This document shows, piece after piece, positions 1 through 64,000 of a stretch of 64,000 nucleotides of DNA. The position numbers were made by a program, and so were the translations under genes. Source of the DNA: Sphaerimonospora thailandensis (GTDB lineage: Bacteria > Actinomycetota > Actinomycetes > Streptosporangiales > Streptosporangiaceae). The stretch is taken from contig NZ_BOOG01000024.1 in assembly GCF_016863115.1 (NCBI RefSeq), positions 1 to 64,000 of the forward strand, written 5' to 3'. The notes under the pieces were generated by a model. The model made no database searches, was not told the DNA's origin, and worked only from the letters and a program-made list of their open reading frames with translations. Every line of letters starts with the position of its first letter. Within the stretch, counting starts at the first letter, position 1.

Positions 1-432
1 CCGCGCCACCTGGGCCAGGTCGGGACGCGCCCGCTCCGGACTGCCGGAGGCGGTGGCCAGGACGTCGTTCAGCGCCTGCACGTCCTGTACGGCCTGGGCG
101 CCGCTCTGCCCGGTGGCGGTCCAGTCGAGATCCAGATATCTGGACGGCAGACCGGTGAGCACCCACTCCCCGCGGGGCCTGAGCGTCGCCGGATCCAGGC
201 TTTTCAGGTTCGCCAGGTCGTGCGCCCGTGCTGTACGCGCGTCCATGTCGCGGGCGTCGTCCAGGGCCGCGTCGGTCAGGCGGGCCAGCGGGGCGAGGCT
301 GACCTCGCTGCCCCACCGCTGCATCGTCTGCCGGATCAGCGGTCCGTTGCGTGACAGCACCTCGTGCAGCCGGTGCAGGCGCTTCGCCAACTCCTCAAGG
401 TTGGCGGGATTGACCCCGACGAATCCGTCCAC
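1..432 (-). CDS. Unknown protein, N-terminal part, cut by window edge
   Basis: An open frame of 144 codons runs off the left edge. I chose the GTG at 432 because GGGAGGG lies 5 nt upstream of it. The N-terminus reads VDGFVGVNPANLEEL and is followed by predicted helix with RNGPLIRQTM and RWGSEV. A short helical start with a W-G pair recalls the WXG100-like heads of large actinobacterial secreted or polymorphic-toxin proteins, but this is only a resemblance. No catalytic motif is visible in this portion. The function is unknown. Confidence 0.6.
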   Translation of the reverse strand, partial: MDGFVGVNPANLEELAKRLHRLHEVLSRNGPLIRQTMQRWGSEVSLAPLARLTDAALDDARDMDARTARAHDLANLKSLDPATLRPRGEWVLTGLPSRYLDLDWTATGQSGAQAVQDVQALNDVLATASGSPERARPDLAQVAR

Positions 433-711
433 GACATCCCTCCCTTGCCGTACGGCGCCACGCGATAGGGGAGCGGGTGCGGCGGTTGCGAGGCGCGGCG
501 GATTCCCCTCAGCGATGCGATTGACGGCCCCCGTCAAGGCTAAGCAGACATAGCCGGATAGGCCACGGTTAACCACCGTGAAAAGGAGGATTACCGGATA
601 TCGGTAGTAGCGATAACCGGGGAGATATCGGCGTTCTTGTCCAATTTGATGCCCGGTGCCGAGATGTGGCCGAGTCACATGTCGGAGATGGATAGTGAAT
701 GCTTACCGAGA
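433..711. promoter_or_regulatory. Divergent intergenic region with inverted repeats
   Basis: No gene is visible here. Two inverted repeats stand out: CACGGT-N5-ACCGTG at 564-580 and CCGGATATCG-N7-CGATAACCGG at 594-620 (9 of 10 pairs). With the palindrome at 712-734 they make three symmetric sites between the left-edge gene and the Nudix regulator operon. They are candidate operators (inference). Confidence 0.4.
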
Positions 712-734
712 CTTCCTGTCAGACTGACAAGAAG
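712..734. promoter_or_regulatory. Palindromic operator before the Nudix regulator operon
   Basis: CTTCCTGTCAG-A-CTGACAAGAAG is an inverted repeat with 10 of 11 pairs around base 723. It ends 7 nt before the GTG start at 742. Its position over the start region of a gene for a Nudix-winged-helix protein suggests autorepression, as is known for NrtR regulators (inference). Confidence 0.55.
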
Positions 735-741
735 CTAGCGT

Positions 742-1527
742 GTGCGCATGGACGACGACCGATGGGAGGCCCCGCGGGTTCTGCTCGCGGTCGACCTTGT
801 GATCTTGACTCTGCGCGGCTCCCGCCTGCATGTGCTGCTCATCGAACGTGGTGTCGAGCCTTTTCGCGGCGCCTTGGCCCTGCCGGGAGGTTTTCTCCGC
901 GATCAGGAGGAGGACATCGTCGCGGCGGCGCACAGGGAGTTGTTCGAGGAGGCGGGCCTGGCCGACGTGCCGCATCTGGAGCCGCTGGGGGTGTACGGAG
1001 AACCGGGGCGTGATCCTCGCGGGCGTGTGGTGTCGGTCGCCTATCTGGCGATCGCGCCGCGTCTGCCGGAGCCCGTCGCCGGCACCGACGCGGCGGAGGC
1101 CAGTTGGAGGCCGGTGGAGCACGCCATGTCCTCAAACGTGGAGTTGGCGTTCGACCATCGGCGGATTCTCGCGGACGGCGTCGAACGGGCGCGGGTGAAG
1201 CTGGAACATTCGGCACTCGCGACGGCCTTCTGCGGCGAGACCTTCACCATCTCGGAACTCCAGCAGGTCTACGAGGCGGTGTGGGGGGTCCGGCTGGACC
1301 CCCGGAACTTCTACCGCAAGGTCCAGAGCGCGCGCGGCTTCATCGTCGCGGCCGGTTCCATGCGGCGGACGGAGGGCGGCCGGCCCGCCCGGATGTTCAA
1401 GGCGGGCCCGGTCCAGGCGATCTACCCCCCGATGGTCCGTTCGGCGCAGGCCGTGGCCGAGGGGTCTGACGGCCGTAAAGACGGCCGTACAGCTCAGACC
1501 ATGCCCGAAGGAGGCGCAAACCCATGA
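742..1527 (+). CDS. Nudix domain/winged-helix regulator, NrtR-like
   Basis: 261 aa. A Nudix-fold domain (about residues 12-140) is followed by a winged-helix segment (about 150-225, with TISELQQVYEAVWG and NFYRKVQ). This is the NrtR arrangement, in which the Nudix domain usually senses ADP-ribose-type ligands and the C-terminus binds DNA. The Nudix box spans residues 50-73 and keeps the REL-EE-GL half, but eight residues instead of seven separate the first Glu from Arg, so catalysis may be lost. The start is GTG 742 or ATG 748; neither has a strong ribosome site. The stop overlaps the ATG of the next gene (ATGA), so it is the first gene of a coupled three-gene operon. Its target is probably this operon rather than NAD synthesis genes, none of which is nearby (inference). 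Confidence 0.8.
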   Translation: MRMDDDRWEAPRVLLAVDLVILTLRGSRLHVLLIERGVEPFRGALALPGGFLRDQEEDIVAAAHRELFEEAGLADVPHLEPLGVYGEPGRDPRGRVVSVAYLAIAPRLPEPVAGTDAAEASWRPVEHAMSSNVELAFDHRRILADGVERARVKLEHSALATAFCGETFTISELQQVYEAVWGVRLDPRNFYRKVQSARGFIVAAGSMRRTEGGRPARMFKAGPVQAIYPPMVRSAQAVAEGSDGRKDGRTAQTMPEGGANP

Positions 1528-2687
1528 GCAAGGAGCGTCCCATCGTGTTTCTCACGGCGCTGGACCTTGAGTACCAGGCCGTGAGGGAGCACCTGACCGA
1601 CGTGCGGCCGCATCGCCACCGCGCCGGCACCCGTTTCGAGGTCGGCCGGCTCGCCAATGGCGGGTGCCCGGCCGTCCTTGGGCTGGTCGGCAAGGGAAAC
1701 CATCCGGCGGCGGTGCTCGCCGAGCGGGCCATCGCCGAGTTCGATCCGTTCGCCCTGCTGTTCGTGGGAGTCGCCGGTGCCCTGTGGCCCCAAGTCGGCT
1801 TGGGCGACGTGGTGGTGGCGACCCACGTCTACGCCTATCACGGCGGCACCAGCGAGGACGACGGACTCAAGGCGCGTCCTCGGGTCTGGGAGATCTCGCA
1901 CGAGTCGGATCAGATCGCCCGTCACCTCTATCGCGACGGCACCTGGAAGCGCCACCTCCCCGATGGCGTACCCGCTCCGAACGTCCGCTTCGGACCGATC
2001 GCGGCTGGCGAGGTCGTGCAGGACTCGCCGATCTCCGCGCACGCCCAGTGGGTTCGGCGGACCTACAACGACGCGCTCGCGATCGAGATGGAGGCGGCCG
2101 GGGCGGCGCAGGCCGCCCACCTGAACAGGTCGCTGCCGGTGATCATCGTACGCGGCGTGAGCGACCGGGCGGACGGCACCAAGGCGGCCACCGACGGCGC
2201 GGACTGGCAGCGGAGAGCGGTGGTGAACGCGGCGGCGTTCGCCACGGCACTGGCCGAGGAACTGGCTCGGGAATCACATCATGGTCGGCCTGCCGACAGG
2301 ACGGGAAGGGCGGAGGACAAGCCGATGGGTGGAGACATCAGGAATGTCGCCGGCGGCAACGCCTGGGTGGGCGTGCAGGCCGGGCACATCCATGGCGACG
2401 TTTCGATCGGACGATCGCCGGAGTCCGGCCTCGATCCGGCGGCGCGGCTCGCGGACCTTCACGCCCGACTCCGAAAGGCTCGGACGGCGGGAGAAGTGGA
2501 CGAGGAGACCTTCACCGCGGCGCAGGAGGAGCTCGCGGTCGTCTCCGAATCCCTGGCGGCGAGCACGGAGCAGGGCAAGAGCCGAGCGATGATCGCCCTC
2601 AAGAAGCTACGCGGCCTGCTGGTGGACGTGGCCGATCTGGCGGCGAAGGTGGCGGCCGTCATCGCCGCGGTCCGAGGCGTCTCGTGA
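1524..2687 (+). CDS. PNP/MTAN-fold nucleoside phosphorylase-like protein
   Basis: 387 aa. Residues about 5-250 form a nucleoside phosphorylase/nucleosidase domain, with GVAG at 82-85, the GLGDVVVA strand at 92-99, the EME ribose-binding motif at 188-190 and SD at 213-214. The remainder is a tail: a motif at 274-293 (NVAGGNAWVGVQAGHIHGDV) and a predicted helical bundle. Free-standing PNP domains joined to such tails occur in actinobacterial conflict and signalling proteins, where they probably cleave a nucleotide signal; that role is inferred. GAAGGAGG lies about 10 nt before ATG 1524. It overlaps both neighbours, and the same GVQA motif opens the next protein, which argues that the two act together. 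Confidence 0.75.
   Translation: MSKERPIVFLTALDLEYQAVREHLTDVRPHRHRAGTRFEVGRLANGGCPAVLGLVGKGNHPAAVLAERAIAEFDPFALLFVGVAGALWPQVGLGDVVVATHVYAYHGGTSEDDGLKARPRVWEISHESDQIARHLYRDGTWKRHLPDGVPAPNVRFGPIAAGEVVQDSPISAHAQWVRRTYNDALAIEMEAAGAAQAAHLNRSLPVIIVRGVSDRADGTKAATDGADWQRRAVVNAAAFATALAEELARESHHGRPADRTGRAEDKPMGGDIRNVAGGNAWVGVQAGHIHGDVSIGRSPESGLDPAARLADLHARLRKARTAGEVDEETFTAAQEELAVVSESLAASTEQGKSRAMIALKKLRGLLVDVADLAAKVAAVIAAVRGVS
2325..2687 (+). CDS. Possible internal translation product of the PNP gene
   Basis: Inside the PNP gene, GGAGG at 2312-2316 stands 8 nt before ATG 2325, an ideal start signal in the same frame. It would give a 120-aa protein made only of the GVQA motif and the helical tail. This may be a separately made partner subunit or just chance. 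There is no direct evidence of use. Confidence 0.3.
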   Translation: MGGDIRNVAGGNAWVGVQAGHIHGDVSIGRSPESGLDPAARLADLHARLRKARTAGEVDEETFTAAQEELAVVSESLAASTEQGKSRAMIALKKLRGLLVDVADLAAKVAAVIAAVRGVS

Positions 2688-4687
2688 ATGCTCCGGGTGG
2701 GAGCACGACGAACATCGCGGACGGCTCGGCCACCGTCGGTGTCCAGGCGCAGACCGTGCACGCCGTCAACTTCTACGAAATCTTCCCCGGTGACTCGCCA
2801 CAGCGGAAATTCGAGGTGGGCCTCCGTTTTCTGCGCGGCGGGGTGCCCGCCAAGGCGAGGGAGCACATAGGCGAAGCGGTTGCGGAAGACTACGTGACGA
2901 GCCGGTCCTGTTTCTATCTGCTGCTCGCCCTGCTGAGCGGCCGCACGTTGCGGCAGTTGCCGAAGGAAGACCTGGCCATGTTGCGCATCGCTCAGGGGCG
3001 GATCGTCGGCGGCATCGACGAGTGGAGCGAAGCGATCGGCGTGATCAGTCGTCTCCTGACGTCTCTGCAGAAAGGCGACGTCGTTCCCGCTACCGTCGAA
3101 GCGGAGCTCAACCGGCTGGGCCGGATCCAGCGGGACGAGATCCAGCAGCATCTTGAGATGTTCCTGAACGGTTCCATTCAGGATGTTCTGTGGGCGCGCG
3201 CCTTCGAGTCGGCGAGAAAGGACCGATGTGACAGGCGGCGTCTGGACCGCACCTGGATGTTCTTCCAGCCCAGTCCCACCGGGGCGCGGGTACGGCAGCC
3301 GAATCCGGTCACGACCACGATCGGCGACCGGGGTCGATCGATCACAGCCTCGATCCTGTCGCTGGCGGCCGCCTGTTTCATCGGGGTGCCAGCGTGGCAG
3401 CATGCCTGGTTTTCGACGCTCCCCGCCCTGCTGCTCTTCGGCGTCGGCTGCTACGTGTGCTGGCGGAACGGCGTGGAATGGCGGTTTCTGGTCGAACGTC
3501 GCCGGGACAAGGATCGGGATTATCTGGCCGTCGGCCCGAAGCCCGCCGCCGCCGCGCAACGGGGCTTCGCAGGCAAGATCGATCGGCAGTTCGACCATTA
3601 TTTCGCGAGGTACGTCCCGCGGAACACGGAAAGGGCGCAGTGGCTGGCTCACACGGCCGGGATCCGGCGGACGCTGCGCGATGAGGTGGTCGACATCTAT
3701 CGCGAGAGCAGGACCGATGCCGAAAAGGTCGCGTGGCTCGTCAGATATCTCGTCAGCGACGTGAGACAGCGCTGGGAGAGGGGCACGCTGTGGGATTATC
3801 GCGACCGGCTCCGGGTCGCACCGTCCACGAAGGGCCTGTTCGTGCTCGGGGTCGCCGCGTCAACCGCGGGCGGAGCGACGATGATCTGGGCTGCTCTGCA
3901 GGTCCAGCCTTTTCACGCCGTGGTCGCCGCGGTCATCGCCGCGGCGGCCGGCCGGGTCGCCGCCCTGGGCTGGTTGCGCATCGTCCTGGAGCACAGGAGA
4001 TTCGCCGCAGAACGGGAGGACGCTCGGCGATCCCTGGCCGGTCGCGAGGCGGCCTTCGAACGATGGACCGCCAAGCTCGCGGACAGACCGTCCGATCTTG
4101 AAATGGCTCACTGGCTGGACTGCGACCGCAAGGCGTTGATGGAGGAGGCGATGGGGCACTACAAACTGGAGCCGAGCGATGTCGTCGCCCATGCCTTCAT
4201 CGAGGCGCCCGGCAAGTCCTACAAGCGGGCGCGGGTCAGCAAGGGACCCTGGCGGTATACGAGATACAGACTCCTGATCTTCCTGCTCACCGCGGACGGC
4301 GTACGGCAGATGACCGCCGACCTCGACTTCGTCGAGGCGAGCTTCCATGACAGGGGGAGGATCAGCTATCGCTACGACGCCATCGCGGCGGTCCATGCCA
4401 CCGAGGCCGACGACGGCGGCAGATCATTCGAGCTCACCCTTGTCAACGGCGAACCGATCAAGGTCAAGATGATCGAGGCTCTCCAGGCCGTCGTCGAACC
4501 GGGGGAGGACGAGCGATCCGTGTCACGGGTGACGCTCGATGCCGCCGGGCTCGGAAACACGCTGCACGTTCTCGAGGGCGTCGCCGCCGAGGGAAAGGAA
4601 TGGATCGGCCACGAACGTAAGCGGGAGGAGGCCAGCCTGGCCACTCTCGCCGACGCCGTTCAAGGGATCTCCCCGCGGTACGAGTAG
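2684..4687 (+). CDS. Four-TM protein of the Nudix-PNP operon
   Basis: 667 aa from GTG 2684, which overlaps the PNP stop (GTGA). The open frame extends far upstream, but that part lies under two better-supported genes, so I start here. Order: motif NIADGSATVGVQAQTVHAV (10-28); a helical region (40-190) resembling a tetratricopeptide or helical scaffold; TM pair at about 220-236 and 243-260; a charged central segment; TM pair at about 384-405 and 411-431; then a soluble C-terminal domain of about 230 residues. No catalytic motif is recognised. By context it may be a membrane effector or anchor controlled by the nucleosidase (inference). The family is unknown to me. Confidence 0.75.
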   Translation: MNAPGGSTTNIADGSATVGVQAQTVHAVNFYEIFPGDSPQRKFEVGLRFLRGGVPAKAREHIGEAVAEDYVTSRSCFYLLLALLSGRTLRQLPKEDLAMLRIAQGRIVGGIDEWSEAIGVISRLLTSLQKGDVVPATVEAELNRLGRIQRDEIQQHLEMFLNGSIQDVLWARAFESARKDRCDRRRLDRTWMFFQPSPTGARVRQPNPVTTTIGDRGRSITASILSLAAACFIGVPAWQHAWFSTLPALLLFGVGCYVCWRNGVEWRFLVERRRDKDRDYLAVGPKPAAAAQRGFAGKIDRQFDHYFARYVPRNTERAQWLAHTAGIRRTLRDEVVDIYRESRTDAEKVAWLVRYLVSDVRQRWERGTLWDYRDRLRVAPSTKGLFVLGVAASTAGGATMIWAALQVQPFHAVVAAVIAAAAGRVAALGWLRIVLEHRRFAAEREDARRSLAGREAAFERWTAKLADRPSDLEMAHWLDCDRKALMEEAMGHYKLEPSDVVAHAFIEAPGKSYKRARVSKGPWRYTRYRLLIFLLTADGVRQMTADLDFVEASFHDRGRISYRYDAIAAVHATEADDGGRSFELTLVNGEPIKVKMIEALQAVVEPGEDERSVSRVTLDAAGLGNTLHVLEGVAAEGKEWIGHERKREEASLATLADAVQGISPRYE

Positions 4688-4802
4688 GCCTGGGCCGCTT
4701 CCGGTACGGCCGAGCGTGGGTGTCAGCGGCCCAATCAGGCGCCGAGCCTGGAGGTTATCCGGGCCAGACTGCTCGGCGTAAAGCCGGGCCCCGAGGTTGT
4801 GT

Positions 4803-5486
4803 TCAGTCGGATGTCTTATCCGTCCAAAGTTCGTTTTCGGCCAGTTCGAGGCCGAGTCGGTCGGCCCACTGTTGCGCCCATGCCCTCATGGCATTGATCT
4901 CGTCTGGCCCGCAGCCGTACACCGCGAACTCCTCGTCCTGGTAGACGGCGGCGTGTTCGAGCTGGTCGCGCAGGTCTTCGGGGAAGAAGTCCTCACCGAG
5001 GACGCGCCTGGCCATGGCGGCCAGCTCCGCGTCGCTGAAGTATTCGGTGGCCGCGTGCACATCGATGAGATCGCGGGGTAGGCCGCGATCGTGCAGAGCG
5101 CCCACCTTGAGGGCCACCGCGTCCTCCATCGAGAGGACAGGGCCGAAGCTCATGATCGACGGAGGATGGTTCAGCGGTTCCTTGAGGATGTCGATGCGAT
5201 ATCTGGTGCTATGTGGAAACCGCACGAGCAGATGCCCTTTTCGGTCCTGTGCCGAGATCACGGAGGTTTCAAGACCGGCCTGCTGGTAGGTATGTGCAAG
5301 AGCGTTGACGATTTCTTCCATCGGTGCGCTGCTTGCAGTGGCGAAGTCGATGTCGTCGGAAGGCCTGGTGACGAGGCCGTGCGCCTTGATCGCGTATCCG
5401 CCGGCCAGGACCAGGCCGTACCTGTCGCAGACGGGCAGGGCGGCTTGCATCAGCAGCGCGTGGTCGCCTTCAAGCAGGGCGGGCAA
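4803..5486 (-). CDS. AbiEii/MenT-type nucleotidyltransferase toxin-like protein
   Basis: About 227 aa from TTG 5486. The open frame reaches 5567, but similarity to the family begins near LQLPALLEG; the start is uncertain, and ATG 5450 is another option. The core LVLAGGYAIKAHG followed by RPSDDIDFAT is the nucleotidyltransferase signature: the GG loop, then the metal-binding D-x-D pair. Downstream, YRIDILKEPLN and EDAVALKVGALHDRGLPRDLID match the AbiEii/AbiGii family, whose studied members transfer nucleotides to tRNA or other targets and act as toxins. It overlaps the 3' end of the small upstream gene, a typical toxin-antitoxin arrangement. Bioinformatic call only. Confidence 0.7.
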   Translation of the reverse strand: MPALLEGDHALLMQAALPVCDRYGLVLAGGYAIKAHGLVTRPSDDIDFATASSAPMEEIVNALAHTYQQAGLETSVISAQDRKGHLLVRFPHSTRYRIDILKEPLNHPPSIMSFGPVLSMEDAVALKVGALHDRGLPRDLIDVHAATEYFSDAELAAMARRVLGEDFFPEDLRDQLEHAAVYQDEEFAVYGCGPDEINAMRAWAQQWADRLGLELAENELWTDKTSD

Positions 5487-5817
5487 CTGAAGTTCGCAGT
5501 TCGGGGAAGTGGTCCTGCCATAGCCGACGCAGCGGTCGGGGCAGGCGGAGTCGTGACCACTGCGCACGCAGGAGGTCGGCGTTCAACCATCGGGTGTAGT
5601 GTTCGCGGGTGACCCCGGCGGTCAGCACAGTCATGTAGCAGAGGTACCGCTGATCGGGATCGGCCAGGTCGAAGCTCCGACGGCCGGACCATGCGAGATC
5701 GACCGGTAGCATCACCACCCCGTGATCGGGGCCGGCCAACTCGTCCAGGGACGAGGGCATAGCCTCGTCCGCGCCAGCCCACCGTGATGGCAACGACGCC
5801 GCATCCTGGCTGCTCAT
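5470..5817 (-). CDS. Putative antitoxin/partner of the AbiEii-like protein
   Basis: 115 aa from ATG 5817; ATG 5760 (MPSSLDEL) is an alternative because GGAGG sits only 1 nt before the first. It contains PDHGVVMLPVDLAWSG, FDLADPDQRYLCYMTVL, HYTRWLNADLL and LWQDHFPEL. I know this pattern from short actinobacterial proteins encoded just before AbiEii-like nucleotidyltransferases; no biochemical role is established. The 3' end overlaps the toxin gene, so the two are probably co-translated. It is not the classical AbiEi winged-helix antitoxin as far as I can see. Confidence 0.6.
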   Translation of the reverse strand: MSSQDAASLPSRWAGADEAMPSSLDELAGPDHGVVMLPVDLAWSGRRSFDLADPDQRYLCYMTVLTAGVTREHYTRWLNADLLRAQWSRLRLPRPLRRLWQDHFPELRTSVARPA

Positions 5818-6002
5818 GCCTCCAGTGTGGCCTAATCTCTTGGCACGCGCACCCACAACGCCTGACAGTGAGTGCGGCGGAGGCCGCAGTGAGCAGCGTG
5901 ACGCCGGCAATGCCTCGGGACCGCTTCTCTCATCCCCTTGATCTCAATTAGGCCTACGGCGACAACGACGACGCCGTGGCGATCAGTGTGGCCCCGGAGT
6001 AG

Positions 6003-7646
6003 TCAGGCCGTGGGGATGCGGGCGAAGCGGGTGGCGATGTGGAGGTCGTGCTCGATGCGGGCGGCGGCCTCCCGGAGCTGGGGCAGTACGGCCTCGCGGG
6101 TCCCCTCGGCGGTCTGCCGGTGCGCGTGCGTGGACACGTTGACGGCCGCGACGACCTCGCCGGCGCGGTCGCGCACCGGGACGGCGATGGACCGCAGCCC
6201 CTCCTCCAGTTCCTGGTCCACCAGGGCGTACCCGTCCCGCCTGACCTGGTCGAGCAGCTCGGCGAGCCGTACCGGCGACGTGACCGTGTGGCGGGTGAGC
6301 GGGCGCAGGTCGGCGCGGGCCGGATAGGCGGCACGGTCGGCATCGCCCAGCCCGGCCAGCAGGACCCGGCCCATCGACGTCGCGTACGCGGGGAAGCGGG
6401 TGCCCACCGTGATGTCCACGCTCATGATCCGCTCGGTGGGCACCCGCGCGACGTACCGGATGTCGTCCCCGGCGAGGATGGCCATCGACGCCGAGTCCCG
6501 CACCTCGCCGGCCAGCCAGGTCAGGTGCGGCTGCGCGATCTGGGGCAGCGTCAGCCGGGCCAGGCAGGCGTACCCGAGGTCGAGCACGCGCGGCGTCAGC
6601 CGGAACAGCCTGTCCTCGGCGGCCACATAACCCAGGTGGGCCAGGGTGATCAGGGCCCGCCGTACGGTCGCCCGGGGCAGCCCGGTGGCCTCGGCCAGGG
6701 CGGAGAGCGACATCGCCGCGGTCGTGAACCCGGTGAGCACGGCGAGGCCCCGGGCGAGGGACTCGACGAGCTCCGGGCCCTCGTCGGACAGACGGGTCCG
6801 CGCGGTGCCCACCGGTCCGAGAGCGGGGGGAGCGGTGAGCGCGTGCTCCATCGCCGCGGCCGTTTCGCGCAGTCTGGGCGGCATCGCGGCGCACAGTGAT
6901 GCCGCATCGTGCCTGCTGGTATGGCTGACCACGCTCACCGCGCACACCGCGCGCCCGGTGGCGTCGCGCACCGGTAAGGCTACCGCGACCAGTCCGGGCT
7001 CGATCAGCTGGTCGTCGGCCGACCAACCCTTCTGCCGGGCCTGGGCCGCCCGATCCTCGAACGAGTCCGCCCCGTGGGCACTGTCGGGAGGCAGCACTGG
7101 GAAACCGGCGTAGCCGGGGTCGGAGACCACGCGCAGGCGCCACCTTTCCCACTGGGCGGGGGACCAGTCGGCGGCGAAGAGAGCCCCCGGCGCGGCGCAC
7201 TCGGCGGGGAGCAGGTCGCCGACGCGGAAAACCGCCGTCATCCTGCGCCGCCGCGGCGCCTGGTGGACGAAGCGGACACCGTCGGCGTCCGGAACGGCGA
7301 GCGAGACCGACTCGTCGAGCTCGTCGGCGAGCCGGTCGGCGTACGGCCCGAGCAGTCCGGGAAGCCGTGAGGCGGCCAGATAGGCGTTGCCGAGCTCCAT
7401 CAGCGCCGGGGCGAGCACCGCGTCGCGGCCGGCCGGTCGCACGTAGCCGAGCCGGACGAGTGTGCCGAGCACCCGGTCGACGGTCGATCGGGCGAGGCCG
7501 GCGTCGCGGGTCAGGTCGCTCACGGTGCGGCGCCCCCCGGCGAGGGAGAGGCGCCGGATCACGGCCAGTCCGCGGATCAGCGGGCCGACCGCCTCCTTCG
7601 GCGGATCGCCCGCCGGCAGGGCCTCGCCGGTCGTCGCCTCTGTCAT
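6003..7646 (-). CDS. Double-length IclR-family regulator of the pca cluster
   Basis: 547 aa, twice the normal IclR length. It carries two complete units in tandem. Unit 1 has a winged helix at about 25-80 (VSDLTRDAGLARSTVDRVL) and an effector domain ending near VCAVSVVSH. Unit 2 has a winged helix at about 300-350 (LSALAEATGLPRATVRRAL) and an effector domain ending near VVAAVNVSTHAH. It is transcribed away from pcaI across a 226-bp gap holding two palindromic sites. IclR proteins of the PcaR/PcaU/PobR group sense protocatechuate, beta-ketoadipate or 4-hydroxybenzoate, so control of the cluster is likely. The tandem form could let one chain bind two half-sites or two ligands (inference). Confidence 0.85.
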   Translation of the reverse strand: MTEATTGEALPAGDPPKEAVGPLIRGLAVIRRLSLAGGRRTVSDLTRDAGLARSTVDRVLGTLVRLGYVRPAGRDAVLAPALMELGNAYLAASRLPGLLGPYADRLADELDESVSLAVPDADGVRFVHQAPRRRRMTAVFRVGDLLPAECAAPGALFAADWSPAQWERWRLRVVSDPGYAGFPVLPPDSAHGADSFEDRAAQARQKGWSADDQLIEPGLVAVALPVRDATGRAVCAVSVVSHTSRHDAASLCAAMPPRLRETAAAMEHALTAPPALGPVGTARTRLSDEGPELVESLARGLAVLTGFTTAAMSLSALAEATGLPRATVRRALITLAHLGYVAAEDRLFRLTPRVLDLGYACLARLTLPQIAQPHLTWLAGEVRDSASMAILAGDDIRYVARVPTERIMSVDITVGTRFPAYATSMGRVLLAGLGDADRAAYPARADLRPLTRHTVTSPVRLAELLDQVRRDGYALVDQELEEGLRSIAVPVRDRAGEVVAAVNVSTHAHRQTAEGTREAVLPQLREAAARIEHDLHIATRFARIPTA

Positions 7647-7698
7647 CGTGCTCTCCCCCTGCGGCCGTGCCGTACCCGCTCCTCACCACGTGCGGACG

Positions 7699-7765
7699 TT
7701 GACACCTGCCCGGTGGTGGACAAAACTTGGTTCGACAATAATGAACTACAGTTCGCCAGGCGAAC
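7699..7765. promoter_or_regulatory. pca divergent promoter region with two IclR-type operators
   Basis: GTTC-N9-GAAC at 7730-7746 is followed 4 bp later by the perfect palindrome GTTCGCC-A-GGCGAAC at 7751-7765. Known operators of pca-type IclR regulators also have GTTCG/CGAAC half-sites. TTGACA at 7699-7704 is a possible -35 element for pcaI, but no convincing -10 follows at 17 bp. The site pair fits a double-length regulator. Confidence 0.55.
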
Positions 7766-7872
7766 AAGCGCGATCGTCCCCGATCTCGGCCTCCGCCGGG
7801 TCGTGCGGGACCCCCGCGTGAAGACGAGTCGTGAAGACGAGTACGGCGTGAGGATGAGAGACGACGACGGAA

Positions 7873-8691
7873 ATGGCTGATATCCGCACCCTGCCCGAGG
7901 CGGTGGCGGAGCTGATCCACGACGGCGACTGCGTCGCCATGGAGGGCTTCACCCACCTCATCCCGTTCGCCGCAGCCCACGAGATCATCCGCCAGGGCAT
8001 CACCGACCTCACGCTGGTACGGATGACACCCGACGTGATCTACGACCAGCTCATCGGCACCGGCCTGGTGAAGAAGCTGATCTTCTCCTGGGGTGGCAAC
8101 CCCGGGGTCGGCTCGCTGCACCGCTTCCGTGACGCCGTCGAGAACGGCTGGCCGCGCCCGCTCGAGCTGGACGAGCACAGTCACGCCGGGATGGCCAACC
8201 GCTACGTCGCGGGCGCCTCCGGCCTGCCGTTCGCGGTGCTGCGCGGTTATCGCGGCACCGACCTGGCGAGCCGCACCGACACCGTGGCCACGGTGACCTG
8301 CCCCTTCACCGGCGAGGAACTGGCGGCCGTGAAAGCGATCAACCCGGACGTCACCGTCATCCACGCCCAGCAGGCCGACCGCGAGGGCAACGTGCAGCTC
8401 TGGGGGCTGACCGGGGTGCAGAAGGAGGCCGCGCTGGCGGCCCGGCGGGTGCTGGTCACGGTCGAGGAGATCGTCGACGAGCTGACCCCGAGCCCCGGCG
8501 GGGTCGTCCTGCCCGGCTGGGTGGTCACAGCGGTGGCGCGGGTGCCGGGCGGAGCCCACCCGTCGTACGCCGCCGGGTATTCGGTCCGGGACAACGACTT
8601 CTACCAGGCGTGGGATCCGATCTCCCGTGATCGTGAGAAGTTCACCGCCTGGATTCGCGAGCACATCCTGACGGGAGCGGCGGCCCGATGA
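7873..8691 (+). CDS. pcaI: 3-oxoadipate CoA-transferase subunit A
   Basis: 272 aa. The family I CoA-transferase alpha subunit forms 3-oxoadipyl-CoA from 3-oxoadipate and succinyl-CoA with PcaJ. Recognisable stretches include DGDCVAMEGFTHLIPFAAAHEI near the N-terminus, then FSWGGNPGVGSLHRF and TCPFTGEELAAV. It is the first gene of the eight-gene operon, with an ATGA overlap into pcaJ. It stands first although it acts late in the pathway, as is common in actinobacterial pca clusters. Confidence 0.9.
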   Translation: MADIRTLPEAVAELIHDGDCVAMEGFTHLIPFAAAHEIIRQGITDLTLVRMTPDVIYDQLIGTGLVKKLIFSWGGNPGVGSLHRFRDAVENGWPRPLELDEHSHAGMANRYVAGASGLPFAVLRGYRGTDLASRTDTVATVTCPFTGEELAAVKAINPDVTVIHAQQADREGNVQLWGLTGVQKEAALAARRVLVTVEEIVDELTPSPGGVVLPGWVVTAVARVPGGAHPSYAAGYSVRDNDFYQAWDPISRDREKFTAWIREHILTGAAAR

Positions 8692-9440
8692 GCGACTGGA
8701 CCTCCGACGAGCTGATGACCGTCAACGCGGCCAGGGCGCTGGCCGGTGTGCGGAAGACCTGTTTCGTCGGCATCGGCCTGCCCAGTGCCGCCGCGAACCT
8801 CGCCCGCCGGACCGTCCGCCCGGATCTCGTCCTGATCTACGAGTCCGGAGCGCTGGGCGCCAAGCCGACCAGGCTGCCGCTGTCCATCGGGGACGGCGAG
8901 CTCGCCGACACGGCCGACGCCGTCGTGTCGGTGCCCGAGATGTTCAACTACTGGCTGCAGGCCGGGCGGATCGACGTCGGCTTCCTCGGCGCGGCCCAGG
9001 TCGACCGCTTCGCCAACATCAACACCACGCTCGTCGACCGCGGCCCGGACCGGCCGCCGGGACGGCTGCCCGGCGCGGGCGGTGCACCGGAGATCGCGGC
9101 GAGCTGCGGCGAGGTGCTCATCGTGCTGCGCCACTCCACCCGCAACTTCGTCGACCGGCTCGACTTCGTCACCTCGGTCGGCCACGGCGGCGGACCTGAT
9201 GACCGCGGGCGTCTCGGCCTGCGCGGACGCGGCCCGGTCGCGGTGATCACCGACCTCGGCGTCATGCGCCCCGACCCGGGGACCGCCGAGTTGGTGCTGA
9301 CCGACCTGCACCCCGGTGCCACCGTCGAGCAGGCCCGCGCCGCGACCGGCTGGCCGCTGAAGACCGCCGCCGACGTGGCCGTCACCGCGCCGCCGACCGA
9401 TGCCGAGCTGGCCGCGCTCCGCGCGCTGAAGGCCGCCTGA
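8688..9440 (+). CDS. pcaJ: 3-oxoadipate CoA-transferase subunit B
   Basis: 250 aa. Beta subunit of the CoA-transferase, which carries the catalytic glutamate that becomes the CoA thioester; here it is probably E52 in YESGALG. GIGLPSAAANLA near residue 30 is the usual N-terminal motif. It starts within the pcaI stop codon, so equal synthesis of both subunits is expected. Stretches SVGHGGG and VITDLGVM match the family. Confidence 0.9.
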   Translation: MSDWTSDELMTVNAARALAGVRKTCFVGIGLPSAAANLARRTVRPDLVLIYESGALGAKPTRLPLSIGDGELADTADAVVSVPEMFNYWLQAGRIDVGFLGAAQVDRFANINTTLVDRGPDRPPGRLPGAGGAPEIAASCGEVLIVLRHSTRNFVDRLDFVTSVGHGGGPDDRGRLGLRGRGPVAVITDLGVMRPDPGTAELVLTDLHPGATVEQARAATGWPLKTAADVAVTAPPTDAELAALRALKAA

Positions 9441-9472
9441 CGGAAGCAGACACGATCAAGGATGATGCCGCA

Positions 9473-10660
9473 GTGAGTGACGTTTACATCGTCGACGCCG
9501 TCCGTACGCCGTTCGGCCGGTACGGCGGGGCGCTGGCGGGGATCCGGCCCGACGACCTGGCCGCCCACGTCGTCCGGGCCATCACGGACAGAACACCCGG
9601 CCTCGACCCGGCCAGGATCGACGACGTCGTCTTCGGCAACGCCAACGGCGCGGGGGAGGAGAACCGCAACGTCGCCCGCATGGCCGTACTGCTGGCCGGG
9701 CTGCCGGTCACCGTCCCCGGCACGACGGTCAACCGCCTGTGCGGCTCCGGCCTGGAGGCCGTGATCCAGGCATATCGCGCGATCGCGGTCGGCGACGCCT
9801 CAATCATGATCGCGGGCGGCGTCGAGTCGATGTCACGCGCGCCGTGGGTGCTGCCCAAGCCCGACCGCGCCTTCCCGGCCGGCAACCAGCAACTGCTGTC
9901 GACGACGCTCGGCTGGCGCATGGTCAACCCGCGAATGCCGGGCGAGTGGACGGTCGCGCTCGGCGAGGGCGCCGAGCTGATCGCCGACCGGTACGGCGTC
10001 AGCCGCGAGAGCCAGGACGCGTTCGCGCTGGCCGGCCACGAGAAGGCGGCCCGCGCGTGGCGGGACGGCGCGTTCGACGCCGAGGTCGTCCCGGTCGACG
10101 GGGTCGACCTGCCCCGCGACGAGGCGATCCGCGACGACACGTCGATGGCGGCGCTGGCCAAGCTCAAACCGGCCTTCCGGAAAGGCAGCCCGGCGGGAAC
10201 CGTCACGGCGGGCAACTCCTCGCCGCTGAGCGACGGCGCGGCGGCCCTGCTGTTGTGCGACGAGGAAGGGCTGCGAGCGGTCGGCGGTGAACCGCTGGCG
10301 CGGGTCAGAGCCTCGGCGGTGACCGGTGTCGAACCCCAGTTCTTCGGGCTGGGCCCGGTCGAGGCGGCGCGACGCGCGCTGTCACGGGCCGGAACGGGCT
10401 GGGGCGATCTCGCGGTCGTCGAACTCAACGAGGCGTTCGCCGCCCAGGCGCTCGGCTGCCTCAGCGAGTGGCCCGAGCTCGACCCGACGATCGTGAACCC
10501 CCGCGGCGGCGCCATCGCCATCGGCCACCCGCTCGGTGCGTCGGGGGCGCGCCTGGCGGGGGCGGTCGCCCACCAGCTCGCCGCGGCCGGTTCCGGCACC
10601 GGCCTGGCGACACTCTGCATCGGCGTCGGTCAGGGCCTCGCGCTCGTTCTTGAGAGATGA
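9473..10660 (+). CDS. pcaF: 3-oxoadipyl-CoA thiolase
   Basis: 395 aa, starting at GTG 9473 with AAGGA upstream. This thiolase splits 3-oxoadipyl-CoA into succinyl-CoA and acetyl-CoA, the last step of the beta-ketoadipate pathway. The nucleophilic Cys lies in NRLCGSGLEA, the NEAFA motif is present, the catalytic His is in GHPLGASGAR, and the second Cys is in LCIGVGQG. Length and motifs are complete. It follows pcaJ by 32 bp. Confidence 0.92.
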   Translation: MSDVYIVDAVRTPFGRYGGALAGIRPDDLAAHVVRAITDRTPGLDPARIDDVVFGNANGAGEENRNVARMAVLLAGLPVTVPGTTVNRLCGSGLEAVIQAYRAIAVGDASIMIAGGVESMSRAPWVLPKPDRAFPAGNQQLLSTTLGWRMVNPRMPGEWTVALGEGAELIADRYGVSRESQDAFALAGHEKAARAWRDGAFDAEVVPVDGVDLPRDEAIRDDTSMAALAKLKPAFRKGSPAGTVTAGNSSPLSDGAAALLLCDEEGLRAVGGEPLARVRASAVTGVEPQFFGLGPVEAARRALSRAGTGWGDLAVVELNEAFAAQALGCLSEWPELDPTIVNPRGGAIAIGHPLGASGARLAGAVAHQLAAAGSGTGLATLCIGVGQGLALVLER

Positions 10661-10717
10661 CACGTTCTTGCGACAGACGCGGCCTTTCGCTAACAGGGCC
10701 TTGAAAGGGAGCCGACC

Positions 10718-11518
10718 ATGACGAACCCGCCCGGAACGCCACCGCAGCCACCGCGACTCGAAACGCAGCAGACCATCAGCGCGGAGATCGCCGAGATCCG
10801 TGACGCGTACGGCAAGGCCGTGGCGGAGGGCGGGCCGCGGCGTGATCACCCCGATCGCGACTATCCGCCCTACCGCAGCAGCGTGCTGCGCCACCCCAAG
10901 CATGCTCTCGTCGTGCCGCGCGATCCCGAGGCGGCCGAGCTGACCGGCCCGGTCTTCGGCGTCACCGACGTGACCGAGCTCGACAACGACCTCACCCGCC
11001 AGCACCTCGGTGAGCCCCTGGGCGAGCGGATGCTCGTCACCGGGCGGGTGCTCGACCGGGCCGGCCGCCCGGTGCGCGGCCAGCTCGTCGAGATCTGGCA
11101 GGCCAACGCCTCCGGGCGGTACGCCCACCAGCGCGACCAGCACCCCGCCCCGCTCGACCCGAACTTCACCGGCGTCGGACGGTGCCTCACCGACGACGAC
11201 GGGCGATACTCCTTCGTCACGATCAAGCCCGGCCCCTATCCATGGCGGAACCACAACAACGCCTGGCGGCCCGCGCACATCCACTTCTCCCTGTTCGGCA
11301 CGGCTTTCGCCCAGCGGTTGGTCACCCAGATGTACTTCCCGGGGGACCCGCTGTTCGACTTCGATCCCATCATGCAGGCGGTGACCGACGATTCCGCGCG
11401 GCGCCGCCTCGTCGCCGACTACGATCACAACCTGTCCACCCATGAGTGGTCGCTCGGCTACCGCTGGGACATCGTCCTGGACGGCCCGGCCGCGACCTGG
11501 ATGGAGGAGGGCCGATGA
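10718..11518 (+). CDS. pcaH: Protocatechuate 3,4-dioxygenase beta subunit
   Basis: 266 aa. Beta subunit of the intradiol dioxygenase that opens protocatechuate to 3-carboxy-cis,cis-muconate. The four Fe(III) ligands can be placed: Tyr in ASGRYAHQRD, Tyr in PGPYPWRNH, and two His in RPAHIHFSLFG. AAAGGGA precedes ATG 10718. The stop overlaps pcaG (ATGA), as expected for subunits of one enzyme. Confidence 0.93.
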   Translation: MTNPPGTPPQPPRLETQQTISAEIAEIRDAYGKAVAEGGPRRDHPDRDYPPYRSSVLRHPKHALVVPRDPEAAELTGPVFGVTDVTELDNDLTRQHLGEPLGERMLVTGRVLDRAGRPVRGQLVEIWQANASGRYAHQRDQHPAPLDPNFTGVGRCLTDDDGRYSFVTIKPGPYPWRNHNNAWRPAHIHFSLFGTAFAQRLVTQMYFPGDPLFDFDPIMQAVTDDSARRRLVADYDHNLSTHEWSLGYRWDIVLDGPAATWMEEGR

Positions 11519-12093
11519 GCACGAGCCTGCCGCCCACGGCGTCCCAGACCGTCGGTCCGTTCTACGGGTACGCCCTGCCGTTCGCCGGGGGCGGCGACAT
11601 CGCCCCCGCCGGGCACCCGGACACGATCACCCTGCACGGCACGGTGTACGACGGCGCCGGCGCGCCCATCCCGGACGCGCTGCTGGAGTTCTGGCAGCCC
11701 GCTCCCGACGGGTCGCGGGCGGGCGCACCGGGCTCCCTGCGACGTGACCCGGTCACCGGCGCGGTGATCGGACGCGACGGCCTCGCCTTCACCGGGTTCG
11801 GCCGGGTCGCCGCCGACGCCGACGGCCACTATCTGCTGCGCACCCTTCCGCCGGGCGGCGTGCCGTACATCTCGGTCTGCGTCTTCGCACGCGGCCTGCT
11901 GCACCACCTGTTCACCCGGGCCTACCTGCCGGAACTGACCGACATCGACGGCGAGCCGCTGCTGGCCTCGCTGCCGCCGCACCGCCGGGCCACCCTGCTC
12001 GCCGTGCCCGAGCACGAGCGCGTCTACCGTTTCGACGTACGGCTCCAGGCCGACGGGGTCCACGAGGAGACGGTCTTCCTTGCCTTCGAGTGA
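11515..12093 (+). CDS. pcaG: Protocatechuate 3,4-dioxygenase alpha subunit
   Basis: 192 aa from ATG 11515. TASQTVGPFYGYALPF at the N-terminus and PDALLEFWQP are typical of the alpha subunit. It shares the intradiol fold but lacks the His-x-His iron site, as is normal: the equivalent position reads PYISVCVFARG. It overlaps pcaH upstream and pcaB downstream. Confidence 0.92.
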   Translation: MSTSLPPTASQTVGPFYGYALPFAGGGDIAPAGHPDTITLHGTVYDGAGAPIPDALLEFWQPAPDGSRAGAPGSLRRDPVTGAVIGRDGLAFTGFGRVAADADGHYLLRTLPPGGVPYISVCVFARGLLHHLFTRAYLPELTDIDGEPLLASLPPHRRATLLAVPEHERVYRFDVRLQADGVHEETVFLAFE

Positions 12094-13585
12094 CCGGCAT
12101 CCGGCTGACGGACAGGATGTCGGGCTGCTCACTCCGATCGTGGCCGGTTCGCGGGTCGAGGCGCTCACGGGTGATGCCGCGTTCGTCCGGGGCATGCTCG
12201 ACGCCGAGGCCGCGCTGACCCGGGCACAGGCCGCGCTGGGGCTCGCCCCGTCCGCCGCCGCGGCGGCCGTCACCGCCGCGGCCGGGCAGACGTCCCGGTT
12301 CGACGTCCGCGACCTGGCGCTGCGGGCCCGTTCCGGAGGCAACCCGGTGATCCCGCTGGTCGCCGATCTGACCGCGGCCGTGGCCGGGCACGACCCCGAG
12401 GCCGCGCCGTACGTCCACCGGGGGGCCACCAGCCAGGACATCTGGGACACGGCCGCGATGCTCGTCGCGGCGCGGGCGCTGGAGCCGATCCTGGCCGACC
12501 TGGACCGTACGGCTGCCGCCCTCGCCCGCCTGGCCGCCGAGCACCGCGACACTCCGATGCCCGGCCGGACCCTCACCCAGCACGCGGTGCCGACCACGTT
12601 CGGCCTGAAAGCGGCCGGCTGGCGGAGCCTCGTGACGGCTGCCCGCGACCGCCTGGCCGCTGTCCGGGCCGCGCTGCCCGCCCAACTCGGGGGTGCCGCC
12701 GGCACGCTGGCCGCCTTCCAGGAGCACGCAGCCCAGGAGCACGCACCCCAGGAGCACGCCCTCCGGGAGAGGCGTCCGGAGAGCGCGCTGCGGCTGCTCG
12801 CGGCGTACACCGCGGAGACCGGACTGGCCGAGCCGGCGCTGCCGTGGCACACGCTGCGCACGCCCATCGCCGACCTCGCCGGGGCGCTGGCCTTCGCCTC
12901 CGGCGCGCTGGGCAAGCTCGCCGCCGACGTGCTCGTGCTGTCGCGCACCGAGATCGGCGAGGTCTCTGAGAACATCGGCGGCGGGTCCTCCGCCATGCCG
13001 CAGAAGGCCAACCCGGTCGCGTCGGTCCTGATCGCCTCGGCCGCCCGGCAGGTCCCGGCCCTGGCCGCCGTGCTGTACGGATCACTCGCGGCCGAGGACG
13101 AGCGCCCGCCGGGGGCCTGGCACGCCGAGTGGCAGCCGATGCGGGAGGCGCTGCGCCTGGTCGGCGGCTCCGCGGCGGCCGCCGCGGAACTCGCCGAGGG
13201 GCTTCGGGCGCATCCGCGGCGGATGGGCGACAACCTCGACCTCACCGGAGGCCTGATCGTCTCGGAGCGGCTCAGCGTCGCGCTCGCCGCCGAACTGGGC
13301 CGCGAACGCGCAGCGCGGGCGGTCAAGGCGGCCGCCCACGCCGTACAAACACGGGCCGTACAAACACGGGCCGTACAGGCGCGGGCGGAACATGGCGGGG
13401 CCGGGCTGGTGGCGGCGCTCCTGGCCGATCCGGCCGTGGCGGCGGCCTTCGGCGAGGAGAGGCTGCGCGAACTGACCGATCCGGCGGGGTACACGGGTCT
13501 GGCAGGCGTCCTCGTGGACCGCGCGCTGGGCCTCGCACCGGGCCTCGCACCGGGCCTCCCGCCGGGCGCTCCCACTGGGCATTGA
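12080..13585 (+). CDS. pcaB: 3-carboxy-cis,cis-muconate cycloisomerase
   Basis: 501 aa, a fumarase/aspartase-superfamily lactonising enzyme. TTG 12080 lies inside the pcaG end, with GAGGAG 10 nt upstream. The superfamily signature GSSAMPQKANP is intact, as are RGATSQDIWDTA and GRTLTQHAVP. The protein is longer than typical (about 450 aa) because of three in-frame microrepeats: QEHAx triplets (12719-12763), an AVQTR/AVQAR repeat (13340-13384) and a GLAPGLAPGLPPG tail (13528-13567). These lie in loops or at the terminus and probably do not disturb the active site. Confidence 0.9.
   Translation: MPSSDRHPADGQDVGLLTPIVAGSRVEALTGDAAFVRGMLDAEAALTRAQAALGLAPSAAAAAVTAAAGQTSRFDVRDLALRARSGGNPVIPLVADLTAAVAGHDPEAAPYVHRGATSQDIWDTAAMLVAARALEPILADLDRTAAALARLAAEHRDTPMPGRTLTQHAVPTTFGLKAAGWRSLVTAARDRLAAVRAALPAQLGGAAGTLAAFQEHAAQEHAPQEHALRERRPESALRLLAAYTAETGLAEPALPWHTLRTPIADLAGALAFASGALGKLAADVLVLSRTEIGEVSENIGGGSSAMPQKANPVASVLIASAARQVPALAAVLYGSLAAEDERPPGAWHAEWQPMREALRLVGGSAAAAAELAEGLRAHPRRMGDNLDLTGGLIVSERLSVALAAELGRERAARAVKAAAHAVQTRAVQTRAVQARAEHGGAGLVAALLADPAVAAAFGEERLRELTDPAGYTGLAGVLVDRALGLAPGLAPGLPPGAPTGH
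12719..12763. repeat. Three 15-bp in-frame repeats in pcaB
   Basis: Three copies of CAGGAGCACGCAGCC (with changes at the end of copies 2 and 3) add QEHAA-QEHAP-QEHAL to the protein. Confidence 0.8.
13340..13384. repeat. Three 15-bp in-frame repeats in pcaB
   Basis: GCCGTACAAACACGG occurs twice exactly and a third time with three changes, encoding AVQTR-AVQTR-AVQAR. Confidence 0.8.
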
Positions 13586-13594
13586 GGAGAGACG

Positions 13595-14776
13595 ATGACG
13601 GGCATGCTTCACCACCGGATCGACGGGCCCTCGTCCGAGGACCGTTACCTGCCGCTGCTGCTGGGACCCTCGATGGGGACGTCCCTGGCCGTGTGGGACC
13701 CCCAGGTGCCCGCGCTGGCCCGGGACCGGCGGGTGATCCGCTGGGACCTGCCCGGACACGGCGGATCTCTGGCGGATGTGGTGGACACCACCCCGGGTGC
13801 GACCACGATCGCCGATCTGGGGCGGCTCGTGCTCGCGCTGGCCGACTCCCTCGGCGTCGATCGCTTCGACTACGCGGGGATCTCGGTCGGCGGCGGGGTC
13901 GGCGCCTGGCTCGCCCTACATCACCCCGAGCGCGTCGCCTCGCTCGCCATGGTCTGCTCGTCGGCGCGCTTCGGCGAGCCCCCGGCCTGGCACGAGCGGG
14001 CGGCCCTGGTCCGGGCCGAGGGCACGGCCCCGCTCGTCGACATGAGCGCCACCCGATGGTTCACTCCGAGCTTTCCCCGGTCCCGGGCGGCGGCGCTGCT
14101 GGACGATCTGCGCGCGGCCGACCCCGCCGGTTACGCCGCCGGCTGTGACGCGCTCGCCTCCTACGACCTGCGCGGTGACCTGGCGCGCATCGCCGTACCC
14201 ACACTTGTGATCGCGGGGCGGGACGATCCCGCGACCACGCCGGCACACGCCCGCGAACTGGCCGACGGCATCCCCGGCGCGTCGCTCGTCGAGGTCGCCC
14301 GCGCCGCGCACCTCGCCAACGTCGAGCGGCCGGCGCCGGTGCTCGCCGCCATGCTCGGACATCTCGCGTCCGCCGCCGCTGAAGCACCTCCCCGTGACGA
14401 CGCCTCCCGGCACGCCGCGGGCATGGCCGTACGGCGGGCGGTGCTGGGGGACCGGCACGTGGACCGGGCGGTCGCGGGCGCCACCGACTTCACCGCGCCC
14501 TTCCAGGACTTCATCACCCGCTACGCCTGGGGGGAGATCTGGACCCGCCCCGGGCTGAGCCGCCGGACCCGCAGCTGCATCACGTTGACGGCCCTGGTGG
14601 CGCGCGGCCACCACGAGGAGCTCGGCCTGCACGTGCGGGCCGCGCTGCGCAACGGTCTCACGCCCGAGGAGATCAGGGAGGTCCTGCTCCAGACGGCCGT
14701 CTACTGCGGGGTTCCCGCCGCCAACTCGGCGTTCGCGGTCGCCGACCGGATTCTGAGCGAAGAAAGGGAAGGCTGA
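13595..14776 (+). CDS. pcaL: Fused 3-oxoadipate enol-lactonase/carboxymuconolactone decarboxylase
   Basis: 393 aa. Residues 1 to about 255 are an alpha/beta-hydrolase (PcaD): the nucleophile elbow is GISVGGG, the acid is in AGRDDPATTP and the His is in RAAHLANVERP. Residues about 265-393 are the AhpD-like decarboxylase (PcaC), with RYAWGEIWTRPGLSRRTRS, HHEELGLHVRAA and VYCGVPAAN. Actinobacteria often carry this fusion, called PcaL, which does two consecutive steps. GAGGAGA precedes ATG 13595. A short Ala/Pro-rich linker joins the domains. Confidence 0.92.
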   Translation: MTGMLHHRIDGPSSEDRYLPLLLGPSMGTSLAVWDPQVPALARDRRVIRWDLPGHGGSLADVVDTTPGATTIADLGRLVLALADSLGVDRFDYAGISVGGGVGAWLALHHPERVASLAMVCSSARFGEPPAWHERAALVRAEGTAPLVDMSATRWFTPSFPRSRAAALLDDLRAADPAGYAAGCDALASYDLRGDLARIAVPTLVIAGRDDPATTPAHARELADGIPGASLVEVARAAHLANVERPAPVLAAMLGHLASAAAEAPPRDDASRHAAGMAVRRAVLGDRHVDRAVAGATDFTAPFQDFITRYAWGEIWTRPGLSRRTRSCITLTALVARGHHEELGLHVRAALRNGLTPEEIREVLLQTAVYCGVPAANSAFAVADRILSEEREG

Positions 14777-15948
14777 TGCACACAACCGTCGGCATCATCG
14801 GCGGCGGCCCGGCCGGGCTGCTCCTCGCCCGGCTGCTGCACCTCGCCGGCATCGACAGCGTCGTACTGGAGAGCCGCGACCGGGCCTACGTCGAGCAGCG
14901 CCAGCGTGCCGGCATCCTGGAGCAGGGCGCGGTCGACGTGCTGCGCGAGTGCGGCGCGGGGGAGAGGATGGACCGGGAGGGTCTCGTCCACGACGGCATC
15001 GAGCTGCGGTTCGACCGGCGCTCGCACCGGATCGACTTCCCCTCGCTCACCGGTGGTCGGCGCGTGATGGTCTACGCGCAGACCGAGGTCGTCAAGGACC
15101 TGATCGCCCTGCGGTTCCGGCAGGGTGGCGGCCCGCTGCTGTTCGAGGCGCAGGCCCGGGCGGTGACCGGCATCGATACCGATCAACCTGTCGTCCACTT
15201 CACCCACGAGGGCGGTGAGCGTACGCTCACCTGTGACTACGTGGTCGGCTGCGACGGCTTCCACGGCATCACCCGGGCCGCCATGCCGGGTCTCACCACC
15301 TATGAGCGGACTTATCCGTACTCGTGGCTCGGCATCATGGCCGACGTGCCGCCGTCATGCGATGAGCTGATCTACGCGCACTCCGAGCGGGGCTTCGCGC
15401 TGCACAGCATGCGCTCCCCCACGGTGAGCCGCATCTACCTCCAGGTCCCGAACGGCACGGACCCGGCGCAGTGGCCCGACGAGCGGATCTGGGACGAGCT
15501 CGACGCGAGGTTCGCGGTCGACGGCGACTGGAAGCTGGAACGCGGTCCGATCACCGCCAAGTCCGTGCTGCCGATGCGCAGCTTCGTCGCCGAGCCGATG
15601 CGGCACGGCCGGGTCTTCCTGGCCGGTGACGCCGCGCACATCGTGCCGCCGACGGGGGCCAAGGGCCTGAACCTCGCGTTCAGCGACGTCGTCGTCCTCG
15701 CCAGGGCCTTCGCCCACCTGCACGCGACCGGGTCGGCGGAGCTGCTGGACGAGTATTCGGCCACCTGCCTGCGGCGGGCCTGGCGGGCCGAGCACTTCTC
15801 CTACTTCATGACGACGACGCTGCACACCGATCCGGCCCAGTCGCCGTTCGACACCCGGCTGCAGCTCTCCCAGCTCGACCGCATCGCCACCGGAACGGCG
15901 GCCGCCACCGAACTCGCGGAGAACTACACCGGCCTGCCGATCGGCTGA
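14776..15948 (+). CDS. pobA: 4-hydroxybenzoate 3-monooxygenase
   Basis: 390 aa. FAD/NAD(P)H aromatic hydroxylase making protocatechuate from 4-hydroxybenzoate, which feeds the operon. FAD-binding GIIGGGPAGLLLARLLHLAG is at the N-terminus, the RQRAGILEQGAVD substrate-side motif follows, DYVVGCDGFHG is the middle DG motif, and FLAGDAAHIVPPTGAKGLNL is the second FAD motif. ATG 14776 overlaps the pcaL stop. Joining pobA to the pca operon means one regulator can govern upper and lower pathway. It ends 7 bp from the convergent next gene with no clear terminator between. Confidence 0.92.
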   Translation: MHTTVGIIGGGPAGLLLARLLHLAGIDSVVLESRDRAYVEQRQRAGILEQGAVDVLRECGAGERMDREGLVHDGIELRFDRRSHRIDFPSLTGGRRVMVYAQTEVVKDLIALRFRQGGGPLLFEAQARAVTGIDTDQPVVHFTHEGGERTLTCDYVVGCDGFHGITRAAMPGLTTYERTYPYSWLGIMADVPPSCDELIYAHSERGFALHSMRSPTVSRIYLQVPNGTDPAQWPDERIWDELDARFAVDGDWKLERGPITAKSVLPMRSFVAEPMRHGRVFLAGDAAHIVPPTGAKGLNLAFSDVVVLARAFAHLHATGSAELLDEYSATCLRRAWRAEHFSYFMTTTLHTDPAQSPFDTRLQLSQLDRIATGTAAATELAENYTGLPIG

Positions 15949-15955
15949 GGCGTGC

Positions 15956-17134
15956 TCACCACCGCAGGAGGGCGCCGATGCCGACCGCCTCGCTGAGCAC
16001 GTCGGTGGCGGCGCCCTCGACCGGGCTGACCCGCGCTCCGGTGGCGAGCGCACGCTCGACGAGCCGCTCGGTCAAGCGCGGTTCCGGTGTGCCGGCTTCG
16101 CCGCCGAGGCCGGTCTCGGCCTCCGCGTGCAACGCGCCATCGACGCCCACCGATCCCGAGTAACGGACCTCCGGGTCGTAGACCAGATGGGCGACCCGAC
16201 CCTCGTTCAGCGCCGCGGTCACCTCGGATGGGCCCAGCGCACCGGTCTGGCCGAGGCCGGCCTCCCGAATCTGCTCGGCCAGCCGCCGCTCCCGCGAGGA
16301 GTGATCCTCGTGTAGCCGCTCGGTGACCGCACTCCGCAGCCCTTCGTCATCCAGGCCCGTGAGCACCCGGACGTCCTGGATCACCCGGCCACGGAGCGTT
16401 TCGGGAAGCCTCGCGGCGACCGGCTCCGTCCAGCGTTCTCCGCCGCTGACGAGGATCCGCTCCCACCGTCGTTCGCCCGCCATGTCCGCGGCGACCTCCG
16501 CCACCCGGTCCAGGAACCGCTGCGCACGGTCCTGCCGGCGGGCCTGCCGCTGCTCGGTCACAGGAGTGTGGAACTGGCCTGGGGGGCCGCCTCCGATCTG
16601 GCCCGCCCTCTCGTGTGACGCCTCGGCCTCCTCCTGCTCCAGCCGGCTCAAGGGCTGGAGCTTCCCGAGCCGCCACTCCAACAGCCGTGCGTCCTGAGCC
16701 GAGACCAGGATCACGCCGGCCGGTCGGCCTTCGTCGAGCAGCTCCAGCAGCGGGTGAATGAAGGGCCCATCATCGAGCACGACACGATTGGGCACCGGTA
16801 TCTGGGTGTCCAGGCGGAGGGCCCAGTCGCCGGTCAGCCCGGCGAACGTGATTCGGCCGCGACCGGGCTCGATCGGGTGTGTGAGACGCTCCAGCTCGGG
16901 CCTCAGCCGTTCCAGCGCGGCGCCGATCTCGCCGCCCCGTTCGGAGGGGCCGTCCTCCCCGATCCGGCGCTGCAGTTCCCGGTACCGGTTGTTCATGTCG
17001 ATCGCCGCCGCTTTGGGACTCGCGGTCGGATCGGCGTCCGCATAGAGCGACAGCACGCCGAGCGCGTCGGTACGGCGGGACAGGTCCAGCAGCCCCTTGT
17101 CGTCGAGCTGTTCGATAGCAGTCAAAACTCTCAC
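15956..17134 (-). CDS. baeRF/Vms1-type eRF1-like protein
   Basis: 392 aa. The layout resembles bacterial eRF1-family (baeRF) proteins, some named Vms1/Ankzf1-like peptidyl-tRNA hydrolases: an N-terminal domain with LGVLSLYADADP, a central ARLLEWRLGKL strand, a release-loop region, then an RNase H-like middle domain (RILVSGGERWTEPVAARLP) and a C-terminal L7Ae-like part (GRVAHLVYDPE). In the loop where relatives carry GG-x-W-Q-like residues, this one reads QIGGGPPGQFH, so activity is uncertain. The start is GTG 17134, directly after GGAAGG; TTG 17125 has better spacing. Role is likely in ribosome rescue (family inference). Confidence 0.65.
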   Translation of the reverse strand: MRVLTAIEQLDDKGLLDLSRRTDALGVLSLYADADPTASPKAAAIDMNNRYRELQRRIGEDGPSERGGEIGAALERLRPELERLTHPIEPGRGRITFAGLTGDWALRLDTQIPVPNRVVLDDGPFIHPLLELLDEGRPAGVILVSAQDARLLEWRLGKLQPLSRLEQEEAEASHERAGQIGGGPPGQFHTPVTEQRQARRQDRAQRFLDRVAEVAADMAGERRWERILVSGGERWTEPVAARLPETLRGRVIQDVRVLTGLDDEGLRSAVTERLHEDHSSRERRLAEQIREAGLGQTGALGPSEVTAALNEGRVAHLVYDPEVRYSGSVGVDGALHAEAETGLGGEAGTPEPRLTERLVERALATGARVSPVEGAATDVLSEAVGIGALLRW

Positions 17135-17227
17135 CCTTCCGAGGGGGTGCGGCGGCGGTCGCGGGCCGCCCAGCGCAGGTCACTACCCCTGCGGCAGGCA
17201 GGCACACCTCGGTACGGCCGAGAAAAG

Positions 17228-17264
17228 GGGCGTGCCGTACGGCTGGGGGCCGTACGGCACGCCC
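17228..17264. terminator. Strong hairpin, 16-bp perfect stem
   Basis: GGGCGTGCCGTACGGC, loop TGGGG, then its exact complement. There is no T-tract. It lies upstream of the minus-strand baeRF gene and downstream of the minus-strand CBM fossil, so it may be the old terminator of the lost gene. Confidence 0.6.
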
Positions 17265-17283
17265 GGGGTCATCGGCGGACTGA

Positions 17284-17397
17284 TCAGCGGGTGATCAGGA
17301 GGCCGCTCGGGAGTGTCCACTTGACCGTCCAGCCCCTGATCGCGCTGGGGCCCGCCGTCACCGAGACCTCGCCCTGGAAGCCGCCCTGCCACTGATG
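17284..17397 (-). pseudogene. Remnant of a family 2 carbohydrate-binding module
   Basis: Reading leftward from 17397 the frame gives HQWQGGFQGEVSVTAGPSAI and then RGWTVKWTLPSG, ending in TGA at 17284. This is the core of a CBM2 cellulose/xylan-binding domain: W-x-GF-x-GEV-V, then GWTV-W-LPSG. The module is cut before its last strands, and no secretion signal or enzyme precedes it; the upstream frame (RLRTVRYRRFRE) is unrelated. It is a decayed 3' fragment of a secreted polysaccharide-active enzyme. Confidence 0.65.
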
Positions 17398-17505
17398 AGG
17401 GCGCATCTCCCGAAATCTCCGGTAACGGACGGTACGCAACCGGTTTCGCGAAGTGGCCCGGAGGCCGTACCCTCCCATAGTGACCTCTTGGGGGGTTTCT
17501 TACTC

Positions 17506-19665
17506 ATGACGCAATCACGCAGTCTTCTGCCGTTTGCCGCTTTCCCGCGTAGTCTCCGGCCCGTGCCCGAGATCGGCGGGATCGCGAGTCCGAACCCGGG
17601 TCCGCTGGACACCCGGGACACGGGTCCACGCCCGGGTTCTCCTCTGTGGGCCTACCTCACCGTGGTCACCGCGGCGGGCATCCTGGCGCTGGTGATCGCG
17701 CAGGTGAGGCCCGGCCTCGGCGGACTGGTGGAGGTCGCCCGGACGCCGCTGCTGTGGCTGGTCCTGGTGCTCGTCGTGCTGGGCGAGCTGCGGCCGGTCA
17801 TGGTCAACTCCTCCGCCTCCCTGGTCGGAGGCACCCCCACCTCGACGATGTTCACCTTCGCCGCGCTCATGCACTACGACCTTCCGACGGCGGTGCTGAT
17901 GCAGGCCGTGGCGATGATCGTCACCGGGTTGGCGCATCACAGGGCCTGGCACCGCATCCTGTTCAACCTCGCCATGGTGACGCTGGCGTGCACCGCGGCC
18001 GCCGTGGTGCTGGGCGCGTTCGGCATCCACCCGAGCCCCGGCTCGCCGTGGGTTCCCGACGGCGCCGGCATCCCCGCGATCGTGCTGGCGGGTCTGGCGT
18101 ACTTCATGGTCCGCGGCTGGCTCGTGTGCGGCGCCGTGGCGCTGCACGAGCGCAGGCCGGTCGGCCGGGTGATCCGGTCCTCGATCGGCCCGCAGTCCCT
18201 CGGATACGGCGCGCTGCTCGGTCTCGCGCCGCTCGTAGCCGTCGTGATGGAGCACTCGCCGGCCCTGATCCCCCTGTTCATCGCGCCGCTGATCGCCATC
18301 TACTTCACCACCACGCTCTCGCTGCGCCGCGATCACCAGGCCACGCACGACGGCCTCACCGGCCTGCCCAACCGGAAGATGCTGATCCTGCGCACCGAGG
18401 AGGCGCTGGCCGAGGCACGTCCGGACGAGAGAGTCGGCCTGTTGCTGCTTGATCTGGACAGGTTCAAGGAGGTCAACGACACGCTCGGCCACCCGGTGGG
18501 CGACCGCCTGCTCCAGATCGTGGCGCACCGTCTCACCCACAGCGTGCGGCCGGGCGACGTGGTGGCCCGGCTCGGCGGCGACGAGTTCGCCGTGCTGCTG
18601 CCCTCCATCAGGGACGCCCATGCGGCGAAGGAGGTCGCCTCGCGGCTGCGGGTGGCGCTGACGGAACCGGTGCGTCTGGAGGGGATGACCTTCGACATCG
18701 ACGCCTCGGTCGGCATCGCCCTCTACCCCGATCACGCGCCGGACTTCGAACTGCTGCTGCAACGTTCCGACGTGGCAATGTACCTGGCCAAGGAGGGCCG
18801 TACCGGTGTGGAGTTCTATCTGCCGGACAAGGACCGCAACTCGCCCGAGCGGCTGAGCCTGCTGGGCGACCTGCGCCAGGCACTCGACGGAGGGGAACTG
18901 GGTCTCCACTACCAGCCCAAGGTGAGCCTGGACGACGGGCGGGTCGAGAGCATGGAGGCGCTGCTGCGCTGGTGGCATCCGGCGCGCGGCCTGGTTTCGC
19001 CGGGTGATTTCATCCCGCTCGCCGAGCAGTCGTACTTGATGCGCGAGATCACCCGGTACGTCATCCAGCGGGCGCTGGAGCAGGCGGACCGGTGGTGGCG
19101 CGACGGCATCGAGGTGCCGATCTCGGTCAACGTGTCGGCGCGCGACCTGCTCGACTCCAGCCTCCCCGAGCAGCTGGAAGCCGGTCTGAGCGAGTTCGGC
19201 CTGCCGCCGGCGGTGATCCGGCTCGAGGTGACCGAACGCATCCTGATGACCGATCAGGCCTACACGGCGGACGCGGTACGCACGCTGGCCAAGCTCGGCG
19301 TTCAGCTCGCGCTCGACGACTTCGGCACCGGTTACTCCTCCCTGGTGCGCCTGCAGCGGCTGCCGGTCTCGGAGGTGAAGATCGACGCGTCGTTCATCCG
19401 GCGGGTCGGCGAGTCGGCCGACGACGAGCGCATCGTCCAGTCGATCATCGATCTGGTCCGCTCCCTCGGGCTGCACTCGGTCGCCGAGGGGGTCGAGTCG
19501 TCGGAGGTCGCGGCCCAGCTGCACGAGATGGGCTGCCACGCGGGACAGGGCTGGTGGCTGGCCAAACCGATGCCTCCCGAGGAGGCGACGGTCTGGCTGC
19601 GCACTCGCCTGAGCGAGGCGTTCACCGACCGTCCCAAGGACCCCGCCCGGCTCGCCTCACGCTGA
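17506..19665 (+). CDS. Membrane GGDEF-EAL protein (c-di-GMP turnover)
   Basis: About 719 aa from ATG 17506, with a G-run 10 nt upstream. The first ~280 residues hold several membrane helices (such as [14 protein letters not shown] and PLVAVVMEH to [12 protein letters not shown]). The GGDEF domain follows, with intact GGDEF at 357-361, then the EAL domain with MEALLRW (E484) and DDFGTGYSS. Both catalytic signatures are complete, so it could make or degrade c-di-GMP, which controls development in actinomycetes (RmdA/RmdB type). It stands alone, with a hairpin just after the stop. Confidence 0.88.
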
Positions 19666-19676
19666 CCTCGCACGGC

Positions 19677-19696
19677 CGTACGGCTCGTGCCGTACG
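19677..19696 (+). terminator. Short hairpin after the GGDEF-EAL gene
   Basis: CGTACGGC-TCGT-GCCGTACG, an 8-bp perfect stem 11 bp after the stop, without a T-run. Confidence 0.5.
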
Positions 19697-19799
19697 TCGT
19701 GTCGGGCGGGACGCCGGAGCGGACACGTCGGCCCAGGCGAGCCCTAGGATGGGAAGGTCCAAGGTCCATTCTCCATCCATGAAACGGGTTCGACGACTC

Positions 19800-20099
19800 A
19801 TGTCCGCCATAACCCGCGATGAGGTCGCTCACCTCGCCCGGCTGTCCCGGTTGGCGCTGGCCGACGACGAGCTCGACCACTTCGCAGCCCAGCTCGACCA
19901 GATCGTCGGCGCGGTCGCCCGCGTTTCCGAGGTGGCGGCCGGGGACATCCCGCCGTCCTCGCACGCGCTGCCGCTGACCAATGTGTTCCGTCCCGACGAG
20001 GTACGGCCCGGCCTCACGCCCGAGGGGGCGCTGTCCGGTGCGCCCGCCGTCGAGGAGGACCGCTTCCGCGTGCCGCGGATCCTGGGGGAGGAAGCATGA
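19800..20099 (+). CDS. gatC: Asp-tRNA(Asn)/Glu-tRNA(Gln) amidotransferase subunit C
   Basis: 99 aa from ATG 19800. Small scaffold subunit that wraps GatA and GatB. It opens with [19 protein letters not shown], the family signature, and ends with [12 protein letters not shown] possible -10 element, TAGGAT, sits near 19745. It overlaps gatA by ATGA. gatC-gatA are together, but gatB is displaced by four foreign genes. Confidence 0.93.
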
Positions 20100-21586
20100 G
20101 CCTGATTCACCAGACCGCGGCCGAACTCGGTCGGCTCGTCGCCTCCCGCGAGGCGTCCGCCGTCGAGGTCGCCCAGGCGCACCTCGACCGCATCGCCGCC
20201 GTCGACGGTGAGATCAACGCGTTCCTGCACGTCGAAGCGGAGTCGGTGCTCGCCCAGGCTCGCGCCGTCGACGAGCGGCTCGCCCGGGGCGAGCGGCTGG
20301 GCCCGCTGGCGGGCGTGCCGGTGGCGCACAAGGACGTGTTCACCACCTCCGACATGCCGACCACGGCCGGTTCGAAGATCCTCGAAGGGTGGCGGCCGCC
20401 GTACGACGCGACCGTGACCCGCCGCCTCCGCGAGGCCGGGCTGGTCATCCTGGGCAAGACCAACCTGGACGAGTTCGCGATGGGCTCCTCCACGGAGAAC
20501 TCGGCCTACGGAGTGACCCGCAACCCGTGGGACAGGTCCCGCATCCCCGGCGGCTCGTCGGGCGGCTCGTCGGCCGCCGTTTCGGCGTACGAGGCGCCGC
20601 TGTCGACCGGCACGGACACGGGCGGCTCGATCCGCCAGCCGGCCGCGGTGACGGGCATCGTCGGCATGAAGCCGACCTACGGCGGCTCATCGCGGTACGG
20701 CCTGATCGCGTTCGCGTCGTCGCTGGACACGCCCGGGCCGTTCGCGCGCAACGTGCTCGACGCCGCGCTGCTGCAGGAGGCGTTCTCCGGCCACGACCCG
20801 CTCGACTCGACGTCGATCGACGCGGCGGTCCCGCCGCTGGTCGAGGCCGCCAGGCAGGCGGACGTGGCCGGTCTGCGGGTCGGCGTGGTCAAGGAGTTCG
20901 GCGGCGAGGGCTACCAGGCGGGTGTCCTGGCCCGCTTCCATGAGGCCGTCGAACTGCTGGAGTCCCTCGGCGCCAAGGTCGTCGAGATCTCCTGCCCGTC
21001 GTTCGCGTACGCACTGCCGGCGTACTACCTGATCGCGCCGTCCGAGTGCTCGTCCAACCTGGCCCGGTTCGACGCGATGCGCTACGGCCTGCGCGTCGGC
21101 GACGACGGCACGCGCAGCGCGGAGGAGGTCATGGCGCTGACCCGGGCGGCCGGATTCGGCCCCGAGGTCAAGCGGCGCATCATGCTCGGCACCTACGCCT
21201 TGTCGTCGGGCTACTACGACGCCTACTACGGGCAGGCGCAGAAGGTCCGCACGCTGATCATGCGGGACTTCGAGGCGGCCTTCCACCAGGTCGACGTGCT
21301 GGTGTCGCCGACGACGCCGACGACGGCGTTCCCGATCGGGGAGCGGGCCGACGACCCGATGGCCATGTACCTCGCCGACCTGTGCACGATCCCGAGCAAC
21401 CTGGCCGGCAACGCCGCGATCTCCGTGCCGTGCGGCCTCGCCGACGAGGACGGCCTGCCGGTCGGGCTGCAGATCATGGCCCCGGTGCTGGGCGACGACC
21501 GGTGCTACCGGGTCGGCGCCGCCGTGGAGAAGGCGTACGAGAGCCGGTGGGGCGGCCCGCTGCTGGCCAAGGCCCCCGCGCTCTAG
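20096..21586 (+). CDS. gatA: Asp-tRNA(Asn)/Glu-tRNA(Gln) amidotransferase subunit A
   Basis: 496 aa amidase-signature enzyme that releases ammonia from glutamine for Glu-tRNA(Gln). The Ser-Ser-Lys centre can be placed: Lys in [10 protein letters not shown], the two Ser in the [12 protein letters not shown] loop and in [13 protein letters not shown]. Full length. Its last 34 bp (…GGCCAAGG…CTCTAG) reappear as a degenerate copy at 23424-23460 downstream of the first ATPase/TOPRIM pair. Confidence 0.95.
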
Positions 21587-21610
21587 CTCCGGAGGGAGGG
21601 GAACGGCGGC

Positions 21611-21681
21611 GTGATCACCCGCATCGAGATCGACGGCTTCAAGTCCTTCCTGGACTTCCAGCTCGACATCCCGCCGTTCCT
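21611..21681 (+). repeat. 71-bp direct repeat, copy 1 (ATPase 5' end)
   Basis: It matches 23489-23559 at 69 of 71 positions, the differences being one C/G change at each of two sites. It covers the start codon through PPFL of both ATPases. Right after it the two genes diverge sharply. Confidence 0.9.
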
Positions 21682-22813
21682 GCTGATCGTCGGCCGTAAC
21701 GGGTCGGGAAAGTCGAATCTGTTCGACGCGCTCCGCTTCATGTCCGACGTGGTGCGCAACGGCGTGCAGGATGCCCTGCTGGGACAGCCCAGAGGGGTAG
21801 CGCGCGACCTGTTCCACAGAGATGAGACGGGGCAGGTCGCGGACGAGATGCGGATCGTCATCGGTATGATCGCCGCATCTCCCTATGGTCCGCTCGCACT
21901 GCGCTGCGGGGTGCGGTTCCGATGGGAGAACGGCGCGCCTACGGCGCGCTATGCAGCGGTCTGGGCGAGCGAACTGGAGAATGTGGGGTGGGTCGACCGC
22001 TGGCGCACCGGTGATGCCGTGCGGGAGACACTTCGCAGCTCTCGGGATGCCTATCTCGCCGACGGCAATCCCGACTACGTACCGTTCACAGCCGGCCCGG
22101 ACTCCCTTCTGCTGTCTCTCCTCAGAGGAGAGTCCGCCACATGGCCGCCGCTTGCGCTCGATCCCGCGGTCATGCGGACGCCGGCGCAGGCTCCGGACCG
22201 GCGGCCACTGCAGACGTCTGGCGAAAACCTCGCAGCGGTGCTGCACCGGCTGCTGGGTGAGGACAGGCTGTGGCGGGTCGGAGTCGATCTGGCGGCGATC
22301 ATTCCGGGTGTGAGCGAGATCGTGAGCGTGTTCGACTCGCGCAGGCAGGAGGCCGATTTCGACGTCGTGTTCCGGGAGGGAGCCCGTACTCCACCTCCGT
22401 TGCTCTCCGACGGCACGCTCCGTGCGATCGCCATCCTCACCGCATTGCACGACAAGGACTCGGGTTCCACCCTGGCTATCGAGGAGGTCGAGAACGGCCT
22501 GCACCCCAGCAGGATCGGAGAGCTGGTCCGTCGCCTGCGTCGGGAGGTTTCCGATCCCTCTTCCGACGTCTTCGATCCGTTGACACGGCAGGTGCTGCTC
22601 ACCACCCACTCTCCGGTCCTGCTGTCCGAGTTCCGTACGGACTTCTCTGGTTCAGTGGTGTTCTTCGACCCGGTTCTGAGAGTGAGTCAAGGGAAGGCGC
22701 CGTCCACCGTCACGGTCGCTCGTCCAGTAGCGGAATCCGGCGAGAAGGGGACCTACGTTTCCCCACGGCAGGTCCGGCGGGTCCTGTCATACGTGCAGCA
22801 GGACACGTTGTGA
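21611..22813 (+). CDS. AAA (OLD/ABC-like) ATPase, module 1
   Basis: 400 aa from GTG 21611, with GGAGGGAGGGGA upstream. The N-terminus ITRIEIDGFKSF is typical of RecF/OLD-like ATPases. Walker A GRNGSGKS is at 28-35, the signature-like LLSDGTLRAIAI precedes Walker B LAIEEVENG (E291), and the H-switch is TTHSP (H333). Such AAA_21 ATPases with a downstream TOPRIM gene recall the OLD, Gabija and PARIS anti-phage systems, but this pair is not identical to any I can name. It lies 24 bp after gatA on the same strand and overlaps the next gene (GTGA). Confidence 0.8.
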   Translation: MITRIEIDGFKSFLDFQLDIPPFLLIVGRNGSGKSNLFDALRFMSDVVRNGVQDALLGQPRGVARDLFHRDETGQVADEMRIVIGMIAASPYGPLALRCGVRFRWENGAPTARYAAVWASELENVGWVDRWRTGDAVRETLRSSRDAYLADGNPDYVPFTAGPDSLLLSLLRGESATWPPLALDPAVMRTPAQAPDRRPLQTSGENLAAVLHRLLGEDRLWRVGVDLAAIIPGVSEIVSVFDSRRQEADFDVVFREGARTPPPLLSDGTLRAIAILTALHDKDSGSTLAIEEVENGLHPSRIGELVRRLRREVSDPSSDVFDPLTRQVLLTTHSPVLLSEFRTDFSGSVVFFDPVLRVSQGKAPSTVTVARPVAESGEKGTYVSPRQVRRVLSYVQQDTL

Positions 22814-23409
22814 GCCGTCCACTGGTCCCGGGCCTGATCGCTGAGGGGAGAAGCGACGAACTGTTCTTGGCGCCCCTCATCCAGCGGCAGTTGAGGGCTT
22901 TCCTGACGTCCGCATCGCTCAAACACGACGTCGAATTGATGGAGGTCGAGGTCGCCGAGATTCGGACCGTCGCCGATCAGATGCGTGTACGCGAAGAGGT
23001 CGAGAGGCTGGCCGATGGGTGCCACATCGTCTTCATCCATCACGATCACAGGGAGCGATCCAAAGCGGACAAGCTGCTGACGCTCGAATGCTGGGACAAG
23101 ACGGTGCGGCCGGTGGTACTCATACCCAAAATCGAGACCGAGGCGTGGATGCTCGCCGACGCGGAGGCCTTCCGCGAGGTCAGGGGAGCGAATGTGAACG
23201 TGCTCCCAACTCCGCCGAAGGCAGTGGAGGGGGTCAAAGATCCCAAGGTCGTGCTCAGGCAGGTGGTAGCCGGCACGGGCATGGAAGACGACGACTGCCG
23301 TTCCTCGCTGGCGCGACACATTGATCTGAAGAAACTGGCGGCTGTTCCGGCCTACAGGATGTGGCTGGACGAGACTCAGCAGGCTCTGAAGGGACTTGGT
23401 TACCTGTGA
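22810..23409 (+). CDS. TOPRIM-like (DUF4276-type) protein, module 1
   Basis: 199 aa from GTG 22810, overlapping the ATPase stop. TOPRIM-type acidic residues: E in LIAEGRSDELFLAPLI, D in IVFIHHDHRE, and E-x-E-x-W in PKIETEAWMLAD. This fits the DUF4276 group as I remember it. A separate TOPRIM gene following an AAA ATPase resembles PARIS (AriA-AriB) in layout and Gabija GajA as a split version; nuclease activity is inferred. The paralogue at 24784 keeps all three motifs. Confidence 0.7.
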   Translation: MSRPLVPGLIAEGRSDELFLAPLIQRQLRAFLTSASLKHDVELMEVEVAEIRTVADQMRVREEVERLADGCHIVFIHHDHRERSKADKLLTLECWDKTVRPVVLIPKIETEAWMLADAEAFREVRGANVNVLPTPPKAVEGVKDPKVVLRQVVAGTGMEDDDCRSSLARHIDLKKLAAVPAYRMWLDETQQALKGLGYL

Positions 23410-23423
23410 GCAGCAGATCTGTC

Positions 23424-23460
23424 CGGCTCGCTGTCGGGCGCCAAGGCTCCCGCACTCTAG
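23424..23460 (+). pseudogene. Fossil copy of the gatA 3' tail
   Basis: CGGCTCGCTG, an interrupted stretch, then CCAAGGCTCCCGCACTCTAG parallels the true gatA end at 21553-21586 (CGGCCCGCTG…CCAAGGCCCCCGCGCTCTAG). It still encodes AKAPAL-stop. It is not part of any gene here. It marks the boundary of a duplicated or separately inserted module. Confidence 0.75.
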
Positions 23461-23488
23461 GCGTTCTTCCGAGAGGAGGAACCGCCGC

Positions 23489-23559
23489 GTGATCACGCGC
23501 ATCGAGATCGACGGCTTCAAGTCCTTCGTGGACTTCCAGCTCGACATCCCGCCGTTCCT
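23489..23559 (+). repeat. 71-bp direct repeat, copy 2 (ATPase 5' end)
   Basis: Partner of 21611-21681. It is preceded by the gatA-tail fossil, so the total shared block spans the gatA tail, a variable spacer and the ATPase start. Confidence 0.9.
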
Positions 23560-24784
23560 CGCCGTCATCGGCAGAAACGCCAGCGGGAAGTCCAACCTGC
23601 TTGACGCGTTGATGTTCGCGGCGGCGGTAGCCCGGGGAGACCGCCTTGTCGACGCGGTCGCCGCGGCCAGGGGGGACGCCGCGTCGCTCTTCCACCGGAG
23701 GTCGGACGGAACTCCGGTGGACAGCATGCGCTTCGCGCTGGAGTTCTCGCTCGCCCGGTCAGACCTCGACGCTCGATGCCCGGATGAGGACGCGGGGTAC
23801 TTTCCGGGCTCCTGGCGTTGGGAGGCGGAGCTGCGCCTCGTGCCTCAGGCAAAGCGTGAGGTGCTCAGGGTCGTAGAGGAGACCTTCCATCCGCTCGGTT
23901 CCCCGCGATTCTCGGACAAGGAGCGTTTTCCGCCTCCGGCCACACGTGCGGCCATCAGGACGGGGGATGGCCTCACGATTCCCGAACGAAGCCAGGGTGT
24001 GGGCTCGTACGAGGATGACTACCTGGATTGGGTGCCGGGGACGGTCTGTGCCGACGAACTCGAGTCGATGATGGTGCTGCGGCTGGAGCCGACCGAGCTG
24101 GCTCGCCCAAGTCCGCTCGGGCACGAGATGGCCATGTCGCCGGAGGGGACCGGGCTGGCCGGCTATCTCCAGGGGGTGCTGGAGGCGACAGCTGACTATG
24201 AGTACCCAGAGGGAGTGCTTCCGCTCGTCAAAGCTCGCCTTTCCCGGCTGGTGAGGGAGATCACGGACTTCGATCTCGTCGCCGATGAGCAGCGGGGAGA
24301 CGTCCGTTTGCGTTTCAGGTCGCGGCACCATACGGGTTTCGAAGCGGACCAGGCGTCCGACGGGACGCTGCGGATCCTCGCGGTGCTCGCGGCGCTGCAC
24401 GATCCCCGGCGTCGAGGGCTTCTCGCCATTGAGGAGCCCGAGAACGGTGTGTTCCCGGAGAGGCTGCGCGATTTCATGCAGATCCTCCGCGATGAGGTGG
24501 GGGACCGGGAGTGGCTGCGGTCGTGGCGGGATTGGGGCGACGAAGCCGGGGCTCAGGTGCTCGTGACCAGCCACTCGCCCGTGCTGCTCGACGTCGTACC
24601 TCGGGACGAGATCGTCTTCCTGGAGAGTGTGACGCGTGTCGGGGGCGGCACCGCCTCCAGCGCGGTGACTCGGCCTCGCCGCCTGGCGGCCGTCGGAGAG
24701 GCGCCGCGTCGGGACGCCTCCGGTGTTCCGGCGGTGTCCGAGGCGGAGCTGAACCGGTTCCGAGTCGCCGCCGGGGGCATGTGA
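23489..24784 (+). CDS. AAA (OLD/ABC-like) ATPase, module 2
   Basis: 431 aa from GTG 23489, with GAGGAGGA upstream. It shares the near-identical first 24 residues with module 1, Walker A GRNASGKS (28-35), DGTLRILAVLAALHDP, Walker B LAIEEPENG (E315) and TSHSP (H362), but the middle region is largely different and longer. The strong divergence outside the first 71 bp argues against a recent simple duplication. The stop overlaps the next start (ATGA). Predicted sensor/motor of a second defence-like module. Confidence 0.8.
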   Translation: MITRIEIDGFKSFVDFQLDIPPFLAVIGRNASGKSNLLDALMFAAAVARGDRLVDAVAAARGDAASLFHRRSDGTPVDSMRFALEFSLARSDLDARCPDEDAGYFPGSWRWEAELRLVPQAKREVLRVVEETFHPLGSPRFSDKERFPPPATRAAIRTGDGLTIPERSQGVGSYEDDYLDWVPGTVCADELESMMVLRLEPTELARPSPLGHEMAMSPEGTGLAGYLQGVLEATADYEYPEGVLPLVKARLSRLVREITDFDLVADEQRGDVRLRFRSRHHTGFEADQASDGTLRILAVLAALHDPRRRGLLAIEEPENGVFPERLRDFMQILRDEVGDREWLRSWRDWGDEAGAQVLVTSHSPVLLDVVPRDEIVFLESVTRVGGGTASSAVTRPRRLAAVGEAPRRDASGVPAVSEAELNRFRVAAGGM

Positions 24785-25434
24785 TGCGAGCGTTGAGCTG
24801 CGTGCTGGCCAGAGAAGGCGTCTCCGACGCATGGTTCCTCGCGCCGTTGCTTCGCCGTGCCGTCGAGCAGCTGTGCGCGGAGGAGTTCGACGGGATCGTA
24901 GAGGTGCTGCCGGTAATGTGCCTCGACGCGGACACGCAGCAGCCCGCGAAGGTGATTGCCGCTGCCGAGGACGTACGCGGAACCTTCGACGTTCTGCTGT
25001 TCCACCGCGACGGTGCTCCGTCGGGCAAGTCGGAGGAGGTGGTCCGGCGGATGCGGGACGCGTGGCGGGACCTCGCGGCGGACGAGCCGCTCGTCGCCGT
25101 CGTACCGCTGCGCGAGACCGAGGCGTGGGCGCTCGCGGACCTCGACGCCCTGCGCCGGGTGCTGGGCCTGCCCTCTGTGAAGGTGGCGGAGTTCGCCGCC
25201 GATTTGCGTGGGACCGTCGAGCAGCTTCAGGATCCGAAGGAAAGACTGGGTCGGCTCATCGGCGCGGCCACGCGAACCGGGAGATCAGACGAGCACACGA
25301 AGTTCCTACAGGACTTCCTGGAACGGCTGGCAGAACAGATAGAGATCGGCAGATTGCGAAAGTTGCCAGCTTTCGCCTGCTGGTGGACCGATATGACCAA
25401 CGCACTGGAGAATCTGGGTTTCCGTTATGGCTGA
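24784..25434 (+). CDS. TOPRIM-like (DUF4276-type) protein, module 2
   Basis: 216 aa from ATG 24784. Matching acidic motifs: [22 protein letters not shown] and [15 protein letters not shown]; the C-terminus [20 protein letters not shown] parallels AVPAYRMWLDETQQALKGLG of module 1. The reading frame runs 8 bp past the gatB start, so ribosomes finishing this gene can re-initiate on gatB. Function inferred as nuclease/effector of the pair. Confidence 0.7.
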
Positions 25435-26935
25435 TACAGCGACGCTCATGCCGTACGACGAGGCGCTGGGGCGCTTCGAGCCGGTGCTGGGGCTGGAGAC
25501 GCACGTCGAGCTGGGCACCGCCTCGAAGATGTTCTGCGGCTGCTCCACGACGTTCGGCGCGCCGCCGAACACGCAGGTCTGCCCGGTGTGCCTCGCGCTG
25601 CCCGGCTCGCTGCCGGTGGCCAACGCCGAGGCGATCGAGTCGACGATCCGGATCGGCCTCGCGCTGAACTGCTCGATCGCGACCTGGTGCCGGTTCGCCC
25701 GGAAGAACTACTTCTATCCGGACATGCCGAAGAACTACCAGATCAGCCAGTACGACGAGCCGCTGTGCGTCGACGGCTACCTGGACGTCGAGGTGGAGGG
25801 GAAGATCGTCCGGGTCGAGATCGAGCGGGTCCACCTGGAGGAGGACACCGGCAAGTCGACCCACGTCGGCGGCGCCACCGGGCGGATCCACGGCGCGGAC
25901 TACTCGATCGTCGACTACAACCGGGCCGGCATCCCGCTCGTGGAGATCGTCACCAAGCCGATCACGGGCACCGACCGGCTCGCCCCCGAGGTCGCCAAGG
26001 CGTACGTCACCGAGCTGCGCGAGGTCATGCGCTCGCTGGGCGTCTCCGACGTCCGGATGGAGCAGGGCTCGCTGCGCTGCGACGTGAACGTCTCGCTGAT
26101 GCCTCGCGGAGAGGCGGAATGGGGCACCCGCACCGAGACCAAGAACGTCAACTCGCTGCGCAGCGTCGAGCGGGCGGTCCGGGGTGAGATCGAGCGCCAG
26201 GCCGCCGTCCTCGCCGAGGGCGGCCGGATCGTCCAGGAGACCCGCCACTTCCACGAGGACACCGGCCAGACGACCTCCGGTCGATCCAAGGAGGAGGCGC
26301 AGGACTACCGGTACTTCCCCGAGCCCGATCTGCTGCCGATGGCGCCCGACCCGGAGTGGGTCGCCTCGCTGAAGGCCGCGCTGCCGGAGCTGCCGTCCGT
26401 ACGGCGTAAGCGCCTCCAGCAGGAGTGGGGCGTGTCCGACCTGGACATGGCCGCCATGCACAACGCCGACGCGATCGACCTGGTCGAGGCGACGGTCGCG
26501 GCGGGCGCTCCGGCCGCGGACGCGCGCAAGTGGTGGATGGGCGAGCTGGCCCGGCGGGCCAACGAGTCCGGTACGGCCCTGGCCGACCTGTCGATCACTC
26601 CCGCGGACGTGGCGAAGGTGACCGAACTTGTCGCCTCCGGGGCGCTGAACGACAAGCTGGCACGCCAGGTGCTCGAGGGCGTGCTGGCCGGTGAGGGCAG
26701 CCCGGACGAGGTCGTCGAGAAGCGCGGCCTACGCATCGTCAGCGACGAGGGCGAGCTGTCGGCGATCATCGACCAGGTGCTGGCGGACAACGCCGACGCG
26801 GCGGACAAGGTGCGCGGCGGGAAGATCGCGGCGGTGGGAGCCCTGGTGGGCGGTGTCATGAAGGCCAGCCGCGGCAAGGCCGACGCCGGTCGGGCGCGTG
26901 AGCTCATCCTGGAGAAGCTCGGCGTCCAGAGCTGA
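25427..26935 (+). CDS. gatB: Asp-tRNA(Asn)/Glu-tRNA(Gln) amidotransferase subunit B
   Basis: 502 aa. tRNA-binding and kinase subunit. [19 protein letters not shown], then [15 protein letters not shown] supplies the zinc-site cysteines; [19 protein letters not shown] is invariant; the YqeY-like tail ends at [13 protein letters not shown]. Complete. ATG 25427 lies inside the TOPRIM2 gene and has only a weak ribosome site (GGAG 14 nt upstream), so its translation may depend on coupling to that gene. Separation from gatCA by about 3.8 kb is the oddity of this operon. Confidence 0.95.
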
Positions 26936-26980
26936 CCCGGAGTTCCCTAAGGGATTGGCCCCGAGTTGTCCCAGGTCGCC

Positions 26981-27036
26981 CCACCCCCACCGTGATCTTG
27001 CGAATTCTCGCAAGATCACGACATGGGTGGGGGTGG
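26981..27036. terminator. Large composite hairpin after gatB
   Basis: Inner perfect arms CGTGATCTTGCGA and TCGCAAGATCACG around loop ATTC (26991-27020) are nested in outer arms CCACCCCCAC (26981-26990) and GTGGGGGTGG (27027-27036). No T-run. Probably a terminator or mRNA-stabilising structure between gatB and the VanW gene. Confidence 0.6.
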
Positions 27037-27126
27037 TGGCAACGTGGGGGGCTGGTGTGTATCCAGAGGAGGGTGCTTTACGGTTAACTGAAGGAAGTTT
27101 TGCCCCGAGCTGGAGGAGACCGAGGC

Positions 27127-29226
27127 GTGCGGAACGCCGGAGCGTCAATCGATCCGCCGTCGGATCCGTTCGCGGCGGCTGCCCCGCCCGTTCCCGAGCC
27201 CGCCCCGCCCGTTCCCGAGCCCGCCCCGCCCGTTCCCGAGCCCGCCCCGGCTTCGTCTGCCGAGCCGGATCCGCCCGTCGGGTCCGTGACCACGCCGCGG
27301 GGTGCGGCTTCCGTTCCGTCATCGCCGTCCACGGCCGCGAGGAAGCATCCGGTACGCCCCGGCTCGGCGTCGCTGCCCCGCGGAGTGTCGGCCGACATCT
27401 TCGGTGACCGCATGCCGCACCCGGTCACGCCCGGCCGGCCCGACCACCAGAACAGCCTGCCGCCGCCCCCGCCGATCATGGAACCGTGGCCCGTCGCCGA
27501 CAGGACGGTGCGCGAGGAGCCCCCACCGTCCGTGCTCGACCCTGATTCGGAGCCGAAGAGCGCCCTTTTCCGTTACATCCTGGTCGGCGTGATCGGCCTG
27601 CTTCTTCTCGCCTATCTGGTGCCGGCCTTCGTGATGACGGGGCGGGTCCTGCCCGGCACCACCGTCCTCGGCGTCGACATCGGCGGGCAGACCAGGGAGC
27701 AGGCGGCCAAGGATCTGCGTGAGCGGCTGTACGCCCAGACCAGAACGCCGATCATCGTACGGCAGGGCACCCGGCGGCTCACCGTCAATCCGCAGGACGC
27801 CGGCCTGAGTCTCGACGTGGGGGCCACGCTGGCGCGGGTGGAGACGGGTTTCCCCAGCCCGGTGGAGGTCTGGAACGCGCTGACCAGCGGCCGGGAGATC
27901 CGGCCGGTGACCTCGGTTCACCAGCCGACCCTGGCCGCCGCGGTGAACAAGGAGATCGTCTCGGTCGTGGAGAGCCCGGGCCGGGAAGGGGGCGTCGAGT
28001 TCCGGGGACTCACCCCGGTTCCCGTGTATCCGAGGGTCGGCTATCGGATCGACCGGGAGACGGTCGCCCGGCAGATCGCGAAGGCCTATCTCGCCCCGGA
28101 GGTCACGGTTTCCGTGGTGACCCAGGTGGACCGGCCGAAGATCGCCAGAGCCGAGGTGCGACGCGCGCTGGACTGGGCCAGGCAGGCGGTCGCCGCGCCG
28201 CTCACGCTCACCGACGGGGTGACCTCCGTCCAGCTTCCGCCCGCCACGATCGCGGATCACCTCACCTTCGTGCCCGATCACGGCGCCCTGCGCCCGGCGT
28301 TCGACGCGCGACGTGCGCTCGCCGGACTGGAACGGCAAGCCGCGGGGCGGTGGTTCATCGATCGGAGGGAGGCGGCCAGGGACGCGACCTTCGTGATCGC
28401 CGGCGGCGGGCCGCGACTCGTTCACGCCCGGCCGGGCAAACGCATCGACACCGAGCGGTTGGCCGCCGACGTGATCAGTGCCCTCGACGGCGGCGTCAGC
28501 CGCACTGTCCGAGTGACGACGGTCGACGGGCCACCCCTCGTCTCGGACGAGGACGCGTCGAAGAAGGGGATCAAGGAGGAGATCGCCAGGTTCACCGTTC
28601 CCAATGCCTGCTGCTCGCCGAGCACCGACAACGTCGGCGCTGCCGCCCGGCTCGTGAACAACCGCCTGGTCGGGCCGGGGGAGACGTTCTCGCTGAACCA
28701 GGTCCTCGGCAGGCGGGACGCCGCGTCGGGGTTCGGCGGCGTGGCGAGTGCGACGGTGATCCGCGGGCAGAGTGGAACGGACGTGCCCGGGATCTCCTCG
28801 TTCGCCACGGCCATGCTGAACGCCGTGGTACGCGCGGGACTGGAGGTGGTCGACTATGTGCCGCCGGATGTCCATCAGCAGGGGGCTCCAGTCGGTCTGG
28901 AGGCCGCTGTCTCCTCCCCGCTGCCGGACCTGAAGTGGCGGAACGACTCGCCCCACGGCGTGCTGGTCCAGGCGTACGTCACCAAACGCGCGTTGCGGAT
29001 CGTGCTGTGGAGCACCAAACGGTTCGATGTGGAACTCCAGGGACCGGTCATCGGCGCCACCACGCATCTCACTCCCGTCAGCGGAGCGGGCGGCGCCTGC
29101 GTTCCCACGCCCGGCAGGGACGGCTTCACCGCTCAGGTGACGCGTGTCCTGCGGCAGAACGGCACGGTTGTGCGCCGGCAGGAGTTCCGGACCGTGTACG
29201 AGCCCCGCGCCGAGGTGATCTGCTGA
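27127..29226 (+). CDS. VanW family membrane-anchored protein
   Basis: 699 aa from GTG 27127, with GGAGGAG 9 nt upstream (an in-frame TTG lies at 27100). A proline-rich cytoplasmic head (about 145 residues) is followed by one membrane helix (ILVGVIGLLLLAYLVPAFVM) and a long extracellular part with YoaR-like putative peptidoglycan-binding repeats (LPGTTVLGVDIGGQT…). The VanW domain lies at about 495-640: FTVPNACCSPSTDNV, GETFSLNQVLGRR and GISSFATAMLNAVVRAGLEV. VanW occurs in some vancomycin-resistance clusters but its activity is unknown; here there are no van genes. A cell-wall role is likely. Confidence 0.85.
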   Translation: MRNAGASIDPPSDPFAAAAPPVPEPAPPVPEPAPPVPEPAPASSAEPDPPVGSVTTPRGAASVPSSPSTAARKHPVRPGSASLPRGVSADIFGDRMPHPVTPGRPDHQNSLPPPPPIMEPWPVADRTVREEPPPSVLDPDSEPKSALFRYILVGVIGLLLLAYLVPAFVMTGRVLPGTTVLGVDIGGQTREQAAKDLRERLYAQTRTPIIVRQGTRRLTVNPQDAGLSLDVGATLARVETGFPSPVEVWNALTSGREIRPVTSVHQPTLAAAVNKEIVSVVESPGREGGVEFRGLTPVPVYPRVGYRIDRETVARQIAKAYLAPEVTVSVVTQVDRPKIARAEVRRALDWARQAVAAPLTLTDGVTSVQLPPATIADHLTFVPDHGALRPAFDARRALAGLERQAAGRWFIDRREAARDATFVIAGGGPRLVHARPGKRIDTERLAADVISALDGGVSRTVRVTTVDGPPLVSDEDASKKGIKEEIARFTVPNACCSPSTDNVGAAARLVNNRLVGPGETFSLNQVLGRRDAASGFGGVASATVIRGQSGTDVPGISSFATAMLNAVVRAGLEVVDYVPPDVHQQGAPVGLEAAVSSPLPDLKWRNDSPHGVLVQAYVTKRALRIVLWSTKRFDVELQGPVIGATTHLTPVSGAGGACVPTPGRDGFTAQVTRVLRQNGTVVRRQEFRTVYEPRAEVIC
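27181..27249. repeat. 21-bp in-frame repeats in the VanW gene
   Basis: Three exact copies of GCCCCGCCCGTTCCCGAGCCC plus a partial fourth encode a PPVPEPA repeat in the cytoplasmic head. Confidence 0.85.
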
Positions 29227-29243
29227 ACACGACCTGGCCAGGG

Positions 29244-30422
29244 TCAGCCCGTTGACCTCGATGGCGGGATGACCAGGATCCGGTCGTCGCCGTCGCGCGG
29301 GTCTCCCCGGCCGTCCCGGTTGCTGGTGCTCACCCACAGCGTCCCGTCGGGGGCCGTGGCCACTGCGCGCAGCCTGCCGTACTCCCCGGAGTAGAGGGCG
29401 ACGGGCCGGCCCGGCCGGCCCGAGCCGTCCAGCGGAACGCGCCACAGCCGCCGTCCGCGCAGGGCCGCTGCCCACAGGGAGCCCTCGGCATAGGCGAGGC
29501 CGGACGGGGACGCCTCGTCGGTGGACCAGGTGAGCAGCGGGTCGGTGAACCCGGGCTTGCCGCCCACGCCCTCGACGTCGGGCCAGCCGTAGTCGCGGCC
29601 CTTCTCGATCAGGTTGATCTCGTCGTAGGTGTTCTGGCCGAACTCGGTGGCGTACATCCTGCCGTCGCCGTCCCAGGCGAGGCCCTGGACGTTGCGGTGG
29701 CCGTACGTCCAGACGAGGCTGCCGAAGGGGTTGCCGGGGGCGGGCCTGCCGTCGAGTGTCATCCGGAGGATCTTGCCGGCGAGCGAGTCCCGGTCCTGGG
29801 CCTGCCCCTCGTCGCCGGTCTCACCGGTCGACGCGTAGAGGCAGCCGTCGGGGCCGAAGGCCAGGCGGCCGCCGTTGTGGATGCCCCCCTTCGGGATGCC
29901 GGTCACGATCGCCACCGGGTCGGACAGTCCGCGGTCGCCGTAGCGGTACCGGACGATCCGGTTGTCGTCATCAGCCGTGAAATAGAGAAAAATGTAGCGA
30001 TCAGTGGAGTATGCGGGGGAAACGGCCACCCCGAGGAGGCCGCCCTCCCCACTCGGAGACACGCCTTCGATCACGTCGATCTGCCGCCGCCGGCCCTGCG
30101 GGGTCACACGGAACAGCCGCGCCGAGTCCCGCTCGGTCACCAGTGCGTCCCCACCGGGCAGAAACGCGATCGCCCAGGGCACGGAGAGTCCCCTCACCAG
30201 CGTGCGCGGCCCGTCGACCGAGGCAGGATCGCTCCCGTCCGCCGACGGCTGCGCGGTCGCCACCCTCGACGCGGGAGGCGCCGATCCGCCGTCCGTCCCC
30301 GAGCACGCGGCCAGCGCCGTACTGAGCACGGCGATCACCACCATCGTGATGGCGGTGCGCGGTGCGGTGGCCCGCCTCACCGCATGTTCGGCACCGGTCT
30401 CCGCCCTGCCCCTTGCGACCAT
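29244..30422 (-). CDS. PQQ-type sugar dehydrogenase lipoprotein
   Basis: 392 aa from ATG 30422, chosen because GGAGGAGG lies 8 nt upstream; an ATG at 30443 overlaps that site. The signal peptide ends in the lipobox LAAC, so the protein is anchored outside. It is a six-bladed propeller of the glucose/sorbosone dehydrogenase family: LSVPWAIAFLPGG, GEGGLLGVAVSPAY, GGIHNGGRLAFGPDG (catalytic His region) and WTYGHRNVQGLAWD. It oxidises sugars or related aldoses with PQQ; the substrate cannot be told. Divergent from the next gene across 77 bp. Confidence 0.85.
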   Translation of the reverse strand: MVARGRAETGAEHAVRRATAPRTAITMVVIAVLSTALAACSGTDGGSAPPASRVATAQPSADGSDPASVDGPRTLVRGLSVPWAIAFLPGGDALVTERDSARLFRVTPQGRRRQIDVIEGVSPSGEGGLLGVAVSPAYSTDRYIFLYFTADDDNRIVRYRYGDRGLSDPVAIVTGIPKGGIHNGGRLAFGPDGCLYASTGETGDEGQAQDRDSLAGKILRMTLDGRPAPGNPFGSLVWTYGHRNVQGLAWDGDGRMYATEFGQNTYDEINLIEKGRDYGWPDVEGVGGKPGFTDPLLTWSTDEASPSGLAYAEGSLWAAALRGRRLWRVPLDGSGRPGRPVALYSGEYGRLRAVATAPDGTLWVSTSNRDGRGDPRDGDDRILVIPPSRSTG

Positions 30423-30499
30423 TGTTCGAACCTCCTCCTCCACCCATACTCGTGACCGGTACGGAAGGTTCCCCGCGGCATTGATCTAAGGTTTGTGCC

Positions 30500-31432
30500 A
30501 TGAAGGTCTGGGTTCCCTCGCAGGACATCATGGACGCGCTGGCCGATCTCCCGGAGGGCCTCCCGAGGCTGGACTGCTCGATCTACGACGGTAACGGAAC
30601 CCTGCCCGGTGCGCCGGAGGAGGTCGAGATCTGGGTGCCGCGGCTCGGCTGGCTGCCCGGAATTCCGGACCTGCTCGGCCGCATGGGCAAGCTGGGCCTC
30701 CTGCAGACCGTGACCGCGGGCGTCGAGGCGTACCAGCCGCATCTGCCCGAGCACGCGGTGCTCTGCAACGCCCGGGGCGTACACGACGCGGGCACGGCGG
30801 AGTGGGTGGTCGGTGCGATGATCGCCATCCTGCGGGAGTTCCCCGGTTTCGCCCTCGCGCAGCAGCGGTGCGAATGGGACTACCACCACACCGCGGCGCT
30901 GGCCGACTCGACCGTGCTCATCGTCGGGTACGGCTCGATCGGTGCGGCGGTGGAGCGGCGCCTGGCCGGGTTCGAGGTGGACGTCATCCGGGTGGCGCGG
31001 ACCGCCAGGCAGAGCGGGAACGGTGACGTGCACGGCCAGGACGAACTGCCCGGGCTGCTCCCGGCGGCCGACGTGGTCGTGCTGCTGGTGCCCGCCACCC
31101 CCGCGACCGCGGGAATGGTGGATGCCGAGTTCCTGGCCGCGATGAAGGACGGCGCGGTCCTGGTGAACGCCGCGCGGGGCTCCGTCGTCGACGCCGACGC
31201 GCTGCTGCCGGAGTTGCTCGCCGGGCGGCTGCGGGCCGTCCTCGACGTGACTCCCGAGGAGCCGCTGCCGCCGGAGCATCCGCTGTGGACCGCCCCCGGC
31301 GTCTTCATCACCCCGCACGTCGCCGGCAGCACCCCCGCCTCGGCCCGGCGCACCCGGAAACTGGTCAGAGAGCAGATCATCCGCTATCTGACCGGCCGCC
31401 CGCTCGCCAACGTGATCACGGGTCAGTACTGA
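30500..31432 (+). CDS. D-2-hydroxyacid dehydrogenase
   Basis: 310 aa. NAD(P)-dependent reductase of 2-oxoacids. Rossmann motif VGYGSIGAAVERRL near residue 140, NAARGSVVDADALL with the catalytic Arg, EEPLPPEHPLWTAPGVFITPH with Glu and the catalytic His. Shorter at the N-terminus than SerA and without an ACT domain, so it is not the serine-pathway enzyme (that is serA at 43 kb). Likely glyoxylate/hydroxypyruvate-type; the substrate is unknown. Confidence 0.85.
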   Translation: MKVWVPSQDIMDALADLPEGLPRLDCSIYDGNGTLPGAPEEVEIWVPRLGWLPGIPDLLGRMGKLGLLQTVTAGVEAYQPHLPEHAVLCNARGVHDAGTAEWVVGAMIAILREFPGFALAQQRCEWDYHHTAALADSTVLIVGYGSIGAAVERRLAGFEVDVIRVARTARQSGNGDVHGQDELPGLLPAADVVVLLVPATPATAGMVDAEFLAAMKDGAVLVNAARGSVVDADALLPELLAGRLRAVLDVTPEEPLPPEHPLWTAPGVFITPHVAGSTPASARRTRKLVREQIIRYLTGRPLANVITGQY

Positions 31433-31669
31433 TCAGGCACCGAACACGGCATCGGTTCAAAGGATTCCGGAACGTGCCTACCCCGTGACCTTGGGTGCGT
31501 AGCGTGAACTCCATCGTGTACGGCTGCTTATCAGATCGGTGACGACTCGGGTGTTGTCCCACTCTCGATCAGCGGCTGTGCGCACACTGACCCTGTGACA
31601 GGGAGAGTAAAGCCGAGTCGAGGACGGCCGAATCGAGGGACGGCCGAGTCTCAAGGAACGGGAGGGGCA
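31433..31669. other. Intergenic region before the PAS-GGDEF-EAL gene
   Basis: No gene or clear hairpin. The open frame of the next gene extends back to 31595, but the ribosome site supports GTG 31670. Confidence 0.4.
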
Positions 31670-34585
31670 GTGACATCGCACCCGACCGGAGATGACGACC
31701 CAGGCGCGGCTCCATCTCCCACCCATGAGACGGCCGACGACACGACGTTCGCCGGACCCGCCGCGGAGGATTCCGCTGCGGAAGACGCGTCTGTGGCGGG
31801 CCCGGGCACATCGGACCGCGACACATCGGAGCGGGGCACATCGGAGCGGGGCGCGTCGGAAGCGGCGGCAGCGGATCCGACAGAAGCAGAGGCGACGCGT
31901 GTGAACGGCATGCGTCATCCCTGGGCCGCGGTCGCCGCCGCGAGCGGGATCGGCATGGCGGGCATCGTCGCCGCCCTGATCACAGGGGGAGCGTCCACCC
32001 TGATAGTGGCCGTCGCCGGGGTCGTCACGGGTCTTCTCGCGGCGGGCTCGCTCATCACGGCCGCGGCCCGGGTAGCGCCCGCCCACCGGCGGCAGCCCGC
32101 CGGCTGGCGGTGGCTCGCCAGCGGCTCGCTGACCTGGCTGCTCGGCGTCGGAGTGCGGCCGGCCGCCGACGGCACCCCGTTCGTGCTCACCTTCGCCGAC
32201 CTGCTGATGCTGGCCGGGTCGCTGCTGCTGGCGATCGGGACCGGCCTGTCCGTGCAACCGCCCGCGTACAGCCGCGGGGTCCTCAGACAGGGTGCCGACG
32301 CCTACCTGAGCGCGGCGTCGATCTTCGCGGTCGGCTGGGTGGCCCTCCTCGGGCCGGCATTCCACAAGGCGCAGGACGCCGGTGCCTTCTTCTTCACGAT
32401 GGCGCTTCCCGTGGTCTGCCTTCTCGCGGCATGTGCCGTGGCGCCGGCCGTCGTCGCGTCCCGCTCGGGCAACCGTGTCGTGGGGCTCACCGGCGTCGGC
32501 GTGCTGGGAGCCGTCACCGTCTCCGAACTCGCCACGGCGCTCGCCCGGCTGCAGGGGGACGTGCCGCCGCTGGCGGCCGGCCTCGTCGCCCCGGCCGCCT
32601 TCCTTGTCCTCGCCGCCGCCCCGTGGACGCAGCGTGAGCGGCCGCGCAAGCCGCCCCCCATGCCGGCCGCCGTGCCCCCCCGTGTGCTGGCCGCGGCGAC
32701 TCCGCTCGTCCTCGTGGCCGTCGCCACCGTCGTGGTGACCCTGTACGGCGTGGCCGGCCCGGACGGGACGCTCGCGGTGGCGGCCGGCTCCACCGTGCTG
32801 GTGCTGCTCGGCCGCCTGTTCGTGCTGCTCGTCGAGACCGCGGGAATGCGCCGCCTGGTCGACGTGGGCGAACGGCAACTGCGCCGGCTCGCCGAGAACA
32901 CGGGCGATGTCGTGCTGGTCTGCGACCACGGCGGCCTGATCGACGAGATCGGCCGGGACGTCGAGGCGATGTACGGCTACCGCCCGGACGAGCTGACCGG
33001 CCGTTCGATCTTCGACTACATCCATCCGGAGGACGTACCGGGCCTCCAGGCACTGCTGCGCCGCATGGCCGGCGCCGACGAGGACGGCGGCGCGCGTTCT
33101 CAGGAGATCTGCCGCATCGGCTGCCGGATCAGGGCGGCGGACGGCACCTGGCGGCCGACCGAGTCGGTCGCCACCCCACATGTCCGGAACAACGAGCTGA
33201 TCCTGGTCACCGTACGCGACATGAGCGACCAGGTCGCGCTGCGCAACCAGGTGACCCACCTCACCTTCCACGACGGGGTGACCGGGCTGCCCAACCGGGC
33301 CTACTTCGAGGAGCGTGTCAGGGAGGTCCTCACCCATCGCGGCGCCGGCGGCGCCGCCGTGATCTTCCTGGACCTCGACGGGTTCACCGCCGTGAACGAC
33401 TCCGTCGGCCATGCCAGCGGCGACTACCTGCTCGGTCAGGCCGCCCGGCGGCTGCGCTCAGCCGTACGGTCGGACGGCACGCTGGCCCGATGGGGCGGCG
33501 ACGAGTTCGCCGTGCTGCTGGAGGGCGGCATGGCGGGCAGTGGCATGGCGGGCAGTGGCATGTCGGGCAGCGACGCACAGACCGCGGTCGACCTGGCGGA
33601 GCGGCTTCTCCGCACGGTGTCGTCGGAGCCGTTCCGGGTCGCCGACCGGGACATGGCGCTGACCGCCAGCGTCGGCGTGGCCTTCGCCGAGGACGGGCTG
33701 ACCGCGGGGGACCTGCTGCGCAATGCCGACGTGGCGATGTCGCGGGCCAAGGGGCTCGGCGGGCGGCGGGTGGAGGTCTTCGCCACCCATATGCACGCCG
33801 ACGTCCTGCGCCGCCTGGAAATCGCCTCCGACCTGCAGCGGGCGCTGCTGGAGAACCAGTTCGCGATCGAGTACCAGCCCGTGGTCGACCTGGCCTCGGC
33901 ACGGGTCATGGCGGTCGAGGCGCTGGTCCGGTGGTGCCGCGGCGGCACGTTCGTGCCGCCGGAACAGTTCCTCGGGCCCGCCGAGGACACCGGGCTCATC
34001 GTGCCGCTGAGCGAATGGATCCTGCGCGAGGCGTGCCGCGAGGTCGCCGCGTGGCGGGCGGAGGGATGGGAGATCGGCCTGTCGCTCAACCTGTCGGTCC
34101 GCCAGATCACCGCTCCGCGGTTCGTCGAGACGGTGTCGGAGGCGCTGACCGACAGCGGGCTGCCCGCCGACGCGCTGACCCTCGAGGTCATCGAGGAGAT
34201 GTTGGTCGAGAACGCCGAGGACACCATCGGCAGGCTGTCGCAGCTGCGCGCCCTCGGTGTGCGGTTGGCGATCGACGACTTCGGCACCGGTTACGCCTCG
34301 CTCGCGTTCCTTCGCCAGGTCCCCGTAGACATGATCAAGATTGACCCGTCGTTCGTCTCAGGACTCGGCCGCGACGAGACCCTCACGCTGCTGACCCGTA
34401 CGATCGTGCGGCTCGGGCACGACCTGGGGCTGATCGTCGTAGCGGAGGGCATCGAGCGCCCCGAGCAGCTGGATCTGCTGCGTGAGATGGGTTGCACGCG
34501 CGGCCAAGGCTACCTGGTCGGCCGCCCCACCGCGGCCCACCGCATCGACTCTCTCAAACGCACCACCTTGCAGAACACCGGCTGA
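31670..34585 (+). CDS. Membrane PAS-GGDEF-EAL protein (c-di-GMP turnover)
   Basis: 971 aa from GTG 31670, with GGAGGGG 6 nt upstream. A low-complexity head (TSERG repeats) is followed by eight to ten membrane helices (about 85-395), then PAS (about 410-530: LRRLAENTGDVVLVCDHGG), GGDEF (intact at 609-613) and EAL (EALVRW, E750; DDFGTGYAS). Both enzymatic signatures are intact. A MAGSG repeat sits just after GGDEF. With the protein at 17.5 kb, this is the second bifunctional c-di-GMP enzyme in the window; the PAS domain could bind a ligand or cofactor. Confidence 0.88.
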   Translation: MTSHPTGDDDPGAAPSPTHETADDTTFAGPAAEDSAAEDASVAGPGTSDRDTSERGTSERGASEAAAADPTEAEATRVNGMRHPWAAVAAASGIGMAGIVAALITGGASTLIVAVAGVVTGLLAAGSLITAAARVAPAHRRQPAGWRWLASGSLTWLLGVGVRPAADGTPFVLTFADLLMLAGSLLLAIGTGLSVQPPAYSRGVLRQGADAYLSAASIFAVGWVALLGPAFHKAQDAGAFFFTMALPVVCLLAACAVAPAVVASRSGNRVVGLTGVGVLGAVTVSELATALARLQGDVPPLAAGLVAPAAFLVLAAAPWTQRERPRKPPPMPAAVPPRVLAAATPLVLVAVATVVVTLYGVAGPDGTLAVAAGSTVLVLLGRLFVLLVETAGMRRLVDVGERQLRRLAENTGDVVLVCDHGGLIDEIGRDVEAMYGYRPDELTGRSIFDYIHPEDVPGLQALLRRMAGADEDGGARSQEICRIGCRIRAADGTWRPTESVATPHVRNNELILVTVRDMSDQVALRNQVTHLTFHDGVTGLPNRAYFEERVREVLTHRGAGGAAVIFLDLDGFTAVNDSVGHASGDYLLGQAARRLRSAVRSDGTLARWGGDEFAVLLEGGMAGSGMAGSGMSGSDAQTAVDLAERLLRTVSSEPFRVADRDMALTASVGVAFAEDGLTAGDLLRNADVAMSRAKGLGGRRVEVFATHMHADVLRRLEIASDLQRALLENQFAIEYQPVVDLASARVMAVEALVRWCRGGTFVPPEQFLGPAEDTGLIVPLSEWILREACREVAAWRAEGWEIGLSLNLSVRQITAPRFVETVSEALTDSGLPADALTLEVIEEMLVENAEDTIGRLSQLRALGVRLAIDDFGTGYASLAFLRQVPVDMIKIDPSFVSGLGRDETLTLLTRTIVRLGHDLGLIVVAEGIERPEQLDLLREMGCTRGQGYLVGRPTAAHRIDSLKRTTLQNTG
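33527..33571. repeat. Three 15-bp in-frame repeats after the GGDEF motif
   Basis: GGCATGGCGGGCAGT twice, then a third copy with two changes, encoding GMAGS-GMAGS-GMSGS in a loop of the GGDEF domain. Confidence 0.85.
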
Positions 34586-34611
34586 GGCCCCCGCCGGGGC
34601 CTGCCGCCCGC

Positions 34612-34628
34612 ATCTCGGATGGCGAGAC
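34612..34628. promoter_or_regulatory. Putative NdgR-type operator upstream of ilvB
   Basis: ATCTCG-GATGG-CGAGAC, a 6-5-6 palindrome, 53 bp before the leader peptide start. A -35-like TTGACT follows at 34645-34650, so the site lies upstream of the promoter, an activator-like position. Same architecture as the sites at 44772, 48990, 62303 and 62373. Confidence 0.6.
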
Positions 34629-34680
34629 GGGTATTCCACATGATTTGACTCCGCCAGGGTCGATCGGACATCGTGGAGGC

Positions 34681-34728
34681 ATGCATAGCGGTGGGATCCT
34701 CGTAGTACTTCGCAGGCGCGCAGCCTGA
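34681..34728 (+). CDS. ilvB leader peptide (attenuator)
   Basis: [15 protein letters not shown], 15 codons, with a run of Ile-Leu-Val-Val-Leu. GGAGG is only 1 nt before the ATG, and TTGACT-N18-CATCGT ends about 7 nt upstream, so the message may be nearly leaderless. The 3' codons (GCGCGCAG, 34716-34723) pair exactly with CTGCGCGC at 34743-34750, which abuts the terminator. This is classical branched-chain amino acid attenuation. Confidence 0.8.
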
Positions 34729-34749
34729 CGAAGCCCTCGGTCCTGCGCG

Positions 34750-34786
34750 CGCCCCAACTCCGCACAGCGGATGGGGCGTTTTTTGT
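34750..34786 (+). terminator. ilvB attenuator terminator
   Basis: CGCCCCAACTCCG, loop CACAG, CGGATGGGGCG, then TTTTTT: a strong intrinsic terminator with a 2-nt bulge, between the leader peptide and ilvB. Confidence 0.8.
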
Positions 34787-34832
34787 GCCAGCAGACACCA
34801 CCAGCCACAAGCTCTCCACAAGGAACGAGCCG

Positions 34833-36578
34833 ATGACCGAACAAATGACAGGTGCTCAGGCCCTCGTGCGGGCACTGGAACACGTCGGGGTCGACACGGT
34901 GTTCGGGATCCCGGGCGGCGCCATCCTCCCCGCCTACGATCCTCTCTACGATTCCACCAAGGTCCGGCACGTCCTTGTACGGCACGAGCAGGGCGCGGGC
35001 CACGCCGCCGAGGGATACGCGCAGGCGACCGGGCGGGTCGGCGTCTGCATGGCGACCAGCGGCCCCGGGGCGACCAACCTGGTCACCCCGATCGCCGACG
35101 CCTATATGGACTCGGTGCCGATCGTGGCGATCACCGGACAGGTGGCCTCCCCGATGATCGGGACCGACGCCTTCCAGGAGGCGGACATCTCCGGCATCAC
35201 CATGCCGATCACCAAGCACAATTTCCTGGTCACCCAGGCCGAGGACATCCCCCGGACCATCGCGGAGGCATTCCACATCGCCTCCACCGGCCGTCCGGGA
35301 CCGGTGCTGGTGGACATCGCCAAGGACGCGCTCCAGGCCACGACGACCTTCTCCTGGCCGCCGGTCATGCAACTCCCGGGCTACCGCCCGGTGACCCGGC
35401 CGCACTCGAAGCAGATCCGCGAGGCGGCGAGGCTGATGACGGAGGCCCGCCGGCCGGTCCTCTACGTCGGCGGCGGCGTGCACAAGGCCGGAGCCTCGGC
35501 CGAGCTGCGTGAGCTCGCCGAACTCACGGGCATCCCCGTCGTCACCACGCTCATGGCGCGTGGCACGTTCCCCGACAGCCACCCCCAGCACATGGGCATG
35601 CCCGGCATGCACGGCACGGTCTCGGCGGTCGGCGCGCTCCAGCAGTCGGACCTTCTGATCGCGCTCGGCACCAGGTTCGACGACCGGGTGACCGGCCGGC
35701 TCGTCAGCTTCGCGCCCAACGCGAAGGTCATCCACGCCGACATCGACCCGGCGGAGATCTCCAAGAACCGCCACGCGGACGTGCCGATCGTCGGTGACTG
35801 CCGTGAGGTCATCGGTGACCTGATCGCGGTGGTGCGGGGCGAGCAGGCCGCGGGCCGCAAGGGCGACTACAGCGAGTGGTGGCGGATACTCAACGGCTAC
35901 AAGGAGACCTACCCGCTGGGCTACGAGCAGTTCGCGGACGGCTCGCTCGCCCCGCAGTACGTCATGGAGCGGTTGAGCGCCATCGTCGGCCCCGAGGCGT
36001 ACTACGTCGCGGGTGTCGGTCAGCACCAGATGTGGGCGGCCCAGTTCGTCGGGTACGAGAACCCGGGCACGTTCATCAACTCGGGCGGGGCCGGCACGAT
36101 GGGCTTCGCCGTTCCGGCCGCGATGGGCGCGAAGATGGGCCGGCCGGACGCGACCGTGTGGGCCATCGACGGCGACGGCTGCTTCCAGATGACCAACCAG
36201 GAGTTGGCGACGTGCGCGATCGAGGGCGTGCCGATCAAGGTCGCGGTCATCGACAACGGTAGCCTCGGCATGGTCAGGCAGTGGCAGACGCTGTTCTACG
36301 ACGAGCGGTACTCCAACACCGACCTGCAGCAGGTCAGGCGGATCCCCGACTTCGTGAAGCTCGCGGAGGCGTACGGTTGTGTGGGCCTGCGCTGCGAGCG
36401 GCCCGAGGACGTCGACGCGACCATCCGCAAGGCGATGGAGATCAACGACGTGCCGGTCGTGGTCGACTTCGTCGTCCACCGGGACGCGATGGTCTGGCCG
36501 ATGGTCGCCGCCGGGACCAGCAACGACGACATCAAGTACGCCCGTGACATGGCGCCGAAGTGGGAGAGCGAAGAATGA
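34833..36578 (+). CDS. ilvB: Acetolactate synthase large subunit
   Basis: 581 aa. ThDP enzyme condensing pyruvate (or pyruvate with 2-oxobutyrate), first common step to Val/Leu/Ile. [11 protein letters not shown] and the ThDP glutamate in [19 protein letters not shown] region [10 protein letters not shown], ThDP-Mg motif GDGCFQM…NGSLGMV. ATG 34833 has AAGGAA 7 nt upstream; an in-frame GTG at 34785 lies in the terminator tail and is less likely. It starts the ilvBNC set behind an attenuator. Confidence 0.95.
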
Positions 36579-36618
36579 GCGAGCGGGGCAACCAGACCTG
36601 CGCCGAAGGAGGGGCGGC

Positions 36619-37143
36619 ATGAGCCTTCACACGCTGTCCGTCCTGGTCGAGAACAAGCCGGGCGTGCTCGCGCGCGTGGCCGCGCTGTTCAGCCGCCGCG
36701 GTTTCAACATCGAATCGCTGGCCGTCGGGCCCACCGAGCACGACGACATCTCCCGCATGACGATCGTCGTCAACGTTGAGGCCCTGCCGCTCGAGCAGGT
36801 CACCAAGCAGCTCAACAAGCTGGTCAACGTCATCAAGATCGTGGAGCTCGACAGCGCCCAATCGGTGCAGCGCGAGCTGATGCTGCTCAAGGTCAGGACC
36901 GACGCCGAGAGCCGCTCCCACGTCCTGGAAGTGGTCAACCTCTTCCGGGCCCGGTGCGTCGACGTCGCCCCTGACGCGGTGACCATCGAGGTCACCGGCA
37001 CGAGTGACAAGCTGAAGGCGTTCGTCCGGGTCCTGGAGCCGTACGGCATCAAGGAGCTCGTGCAGTCGGGCATGGTGGCCATCGGCCGCGGTGCCCGTTC
37101 CATCACCGACCGCTCGCTCCGGGCGCTGGAGCGCAGCGCGTGA
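36619..37143 (+). CDS. ilvN: Acetolactate synthase regulatory subunit
   Basis: 174 aa from ATG 36619, after GGAGGGG. Small subunit that activates IlvB and confers valine feedback. Two ACT-type domains: HTLSVLVENKPGVLARVAAL at the N-terminus and a second half from QRELMLLKVR. 40 bp downstream of ilvB. Confidence 0.95.
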   Translation: MSLHTLSVLVENKPGVLARVAALFSRRGFNIESLAVGPTEHDDISRMTIVVNVEALPLEQVTKQLNKLVNVIKIVELDSAQSVQRELMLLKVRTDAESRSHVLEVVNLFRARCVDVAPDAVTIEVTGTSDKLKAFVRVLEPYGIKELVQSGMVAIGRGARSITDRSLRALERSA

Positions 37144-38229
<1,086 letters not shown>

Positions 38230-38257
38230 CCGAGCTGATCGATTCGGTCTGACGCGT

Positions 38258-38293
38258 GAGAGCGGCGTCGCCCTTCCGGGCGGCGCCGCTCTC
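38258..38293. terminator. Terminator between ilvC and the FHA gene
   Basis: GAGAGCGGCGTCGCCC-TTCC-GGGCGGCGCCGCTCTC, 16-bp stem with one mismatch. It is placed to stop both converging genes. Confidence 0.75.
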
Positions 38294-38305
38294 ATCGTCG
38301 TGCGC

Positions 38306-38839
38306 TCAGGCGGAAGCGGACACGAGGAACGCGGAGTCGCCGAACGCGATCTCGTCGCCCGCCCGTACCCGGGCCGGTCCGACCAGGCGCCAGCCGTTCA
38401 GCCGGGTGCCGTTCATCGAGCCGAGATCGACCAGCAGCCACGAGCCGTCGTCACGGCGCAGTTCGGCATGCACCCGGGAGACCGTGAGATCCGCCAGCAC
38501 CAGGTCGCAGGCGGGCCCGCGGCCCACCACGTACCGAGCACGGTCGTCGGTGGGCAGCGCCAGCTTGGGCAGGCGAGGACGCCGCCAGGCGGACTCGACC
38601 CGATGGCTGAGATCCGACACAGCGGCCACGGCCTCCGTGATCCGCCTACGCCAACGCCCGCGCTGCGGGAGGTCCGCGACCAGCTCATCGAGCTCACCGC
38701 GGCTCTGTGCGCGCAGCGCCATGTCGACGCGGCCGATGAAGGTGTCCATGGACAGACGGCCTTCGGCGGCACGGCTGCGGAGCTCGTCGAGGGCGCGGTC
38801 GCGGTCCCCGTCCGAGGCGCGAACCGGGGGAGAGCTCAT
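38306..38839 (-). CDS. DUF1707-FHA domain protein
   Basis: 177 aa from ATG 38839. The N-terminus (VRASDGDRDRALDELRSRAAEG) is a DUF1707 domain, common in actinobacteria. The C-terminus is an FHA domain that should bind phosphothreonine: YVVGRGPACDLVLADLTVSRVHAEL…GSMNGTRLNG, with the conserved R, S, H and N. Likely reader in Ser/Thr kinase signalling; the partner is unknown. No strong ribosome site precedes the ATG. Confidence 0.85.
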   Translation of the reverse strand: MSSPPVRASDGDRDRALDELRSRAAEGRLSMDTFIGRVDMALRAQSRGELDELVADLPQRGRWRRRITEAVAAVSDLSHRVESAWRRPRLPKLALPTDDRARYVVGRGPACDLVLADLTVSRVHAELRRDDGSWLLVDLGSMNGTRLNGWRLVGPARVRAGDEIAFGDSAFLVSASA

Positions 38840-38935
38840 GACTGGAGTATCCGACTTGGCCGGGCGCAGTGTCCAGAAGACCTTCGCATTCCACCTCATT
38901 CCAGCGCCCAGACTTCACAACCATCGTGAGCGTGT

Positions 38936-38972
38936 CCCCCCGTGCCCACCCCCGCCCGCCACGGCTGGGGGG
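38936..38972 (-). terminator. GC-rich hairpin after the CAP gene
   Basis: CCCCCC-CACGG type arms (GGGGGG/CCCCCC and CCGTG/CACGG) separated by 15 nt, directly after the minus-strand stop. No T-run. Confidence 0.4.
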
Positions 38973-39908
38973 CTAGTGTTTGCCGAAATCCTGGGTCCAG
39001 TACGGGCCGCCGGCCTTGACGTAGCCGACGCCGATGTCCGTGTAGCTGCAGTTGAGCATGTTGGTGCGGTGGCCGGAGCTGTTCATCCAGCCCTGGACCA
39101 CCGCTTCCGGGGTCTGGTAGCCCTTGGCGATGTTCTCGGCGATCGCGGTGTAGGAGTACCCCGTCGCCCTGATGCGATCGGCGAAGGAACGGCCGTCCTG
39201 AGAGGTGTGGCTGAAGTAGTTCTTGGCGGACATGTCGGCCGAGTGGCCGTAGGCCGCCGTGTGCAGTTTGGCGTCGTGCGTCAGCGGTCCGCAGCCGACC
39301 TTGGCCCGCTCGACGTTGGTGAGGCGCACCACCTCGTTCTCGAGATCGGTGCCCACGACACCCGGCCCTGTCGCCGGACCGCTGCCCGTGGAGCCGCCGT
39401 TGGTGGTGCCCCCGTTCTGGGCGCCGCCTGTCGAACCGCTGCCTGTCGAACCGCCGCCTGTCGAACCGCTGCCCGCCGGTCCGCCGCTCGTGGAGTCGCT
39501 GCCCGTCGAGGCCCCGCCGTTCCCGTTGGGCGGCGTCGAGGCGCAGTTCACCCGGGTGGCCCTCGACCGTGACGTGTTGCCGCGGTAGTCGGTGACGGTC
39601 GTGTAGAACACGCCGTTCGCACAGCGCACGGTAAGCGTGAGGCGCCCGCTCTCGGTGACCTTGGCTCCGCTCTTCACCGCACGGTCCGGGCCTGTCACGG
39701 CCTTCCAGAGCCGGACCCGGACCTTCGCCGGGCCGGTGCATCCGATCCGGTAACCGGCGGCGCTGATCTTTCCGCTCTCCGTGACGTACGGCTTGGCGGC
39801 GGCGACCCGGCAGCCGAGATGCTCGGTCGTCGCCTGGGCGGCGCTGACCGGCAGGCTGATCACCGTGAGGCTGCCGAGGCACAGGGCCGCTCCGAGCGCT
39901 CTGTTCAC
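38973..39908 (-). CDS. Secreted CAP (SCP/PR1) domain protein
   Basis: 311 aa from GTG 39908, with GGAGGAAAGA upstream; longer frames lack a start signal. Signal peptide (ALGAALCLGSLTVISLPVSAAQA), a beta-type domain (about 35-135) with four cysteines, a Gly/Ser/Thr repeat linker (STGGGSTGSGSTGG) and a YkwD-type CAP domain: LTNVERAKVGCGPL, AAYGHSADMSAKNYFSHTS, IAENIAKGY and GWMNSSGHRTNMLN with the usual His/Glu residues. Extracellular; activity of bacterial CAP proteins is mostly unknown. A long leader (~150 nt) follows a candidate CATAAT -10 near 40063. Confidence 0.88.
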   Translation of the reverse strand: MNRALGAALCLGSLTVISLPVSAAQATTEHLGCRVAAAKPYVTESGKISAAGYRIGCTGPAKVRVRLWKAVTGPDRAVKSGAKVTESGRLTLTVRCANGVFYTTVTDYRGNTSRSRATRVNCASTPPNGNGGASTGSDSTSGGPAGSGSTGGGSTGSGSTGGAQNGGTTNGGSTGSGPATGPGVVGTDLENEVVRLTNVERAKVGCGPLTHDAKLHTAAYGHSADMSAKNYFSHTSQDGRSFADRIRATGYSYTAIAENIAKGYQTPEAVVQGWMNSSGHRTNMLNCSYTDIGVGYVKAGGPYWTQDFGKH

Positions 39909-40169
39909 GATCTTTCCTCCAGTTGAGGGGACAGGTCGGGTCGCGGGATCTCGCCGACTGCTGCGGGTGCTCCTCGTGGCGAGACCTGCGCGACACTCCC
40001 TGAGCCGCGCCCTCATCAGGACAAGGTCCGAGGTACGCGGCCCGAAGGCTGGTTGGAAACCGCATTATGGTGTCCTCAACCTCTATTGTCCGAAAAAATC
40101 ACAAAAGTCACGAAAATACCTACGTTCCAATGTCTCCCTGCAAGCACTCCAGCACCGTCCGTAGCGGTG

Positions 40170-41573
40170 TCAGGCGGTGGTGCCCTCGGCTTCGGACGTG
40201 TCGCCGGGCGCCGTACCGCCGGAGGCCGTGTCGTCGTCGGCCAGGGCCGCGAGCCGGTCGGCGGTGAGGTCGTATCTCAGCGTCATCAGCACCGCGGCCA
40301 GCGACATGAGGGCGGGCACGAGGGTCACGCCGAGGATGACCGCCGTGTGCGCGCTGTCCGGCTGCGCCACCGGGTTCTCCGGATTCGAGGAGATGAAGCC
40401 GCCTGTGGCGAGCACCGCGCCGTAGACGGTGGCGCCCAAGGCGGACACGGCGTTCTCGACGGCCGTCCACAGTCCGGTGAAGACGCCTCCGCGGCGCTCG
40501 CCGCTCACCGTGCTGTCGTGGGCGATCACGTCGGCGAGCATGGAGAACTGCAGAAGTTGCAGGCCCGCGTATCCGAGCCCGATCGACACGACGGCGAGAT
40601 GGGCGTAGAGGGAGCCGAGTATGGGGGTGGCGATGAGCAGCGAAGCGCCGACCAGGAACAGCGACCCGGCCAGGATCATCGCGCCGCGCTTGTCGAGCCT
40701 GCGGGCCAGCCGCACCCACAGTGGCATGGTGACCAGCATCGGCCCGACGAGCGCGGCGAAGAGCGTGCTCGTGGCGCCGGTGTCGCGCAGGACGTAGGCC
40801 GCGAAATAGGGGGCTCCGGCGAGCATGACCCCCGCGGCGAGGTTCTGGGCCGAGCTGAGGCCGAGCAGCCACAGGAACGGTCTGCTCGTCCTGACGGCGG
40901 CGAGCTGGGACCGGAGGGTGCCGTCCGATCGCTGCCGCCCGATGAACGGGGCGCGAGCCGTACCCAGGAACGACCCGATCATCGCGGCGAGCAGGATCGC
41001 CGCGAAGGTGATGCCCATCAGGCGATAGCCGTCGGCCGAGTCCCCGGCGAGCATCGGCGCGACGACTCCGCTGAGCGCCACCGAGACCGCGACGAAGATC
41101 ATCCGCCACTGCAGCAGGGAGGTCCGTTCGTGGTAGTCGCCCGTCATCTCGGCCGGCATCGCCTTGTACGGAACCTCGTACAGGGCGTATCCGGTGGAGG
41201 CGAACAGGAACGCGACACCCACGAAGACCGCGGCGGGGACGCCGGTGAGCGGCGGCCCGCTGAACATCGCGGCGAAGGACACCGGGAGCACGGCGGCCCC
41301 GGCCAGCAGCCAGGGCCGGCGCGGCCCCCAGCGTGAGGAGGTGCGGTCCGACCAGCGGCCGACCAGGGGGTTGACGAGGAGGTCCCACGCCTTCGGCAGG
41401 AACAGGACGAGGCCGGCGAGCACGGCGGGCACCGCCAGCACGTTCGTCATGTAGTACAGCAGGAGGAGGCCGGGGACGGCCGTGAAGTTGGCCGTGCAGA
41501 ACGAGCCGACCGCATAACCGAGGCGTACACCATGGGAGACGGTCGCGGGGGGCGTCGCCGCCGAGGAGGCCAT
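40170..41573 (-). CDS. MFS/GPH-type transporter
   Basis: 467 aa from ATG 41573; TTG 41594 is an upstream alternative. Twelve predicted membrane helices. The N-terminal LGYAVGSFCTANFTAVPGLLLLYYMTNVL and the loop PLVGRWSDRTSSRWGPRRPWLL match the glycoside-pentoside-hexuronide:cation symporter branch of MFS, which moves sugars with H+ or Na+. Substrate unknown; it stands alone with no sugar genes adjacent. Confidence 0.85.
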   Translation of the reverse strand: MASSAATPPATVSHGVRLGYAVGSFCTANFTAVPGLLLLYYMTNVLAVPAVLAGLVLFLPKAWDLLVNPLVGRWSDRTSSRWGPRRPWLLAGAAVLPVSFAAMFSGPPLTGVPAAVFVGVAFLFASTGYALYEVPYKAMPAEMTGDYHERTSLLQWRMIFVAVSVALSGVVAPMLAGDSADGYRLMGITFAAILLAAMIGSFLGTARAPFIGRQRSDGTLRSQLAAVRTSRPFLWLLGLSSAQNLAAGVMLAGAPYFAAYVLRDTGATSTLFAALVGPMLVTMPLWVRLARRLDKRGAMILAGSLFLVGASLLIATPILGSLYAHLAVVSIGLGYAGLQLLQFSMLADVIAHDSTVSGERRGGVFTGLWTAVENAVSALGATVYGAVLATGGFISSNPENPVAQPDSAHTAVILGVTLVPALMSLAAVLMTLRYDLTADRLAALADDDTASGGTAPGDTSEAEGTTA

Positions 41574-41771
41574 GCCGACATTCAAGCCGAGCAAGCGTTC
41601 GGGTGGAAGGTCCGCATCCGAGATTTCGGTCCGACCGTGTCAGTGCGCGCGTTCCCGGCGGAACCGGGCAGGCTCACGCCGACGACCCGGCCCGTCGGGC
41701 GCCCGCACGGGAGCTGAGCGGGGCCACGGCCGAGGACCGCCGGCTCTCCTCCCCGCTCAGCTCTCCAGGCG

Positions 41772-42710
41772 TCAGCCCCTGGCGTCCGGGCAGACCACGT
41801 GGGCGCCGATCTCGATCATCCGGCGTTCCGTGTGCGCGTCCGTGATCCGGGCCATGAGCACCGGAGCCCCGCTGGCCGCGAGCTGTGGCAGCCGGGCGCG
41901 GACCCGGCGGTGCACGTCCCGGACGATGTCCTCGCCCGTCGCCGTGTGCACCTTGACGAGCAGCATGAGCCCCCAGGACCCGGAGACCGTCCGGGCTTCG
42001 GAGATCCATACGTGGTGCACATGGGGGTAGTCGCGCAGCAGTTCGGAGACCGCCACCCGGAGCGCGGGCAGGATCGGATGGCTCGTCCGGCGATAGCCGG
42101 GGTCGACGACCTGCATGGCACCGGACAGGTGCTGGCGGGGCGCCGGGATCCGGGCGGGTGGGACGGAGCCGGGAGCGGCCGACACCCGTTCCGGGGCGGG
42201 CACGGGTGGAGCGGCCAGGGGAGGAATCGACGGCGGGCTGCCGGAGGCCGCCGGGGGAGCCGCGTGTGCCACCTGCGAGCGGGTCACCGTCGCCATGGCG
42301 CCGGTGGCGTACGCCGCAGGGGTGGCGGCCGAGCGCATCGCCGACACCGCCGGCGTGGGACCGGTCCGGCTTGATTGGAGGTGACGCCGCAGGTCGTCGA
42401 TGGGTACGGCTGCCGCCGCCGGACCCGCCGCGTCGATGACGATCTCCCGGACACCCGTGACCTGCTGGATGTCGAGGATGGTGTCGGCGTCGCAGGCCGA
42501 CAACGAGTGGCTGCCGCGGTGCCGGGCGTAGGTCGCCGGCGCCGTGTAGCCGAGCAGCACGCGATCACCGCTCTGCGTCGTGCCGAGCACCACGGAGCGG
42601 TCGGGGCGGACGGCCACCAGGATGCCCCGCTCGGCTAGGGCTGACAGCAACTGCTGGGGGCTGCCGTGCCGTGCGAGAACGTCACCCAGGGAGGGGTTCC
42701 CGATGCTCAT
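41772..42710 (-). CDS. SseB-like protein
   Basis: 312 aa from ATG 42710. The N-terminal half (LLSALAERGILVAVRPDRSVVLG…GDRVLLGYTAPATYARH) resembles the SseB N-terminal domain. A Pro/Ala-rich linker joins a C-terminal domain (DPGYRRTSHPILPALRVAVSELLRDYP, then VHHVWISEARTVSGSWGLML) like the SseB C-terminal 'enhanced serine sensitivity' part. The linker is unusually long. No Shine-Dalgarno is seen; a TATTGT element about 8 nt upstream suggests a leaderless message. It is divergent from serA, which is interesting because SseB is linked to serine tolerance in E. coli. Confidence 0.65.
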   Translation of the reverse strand: MSIGNPSLGDVLARHGSPQQLLSALAERGILVAVRPDRSVVLGTTQSGDRVLLGYTAPATYARHRGSHSLSACDADTILDIQQVTGVREIVIDAAGPAAAAVPIDDLRRHLQSSRTGPTPAVSAMRSAATPAAYATGAMATVTRSQVAHAAPPAASGSPPSIPPLAAPPVPAPERVSAAPGSVPPARIPAPRQHLSGAMQVVDPGYRRTSHPILPALRVAVSELLRDYPHVHHVWISEARTVSGSWGLMLLVKVHTATGEDIVRDVHRRVRARLPQLAASGAPVLMARITDAHTERRMIEIGAHVVCPDARG

Positions 42711-43061
42711 AGGCCGAACAATAGGGGGTGAACCATAGCGAATCAGGCTAATCCCGAAGATGGGTGCGATCAATACCGAGATGGCGGGCCGCACGAATAG
42801 GACCGGTCCAAACTGGGTACGGCAACGGCTCAGGCCATCACACACGGCGGCCATGCGACTTCCTCGCGTCATAGGGGGCGGCCTGGCCCGCACTGCCGGC
42901 CCGTCGGTCCCGCATCGCCGGCCCCGCCCGGCCGGCTCCCGGGCGGCCGACATGGGCGCCGTCTCGGATGGCGGATCGCTCGTGAGAGCTTTCACAAGCC
43001 CGGATACACTCGACGACTGTCCGTGCTGTCGCACTTCTCGAACTTTTCGAAGGACTCACCA
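42711..43061. promoter_or_regulatory. Divergent region between the SseB-like gene and serA
   Basis: Without genes. GTCTCG-GATGG-CGGATC at 42961-42977 is a degenerate form of the branched-chain operator (left arm intact, 12 bases identical to the ilvB site). TACACT near 43004 is a possible -10 for serA. Confidence 0.4.
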
Positions 43062-44651
43062 GTGAACAAGCCCGTCGTTCTTGTCGCAGAGGAGCTTTCC
43101 GACGCGGGTCTCGCCGTGCTCGGCGCGGACTTCGAGGTCCGTCACACCGACGGAGCAGACCGCTCGCAGTTCCTGCCGGCTCTCGCCGACGTGGACGCCC
43201 TGATCGTCCGCAGCGCCACCCAGGTGGACGCCGAGGCCATCGCGAACGCGCCCAAGCTGCGCGTCGTCGCCCGCGCGGGCGTCGGACTCGACAACGTCGA
43301 CGTCGAGGCGGCCACCAAGGCCGGTGTCATGGTCGTGAACGCGCCGACCTCCAACATCACCAGCGCGGCCGAGCACACCGTCGCGCTCATCCTCGCCGGC
43401 GCACGCAACGTGGCCCAGGCGCACACCGCGCTCAAGGGCGGCGAGTGGAAGCGGTCCAAGTACACCGGCGTCGAGCTCGACGGCAAGGTCGTCGGCATCC
43501 TGGGCCTCGGCAAGATCGGTCAACTCGTCGCCCAGCGCCTGCAGCCGTTCGGCGTCGAGCTCGTCGCATACGACCCCTACCTTCAGCCGGCCCGGGCCGC
43601 GCAGATGGGCGTCCGGCTGCTCTCGCTGGAGGAGGTCCTGACGCAGGCCGACTTCCTCACGGTCCACCTGCCCAAGTCGAAGGAGACGATCGGGCTGATC
43701 GGCGACCGCGAGCTGCATCTGGTCAAGCCGACCGTCCGCCTGGTCAACGTCGCCCGCGGCGGGATCATCGACGAGAACGCGCTCTACTCCGCACTCAAGG
43801 AGGGCCGGGTGGCCGGGGCCGCGATCGACGTGTTCGCCAAGGAGCCGTGCACCGACAGCCCGCTGTTCGAGTTCGACCAGGTCGTCGCCACCCCGCACCT
43901 CGGAGCCTCCACCCACGAGGCCCAGGAGAAGGCCGGCACCCAGGTCGCCCGCAGCGTCAAGCTCGCGCTCGCCGGCGAGTTCGTGCCCGACGCGGTGAAC
44001 GTCCAGGGCGGCGCGGTCGCCGAGGACGTCAAGCCGGGCCTGCCGCTCACCGAGAAGCTCGGGCGCATCTTCACCGCGCTCGCCGGCGAGGTGGCCACCC
44101 GGCTCGATGTCGAGATCCGCGGTGAGATCGCCTCCCAGGACGTGCGCGTGCTGGAGCTCGCCGCGCTCAAGGGGGTCTTCACCGACGTGGTCGAGGACGC
44201 GGTGACGTACGTCAACGCCCCGCTGCTCGCCCAGGACCGCGGCACCGTGGTCGAGCTGGTCACCAGCTCCGAGAGCCCCGACTGGCGCAACGTCGTCACC
44301 GTGCGCGGGGTGCTGGCCGACGGCCGTACGGTCTCGGTCTCGGGCACGCTGTCCGGCCCCCGGCAGGTCACGAAGATCGTCGAGGTCAACGGCTTCGCCA
44401 TGGAGATCGAGCCGACCGATCACCTCGCGTTCTTCACGTACGCGGACCGGCCCGGCATCGTCGGCACCGTCGGCCGGCTGCTCGGCGAGCACGGGACCAA
44501 CATCGCCTCCATGCAGGTCTCCCGCGACGTCAAGGGCGGCAAGGCCCTGATCGCGCTCACCGTCGACTCGGCGATCCCGGCCGACGTCGTCGAGCAGATC
44601 GCCGGTGAGATCGGCGCCGACGGCGGCCGCACGGTGAACCTCGAGGACTGA
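43062..44651 (+). CDS. serA: D-3-phosphoglycerate dehydrogenase
   Basis: 529 aa from GTG 43062 (GAAGGA upstream). First enzyme of serine synthesis. Catalytic domains with GILGLGKIGQLVAQRL, VNVARGGIIDENAL and ATPHLGASTHEAQ, then the ASB domain and a C-terminal ACT domain (DRPGIVGTVGRLLGEHGTNIASMQV). This is the long actinobacterial form, inhibited by serine. An in-frame extension upstream to 43023 is Ser-rich but lacks a start signal. Confidence 0.95.
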   Translation: MNKPVVLVAEELSDAGLAVLGADFEVRHTDGADRSQFLPALADVDALIVRSATQVDAEAIANAPKLRVVARAGVGLDNVDVEAATKAGVMVVNAPTSNITSAAEHTVALILAGARNVAQAHTALKGGEWKRSKYTGVELDGKVVGILGLGKIGQLVAQRLQPFGVELVAYDPYLQPARAAQMGVRLLSLEEVLTQADFLTVHLPKSKETIGLIGDRELHLVKPTVRLVNVARGGIIDENALYSALKEGRVAGAAIDVFAKEPCTDSPLFEFDQVVATPHLGASTHEAQEKAGTQVARSVKLALAGEFVPDAVNVQGGAVAEDVKPGLPLTEKLGRIFTALAGEVATRLDVEIRGEIASQDVRVLELAALKGVFTDVVEDAVTYVNAPLLAQDRGTVVELVTSSESPDWRNVVTVRGVLADGRTVSVSGTLSGPRQVTKIVEVNGFAMEIEPTDHLAFFTYADRPGIVGTVGRLLGEHGTNIASMQVSRDVKGGKALIALTVDSAIPADVVEQIAGEIGADGGRTVNLED

Positions 44652-44731
44652 GCGGAAGCTCGGGGACTCGAGCGGAACATCGAGGACTGAGCGGGACCTC
44701 GGAGACTGTCCCGGGTCGCCCTCGTCTCCTG

Positions 44732-44772
44732 AGCCCGTACGGCGGTGCCCCCGCCGTACGGGCTTCTTGTTG
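44732..44772 (+). terminator. serA terminator
   Basis: AGCCCGTACGGCGG-TGCCC-CCGCCGTACGGGCT, a perfect 14-bp stem followed by TCTTGTTGT. Confidence 0.8.
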
Positions 44773-44788
44773 TCTCACATAATGAGAT
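44772..44788. promoter_or_regulatory. Putative NdgR-type operator upstream of leuB
   Basis: GTCTCA-CATAA-TGAGAT, 41 bp before the leader peptide at 44830. A -10-like GATAAC follows at 44814-44819. Confidence 0.6.
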
Positions 44789-44829
44789 ACTAGGTCGTCC
44801 TACAAGATTCTGCGATAACCTGAAACGGT

Positions 44830-44877
44830 ATGACGCGCCAGGTATCCGTACTCATTACCTGCCGCGGCGGGGCCTGA
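44830..44877 (+). CDS. Candidate leuB leader peptide
   Basis: MTRQVSVLITCRGGA, 15 codons with Val, Val, Leu and Ile. Its 3' codons CCGCGGCGGG (44862-44871) pair exactly with CCCGCCGCGG at 44892-44901, as in the ilvB and cimA leaders. No clear T-rich terminator follows (only a 5-bp hairpin at 44906-44920), so attenuation here is less certain. Confidence 0.5.
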   Translation: MTRQVSVLITCRGGA

Positions 44878-45042
44878 TCAGGGTGGGCCGGCCCGCCGCG
44901 GTGTGCGGCGTTGTGCGCCGTCGGCCGTCGGCTTCTGTGACCGAGAGCGTGTGACCCACGCCGAGTCGGAGCCGACATTCCGGGATCCGCGACCCGGATC
45001 TGCTCTCCTTTCTCCCGTTCTTCTTCGCGAATGAGATCCACC

Positions 45043-45153
45043 ATGTACGAGATGTATCCCTGGAACCGTCCCGAGGACGCCGAAGACGAGGCCGCCGCCG
45101 CGCTGCAGATCGCGCTCGACCGTCGTGACAACGGCGGTCAGCCGGTCCGCTGA
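45043..45153 (+). CDS. Small conserved-type protein before leuB
   Basis: 36 aa, MYEMYPWNRPEDAEDEAAAA followed by LQIALDRRDNGGQPVR. Short proteins with MYEMYPW and ALDRRDNGG ends are familiar to me from actinobacterial genomes, often annotated as hypothetical, so this is probably a real gene. It is acidic then basic, without membrane or cysteine motifs. It lies 80 bp before leuB behind the leader region. Function unknown. Confidence 0.6.
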   Translation: MYEMYPWNRPEDAEDEAAAALQIALDRRDNGGQPVR

Positions 45154-45233
45154 GCTCGGCACGACCAATCAGCCGGAATGCCCGAATGGTGAGATCGGCG
45201 TTCGATCTCCGAGACACCCGGTAAGGTACTCCC

Positions 45234-46280
45234 ATGGAGTCGAGCAACATCCGTCTGGCCGTCATCCCTGGTGACGGGATCGGCGCCGAGGTCGTGGCCG
45301 AGGGGCTCAAGGTCCTCCACGCCGTCGGCGTCAAGGCCGAGACGACTGAATATGATCTCGGGGCGAAGCGCTATCACGCGACCGGAGAGACCCTCCCCGA
45401 TGCGGTGCTGGAGGAGCTTCGCGGCTATGACGCGATTCTGCTCGGCGCGGTCGGCGACCCCAGCGTCCCCCCGGGCGTCCTGGAGCGCGAGCTGCTGCTC
45501 AGGCTCCGTTTCGAGCTGGACCACTACGTGAACCTCCGCCCGGTCAAGCTGTTCCCCGGGGTGGCGACCCCGCTCGGCGAGGCCCGCCCCGAGGACATCG
45601 ACATGATCGTCGTCCGTGAGGGCACCGAGGGTCCGTACGCCGGAGCCGGCGGCGTGCTGCGCCGCGGCACGGCGCAGGAGATCGCCACGCAGGAGTCGCT
45701 GAACACCGCCTTCGGCGTGGAGCGTGTCGTGCGTTACGCGTTCGAGAAGGCTCAGGCCAGGCCCCGCCGCAAGCTCACGCTGGTCCACAAGACCAACGTG
45801 CTGACCTTCGCGGGCGACCTCTGGGCGCGTACGGTCGACCGGGTGAGCCAGGAGTTCCCCGACGTGGAGACCGATTACTGCCACATGGACGCGGCCTCGA
45901 TGTTCTTCATCACCCAGCCGCAGCGCTTCGACGTGATCGTCACCGACAACCTCTTCGGCGACATCCTCACCGATATCGGCGCGGCCATCGCCGGGGGCAT
46001 CGGCCTGGCCGCCAGTGGTAACGTCAACCCGGCCCGTACGGCGCCGTCGATGTTCGAGCCCGTGCACGGCAGCGCCCCCGACATCGCGGGCCAGGGCAAG
46101 GCCGACCCCACCGCCACCATCCTGTCCATCGCCATGCTCCTCGACCACATCGGGTCCGCCGAGGCCGCGGCCCGGGTCGAGCAGGCCGTCGCCGACGACC
46201 TGGTCGAACGGCAGGGAGCCTGGACGGCCAGGGCGACCCGTGAGATCGGCGACGACATCGCGGCACGAGTAGCGGGGTGA
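45234..46280 (+). CDS. leuB: 3-isopropylmalate dehydrogenase
   Basis: 348 aa from ATG 45234. NAD-dependent beta-decarboxylating dehydrogenase of leucine synthesis. [46 protein letters not shown] and [12 protein letters not shown]-type ([14 protein letters not shown]) motifs carry substrate, metal and NAD residues. [17 protein letters not shown] is the C-terminal signature. A terminator follows before ilvE, so the genes are separately transcribed. Confidence 0.95.
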
Positions 46281-46302
46281 TCCGGGCCGTCACCTGATCA
46301 AT

Positions 46303-46337
46303 GCGCATGGCGGCCCGCGGGGCGCCATGCGCTTTTT
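46303..46337 (+). terminator. leuB terminator
   Basis: GCGCATGGCG, 10-nt loop, CGCCATGCGC, then TTTTT: perfect 10-bp intrinsic terminator. Confidence 0.9.
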
Positions 46338-46426
46338 CATACCTGCCCAATGCCGTAGTTTTCCGTTAGACAGGTCGTCGCCGCACAATGAACCGTGACG
46401 ACGACGTCGAGAAAAGGATCTTCGCC

Positions 46427-47515
46427 ATGACTCAGCTCAGCTTCGATGTGCAGCTCAATCCGCGAGCCCGCAGCGCGGGGGAGCGTGAGGAAGTATTGGC
46501 GAACCCCGGCTTCGGGCAGTTCTTCACCGACCACATGATCTCCATCGACTGGACCGAGGGGCGCGGCTGGCACGACGCCCGGCTCCAGCCGTACGGCCCG
46601 CTGGTCCTCGATCCCGCGACGTCGGTCTTCCATTACGCGCAGGAGCTGTTCGAGGGGCTCAAGGCGTACCGGCAGTCGGGCGGTTCGATCGTCGCCTTCC
46701 GGCCGCACGCCAACGCGGCGCGCTTCAACAGGTCCGCGGCCAGAATGGCCATGCCCGAGTTGCCCGAGGACGTGTTCGTCCAGTCGCTGGAGCTGCTCGT
46801 GCAGACCGACCGCGAGTGGGTGCCGACCACCGACGGCCACAGCCTCTACCTGCGGCCCTTCATGATCGCGACGCAGGCGGCGCTCGGGGTGAACCACCCG
46901 TCGAGGACCTACAAGTACATGGTGATCGCCTCGCCCGCCGCCTCGTACTTCTCCGGCGGCGTCAAGCCCGTCTCGGTCTGGCTGTCCACCGAGTTCACCC
47001 GGGCCGCTCCCGGCGGGACCGGCTTCGCCAAGTGCGGCGGCAACTACGCCGCCGCCTTCGTCGCCCAGCGTCAGGCCGTCCAGGAGGGCTGCGACCAGGT
47101 CGTCTGGCTCGACGCCTTCGAGCATCGCTGGGTCGAGGAGATGGGCGGGATGAACCTCTTCTTCGTCTTCGGCGACCGCCTGGTCACCCCCACCCTCACC
47201 GGCACTCTGCTGCCGGGCATCACCCGCGACTCGATCCTCAGCATCGCCGCCGAGCTCGGCCTCCGGCCGGAGGAGGGCAAGATCTCGATCGAGGACTGGC
47301 AGTCGGCCTGCGAGTCGGGAGAGCTCACCGAGGTCTTCGCGTGCGGCACTGCCGCCGTGGTCACCCCCGTGGGCTCCGTCAAGGGCGCCGACCGCGGCTG
47401 GGCCGTGGGCGACGGCACCCCCGGCCCGGTCACCATGAAGATTCGCGAGGAGCTCGTCGGCATTCAGTACGGCTTCCGCCCCGACACCCGCGACTGGATC
47501 CACAAGATCTGCTGA
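46427..47515 (+). CDS. ilvE: Branched-chain amino acid aminotransferase
   Basis: 362 aa from ATG 46427 (AAAAGGA 9 nt upstream; ATG 46388 is an alternative). PLP fold-IV enzyme making Leu/Ile/Val from their 2-oxoacids. YAQELFEGLKAYR, FRPHANAARFNRSA, the PLP lysine in AKCGGNYAA, and EVFACGTAAVVTPVG are typical of the type II form. No operator or leader is seen before it. Confidence 0.95.
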   Translation: MTQLSFDVQLNPRARSAGEREEVLANPGFGQFFTDHMISIDWTEGRGWHDARLQPYGPLVLDPATSVFHYAQELFEGLKAYRQSGGSIVAFRPHANAARFNRSAARMAMPELPEDVFVQSLELLVQTDREWVPTTDGHSLYLRPFMIATQAALGVNHPSRTYKYMVIASPAASYFSGGVKPVSVWLSTEFTRAAPGGTGFAKCGGNYAAAFVAQRQAVQEGCDQVVWLDAFEHRWVEEMGGMNLFFVFGDRLVTPTLTGTLLPGITRDSILSIAAELGLRPEEGKISIEDWQSACESGELTEVFACGTAAVVTPVGSVKGADRGWAVGDGTPGPVTMKIREELVGIQYGFRPDTRDWIHKIC

Positions 47516-47535
47516 GTCCCCGAAACCACGGAACA

Positions 47536-47564
47536 GGCCCGGCCCGGAACCATCCGGCCGGGCC
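47536..47564. terminator. Terminator between ilvE and the Uma2 gene
   Basis: GGCCCGGCC, 11-nt loop, GGCCGGGCC; 9-bp stem placed between convergent genes. Confidence 0.65.
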
Positions 47565-47587
47565 CTCGTTCAGTCGTCTCGTACGGC

Positions 47588-48178
47588 TCAGGCCTCGATC
47601 AGCTTGCCCGTGTCGATCGTCAGATCCCACGGCTCCGGCAGGGGCAACGGCTTGCCCAAGGTCACTTCGACCTGGTGCTGATAGCCGTTCTCGCTCGGTT
47701 CGGCCATAAGCCGGGCGACGTTCTGGAAGGTGTCGATCACCAAATAGAGCGGAACCCCGGCGATGGCACAGTTCTTCGGCTTCATCACGTGGTCGTCATC
47801 CTGACTGCTGGGAGAGACGACCTCGACGACAAGCAGTGTCTGGTTTCCGTAGACGTTCTCCGGATCCCACATTCGGGGACTCCGCGGCACTACAGTGGCA
47901 TCCGGCCGATATCGGTCGAGCTGCGCGCCCAGGAAGATCTTGATGTCATTGCAGATAACCCACTTCTTGCTGTCCACGAACGACATGAGCTGAAGTAGCA
48001 GGCGGAAGACGACGTTGTTGTGATCGAGTGTGGGCACCTCTCTGATCACGACCCTGCCGCGGAGGATTTCGACTTTCTGCTCCGCGCTGCTGAAGCAGAT
48101 CTTCCTGTAGAGGCTTTGGAGATCTGCGCGTGCGGTCTCTTCAGGTGTCGTAGCGGGTGGATCCAGGACCTTGGCCAT
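47588..48178 (-). CDS. Uma2 family (DUF820) putative endonuclease
   Basis: 196 aa from ATG 48178 (GGAGGGG about 11 nt upstream). PD-(D/E)XK-like fold: VEILRGRVVIREVPTLDHN, RYRPDATVVPRSPRMWDP, LLVVEVVSPSSQDDDHVMKPKNCAIAGVPLYLVID gives the D…E-x-V acidic core and Lys. The family is abundant in actinobacteria and cyanobacteria; its biological role is not settled. Lone gene with slightly lower GC than its neighbours, a hint of transfer. Confidence 0.8.
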   Translation of the reverse strand: MAKVLDPPATTPEETARADLQSLYRKICFSSAEQKVEILRGRVVIREVPTLDHNNVVFRLLLQLMSFVDSKKWVICNDIKIFLGAQLDRYRPDATVVPRSPRMWDPENVYGNQTLLVVEVVSPSSQDDDHVMKPKNCAIAGVPLYLVIDTFQNVARLMAEPSENGYQHQVEVTLGKPLPLPEPWDLTIDTGKLIEA

Positions 48179-48273
48179 GAGAGCATCATCCCCTCCCGGC
48201 GGGAAAACGCAACGTGATTGACTCAAGACATAAAGTAGTCACAAAGCGTGGCGCTCGCCGGGGTTGTCGAAAA

Positions 48274-48927
48274 TCAGTTCTTGCGGATGAGGGTGAGTCC
48301 GTCGGCGAAGGGGAGCAGGATGCTGGTCACCCGCGGATCGGCGCTGACCAGGTCGTTGAACGCCCGCATCCCGGGCACGTTGCCCCCGGCGGCCGGGTCG
48401 ACGATCTCGCCCTCCTGCAGCGTGTTGTCCACGGCGATCAGCCCGCCCGGCCTGAGCCGTACGAGAAGCTCCTCGTAGTAGACCGGGTAGCCGGCCTTGT
48501 CGGCGTCGATGAAGGCGAAGTCGATCCACTCCTCGCGGGGCATGGCCCGGAGCGTCTCGGCGGCCGGTCCGAGGCGAAGCTCGATCCTGTCCGAGACGCC
48601 CGCCTTGTCCCAGTACCGCTGGGCAACGGACGTCCATTCCTCGCTGACGTCACAGGCGATGAGGCGGCCGTCCGCCGGCATGCCCCTGGCGATGCAGATC
48701 GATGAGTAGCCGGTGAAGGTGCCGACCTCGACGGCCCGGCGGGCCCCGACGAGGCCCACGAGCATGGTGAGCAGCGTGCCCTGTTCGGGGGAGATCTGCA
48801 TGGTGTCGTCGTCGCCGACGAGCCGGTGCGTCTCCTCCGTGAGGGCGCGGAGCAGATCGTCGGGCGGGGTGGTGTGCGCGATGGTGTACTCGGCCACTGC
48901 GGTATCGATGAACTCGGCAACCTTCAT
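48274..48927 (-). CDS. SAM-dependent O-methyltransferase
   Basis: 217 aa from ATG 48927; a TAGTGT element about 8 nt upstream suggests a leaderless transcript. Class I methyltransferase of the CCoAOMT/MdmC group: AVEVGTFTGYSSICIARGMP (SAM loop), IACDVSEEW, FAFIDADKAGYPVYYEELL with the metal Asp residues and AVDNTLQEGEIVDP. Substrate (a catechol-like hydroxyl) is unknown. Confidence 0.88.
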   Translation of the reverse strand: MKVAEFIDTAVAEYTIAHTTPPDDLLRALTEETHRLVGDDDTMQISPEQGTLLTMLVGLVGARRAVEVGTFTGYSSICIARGMPADGRLIACDVSEEWTSVAQRYWDKAGVSDRIELRLGPAAETLRAMPREEWIDFAFIDADKAGYPVYYEELLVRLRPGGLIAVDNTLQEGEIVDPAAGGNVPGMRAFNDLVSADPRVTSILLPFADGLTLIRKN

Positions 48928-48989
48928 GCGAACCACACTAACCATGGCGGTTCGCGAGCGGGCGAAGCGTGGTCGGAGCACTCGTCCGC

Positions 48990-49006
48990 GTCTCGTACTC
49001 TGAGAT
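48990..49006. promoter_or_regulatory. Putative NdgR-type operator upstream of cimA
   Basis: GTCTCG-TACTC-TGAGAT, 44 bp before the cimA leader peptide start. Confidence 0.6.
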
Positions 49007-49050
49007 CGATGTGCCAGAGGCTGGGAGCATGTGGCAGACTCCTAGGCACC

Positions 49051-49095
49051 ATGTTCTACGGTCTGCTCATTATCGGCAGGCGCGCCGGCCACTAA
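49051..49095 (+). CDS. cimA leader peptide (attenuator)
   Basis: MFYGLLIIGRRAGH, 14 codons with Leu-Leu-Ile-Ile. Its end codons CGCGCCGGC (49081-49089) pair exactly with GCCGGCGCG (49105-49113), which abuts the terminator. Same design as the ilvB leader. Confidence 0.75.
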   Translation: MFYGLLIIGRRAGH

Positions 49096-49114
49096 AGGGA
49101 CAACGCCGGCGCGC

Positions 49115-49148
49115 AGACCTCTCACGTCCGTGAGGGGTCTTTTTGTTT
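49115..49148 (+). terminator. cimA attenuator terminator
   Basis: AGACCTCTCACG-TC-CGTGAGGGGTCT, 12-bp stem with one G-T pair, then TTTTGTTT. Confidence 0.8.
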
Positions 49149-49197
49149 GGGGCCGATGGGCGCGCGGCGACGACGGACCCGCGAAGGAGACGAAGAG

Positions 49198-50799
49198 ATG
49201 ACCGACGACGGCTTCCACGTGTACGACACGACGCTCCGTGACGGAGCCCAGCAGGAGGGGCTGAACCTGTCAGTCGCCGACAAGCTGGCGATCGCTCGTC
49301 ACCTGGACGGTCTGGGCGTCGGCTTCATCGAAGGTGGCTGGCCGGGCGCCAACCCCAAGGACACCGAGTTCTTCAGGCGGGCTCAGACCGAGCTCGACCT
49401 GAGGCACGCGCAGCTCGCCGCGTTCGGCGCGACCCGCCGGGCCGGTGTGAAGGCCGCCGACGATCCGCTGGTGGCCGCCCTGCGCGAATCCGGAGCGCCG
49501 GTCGTGACGCTTGTCGCCAAGAGCCATGACCGGCACGTGGAGCTGGCCCTCCGCACGACACTGGAGGAGAACCTCGCGATGATCCGCGACACGGTCTCCC
49601 ACCTTCGTGCGGAGGGCCGGCGCGTCTTCCTGGACGCCGAACATTTCTTCGACGGGTACCGCTCCAACCGCGCCTACGCGCTCGAGGTGCTGCGCACCGC
49701 GGCCGAGGCCGGCGCCGACGTGGTGGCGCTGTGCGACACCAACGGCGGCATGCTCCCCGACGAGCTCGCCGAGGTCGTCCACGAGGCGACCGCCACGGGG
49801 GCGCGGATCGGCATCCACTGCCACGACGACACCGGCTGCGCGGTGGCCAACACCCTGGCCGCGGTGCGGGCCGGCGCCACCCACGTGCAGGGATGCGCCA
49901 ACGGGTACGGCGAACGCTCGGGCAACGCCAACCTCTTCACGGTGGTGGCCAACCTCCAGCTCAAGCGGGGGTTCGAGCTCGTGCCGCCGCAGGCGCTGGC
50001 CGACATGACGCGCATCGCCCATGCGATCACCGAGGTCACCAACGTCACGCCCAACTCCCACCAGCCCTATGTGGGCGCCTCGGCCTTCGCCCACAAGGCC
50101 GGGCTGCACGCCTCGGCTATCAAGGTGGACCCCAACCTCTACCAGCACATCGATCCCGCCATGGTCGGCAACGACATGCGCATGCTGGTCTCCGACATGG
50201 CCGGCCGCGCCTCGGTGGAGCTCAAGGGCCGCGAGCTGGGCTACCAGCTGACCGGGGAGCAGTCCCGCGAGCTGGTCGAGCGGGTCAAGGACCTGGAGTC
50301 GCGCGGGCACACCTTCGAGGCCGCCGACGCCTCCTTCGAGCTGCTGCTCCGCGACACCGTCGCCGGCGAGCGCAAGCGGTACTTCACCGTCGAGTCCTGG
50401 CGCGTCATCGTCGAACGCCGCCCCGTCGTCGACCCCCTCACCGGCGCGGCGACCTTCGAGGTCGTGAGCGAGGCCACGGTGAAACTCCAGGCCAAGGGCG
50501 AGCGGATCGTCGCGACCGGCGAGGGCAACGGCCCGGTCAACGCCCTGGACAAGGCGGTACGGCTGGCCCTGGAGAAGCTCTACCCCGAGCTCGCCGCCGT
50601 CCAGCTCATCGACTTCAAGGTCCGCATCCTGGAAGGGACGCACGGCACCGGCGCGATCACCCGGGTTCTGATCACGTCCAGCGACTCGACCGGCGACTGG
50701 GCCACCGTCGGCGTCGACGAGAACATCATCGAGGCGTCCTGGCAGGCTCTGGAGCAGGCCGTGACGTACGGACTCCTCCGTGCGGGACACCACGCCTGA
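49198..50799 (+). CDS. cimA: Citramalate synthase
   Basis: 533 aa from ATG 49198 (AAGGAGA upstream). DRE-TIM enzyme condensing pyruvate and acetyl-CoA to (R)-citramalate, the threonine-independent route to isoleucine. DTTLRDGAQQEGLNLS, GVGFIEGGWPGANPKD (typical of CimA rather than LeuA), GIHCHDDTGCAVAN and NGYGERSGNANL; then a LeuA-type C-terminal regulatory domain. The product enters the LeuCD/LeuB steps also encoded here. Its leader has Leu and Ile codons. Confidence 0.92.
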   Translation: MTDDGFHVYDTTLRDGAQQEGLNLSVADKLAIARHLDGLGVGFIEGGWPGANPKDTEFFRRAQTELDLRHAQLAAFGATRRAGVKAADDPLVAALRESGAPVVTLVAKSHDRHVELALRTTLEENLAMIRDTVSHLRAEGRRVFLDAEHFFDGYRSNRAYALEVLRTAAEAGADVVALCDTNGGMLPDELAEVVHEATATGARIGIHCHDDTGCAVANTLAAVRAGATHVQGCANGYGERSGNANLFTVVANLQLKRGFELVPPQALADMTRIAHAITEVTNVTPNSHQPYVGASAFAHKAGLHASAIKVDPNLYQHIDPAMVGNDMRMLVSDMAGRASVELKGRELGYQLTGEQSRELVERVKDLESRGHTFEAADASFELLLRDTVAGERKRYFTVESWRVIVERRPVVDPLTGAATFEVVSEATVKLQAKGERIVATGEGNGPVNALDKAVRLALEKLYPELAAVQLIDFKVRILEGTHGTGAITRVLITSSDSTGDWATVGVDENIIEASWQALEQAVTYGLLRAGHHA

Positions 50800-50825
50800 C
50801 AGCGACGATGTAGCTGAGCGCGGTT

Positions 50826-50861
50826 TCCCGGGCCGGCCTGTCCGGACAGGCCGGCCCGGGA
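50826..50861. terminator. Perfect palindrome between cimA and the heparinase-like gene
   Basis: TCCCGGGCCGGCCTGTCC is followed directly by its own complement: 18-bp arms, no spacer. It serves converging genes as a bidirectional terminator. Confidence 0.8.
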
Positions 50862-50901
50862 GATGGGCATCAGGCCCGTGGTCGATCAGGCCCGTTGATT
50901 G

Positions 50902-52611
50902 TCAGGACAGGGTGCCCGAGGCGCCTACCCGCAGGGTCACCGAGCCGCCGGAGGTCTGGACGGCCACGGTGCGTCCCGAGCAGGTGACGTTCGGCTTGTC
51001 CGTGCCGGGCACGATGACCGTCAGCAGCGCCCCGGACGCGGGGGATACCACCGCCGGGGCGGGCACCTTCTTCATGTAGGAGGGCGAGATCCACCCCTGG
51101 TAGGGACTGGTCTGCCCGCTGACCACCCGTTGCCCCCCGATCGGCCGGCATGACGGAATGGCGAGCTGGACGAGAGTGGCGCGCCAGTCGCCGTCCGCCA
51201 CCACGATCCGTCCCCGCTCCGCGGAGACGACCTTCAACGCCGGGTCGAAGTGCCACAGGTTCCGCAGCTTCCCGTCCCCGGTGTCGAGGACGGCCATCAG
51301 GTCATCGTGATGATTGACCAGCACCGATCGGGTGCGGCGCACGCCGTACGCCAGGTCGGTCAGTGTGAACGACTGCCGGTCCTTGCCGATGGAACGGCGG
51401 GTGAGGGGCGACGCGGTGTGGCCGCGGAACTTCCTGCCGACCATCACCGGCACGTTGTGGGCCTCGGGCGTCAATGTCCAGCGGCGGTACGGAGTGCCCT
51501 CGTAGGAGTGGAAGCCCGCCTCGGTGAGGATGGAGCGGCCCTGGGCGTAGTAGGTCACGCCCAGGTGGTCCTCGTGCCCGTGGAACTTCTGGCCCGGGCC
51601 GAAGCGGATCGAATAGTACGCCGACTGCGGGTCGTCCCAGGCGGTGCGGCCGAAGACGTACCCCGCCTTGAAGACCTCGACGGTCTTCTTGCCGTGGTCG
51701 AAGCCGGTCGGCTGGACGTCGGCGCCGCCGTCCCCGATGGGCACCAGGTAGCCGTTCGGCATGGTGGCCGCGGCGATGTGCCCCGTCAGGTTCTTCCAGC
51801 GCCGCGTCAGCGTGCTCGGCGCCTTCAGCCCGCAGTAGTCGATCGTGTCCATCGCGACCCTGAGCCGCTCATGGACGTAGATCGCGTAGCGGGGGGCCTG
51901 CTCCATGAGGGCGCCCTCGGAGTCGATGTCGAGCTTCGCCGACCTGACCATGCGGCGCAGGGCCAGATCCTTCCAGCCCTTGTTGCCGTAGCGGCAGCCG
52001 ATCCGCAGCAGACCGATGTCCTGGTCGAAGCCGTGGTTGTGACCGGCCTCGTACTTGCTCGGATCGGCCAGCAACTTCGCGTGCTGAGCGAGGCTGCGGG
52101 TGAGCCAGGAGCCCTTGACATGCCGGCTCAGGCAGACCAGGGCCGGGGCGCGGAGTGCGACGGGGTGCTCCGCCCAGGCGTACTTGGCGGTGCCGCGGCC
52201 GCCGTAGGGGTTGTCCGCCACCCAGTCCTCGGCGATCTCGACCGCCCGCTTGAGGTATTCCCCGTTGCCGGTCGTCTCGTAGTCGGCGACCAGCCGGCCC
52301 ATCCAGCGCAGCGACTGGAAGACCATCTGCCAGGACCGGTTCCGGTACGGATCCATCCGCCAGTTGACGTCCTTGCCCACGCTGACGGCCGGGAAGTCGA
52401 GAAACGACAGCTTGCCGTCCATGATCTCCGAAGAGGTGGGGGTGGCGGGCAGCCAGTCCCCCTGACATTCGGCCGTCTGTTTCACGCCCGCCACCGACGC
52501 GGCGGCCGCCGGCGGACCGCCCGGAAGGACAAGGGGCGACACGGTGCCCAGAAGGACCAGGGCGGACAGAGCCGGGCCGTGCTTCCTGAGGACTTGAGTG
52601 CGGCCGCGCAC
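50902..52611 (-). CDS. Secreted heparinase II/III-like protein
   Basis: 569 aa from GTG 52611 (GGAAGGA 8 nt upstream). A signal peptide (ALVLLGTVSPLVLPGGPPAAAAS) is followed by an alpha/alpha-toroid domain (about 60-300: NWRMDPYRNRSWQMVFQSL, YEAGHNHGFDQDIGLL) and a beta-sandwich with FGPGQKFHGHEDHLGVTYYA, the HGHxD motif of the family. Such lyases degrade acidic polysaccharides (heparin, alginate). The substrate cannot be inferred. No neighbouring carbohydrate genes. Confidence 0.82.
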   Translation of the reverse strand: MRGRTQVLRKHGPALSALVLLGTVSPLVLPGGPPAAAASVAGVKQTAECQGDWLPATPTSSEIMDGKLSFLDFPAVSVGKDVNWRMDPYRNRSWQMVFQSLRWMGRLVADYETTGNGEYLKRAVEIAEDWVADNPYGGRGTAKYAWAEHPVALRAPALVCLSRHVKGSWLTRSLAQHAKLLADPSKYEAGHNHGFDQDIGLLRIGCRYGNKGWKDLALRRMVRSAKLDIDSEGALMEQAPRYAIYVHERLRVAMDTIDYCGLKAPSTLTRRWKNLTGHIAAATMPNGYLVPIGDGGADVQPTGFDHGKKTVEVFKAGYVFGRTAWDDPQSAYYSIRFGPGQKFHGHEDHLGVTYYAQGRSILTEAGFHSYEGTPYRRWTLTPEAHNVPVMVGRKFRGHTASPLTRRSIGKDRQSFTLTDLAYGVRRTRSVLVNHHDDLMAVLDTGDGKLRNLWHFDPALKVVSAERGRIVVADGDWRATLVQLAIPSCRPIGGQRVVSGQTSPYQGWISPSYMKKVPAPAVVSPASGALLTVIVPGTDKPNVTCSGRTVAVQTSGGSVTLRVGASGTLS

Positions 52612-52737
52612 GCCAGATTCCTTCCGGCCAGATTCAAGACGGGAAGCGCCATGCTGTCCGAATCACATCAATGCGGTCAAGCCACTTTGATCACATCGTT
52701 AACATCCCTGAGTCTCGGTCTGCCGGAATTGGCAAGA

Positions 52738-53091
52738 TCACGGGGTGGGGGTGGCGGTCTCGATGACCTCGAACGACCACAGTTCGGAGGCCGTAGCCGC
52801 CGGGCCCTGGTCGTGCCCGTGGCCCTGCCCGTGGCCGTGTCCGTGGCCCTGAGCCTGGGCGTGGCCGGCCTGGAAGGCCTGGCTCTGCTGCCAGCGCTGG
52901 AAGTCCTCCTCGCTCCGCCAGCGGGTGTAGACGAGGTAGCGGTCGGTTCCCTCGACAGGCCGCAGCAACTCGAACCACTCGAACCCGTCGGACGACTCGA
53001 CCATCCCCGCCCGGCCGGCGAACCGCCTCTCCAACTCCTGCCGCATCTCCTGGGGCACCGTCAGCACGTTGATCTTCACGACAGAAGGCAC
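52738..53091 (-). CDS. Antibiotic-biosynthesis-monooxygenase-fold protein with His-rich loop
   Basis: About 117 aa; the start is uncertain (GTG 53091, 53097 or 53079). KINVLTVPQEMRQELERRFAGRAGMVESSDGFEWFELLRPV, then a YLVYTRW strand, is the ABM ferredoxin-like fold, also seen in heme-degrading IsdG/MhuD proteins. Between the helix FQRWQQSQAFQAGH and the last strand lies a His/Gly insert (GHGHGHGQGHGHDQG), which could bind metal. Lone gene; enzymatic role unproven. Confidence 0.7.
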   Translation of the reverse strand: MPSVVKINVLTVPQEMRQELERRFAGRAGMVESSDGFEWFELLRPVEGTDRYLVYTRWRSEEDFQRWQQSQAFQAGHAQAQGHGHGHGQGHGHDQGPAATASELWSFEVIETATPTP

Positions 53092-53204
53092 GAGCACTCC
53101 CGTACGACTCGGTTCTCGGTGGCCGGTTACGGGCCATTCGGCACCACCATACGGAGGGGCACGCGGCCCGCTCGCCTCCGACACGGATCACCGGCCGGGC
53201 GTAC

Positions 53205-53216
53205 TAGGCTCGTGAC
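53205..53216 (+). promoter_or_regulatory. Leaderless promoter -10 of the FAH-gltX operon
   Basis: TAGGCT at 53205-53210 sits 6 nt before GTG 53217, and no ribosome site is present, so transcription probably begins at the start codon. Confidence 0.5.
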
Positions 53217-53987
53217 GTGCGTATCGCGAGGTTTTCCAAGGGCGACGGAGTCGCGTTCGGAGTGGTGGAAGAGGGCGAGCAGGTGATCGCCCACGTCGCG
53301 GGCCATCCCTTCGGCGGGGTCGAGTTCACCGGCGAGCGCTACCCGCTGGCGGAGGTCCGACTGGTCGCACCGATGCTGCCCAGCAAAATCATCGCGATCG
53401 GCAAGAACTACGCCGACCACGCCAGGGAGATGGGCGGCGAGCCGCCGGCCGAGCCGGTCGTCTTCCTCAAGCCCAGCACCTCGGTGGTCGGGCCGGGGGA
53501 GCCCGTCGCCTATCCGGAGAAGCTGTCGCAGCGGGTCGACTACGAAGGCGAACTGGCCGTCGTGATCGGCCGGCTGTGCCGTGACGTGCCGGCTGAGCGG
53601 GCCCATGATGTGATCTTCGGGTATACCTGCGCCAACGACGTGACCGCACGGGACCTGCAGTCCAGGGACGGCCAGTGGTCGAGGGCCAAGGGGTTCGACA
53701 CGTTCTGCCCGTTGGGCCCGTGGATCGAGACCTCGCTCGACCCGGCCGACGTCGCGCTCACGACCACGCTCAACGGCGAGTTGCGGCAGAGCGCCCGCAC
53801 CTCCCAGCTCCTGCATGACGTCCCCGCGCTCATCGCGTACGTGAGCGCGGTCATGACCCTGCTGCCGGGTGACGTCGTCCTGACCGGCACGCCGGCCGGA
53901 GTCGGCCCGATGTCCGTGGGCGACGAGGTGAGCGTCGGCATTGAAGGAATCGGAACTCTCACTAACCGGGTGATCTCACGTGATTAG
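53217..53987 (+). CDS. Fumarylacetoacetate hydrolase family protein
   Basis: 256 aa. FAH-fold enzyme of the isomerase/decarboxylase or acylpyruvate hydrolase type. [51 protein letters not shown] (metal Glu residues), [14 protein letters not shown] and [13 protein letters not shown] are family hallmarks. It is commonly found directly before gltX in actinobacteria; the reason is unclear. Its stop overlaps gltX by 8 bp. Confidence 0.9.
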
Positions 53988-55344
53988 GGTGCGCTTCGCC
54001 CCTTCGCCCACCGGCATGTTCCATGTCGGGGGCGCCCGCTCCGCGCTGTTCAACTGGGCTTTGGCCGAACAGTCCGGCGGCAAGTTCGTGCTCCGCATCG
54101 AGGACACCGACGCCGCGCGCAACCGGCCGGAGTGGACCGAGGGGATCATCTCGGCCCTGGCCTGGATCGGCATCAACGGCGACTCGCCGAACTTCGAGGG
54201 GCCCTATTTCCAGTCAGCCTACGAGCAGCAGCACCGCGAGGCGGCGGCACGGCTGCTCAAGGACGGCAAGGCCTACCACTGCACGTGCACGCGGGACGAC
54301 GTGAAGGCCAGGACCGGCTCTGAGCACCAGGGCTACGACGGCCACTGCCGGGACCTGGGCCTGGCCGAGGGCGCGATCCGGTTCCGCAGCCCGGATGAGG
54401 GCGTGACCGTGCTGGACGACCTGGTACGCGGGCGGGTGGAGTTCCCGAACGCGTCGATAGAGGACTTCGTCATCGTGCGCGGCGACGGGTCGCCGCTGTT
54501 CATCCTCGCCAACGTCGTCGACGACATGGAGATGCGGATCAGCCACGTGGTCCGCGCCGAGGAGCACCTGTCGAACACGCCCAAGCAGCAGCTCCTGTGG
54601 GAGGCGCTCGGCGTACGGCCTCCGGTGTGGGCGCACGTGCCGGTCATCGTCAACGAGAAGCGGCAGAAGCTGTCCAAGCGCCGTGACAAGGTCGCGCTGG
54701 AGTCCTATCGGGACGAGGGCTACCTCGCGGAGGCGATGGTCAACTACCTCATGCTGCTCGGCTGGGGGCCCGGCGACGACCGGGAGATCATGCCGTGGTC
54801 GGAGATGATGCCGCTGTTCCGGCTGGAGGACGTGAACCCGTCGCCGGCGTTCTTCGACGAGAAGAAGCTGCGCGCCTTCAACGGCGAGTACATCCGGGCA
54901 CTGCCGCTGGAGGTCTTCATCGGCCGCTGCGAGCCGTGGCTCGACCCGTCCTGGGATCGGAGTGTGTTCGCCAGGGTCGCGCCCCTGGTCCAGACCCGGG
55001 TGGCCGTCCTGTCCGAGGTCACGGCCAACGTCGACTTCCTCTTCCTCGAACAGCCCGTCTTCGACCAGGCGTCGTGGGACAAGGGCATGAAGCCGGGCGC
55101 GGCGGAGATCCTCGCCGGGTACGCCGAGCGGCTGGAGTCGGTCAACTGGGATCCCGAGTCGCTGAAGTCCTCCCTGGAGGAGGTCGGCACAGCCCACGGG
55201 CTCAAGCTCGGCAAGGCCCAGGCCCCGGTGCGGGTGGCGGTCACCGGCAGGACCGTGGGCCTTCCGCTGTTCGAGTCGATCGAGGTCCTCGGCCGCGAGC
55301 GCGCTCTCGACCGGCTCCGTACGGCTCTCGCCAAGCTCTCCTGA
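53980..55344 (+). CDS. gltX: Glutamyl-tRNA synthetase
   Basis: 454 aa from GTG 53980. Class I synthetase: [23 protein letters not shown] (HIGH region), [15 protein letters not shown] (KLSKR motif intact). It is shorter than many family members (about 470-490) but ends normally. As gatCAB is present and no glutaminyl-tRNA synthetase is seen, it should be non-discriminating and charge tRNA-Gln with Glu (inference from the known actinobacterial route). The last 104 bp overlap the convergent MATE gene. Confidence 0.94.
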
Positions 55345-56587
55345 CCGTCATGGCCGCGAGCGTGAGCGTCGCGCCCGCGGCCATGGCGAGCCACACGCCG
55401 GTGATGCCGATCGGACGGCTCAGCGAGTATGCGAGGGGCAACTGTACGGCGAATCCCGCCAGCGTGGCGGCGAGCAGCCTGCCGCCCTTTCCGCTCGCCT
55501 GGAGCACGCCGCCCATGGCGATGAGCCCGCCGAACGGCACCAGGTAGAGCGTCATGCACCGGAGGAACCAGACGGCTTCGACGGTGACTGCGGGATCGTC
55601 GCTGAACAGGCCGATCAGCGGTGAAGCCGAAAGGTTGAGGAGGAGGGCGGTGCCCAGCCCCGCTGCCAGACCGAGCCGCAGCGCTGATCCGGCGGCCGCG
55701 CCGTCACCGTCCGTCCTCGCAGTGCTGATCATGGCTGCCTGGCGCAGGGCGTAGAAGACCATCGTCCCGGCCAGCATGATCTTCAGGCCGATGCCGTAGC
55801 CGGCCAGCGCGGCGACCCCGTGGCCGCCCACTATCCCGGCCATGACCATGCCGACCAGGCTGCGTGCCAGGAAGTCGACGGACATCGGCAGGCCCGTTCG
55901 CAGGATCGTCGCGGCTTCGCGAAGGTTCGTTCCGCCCTGTCGCGCATCGCGCGCGGCATGCCGTCGCGGCCGTCGCCGCAATCGCCGTACGAGCAGAGCG
56001 ATCGCGACTGCGAGCGAGACCGTGCGGGCGAGCACGGTGGCCAGGGCGGCCCCGGGCACGCCGAGATCGAGGCCGTAGATGAGCAGGGGATCGAGTGCGA
56101 TTACCAGGCCGTTGCAGAGCAGTGCGGTCCGCATTGGCGTCCTGGTGTCGCCTAAGCCCTTGAAGACGCCGTCCACCAGCGTCTGGGCGAAGAAGGCGGG
56201 AAGACCGGCGAGCGACACCAGGTAGAAGTCCGCGGCGAGCCCCGCCGTCGCGGCGTCGTCGGTGAAGAGCCGCGCCAGCGGCTCGCGCAGCAGGACTCCG
56301 GGCACCGGCACGGCGACGCTGTAGGCCGCCCACAGTCCCCACGAAGTGCCGATCAGCGGACCGAGCGGGGCCGTGCCGTCCCGTCTGCCGATCAGCACCG
56401 TCGTGCCGGTGGTGAGGGCCAGGATCGCCCCCAAGGCCAGATGTTCGGTGGTGGTGGCGATCGTGACGGCGGACACCGCCTCGCTGCCCAGGCCGGAGAC
56501 CCAGAAGGTGTCGATCAGGCCGACCGCGACGACCGCGGTGAGCAACTCGATGTAGACGGGTAGTGCCAGGCGGACGAGTTTGGGCAT
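55241..56587 (-). CDS. MATE family efflux transporter
   Basis: 448 aa from ATG 56587. Twelve helices in two similar halves; [28 protein letters not shown] at the start, [29 protein letters not shown] and [23 protein letters not shown] in the halves. Drug/toxin:cation antiporter. Its C-terminal tail is Arg-rich ([22 protein letters not shown]) because the frame runs into the antisense of gltX. It is divergent from a PadR gene, its likely repressor. Confidence 0.87.
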
Positions 56588-56593
56588 CTTATC

Positions 56594-56626
56594 CTCGATT
56601 CGAGTTATCTCGATTAGAGGTATAGC
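56594..56626. promoter_or_regulatory. PadR operator region between MATE and padR-type genes
   Basis: CTCGATTCGAG (56594-56604, perfect palindrome) and CTCGATTAGAG (56609-56619), repeated at 15-bp spacing, followed by TATAGC (56621-56626), a -10-like element for the PadR gene. Confidence 0.55.
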
Positions 56627-56640
56627 GATACGATGTGCCC

Positions 56641-57198
56641 ATGGCAAGTGGAGACCTGGCGCTCACGATCCTCGGCTTTCTCGCGGAGGAGCCGATGCAC
56701 GGATATGAGCTGAAGCAACGGATCGCCGAGCTGAGCGGGCACGTGCGTCCGGTGAGTGATGGGGCGCTCTATCCTGCGATCGTCCGCCTGGAGAAGAGCG
56801 GCATGCTGAACCGGCGTGAGGAGGAGGGCTCGGGAGCCGCTCCTCGCCAGGTGCTGGCCCTCACCGAGACGGGCCGAGAGGAACTGGTGCGCCGCCTGTG
56901 CGAGCCGTCGGACCTTGAGATCAGCGACCGGTCGCGGTACTTCACCCTACTCGCGTTCCTCTCGGTGATCCCGGCGGAGGAACAGGTCAGAGTGCTTCGC
57001 AGGCGGCTCGGCTTCCTGGAGACGCCTGCGAGCTTCTTCTATCGTTCCGGCAGCCCGGTCAAGGCCGCGGAGACCACGGACCGCTTCCGCCGGGGCATGC
57101 TCGTCATGGCGCAGGCGATCTCCACGGCGGAGAAGGAATGGCTGAGGTCGACCATCGCCGAGCTCGAGACCGGTCCTCCCGCCGCTTCGTCATCCTAA
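56641..57198 (+). CDS. PadR family transcriptional regulator
   Basis: 185 aa from ATG 56641; GTG 56635 would fit a leaderless start after TATAGC. Winged helix: LALTILGFLAEEPMHGYELKQRI, VSDGALYPAIVRLEKSGML, then a helical C-terminal domain (PadR C-terminal type). PadR proteins such as LmrR repress neighbouring drug pumps and are released by the drug; the divergent MATE gene and the repeated operator support that. Confidence 0.88.
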   Translation: MASGDLALTILGFLAEEPMHGYELKQRIAELSGHVRPVSDGALYPAIVRLEKSGMLNRREEEGSGAAPRQVLALTETGREELVRRLCEPSDLEISDRSRYFTLLAFLSVIPAEEQVRVLRRRLGFLETPASFFYRSGSPVKAAETTDRFRRGMLVMAQAISTAEKEWLRSTIAELETGPPAASSS

Positions 57199-57208
57199 GC
57201 CCGAACGG

Positions 57209-59188
57209 TCACAGGAGGCCGCGGCGGGCGAGCAGGGGGGTGATCTCGGGGTCCCGGCCCCGGAACGCGCGGAAGGCGGCCATCGGGTCGACGCTGCCGC
57301 CCTTGGACAGCAGTTCCCGGCGGAACCGGTCGCCGTTCTCGCGCAGCAGCCCGCCGTTCTCGTTGAACCATTCGACGGTGTCGGCGTCGAGGACCTCGCT
57401 CCAGATGTAGGAGTAGTAGCCCGCGCTGTAGCCGCCCGCCCAGATGTGGGAGAAGTACGTGCTGCGGTAGCGCGGCGGCACGGCGGGCAGGTCCACGCCG
57501 GCGTCCGCGAGCGCCTTCGTCTCGAACGCCGCGGGGTCCTCGCCGGAGTATTCCGTGTGCCACGCCCAGTCGAGGAGCGTGGCGGCCAGGTACTCGACCG
57601 TGGCGAACCCCTGGTTGAACTTCTGTGACTCCAGCAGCCGCTCGACGAGCTCCTGCGGCATCGGCTCGCCCGTCTCGTAGTGCTTCGCGTAGTTGGCCAG
57701 GATCTCGGGGTGGGTCGCCCACATCTCGTTCACCTGGGAGGGATACTCGACGAAGTCGCGCGGCACCGCCGTACCCGAAAAGCGCGGGAAGCGCACATCC
57801 GAGAACAACGCGTGCAGGGCATGCCCGAACTCGTGGAACATCGTGTTGACCTCGTCGAACGTCATCAGCGTCGGCTCGCCCTTGACGATGTTGAGGTTGT
57901 TCACGACGACCGGCCGGGCGCCCTCCAGGGCCGACTGCCTGACCAGGCTGTTCATCCACGCGCCGCCCCGCTTGGAGGCCCGGGCGTGGAAGTCGCCGAG
58001 GAACAGGCCGAGCGGCGCGCCGTCGGAGTCGAACACCTCGAAGACCCGCACGTCCGGGTGATAGCCGGCCAGGTCCTTCCGTTCGGTGAAGGTGATCCCG
58101 TAGAGCCGCGTGGCCGCGTAGAAGACGCCCTTCTCCAGGACGGCGTTCAGCTCGAAGTACGGCCGCAGGCGGGCGCCGTCGATGTCGTAGCGCGCCTCAC
58201 GGGCCTTCTCCGCGTAGAAGGCCCAGTCCCAGGGCCGTACGGCATGGCCGGCGAGCTCCTCGAGCTCCGCCTGCTCCCTGCGCGCGTTCGCCACGGCCGG
58301 CGGGACGAGCTTGGCCAGCATCTCGGTGACGGCCCCGGTGGTCCCCGCCGTCTGGTCCGCCAGGACGTACTCGGCATGGTCGGCGTAGCCGAGCAGCCGC
58401 GCCCGCTCGCGCCGCAGCAGCGCCATCTCTCTGATCAGCTCGGCGTTGGCCGCACCGCGCCCGATAGAGGCGGTGTGGACGCGTTCGCGCAGCGACCGGT
58501 CGGTCAGCGAGGCGAGCGACGGCTGGCCGGTCGGCAGCACCAGCGTGATCACATGCTTGCCGTCCAGGCCGCGCTCCCTGGCCGTCTCGGCGAGCCCCCG
58601 GACCGCGTCCTCGGTCAGGCCGTCGAGCTCGGCCGCGTCATCGGCCACGACCGCGCGGTCGTTCGTGTCGGCGAGGAGGTTCTGCTGGAAGGTCGTCGCC
58701 AGCTCCGACAGCCGCTCGTTGAGCCCCCTGAGCCGTTCCTGGTCAGCCGCGTCGAGCAGGGCGCCGGCCCGGGTGAAGTCGGTGAGGTAGCGGTCGAGCA
58801 GCCACCGCTCCTCCTCACCGCCCACCGCCACGGCGCGGATGCGGGCGAACAGCTTCGCATTCAGGTGTACGGCGTCCGCGTGCTTGGCCAGCCTGGGGGT
58901 GACGTCCTGCTGGATCTTCTGGATGCCGGGGGTGGCGTCGGAGGACGCCCGGTTGAAGAAGACGGCGCTGACCCGGTCGAGCAGGGCGCCCGCCCGCTCC
59001 AGGGCCTCGATCGTGTTCTCGAACGTCGGCCGCTCCGGATTGTCCGCGATCGCCGCGACCTCGGCGAGGTGCTCGGCCATGCCCTGCTCGAAGGCCGGGA
59101 CGTAGTGCTCCTCCCTGATCAGTTGGAAGGGCGGCAGCCCGTAGGGCAGGTCACTGGGGCTGAGGAACGGGTTCTCGGCCGGGTTCAT
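57209..59188 (-). CDS. M3 family metallopeptidase (peptidyl-dipeptidase Dcp-like)
   Basis: 659 aa from ATG 59188 (AAGGAG 9 nt upstream). Cytosolic oligopeptidase. The zinc motif HEFGHALHALFS and the downstream Glu region (DFVEYPSQVNEMWATH) are intact; the C-terminal AGGYSAGYYSYIWSEVLDADT is typical of Dcp/oligopeptidase A. It ends 10 bp from the PadR stop, with no visible terminator. Confidence 0.92.
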   Translation of the reverse strand: MNPAENPFLSPSDLPYGLPPFQLIREEHYVPAFEQGMAEHLAEVAAIADNPERPTFENTIEALERAGALLDRVSAVFFNRASSDATPGIQKIQQDVTPRLAKHADAVHLNAKLFARIRAVAVGGEEERWLLDRYLTDFTRAGALLDAADQERLRGLNERLSELATTFQQNLLADTNDRAVVADDAAELDGLTEDAVRGLAETARERGLDGKHVITLVLPTGQPSLASLTDRSLRERVHTASIGRGAANAELIREMALLRRERARLLGYADHAEYVLADQTAGTTGAVTEMLAKLVPPAVANARREQAELEELAGHAVRPWDWAFYAEKAREARYDIDGARLRPYFELNAVLEKGVFYAATRLYGITFTERKDLAGYHPDVRVFEVFDSDGAPLGLFLGDFHARASKRGGAWMNSLVRQSALEGARPVVVNNLNIVKGEPTLMTFDEVNTMFHEFGHALHALFSDVRFPRFSGTAVPRDFVEYPSQVNEMWATHPEILANYAKHYETGEPMPQELVERLLESQKFNQGFATVEYLAATLLDWAWHTEYSGEDPAAFETKALADAGVDLPAVPPRYRSTYFSHIWAGGYSAGYYSYIWSEVLDADTVEWFNENGGLLRENGDRFRRELLSKGGSVDPMAAFRAFRGRDPEITPLLARRGLL

Positions 59189-59322
59189 CTGCGGCGGCTC
59201 CTTGGTGTCCGGCGGTGTGTCCGAGCGTACGACCGGCCGTCTCGTGGACGGCCGGCGCCGTGTGCTCTCAGCCTCGCACAACCATCACCCACGACGATGT
59301 CGCGCGGCGCGCGGCAATCGTT

Positions 59323-59352
59323 TTGGTAGTGGGTCCCAAGCTGGGCTATCCT
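59323..59352 (+). promoter_or_regulatory. tRNA operon promoter
   Basis: TTGGTA (59323-59328), 18-bp spacer, TATCCT (59347-59352), about 40 bp before tRNA-Gln. Confidence 0.55.
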
Positions 59353-59392
59353 TTCGGAGTCGCAAGCGGGGCGCTGAGTCCGGCAAGCGGAT

Positions 59393-59464
59393 TGGGGTAT
59401 GGGGTAATTGGCAGCCCGACGGATTCTGGCTCCGTTAGTCTAGGTTCGAGTCCTGGTACCCCAG
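59393..59464 (+). tRNA. tRNA-Gln (anticodon CUG)
   Basis: 72 nt. Acceptor TGGGGTA/TACCCCA, anticodon stem ACGGA/TCCGT with loop TTCTGGC giving CUG, T-arm CTAGG-TTCGAGT-CCTGG, discriminator G. CCA is not encoded. Serves as substrate of the GltX/GatCAB route. Confidence 0.93.
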
Positions 59465-59521
59465 CTGGATCCCCCCAAGGGATTCGGTTGGAAAATCGCA
59501 GAGATGCGACACACAGTGCAT

Positions 59522-59594
59522 GGTCCCGTCGTCTAGTGGCCTAGGACGCCGCCCTCTCAAGGCGGTAACGGCGGTTCGAATCCGCTCGGGACTA
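59522..59594 (+). tRNA. tRNA-Glu (anticodon CUC), copy 1
   Basis: 73 nt. Acceptor GGTCCCG/CGGGACT with G1-U72, anticodon loop CTCTCAA between CCGCC and GGCGG, T-arm GCGG-TTCGAAT-CCGC, discriminator A. CCA follows in the DNA (59595-59597). Confidence 0.95.
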
Positions 59595-59632
59595 CCACTG
59601 TGAGGTAGCACACGCTGCAGATGCATCATGAA

Positions 59633-59705
59633 GGCTCCGTCGTCTAGTGGCCTAGGACGCCGCCCTCTCAAGGCGGTAGCGCCGGTTCGAATCCGGTCGG
59701 GGCTA
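59633..59705 (+). tRNA. tRNA-Glu (anticodon CUC), copy 2
   Basis: 73 nt, same anticodon arm as copy 1 but a different acceptor (GGCTCCG/CGGGGCT) and T-arm (GCCGG-TTCGAAT-CCGGT). Discriminator A; CCA is not encoded (CAT follows). Confidence 0.95.
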
Positions 59706-59714
59706 CATGAGCGG

Positions 59715-59745
59715 AACCCCCGGCACCTCACGGTCCGGGGGTTTT
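59715..59745 (+). terminator. tRNA operon terminator
   Basis: AACCCCCGG, 11-nt loop, CCGGGGGTT, then TT: 9-bp perfect stem, 10 bp after tRNA-Glu 2. Confidence 0.85.
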
Positions 59746-59843
59746 CGCGTTCCAGGGGATGCGGCACGGTCACGCCGACCGCGTCCCGCTCGGTGCTCCT
59801 GAGCGGGACGCCTGCCGATCGTGCCGGTCCTTCCCGAGTAGCC

Positions 59844-61535
59844 TCAGCTCCCCGATCGGGCCTTGAACAGGGCGCGCTTGGCGGCTTTGCTCACCTGCTT
59901 GTCGGGGTGCGCCTCGGCGATGGCCTCCAGCAGCTCCTCCAGATGCGGGTGCCGGGTCTTCCAGATGCCGTCGAGGATTCCGATGAGCTTCTGCGTCTCG
60001 ACCTCGTGCAGGCTGGCCACGAACTCGGCCCGCCCGAGATCGTTGGCGATCGTCCACATGTCGAGGATCAGCCAGTGCACGTCGGTGGGCGTCGGCTCAG
60101 GCGCGCCCTCGACCCCCATCTGGGTCAGGTGGGTCGCGGCGTACGGCCGCAGCGACGGCTCCTTGGCCGCCTCGTGCCAGGCCGGCACCGCCGCGTCGCC
60201 GAGAGAGCCGACCAGGCTGGCGGCCTGGACGCGGACCAGCGCGTCGGACTCGTCCTCAGCGGCGGCCGCGAGCAACTCGGAGGCGGCCTGGGCGGGGGTG
60301 CGCAGGGCGAGCCACGCCGCGAACTCGGCGTCCGCCTCCTCATCCGTCATGTCGGGGCTGAACGACAGCAGATCGAGCGCGGTCATCGCGTCGATCGCGG
60401 GCCGGGCGTCCACCTCGATGTCCTCGTCGTCGAGCAGATGCACCACGCCGTCGGCGCCGAGCGGCGTCAGTGAGATCACGCCGTCGTCGACACCGACCAT
60501 GCCGTACCCGCTCAGCCAGGCCACAACGGAAGCGAGCGGATCACCGGCGGCGGCCCAGGCGTCCAAGCCGAGATCGTCATACTCTGACACGGCCTGGGTC
60601 AGCTCTTCGCGAAGATCGGCCAGCGTCCGCGAGCCGCTGCCCCGCAGCAGTTGGATCAGCAGCGCGCGGGTCAGCCCGGACAGCGCCAGCGTCAGATCGT
60701 CGTCGTCGAGCTCCGGGTCGCCGTAGTCGATCGAGTGCAGGCCGGTCGTCCACACGTCGAGGGCGTCCTCGTCGTCCTCGAAGGGCCAGGCGGATGTGTC
60801 GGGGTCGACGCTGACCGTGTCGTCCCCGTCCGGGGCGAGGAACTCCAGGTCGATGGCGAGGTTCCAGACGTTCCACAGATACTGCGCGTCCGGCAGGCCG
60901 AGCGCTCGTACGGCCTCGTTCACCTCGTCGTCGGACAGGAGAGCCTCCACACCCACCTTGCGGCCGGTCCCGACCCACAGCGCCAGATCGCGAGCCTGGG
61001 CGATGAGTGCGACCCCGCGGGCGGCCTCGGCCAGTTCGGCGTCGGAACGCAGCCGGATCGTGGGCAGCGCCGCGATCTCGTCGGCGAACGGCTCGAAGTC
61101 GCCCAGACTCTCGCCGACCTCGTCGAGCTCGTCATCGTCGTCCCAGGGGTTCCCGTCCAGGATGTCCTCCATCGCCTCGATGAAGTCGTCCTCGATGTCG
61201 TCGAGCTCGGCGAGCAGGGCGTCGAGGGACGCGGAGCCGGGCGCCAGCCGTCCGGTCGACGACAGGAACGTCAGGTAGGACCGGATCGCCGACGCCAGCC
61301 CGTCGGCGGCCGCCTCGGGGTCTTCCACCGCTTTGGGCATGTGCTCGAGCAGCACGGTGCGCAGGTCACCGCGCTTCCACAAGCCGGCATCGTCGCGGAC
61401 GGCCAGGCGGTGCCACAGCGCGGCGGGTCCCACGAGCTCGGGATCGCTGCCCGGTGCGTTGTCCGGCACCCAGAGAATGAATTCTTGGAGCAGGGGACGC
61501 AGTTCAGCGGCGGCTGCCTCGATGCGATCGGTCAC
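59844..61535 (-). CDS. Large acidic hypothetical protein
   Basis: 563 aa from ATG 61535. Very acidic (clusters such as DDIEDDFIEAMEDI and DDDDELDEVGES) and rich in helices. The C-terminal part (about 400-563: ASLVGSLGDAAVPAWHEAAKEPSLRPYAATHLTQMG) reads like HEAT-type repeats. No catalytic motif, signal peptide or membrane helix. It is separated from ndgR by 36 bp on the same strand. I do not recognise a named family; a scaffold role is only a guess. Confidence 0.75.
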   Translation of the reverse strand: MTDRIEAAAAELRPLLQEFILWVPDNAPGSDPELVGPAALWHRLAVRDDAGLWKRGDLRTVLLEHMPKAVEDPEAAADGLASAIRSYLTFLSSTGRLAPGSASLDALLAELDDIEDDFIEAMEDILDGNPWDDDDELDEVGESLGDFEPFADEIAALPTIRLRSDAELAEAARGVALIAQARDLALWVGTGRKVGVEALLSDDEVNEAVRALGLPDAQYLWNVWNLAIDLEFLAPDGDDTVSVDPDTSAWPFEDDEDALDVWTTGLHSIDYGDPELDDDDLTLALSGLTRALLIQLLRGSGSRTLADLREELTQAVSEYDDLGLDAWAAAGDPLASVVAWLSGYGMVGVDDGVISLTPLGADGVVHLLDDEDIEVDARPAIDAMTALDLLSFSPDMTDEEADAEFAAWLALRTPAQAASELLAAAAEDESDALVRVQAASLVGSLGDAAVPAWHEAAKEPSLRPYAATHLTQMGVEGAPEPTPTDVHWLILDMWTIANDLGRAEFVASLHEVETQKLIGILDGIWKTRHPHLEELLEAIAEAHPDKQVSKAAKRALFKARSGS

Positions 61536-61571
61536 CCCGCCAGCCTAGGCCCATTGGTGCTCCGGCTCTAA

Positions 61572-62288
61572 TCAGTTTGCCCGCCGCATCGCTTCCGTGA
61601 TCCGTTCGGCGGCGGCCACCACCGGACCGGCGTGCATCCGCCCGGGCGTGCGCGTGAGACGCTCGATCGGCCCGGACACGGAGATGGCCGCGATGACCTT
61701 GCCGCCCGAGCCGCGGATCGGAGCCGAGACGCTGGCGACGCCCTGCTCGCGCTCGCCGATGCTGTGCGCCCAGCCCCTCCTGCGTACGCTCGACAGCGTC
61801 GTGGCGGTGAACTTGGCGCCGCGCAGGCCGCGGTGCAGCCGGTCCGGGTCCTCCCAGGCGAGCAGGATCTGCGCCGCCGACCCCGCGCCCATGGGCAGCG
61901 CCGAGCCGACGGGCACGGTGTCGCGCAGCCCGCTGGTGCGCTCGGCCGCGGCCACGCAGACCCGCTCGTCCCCCTGGCGGCGGTAGAGCTGGGCGCTTTC
62001 GCCGGTGAGGTCGCGGAGTTGGGTGAGCACCGGACCCGCCACGGCGAGCAGCCGGTCCTCGCCGGCGGCCGTGGACAGTTCGGACAGCCGGGGCCCGAGG
62101 ACGAAACGCCCCTGCGTGTCACGGGAGACGATGCGGTGGTACTCGAGCGCGACCGCCAACCGGTGGGCGGTCGGCCGGGCCAGGCCGGTCGCCTGGACGA
62201 GCTGTGCCAGGGAAGCGGGGCCCGCCTCCAGTGCGTTGAGTACGAGAACCGCCTTGTCGAGTACTCCGACCCCGCTAGAGTTGTCCAT
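61572..62288 (-). CDS. ndgR: IclR-family regulator NdgR (leucine/branched-chain control)
   Basis: 238 aa from ATG 62288. Winged helix (about 8-65: GVLDKAVLVLNALEAGPASL, ATGLARPTAHRLAVALEYH) and IclR effector domain (SALPMGAGSAAQILLAWEDP, VASVSAPIRGSGGKVIAAISVSGP). It is divergent from leuCD, exactly as NdgR/AreB in Streptomyces and LtbR in Corynebacterium, which bind the leuCD promoter. A 17-bp palindrome ends 15 bp before its start, which suggests autoregulation; the same palindrome precedes ilvB, leuB and cimA. Confidence 0.88.
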   Translation of the reverse strand: MDNSSGVGVLDKAVLVLNALEAGPASLAQLVQATGLARPTAHRLAVALEYHRIVSRDTQGRFVLGPRLSELSTAAGEDRLLAVAGPVLTQLRDLTGESAQLYRRQGDERVCVAAAERTSGLRDTVPVGSALPMGAGSAAQILLAWEDPDRLHRGLRGAKFTATTLSSVRRRGWAHSIGEREQGVASVSAPIRGSGGKVIAAISVSGPIERLTRTPGRMHAGPVVAAAERITEAMRRAN

Positions 62289-62321
62289 ACCCCGATACTG
62301 CCGTCTCGATATCCGAGATGC
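62282..62321. repeat. Duplicated operator unit, copy 1 (ndgR side)
   Basis: TGTCCATACCCCGATACTG, CC, then the palindrome GTCTCG-ATATC-CGAGAT at 62303-62319. It repeats exactly 70 bp further right. The palindrome sits 15 bp before the ndgR ATG. Confidence 0.75.
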
Positions 62322-62351
62322 AAACGCAATAGGGGAAATCAGCATATAAAG

Positions 62352-62391
62352 TGTCCATATCCCGATATTTCTGTCTCGTCATTCGAGACAC
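62352..62391. repeat. Duplicated operator unit, copy 2 (leuC side)
   Basis: TGTCCATATCCCGATATTT, CT, then GTCTCG-TCATT-CGAGAC at 62373-62389, the most symmetric site of the set, 36 bp before leuC. Confidence 0.75.
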
Positions 62392-62425
62392 AGCCCGGGG
62401 GCCGAGCGCAAGGAGGCGTTTCACC

Positions 62426-63826
62426 ATGGGTCGCACACCGACGGGTCGCACACTGGCCGAGAAAGTCTGGGAGCAGCACGTCGTACGGCGTGCCGAGGGC
62501 GAGCCCGACCTGCTCTACATCGACCTCCACCTCGTCCACGAGGTGACCAGCCCGCAGGCGTTCGACGGCCTGAGGCTCGCCGGCAGGAAGGTGCGCCGCC
62601 CCGATCTGACGATCGCCACCGAGGACCACAACGTCCCGACCGTGCTGGGGCCCATCTCCGACCCGGTGTCGCGCACCCAGGTCGAGACCCTGCGCAAGAA
62701 CGCCGCGGAGTTCGGCGTCCGACTGCACCCGATGGGTGACGCGGGCCAGGGCGTGGTGCACATCATCGGCCCGCAGTTCGGCCTCACCCAGCCCGGCATG
62801 ACGATCGTCTGCGGCGACTCCCACACCTCGACGCACGGCGCGTTCGGGGGCATCGCGTTCGGCATCGGCACCTCCGAGGTCGAGCACGTGCTGGCCACTC
62901 AGACGCTGCCCGCCTACCGGCCCAAGACGATGGCCATCGAGGTCAAGGGCGACCTGCCGGTCGGCGTCACCGCCAAGGACCTCATCCTCGCCATCATCGC
63001 CAAGATCGGCACCGGCGGCGGCCAGGGCCACATCGTGGAGTACCGCGGTGAGGCCATCCGCAAGCTCTCCATGGAGGGCCGCATGACGATCTGCAACATG
63101 TCGATCGAGGCCGGCGCCCGGGCGGGCATGATCGCTCCGGACGAGACCACCTTCGAGTACCTGCGCGGCCGTCCGCACGCGCCCACCGGAGCCGCCTGGG
63201 ACCAGGCCGTCGAGTACTGGAAGACCCTGCGCACCGACGACGACGCCGTGTTCGACAAGGTCGTCGAGATCGACGCCTCGACGCTGACGCCGTTCGTCAC
63301 GTGGGGCACCAACCCGGGGCAGGGTGTACCGCTCGGCTCGGCCGTACCCTCTCCCGAGGACTTCGCCGACTCCGTCGAGCGGGCGGCGGCCGAGCGCGCG
63401 CTGGAGTACATGGGCCTCGCCGCGGGCACCCCGCTGCGCGACGTCGAGGTCGACACGGTCTTCGTCGGCTCCTGCACGAACGGACGGCTGGAGGACCTGC
63501 GGGCCGCCGCCGAGATCCTGCGCGGTCGCAAGGTCGTCACCCGCACGCTGATCGTGCCCGGCTCGATGCAGGTCAAGAAGGCCGCGGAGGAGGAGGGCCT
63601 GCACGAGGTGTTCAAGGCCTCCGGCGCCGAGTGGCGTGAGGCGGGCTGCTCGATGTGCCTGGGCATGAACCCCGACACGCTGGGGCCCGGTGAGCGCAGC
63701 GCCTCGACCTCCAACCGCAACTTCGAGGGCCGCCAGGGCAAGGGCGGCCGCACGCACCTCGTGTCGCCGGCCGTCGCCGCCGCGACCGCGGTCACCGGCC
63801 GCCTGACCGCCCCCGCCGACCTCTGA
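62426..63826 (+). CDS. leuC: 3-isopropylmalate dehydratase large subunit
   Basis: 466 aa from ATG 62426 (AAGGAGG 9 nt upstream). Aconitase-family [4Fe-4S] enzyme. [12 protein letters not shown] start, [19 protein letters not shown], cluster cysteines in [14 protein letters not shown] and [30 protein letters not shown] end. Isomerises isopropylmalate and can serve the citramalate path from CimA. No leader peptide is seen in its short 5' region, unlike ilvB and cimA. Confidence 0.95.
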
Positions 63827-63857
63827 CCCGCCTCCTTCGGACCCAGGAGAGACCATC

Positions 63858-64000
63858 ATGGACGCCTTCACCACGCACACCGGCCGGGCCGTACCGCTGC
63901 GACGCAGCAACGTCGACACCGACCAGATCATCCCGGCCGTGTGGCTCAAGCAGGTCAGCCGCACCGGCTTCGAGAAGGGCCTGTTCTCCGCCTGGCGGGA
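63858..64000 (+). CDS. leuD: 3-isopropylmalate dehydratase small subunit, cut by window edge
   Basis: The first 47 codons are visible from ATG 63858: [20 protein letters not shown] then [20 protein letters not shown], the LeuD N-terminus. 31 bp after leuC with GGAGAG before it; partner subunit of LeuC. Confidence 0.93.

Follow-up and report, generated by a model that had tools for sequence, protein, structure and literature searches.

A probable LEU-type leader element ahead of a small gene at the leuB locus of Sphaerimonospora thailandensis

Organization of the serA-leuB interval

The interval between serA and leuB in the Sphaerimonospora thailandensis DNA analysed here (the window, 64,000 nucleotides in all) houses operator-like sites, a short leader frame, two helices and a gene of 36 codons. 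Coordinates of all features are collected in Table 1. The operator-like dyad is the one place in the 64-kb window where TCTCAN5TGAGA is matched without error; sites with two or fewer mismatches number 14 in the same stretch, 16.3 being expected from shuffles, and are thus not in excess. The regulator acting at the dyad is presumably NdgR/LtbR, of the IclR family. The initial annotation had placed the leader at the same distance from the operator as in the ilvB and cimA leaders of the window. This holds approximately only, as the start of the dyad and the leader ATG are 57 nt apart here, about 68 nt at ilvB and 60 nt at cimA. In Streptomyces coelicolor NdgR binds upstream of leuB, according to passages of PMC4340878; the NdgR motif given there is unlike the TGAGA half-sites of the S. 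thailandensis locus.

Table 1. Features of the serA-leuB interval, in window coordinates
Feature	Position	Strand	Remarks
serA	ends 44651		
Terminator-like hairpin	44731-44765		
Operator-like dyad TCTCACATAATGAGAT	44773-44788	+	dyad TCTCACATAATGAGA at 44773-44787
Half-sites TGAGAT and CAAGAT	44783-44788 and 44803-44808		14 nt in between, the spacing of the half-sites before leuB
-10 box TAACCT	44816-44821	+	8 nt before the leader ATG
Leader peptide ORF MTRQVSVLITCRGGA*	44830-44877	+	ATG at 44830, TGA at 44875-44877; frame conservation, codon pattern, rare codons
Candidate control codons GTA TCC GTA CTC ATT (Val-Ser-Val-Leu-Ile)	44842-44856	+	codon pattern in 43 leaders
Pseudoknot stem 1, 5' arm	44862-44871	+	exact pairing; compensatory changes
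Pseudoknot stem 2, 5' strand GGCCGG	44886-44891	+	covariation
Pseudoknot stem 1, 3' arm	44892-44901	+	exact pairing; compensatory changes
Pseudoknot stem 2, 3' strand TCGGCC	44921-44926	+	covariation
SD-like stretch AATGAGAT, rich in purines, ahead of the small gene	45030-45037	+	AATGAG complementary to leader CTCATT (44851-44856)
Small gene, 36 codons, MYEMYPWN...ALQIALDRRDNGGQPVR*	45043-45153	+	proposed target; matches in 103/150 genomes, dN/dS
leuB promoter: half-sites TGAGAT-N14-CGAGAC, -10 box TAAGGT 6 nt before the ATG	45190-45227	+	
leuB	45234-46280		ATG at 45234

Conservation of the leader frame and of its pseudoknot

The 36-residue product of the small gene, used as query, finds a match in 103 of 150 genomes of the family, and 70 of these loci (the best 30 and 40 more, the window's own included) were taken for comparison. 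Alignment A1 is made of 43 leaders, chosen by a pattern which demands an open frame; exact duplicates (L085, L105, L114), a near-duplicate (L104) and the version of L127 with a longer start were set aside, and the window stands for L081. A covariance model of 116 positions, called R1 and featuring stem 1 only, was built from the 43 leuB-locus leaders. R1 matches 55 of the 70 small-gene loci, the weakest accepted match having an E value of 2.7e-6, and finds no element in the other 15. As the loci came from a small-protein search, 55/70 is the rate among the better-conserved small genes. A class-wide search with R1 gave matches in 89 of 118 genomes; the best-scoring 30 of the class-wide loci sort into 15 leuB/serA loci, 14 leuA loci and one unplaced locus (L204). 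No Rfam family comes near its gathering score in positions 33000-52000 of the window. Judged from these comparisons, the leader element is real and widely conserved, not an artefact.

The leader ORF noticed in the initial annotation reads as described; Val is encoded twice in it, Leu and Ile once each. In nearly all well-conserved loci the peptide conforms to M(T)RQV[LFS]V[LI][LI]TCRGG[AV]* and is accompanied by the same stem. Since the pattern behind A1 demands an open frame, conservation of the frame was counted on the 55 model matches instead: 46 have an in-frame ATG and stop enclosing 13-17 residues, and L122 may be added as the 47th, its frame being intact and the stop located later. Frame, start or stop are non-standard in 9 of the 55 elements, among them those of a whole genus which keeps the hairpin. 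The start is lost in L125 and L088; frame, stop and stem have decayed in L118, and L143 carries a different frame. Loss of the frame next to conserved flanking genes, named beforehand as evidence against a leader peptide, is not general, and was encountered in one genus, g65 (L090, L091, L129, L130), which retains stem 1 with its loop sequence and has no leader frame left. A 5-codon mini-ORF starting with TTG is found in place of the leader frame in L129 and L130.

Codon -8, counted from the stop, specifies Leu, Ile or Val in all 43 leaders, by means of six different codons; the same residues occupy codon -7 in 41/43 and codon -9 in 39/43. Both Val codons of the window leader are GTA, which is rare: six genes of the window use it for 1.9% of their 265 Val codons. 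Its Ile codon ATT is rare as well (2.5% of 118 Ile codons in the same genes). Part of the codon pattern could stem from a constraint towards U-rich RNA. GUA has been named as a control codon in passages on the ilvB leaders of Mycobacterium tuberculosis (PMC13236596) and Corynebacterium glutamicum (PMC11857589).

A TANNNT box lies 6-10 nt upstream of the leader ATG in 42/42 leaders; among 1926 control positions 11 have one. The count covers leaders for which 75 nt of upstream sequence are available, L010 of the 43 being omitted because its upstream region is too short. Given this spacing, the leader transcript most likely starts at its own ATG, or a few nt away from it, and would thus be leaderless.

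The exact 10-bp pairing between the end of the leader ORF and the sequence behind it was confirmed. On the evidence of covariation, this stem is one half of an H-type pseudoknot, the first loop of which includes the leader UGA. In alignment A1 the loop of stem 1 carries GGCCGG, which can pair with CCGGCC 20-40 nt downstream. Over both helices 98.5% of 728 cells are paired, and two-sided changes are found in 9 of 17 pairs (23 such cells). Compensatory changes involve 4 of the 10 pairs of stem 1 and 5 of the 7 pairs of stem 2, in which 96.7% of the cells are paired. None of 500 shuffles reached any of these pairing statistics, and with the partner displaced by 1-3 columns no more than 2 pairs remained. 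The minimum free energy of the window sequence is no better than that of shuffles (z scores of 0.23 for 44830-45060 and -0.09 for the pseudoknot region), as calculated on GC-rich sequence by programs which do not model pseudoknots; likewise, stem length per sequence does not exceed that of shuffles for most leaders (median, 12-37% of shuffles equally good). Because neither folding energies nor stem lengths lend support, the case for the pseudoknot is one of covariation. The initial annotation was correct in calling the next stem weak and devoid of T's: what follows stem 1 is the second strand of the pseudoknot, and no terminator.

The small gene as candidate target and the possible mode of control

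Differences among the small genes amount to 0.145, 0.102 and 0.349 per site at codon positions 1, 2 and 3, respectively, and the median dN/dS is 0.22 (740 pairs of 39 distinct 36-residue members), a pattern which indicates that the 36-codon frame is a protein gene. Its product has no match in Pfam or in NCBIfam. Relatives of the gene (...LQRALDRRDNGG...) reside just upstream of leuB in Streptomyces, Jiangella and Thermobifida, and in the loci inspected they are preceded by other 5' leaders. A different, conserved-looking leader (AGCCGAACGTCTCGCTCGATCAAGCGAATGGCGGTCGTGAGCC... / CAGGCAACCCCTGCGG) stands before the small gene in the Streptomyces loci L024, L027, L037 and L049; scans of L024 and L019 gave no Rfam match for the Streptomyces leader.

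The element had been considered a candidate leader of leuB in the style of the ilvB and cimA attenuators. A genuine leader peptide linked to BCAA genes is supported by the comparisons. The assignment to leuB as an attenuator is not supported: leuB has half-sites and a -10 box of its own, and no intrinsic terminator is conserved. The accompanying caveat, that another mechanism might operate or that the small gene might be the one controlled, proved right: leuB has a separate promoter, and the element is tied to the small gene. A TANNNT box is found 6-8 nt before the ATG of leuB in all 46 leuB genes examined, whether the small gene is adjacent or not, and half-sites resembling TGAGAT-N14-CGAGAC precede the -10 box in most of the 46, as judged by eye. 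Since leuB has its own leaderless promoter, the RNA made from it cannot carry the element. Within the family, small gene and leuB are no more than 300 nt apart in 27 of the 55 element-bearing loci, and leuB is not a close neighbour in 28 (located at about 1 kb in 5, and missing from the 546-1497 nt seen in 23). The small gene is thus likely to be the target of the leader, on the strength of these sequence comparisons.

Outside the family a small ORF intervenes between the element and leuB in 14/14 loci, namely 12 of the 15 leuB/serA loci among the best 30 class-wide ones, and two named Aeromicrobium loci. The ancestral unit therefore looks like element, small ORF and leuB, in this order. In some of the other families small ORF and leuB overlap or adjoin, with an ATGA overlap in L187 and gaps of about 10 nt in L183, L198 and L203; in Kribbella turkmenica (L051) the ORF MYDMYPANW...NGGEPKK* overlaps the GTG start of leuB by GTGA, and the two may be translationally coupled. 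Arrangements of this kind would suit a leader governing leuB itself, by a transcript that extends across the small gene and in which the small ORF serves as translational coupler. This reading is improbable: the Kribbella locus has no R1 match, small gene and leuB are separated by 55-208 nt in the family under study where leuB is near (33 loci), and both the separate leuB promoter and the many loci in which leuB is distant speak against it.

In genus g28 (L102, L116, L141, L144) the LEU-type element is absent. In its stead, the small gene of all four loci is preceded by a perfect 11-bp inverted repeat with arms GGCAGACCTCC and GGAGGTCTGCC and 8 nt between them; the hairpin begins directly after the -10 box, ends exactly at the ATG of the small gene and buries its SD sequence. 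Initiation of the small gene therefore seems to be a step controlled by RNA, which indirectly favours translational control.

The explanation we favour, with moderate confidence, is a LEU-type element in which stalling on BCAA codons would open translation of the small gene. That control is exerted specifically on initiation of small-gene translation is a narrower proposition, argued by analogy, and one we hold as evenly balanced. When charged Val-, Leu- or Ile-tRNA is short, the ribosome would stall on GTA-TCC-GTA-CTC-ATT, and its presence would prevent the leader from folding back onto the start region of the small gene, so that the small protein would be produced. With BCAA in ample supply, the ribosome would finish at the UGA and leave; the pseudoknot and a long-range pairing could then take shape, and the small gene would be translated less. 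Speaking against this explanation are genus g65 with its hairpin but no leader frame, the 15 of 70 small-gene loci devoid of the element, and the published codon mutants of a leuA leader, which did not act as in classical attenuation (PMC1262725).

A candidate for the long-range pairing is the 6-bp match between CTCATT in the control codons (44851-44856) and AATGAG in the SD region of the small gene (45030-45035). The duplex energy of control codons and SD region is marginal, permuted partners being equally good in 172/5000 trials for the family and 101/5000 for the class, and a test of the longest stem formed with the SD region gives no significance, permutations being equally good in 748 and 1359 of 5000. 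The leuA leaders pass the longest-stem test with 43/5000, and less clearly, with 220/5000, once GU pairs are admitted (24 of 26 leaders, L169 and L160 having no start found). Several stem definitions were compared, and as they were settled on with examples already in view, the marginal values themselves err on the optimistic side. With a marginal energy and a stem length that is not significant, the control-codon:SD stem is therefore kept as an inferred pairing.

Transcription attenuation of the classical type, as at ilvB and cimA, would account for a BCAA leader peptide ending inside a stem, as the ilvB and cimA leaders do. These two leaders of the window (ilvB, 34681-34790; cimA, MFYGLLIIGRRAGH*, 49051-49150) were described as attenuators, and with their U-run terminators they do look like classical ones. 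At the leuB locus a leader peptide with control codons was found, and a U-run terminator set against an antiterminator was not. No U-run terminator follows the stem, and the strand behind it covaries with the loop, to which it pairs. In a scan of 42 of the 43 leaders (L149 left out), the spacer from pseudoknot to small gene proved to have no intrinsic terminator that is conserved; the one terminator-like site of the window, 44983-45001, has a counterpart of any form in 4/42 relatives only. R1, moreover, matches neither the ilvB nor the cimA leader. A third attenuator of the ilvB/cimA type was hence rejected, being a most improbable reading of the leuB-locus leader.

The same element might act through Rho, or through RNA decay. 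In the Rho version, early exit of the ribosome would bare a pyrimidine-rich segment at about 44999-45028, where Rho would end transcription; stalling of the ribosome, or folding of the pseudoknot, would block termination. This would accord with the lack of a conserved intrinsic terminator and with a 20-nt stretch between pseudoknot and small gene having a raw median pyrimidine content of 80%; Rho was proposed in PMC1262725 for cys leaders devoid of terminators. High-GC actinobacterial spacers, however, are often C-rich, and the distance from codon -5 to the small gene is a mere 92-93 nt in L003 and L094, which is short for Rho loading. Action through Rho or decay is on balance rather unlikely.

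It is less probable that the pseudoknot is mainly a protein-binding site, the peptide being secondary. A protein of the ML1624 family, with a DEAD-box helicase domain, was suggested by Seliverstov et al. in 2005 as binder of the LEU element of leuA, and doubts on codon sensing at leuA have been published as well (both in PMC1262725). Retention of the hairpin in genus g65, which lacks the frame, fits such a role; yet most lineages preserve the peptide frame together with its BCAA positions and its rare codons, and with a leaderless promoter in 42/42 leaders, transcription is likely to begin at the ATG. Stalling on BCAA codons of a LEU-type element is thus retained as the preferred explanation.

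Kinship with the LEU element of leuA and other leader systems

The LEU element of leuA includes a leader ORF, a pseudoknot and a base stem joining Leu codons to the SD sequence of leuA, as described in PMC1262725. R1, although no leuA leader entered it, matches 28 of 30 leuA loci at E<=0.01. In the genome to which the window belongs (G000), only two sites pass this threshold, that of the window with an E value of 1e-16 and that of leuA with one of 9e-6; two further weak matches appear at E<=1 only. The leuA gene of this genome resides on another contig (G000:C9), and its leader (L159), MLRGLLLIRRGEGL*, has the same layout as the window leader; neither L159 nor four other loci scanned contain an Rfam family above gathering threshold. 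Because a model free of leuA leaders finds leuA leaders, the window leader is regarded as a LEU-type element at a second place: the 44830-44926 segment is almost certainly a LEU-type homolog. The helices of its pseudoknot are presumably those of the published LEU element, a correspondence inferred from the leuA leaders and the R1 cross-matches. The element precedes the small gene and leuB, not leuA, and is therefore filed as the leuB-locus variant of the LEU element; on this comparative basis it is a new location for a known element.

Elements matched by R1 occur also in other surroundings. In G159 a match (L180:1288-1394, E 1.5e-6) lies just before a leuA/citramalate-synthase-like gene which is only distant kin of the TIGR00970 leuA genes. 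In Actinomadura viridilutea another (L006:3954-4053, E 1.7e-4) is found about 100 nt after ilvE.

Neither a LEU-type element at leuB nor the microprotein encoded downstream was found described in open-access PubMed Central (titles, starts of abstracts, passages). The conserved microprotein, marked by the motifs ...LQxALDRRDNGG... and ...RPDDN, has no match in Pfam or NCBIfam and appears to be under amino-acid control. The LEU-type pseudoknot may be a duplicated, class-wide unit, the second target of which would be this microprotein, retained beside leuB across Actinomycetes, made on BCAA shortage and potentially a regulator of the pathway or of LeuB; we give this view an even chance. If true, the small ORF overlapping leuB in some families would relay the RNA signal to leuB. 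The LEU element of leuA has been a puzzle since 2005, with a conserved pseudoknot and leader peptide, and a mechanism still unproven. A second and independent location, with other control codons and another downstream gene, makes codon sensing, pseudoknot and SD pairing experimentally separable.

The two forms of the LEU element share a short leaderless ORF, a cluster of BCAA codons, a C/R-R-G-G-like end, a stem spanning the stop codon, the pseudoknot and the lack of an intrinsic terminator. The leuA leader of Streptomyces lividans, LeuL1 (MRFGLLLLSCRGEGL*), is leaderless and without terminator, as stated in passages of PMC8079986; codon mutants of the S. coelicolor leuA leader, reported in PMC1262725, behave unlike classical attenuation. 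Differences are also evident. A run of Leu codons in the leuA leaders is replaced here by mixed Val/Leu/Ile codons, many of them rare, with a single Leu in the window. The leuA element stands before leuA, whereas the gene that follows the window element is the 36-codon one of the leuB locus, and the spacer from codon -5 to the ATG of the next gene measures 183 nt in the window versus 89-167 nt in 24 leuA loci. Unlike the published base stem of leuA, the control-codon:SD stem is not demonstrable at the leuB-locus element.

Other actinobacterial leaders are less akin. The ilvB attenuators, as described in passages on C. glutamicum (PMC11857589) and M. tuberculosis (PMC13236596) and as seen in the window, resemble the leuB-locus element in their BCAA leader peptides and GUA control codons, but feature U-run terminators and act on transcription, whereas the leuB-locus element has neither terminator nor antiterminator. 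The leaders of mycobacterial cys operons, described in PMC1262725, are likewise actinobacterial leader peptides without terminator. They differ in relying on Cys codons and in having no conserved terminator hairpin reported in that paper, while the window element carries a conserved pseudoknot.

Follow-up and report, generated by a model that had tools for sequence, protein, structure and literature searches.

A conserved isoleucine-codon leader with two adjoining hairpins in front of actinobacterial cimA, a candidate ribosome-mediated attenuator

Several leaders of branched-chain amino acid genes have been described in actinobacteria. Those in front of ilvB, such as S. lividans ilvL (MRTRILVLGKRVG), the M. 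tuberculosis ilvB1 leader and the ilvB-II motif of Corynebacterium, consist of a short ORF with branched-chain codons, a hairpin over the end of this ORF and an intrinsic terminator, on a transcript that is leaderless or nearly so. All of these traits recur at the locus described here. LVVI-to-AAAA and terminator-less constructs demonstrated attenuation of M. tuberculosis ilvB1 (PMC13236596). For the ilvB leader of S. coelicolor, regulation was reported to be unaffected by codon substitutions (PMC1262725), a result that counts against a codon-sensing reading and cautions against assuming that a leader is functional. A survey of actinobacterial elements covers trp, ilvB, leuS, leuA, cys and ileS and does not name cimA (PMC1262725). 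Likewise, the eight leaders of an RNA-seq study of S. lividans include none at cimA, which counts against a leader there (PMC8079986). CimA, citramalate synthase, leads from pyruvate and acetyl-CoA to the 2-ketobutyrate precursor of isoleucine. The initial annotation of the DNA studied here knew of no leader described at this gene, and none was found in the open-licence literature, which is not proof of absence; the cimA leader thus appears to be undescribed.

The window is a stretch of 64,000 nucleotides from Sphaerimonospora thailandensis (contig NZ_BOOG01000024.1), in which the true start of cimA is the ATG at 49198. In front of it the initial annotation had placed a Leu-Leu-Ile-Ile leader peptide, a 9-bp arm pair and a 12-bp terminator with a T-run. 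The ORF is real, the arm pair (P1) is present with a length of 10 bp, and the terminator stem-loop (T) is present with a stem of 11 bp (Table 1). P1 and T adjoin, with no base between them. The folding energy of the leader lies well below that of shuffled sequences (z = -3.6; none of 200 as good). Since the gene 5′ of the leader is divergent (48274-48981, minus strand), cimA needs a promoter within the leader region. The extended -10 element TGGCAGACT ends 10 nt 5′ of the leader ATG, and 174 of 201 homologous leaders have the motif TGn[CT]AnnnT 4-10 nt 5′ of their start codon. A -10-like element so close to the start codon suggests that the cimA transcript is leaderless or nearly leaderless. 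Intrinsic terminators can separate genes, and the terminator scan would yield 0.8 terminator-like sites per 3 kb by chance; T could in principle be a constitutive insulator against upstream transcription, with a non-functional ORF. This is scarcely credible given the divergent neighbour and the conserved promoter element, ORF, Ile codons and spacing that lie 5′ of the terminator.

Table 1. Features of the cimA leader locus, in window coordinates.
Feature	Position	Strand	Basis
Leader peptide ORF MFYGLLIIGRRAGH	49051..49095	+	ATG 49051, TAA 49093-49095; frame with Ile codons kept in 201/205 homologous loci
Extended -10 promoter-like element TGG-CAGACT	49032..49040	+	Predicted from sequence
Likely sensor codons ATT ATC (Ile, conserved)	49069..49074	+	ATTAT[CT] in frame in 89/89 family sequences
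P1 5′ arm GCGCGCCGGC, overlapping the Arg-Arg-Ala-Gly codons	49080..49089	+	Pairing and two-sided changes
P1 3′ arm GCCGGCGCGC, flush with the terminator	49105..49114	+	Gap to T of 0 nt in 190/205 sequences
T, predicted intrinsic-terminator stem-loop, AGACCTCTCAC-GTCC-GTGAGGGGTCT	49115..49140	+	Pairing with covariation
U-tract TTTTTGTTT	49140..49148	+	All homologues T-rich here
cimA, citramalate synthase	49198..50799	+	TIGR00977, 649.6 bits (cut-off 450); RBS AAGGAG 49184-49189

The DNA upstream of cimA was compared at 90 loci from the same family. The element is present at 89 of them, the sole exception being L090, so that the short frame and the terminator are both conserved in relatives, as the annotation had demanded of its own reading. 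Family peptides range from MxxGLLIIGRRAG, via MRHSLVIIGWRAG and MTSGRIIIGRRVG, to MPSQVIIIVRRAG. In Sphaerimonospora mesophila, whose cimA is 96% identical to that of the window, the leader is the same. Across 42 non-redundant family sequences, aligned without reference to structure, standard pairs are kept in 99.0% of cells for P1 and 99.8% for T. Many two-sided changes occur across P1 and T, and 6 of the 10 P1 pairs carry them. None of 500 shuffles matched the observed pairing, the two-sided changes or the covariation score, and slid controls collapse. A structure-blind mutual-information scan of 86 distinct family sequences ranks the pairs of T and P1 at the top. Within the family, the terminator's 5′ arm, GACCTCTC, hardly changes while its partner arm varies by wobble, a degree of constancy beyond what pairing alone explains.

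A frame with Ile codons ends at or just beyond the P1 5′ arm in 201 of 205 leaders. Directly before P1 it contains two Ile codons in 129 of these leaders, three in 68 and one in 4, and the last begins 8 nt 5′ of P1 in 156 of the 201. Neither Leu nor Val is conserved across the 201 leaders, Ile being the only one that is. The leucine part of the proposed control by leucine/isoleucine starvation is therefore lost: Leu-Leu is confined to part of one family, and leucine sensing at cimA was rejected. Of the two conserved Ile codons, the first is AUU throughout the window's family, a codon that is rare in seven genes of the window (4 of 136 Ile codons). In many other lineages a stop codon aligns with Arg (e.g. 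...ATTATTACGTAGGCGCGCC), which implies that the Arg-Arg-Ala-Gly tail is dispensable and matters only for its P1 sequence.

With other codons, this scaffold also precedes other genes. It carries Leu codons before leuS (L143, L160), and Ile/Leu/Val codons before ilvB, one example being the ilvB leader of the window (34681-34728). Outside the class, in L304 (about 1506-1600), it precedes a LeuA-like gene with a leader reading ...LLLT; leuA leaders are already known as LEU elements (PMC1262725). That the codons switch with the pathway on a constant scaffold is the strongest evidence for codon-sensing attenuation. It also bears on the reading of the leader as a protein- or ligand-binding RNA (T-box, riboswitch or target of an RNA-binding regulator) with an incidental ORF. 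Such a reading would account for GCGC-N-GACC and the terminator 5′ arm being nearly invariant in the family beyond the needs of pairing, but it does not predict that the frame and the Ile codons are kept while other peptide residues vary, nor that the codons become Leu before leuA and leuS. In a search of the leader region, no Rfam family reached its gathering threshold, so there was no T-box or riboswitch match; the best weak match, Atu_C8 with 24.9 bits (cut-off 50), was discarded. We consider a ligand-binding RNA very improbable.

Some individual leaders show further variations. In the window's ilvB leader (34681-34786) the first hairpin is nearly flush with the terminator, a layout as at cimA, and in the leuS leaders (e.g. 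MRTRLLLTGPRR) P1 is flush against it. In L151 and L153 the Ile leader is present a second time (MFALVIIM and MFTPRIII), placed before a small ORF and not before cimA; this ORF resembles an ACT-domain protein of the acetolactate-synthase-regulatory type. In L306 the leader before cimA contains ...IIIIA.

The distribution of the element was traced with a covariance model built from the family (R1) and a second model retrained on class members (R2), in 395 Actinomycetia genomes, 311 of them with cimA. R1 matches in 217 of the 395 genomes; R2 matches in 272, a figure that overstates the number of genomes with a cimA leader because R2 also catches ilvB leaders. Among the matches listed, all 95 that can be paired with cimA sit 30-214 nt 5′ of it, and 35 of 39 retrieved model matches precede cimA. 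A gapped DNA pattern found 81 sites in named genomes, of which 78 precede cimA and 3 are truncated at the end of the locus, in Nonomuraea, Microbispora, Streptosporangium, Herbidospora, Actinomadura, Nocardiopsis, Jiangella, Amycolatopsis, Prauserella and other genera. Covariation holds at the class level, in an alignment that was fitted to the model. Several cimA-bearing lineages lack the leader (L162-L180: very small genomes and some other families), which counts against the attenuator reading. Judged by such matches, a putative leader of this kind stands in front of cimA in most of the examined actinobacteria that carry the gene. In several of the very small genomes without it, cimA lies directly 3′ of a gene that reads like ilvE. 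In the record of Amycolatopsis palatopharyngis (L250), two copies of the element and cimA form an inverted repeat, which probably reflects a palindrome of the assembly.

The geometry of the leader was assessed with an assumed ribosome footprint of 12 nt beyond the first A-site base, a standard figure. In 156 of 201 leaders, a ribosome at the last Ile codon would cover 5 of the 10 nt of the P1 arm, and in 158 of 201 one at the preceding Ile codon would cover 2 nt; the masked part ranges over 0-4 nt at the first Ile codon and 0-7 nt at the last, usually 2-6 nt. With the ribosome at the stop codon, the whole 10-nt arm would be masked in 190 of 201 leaders, and 8-10 nt of it in 199. With its arm masked at the stop and mostly free at the Ile codons, P1 would report that the leader has been translated to its end. 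By geometry only, the position of the ribosome would thus control which hairpin can form.

P1 and T have no bases in common and are compatible in free RNA, and in simulated folding T pairs with a probability near 1 in every ribosome state. The mutual-information scan of the 86 family sequences revealed no covarying or conserved alternative pairing that overlaps T. With separate bases for the two hairpins and T formed in all states, the classical competing antiterminator is absent. Of the "complete attenuator" announced by the initial annotation, the conserved layout of a leader-peptide attenuator holds up; its arm pair lies clear of T and supplies no mutually exclusive antiterminator. A classical attenuator could be sought elsewhere, in the pairing of GGTCTGC (49060-49066, the Gly-Leu codons) with GCAGACC (49113-49119), which would break the base of T. 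This 7-bp complement exists and is retained by most members of one part of the family; when forced, it folds at -34.0 kcal/mol, but the resulting structure is 12.7 kcal/mol weaker than P1 plus T (-46.7). Moreover, the complement is absent in other groups, changes of GGTCTGC (AGTCTGC, GCTCTGC, GAACTGC) are uncompensated, and a ribosome stalled on the Leu/Ile codons would hide GGTCTGC, giving a response of the wrong sign. We regard this arrangement as most unlikely.

Other candidate pairings were rejected. GGAC in the P1 loop (49096-49104) and GTCC in the terminator loop (49126-49129) are complementary and both conserved within the family; changes of GTCC are not compensated by GGAC, and the pairing is absent class-wide. 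A segment between the U-tract and the cimA RBS, GCGCGCGGCGA (49160-49170), is similar to the P1 5′ arm and kept in many close relatives. Its pairing with the C arm was dismissed, as the segment lies past the U-tract and is present in part of the family only. A small hairpin around ATTATC is paired in just 62.5% of cells.

In front of cimA, then, stand a leader ORF with Ile codons and two hairpins, conserved together with their geometry. In all probability these form a ribosome-mediated transcription attenuator of cimA that senses charged tRNA-Ile through P1 and T. The nearly leaderless mRNA would begin at the leader ORF. When Ile is sufficient, the ribosome would reach the stop codon and cover the P1 5′ arm; without P1, T would fold and transcription would stop ahead of cimA. 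When Ile is scarce, the ribosome would stall on the Ile codons and leave most of the P1 5′ arm free, allowing P1 to form. P1 and the stalled ribosome at its base would then sterically keep the lower pairs of T open inside RNA polymerase, and with these pairs unclosed, transcription would read through into cimA. We infer both termination at T and the direction of the response from the sequence. A steric block is proposed because P1 ends exactly where T starts; that a complete P1 cannot coexist with a closed T base in the RNA exit region is a tentative part of the scheme, and may well prove wrong.

The main rival of this steric model takes P1 for a pause hairpin that gives the ribosome time to draw level with RNA polymerase. 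The stalled ribosome, placed next to T by P1, would itself block T, and P1 alone would not be an antiterminator. The trp leader includes pause hairpins, and since P1 ends just 5′ of T, a ribosome stalled at its base would abut T. Taken alone, however, a pause hairpin leaves the strict zero spacing and the covariation of the whole P1 stem unexplained, and we think it unlikely to be the full account.

Under the proposed tRNA-Ile-sensing attenuator, an Ile-only leader would give the CimA route a control of its own, apart from the shared control of ilvB. Many antibiotic producers are concerned, in which branched-chain precursors matter. The conserved zero spacing also raises a testable question, namely whether a flush upstream hairpin can bring about antitermination although it has no bases in common with the terminator. 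More speculatively, Actinomycetota may possess a modular attenuator in which a ribosome-gated, zero-spaced hairpin antiterminates and the leader is recoded with Ile, Leu or Ile/Leu/Val codons for cimA, leuA/leuS and ilvB, respectively; we offer this as a rather doubtful generalization.

Comparison with the known systems places the element as follows. It has end-product codons in a leader ORF and a predicted intrinsic terminator between this ORF and the structural gene; it lacks an antiterminator that excludes the terminator by base pairing. It would work like the known attenuators, yet departs from the classical type in one defining feature. The E. coli trp, his and ilv attenuators share its logic, in which ribosome stalling on end-product codons picks the hairpin, but in these the terminator arm is shared with the antiterminator, whereas P1 and T have separate bases. 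The LEU element of leuA (PMC1262725) likewise involves a leader ORF in actinobacteria, upstream of the gene for a related synthase. Unlike the cimA leader, it is a pseudoknot in which the Leu codons pair with the leuA Shine-Dalgarno sequence, with no clear terminator; at cimA, Leu is unconserved and the conserved pairs are those of P1 and T, not of codons with the RBS. The ilvB leaders differ in that ilvBNC rather than cimA lies downstream, and the codons at cimA are narrowed to Ile. Published models of ilvB contain an antiterminator competing with the terminator (PMC10272879, PMC13236596), and none was found at cimA. In the ilvB-II motif of Corynebacterium, a P1-loop segment pairs with a terminator arm; this does not apply at cimA, where the P1 loop shrinks to a few nt in some members and is unconserved class-wide. 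The Streptomyces leuS leader (Seliverstov 2005, PMC1262725; S. lividans leuL2) has Leu codons and leuS downstream, in contrast to the cimA leader. Like the latter it contains a leader ORF, and in L143 and L160 its first hairpin is likewise flush against the terminator.
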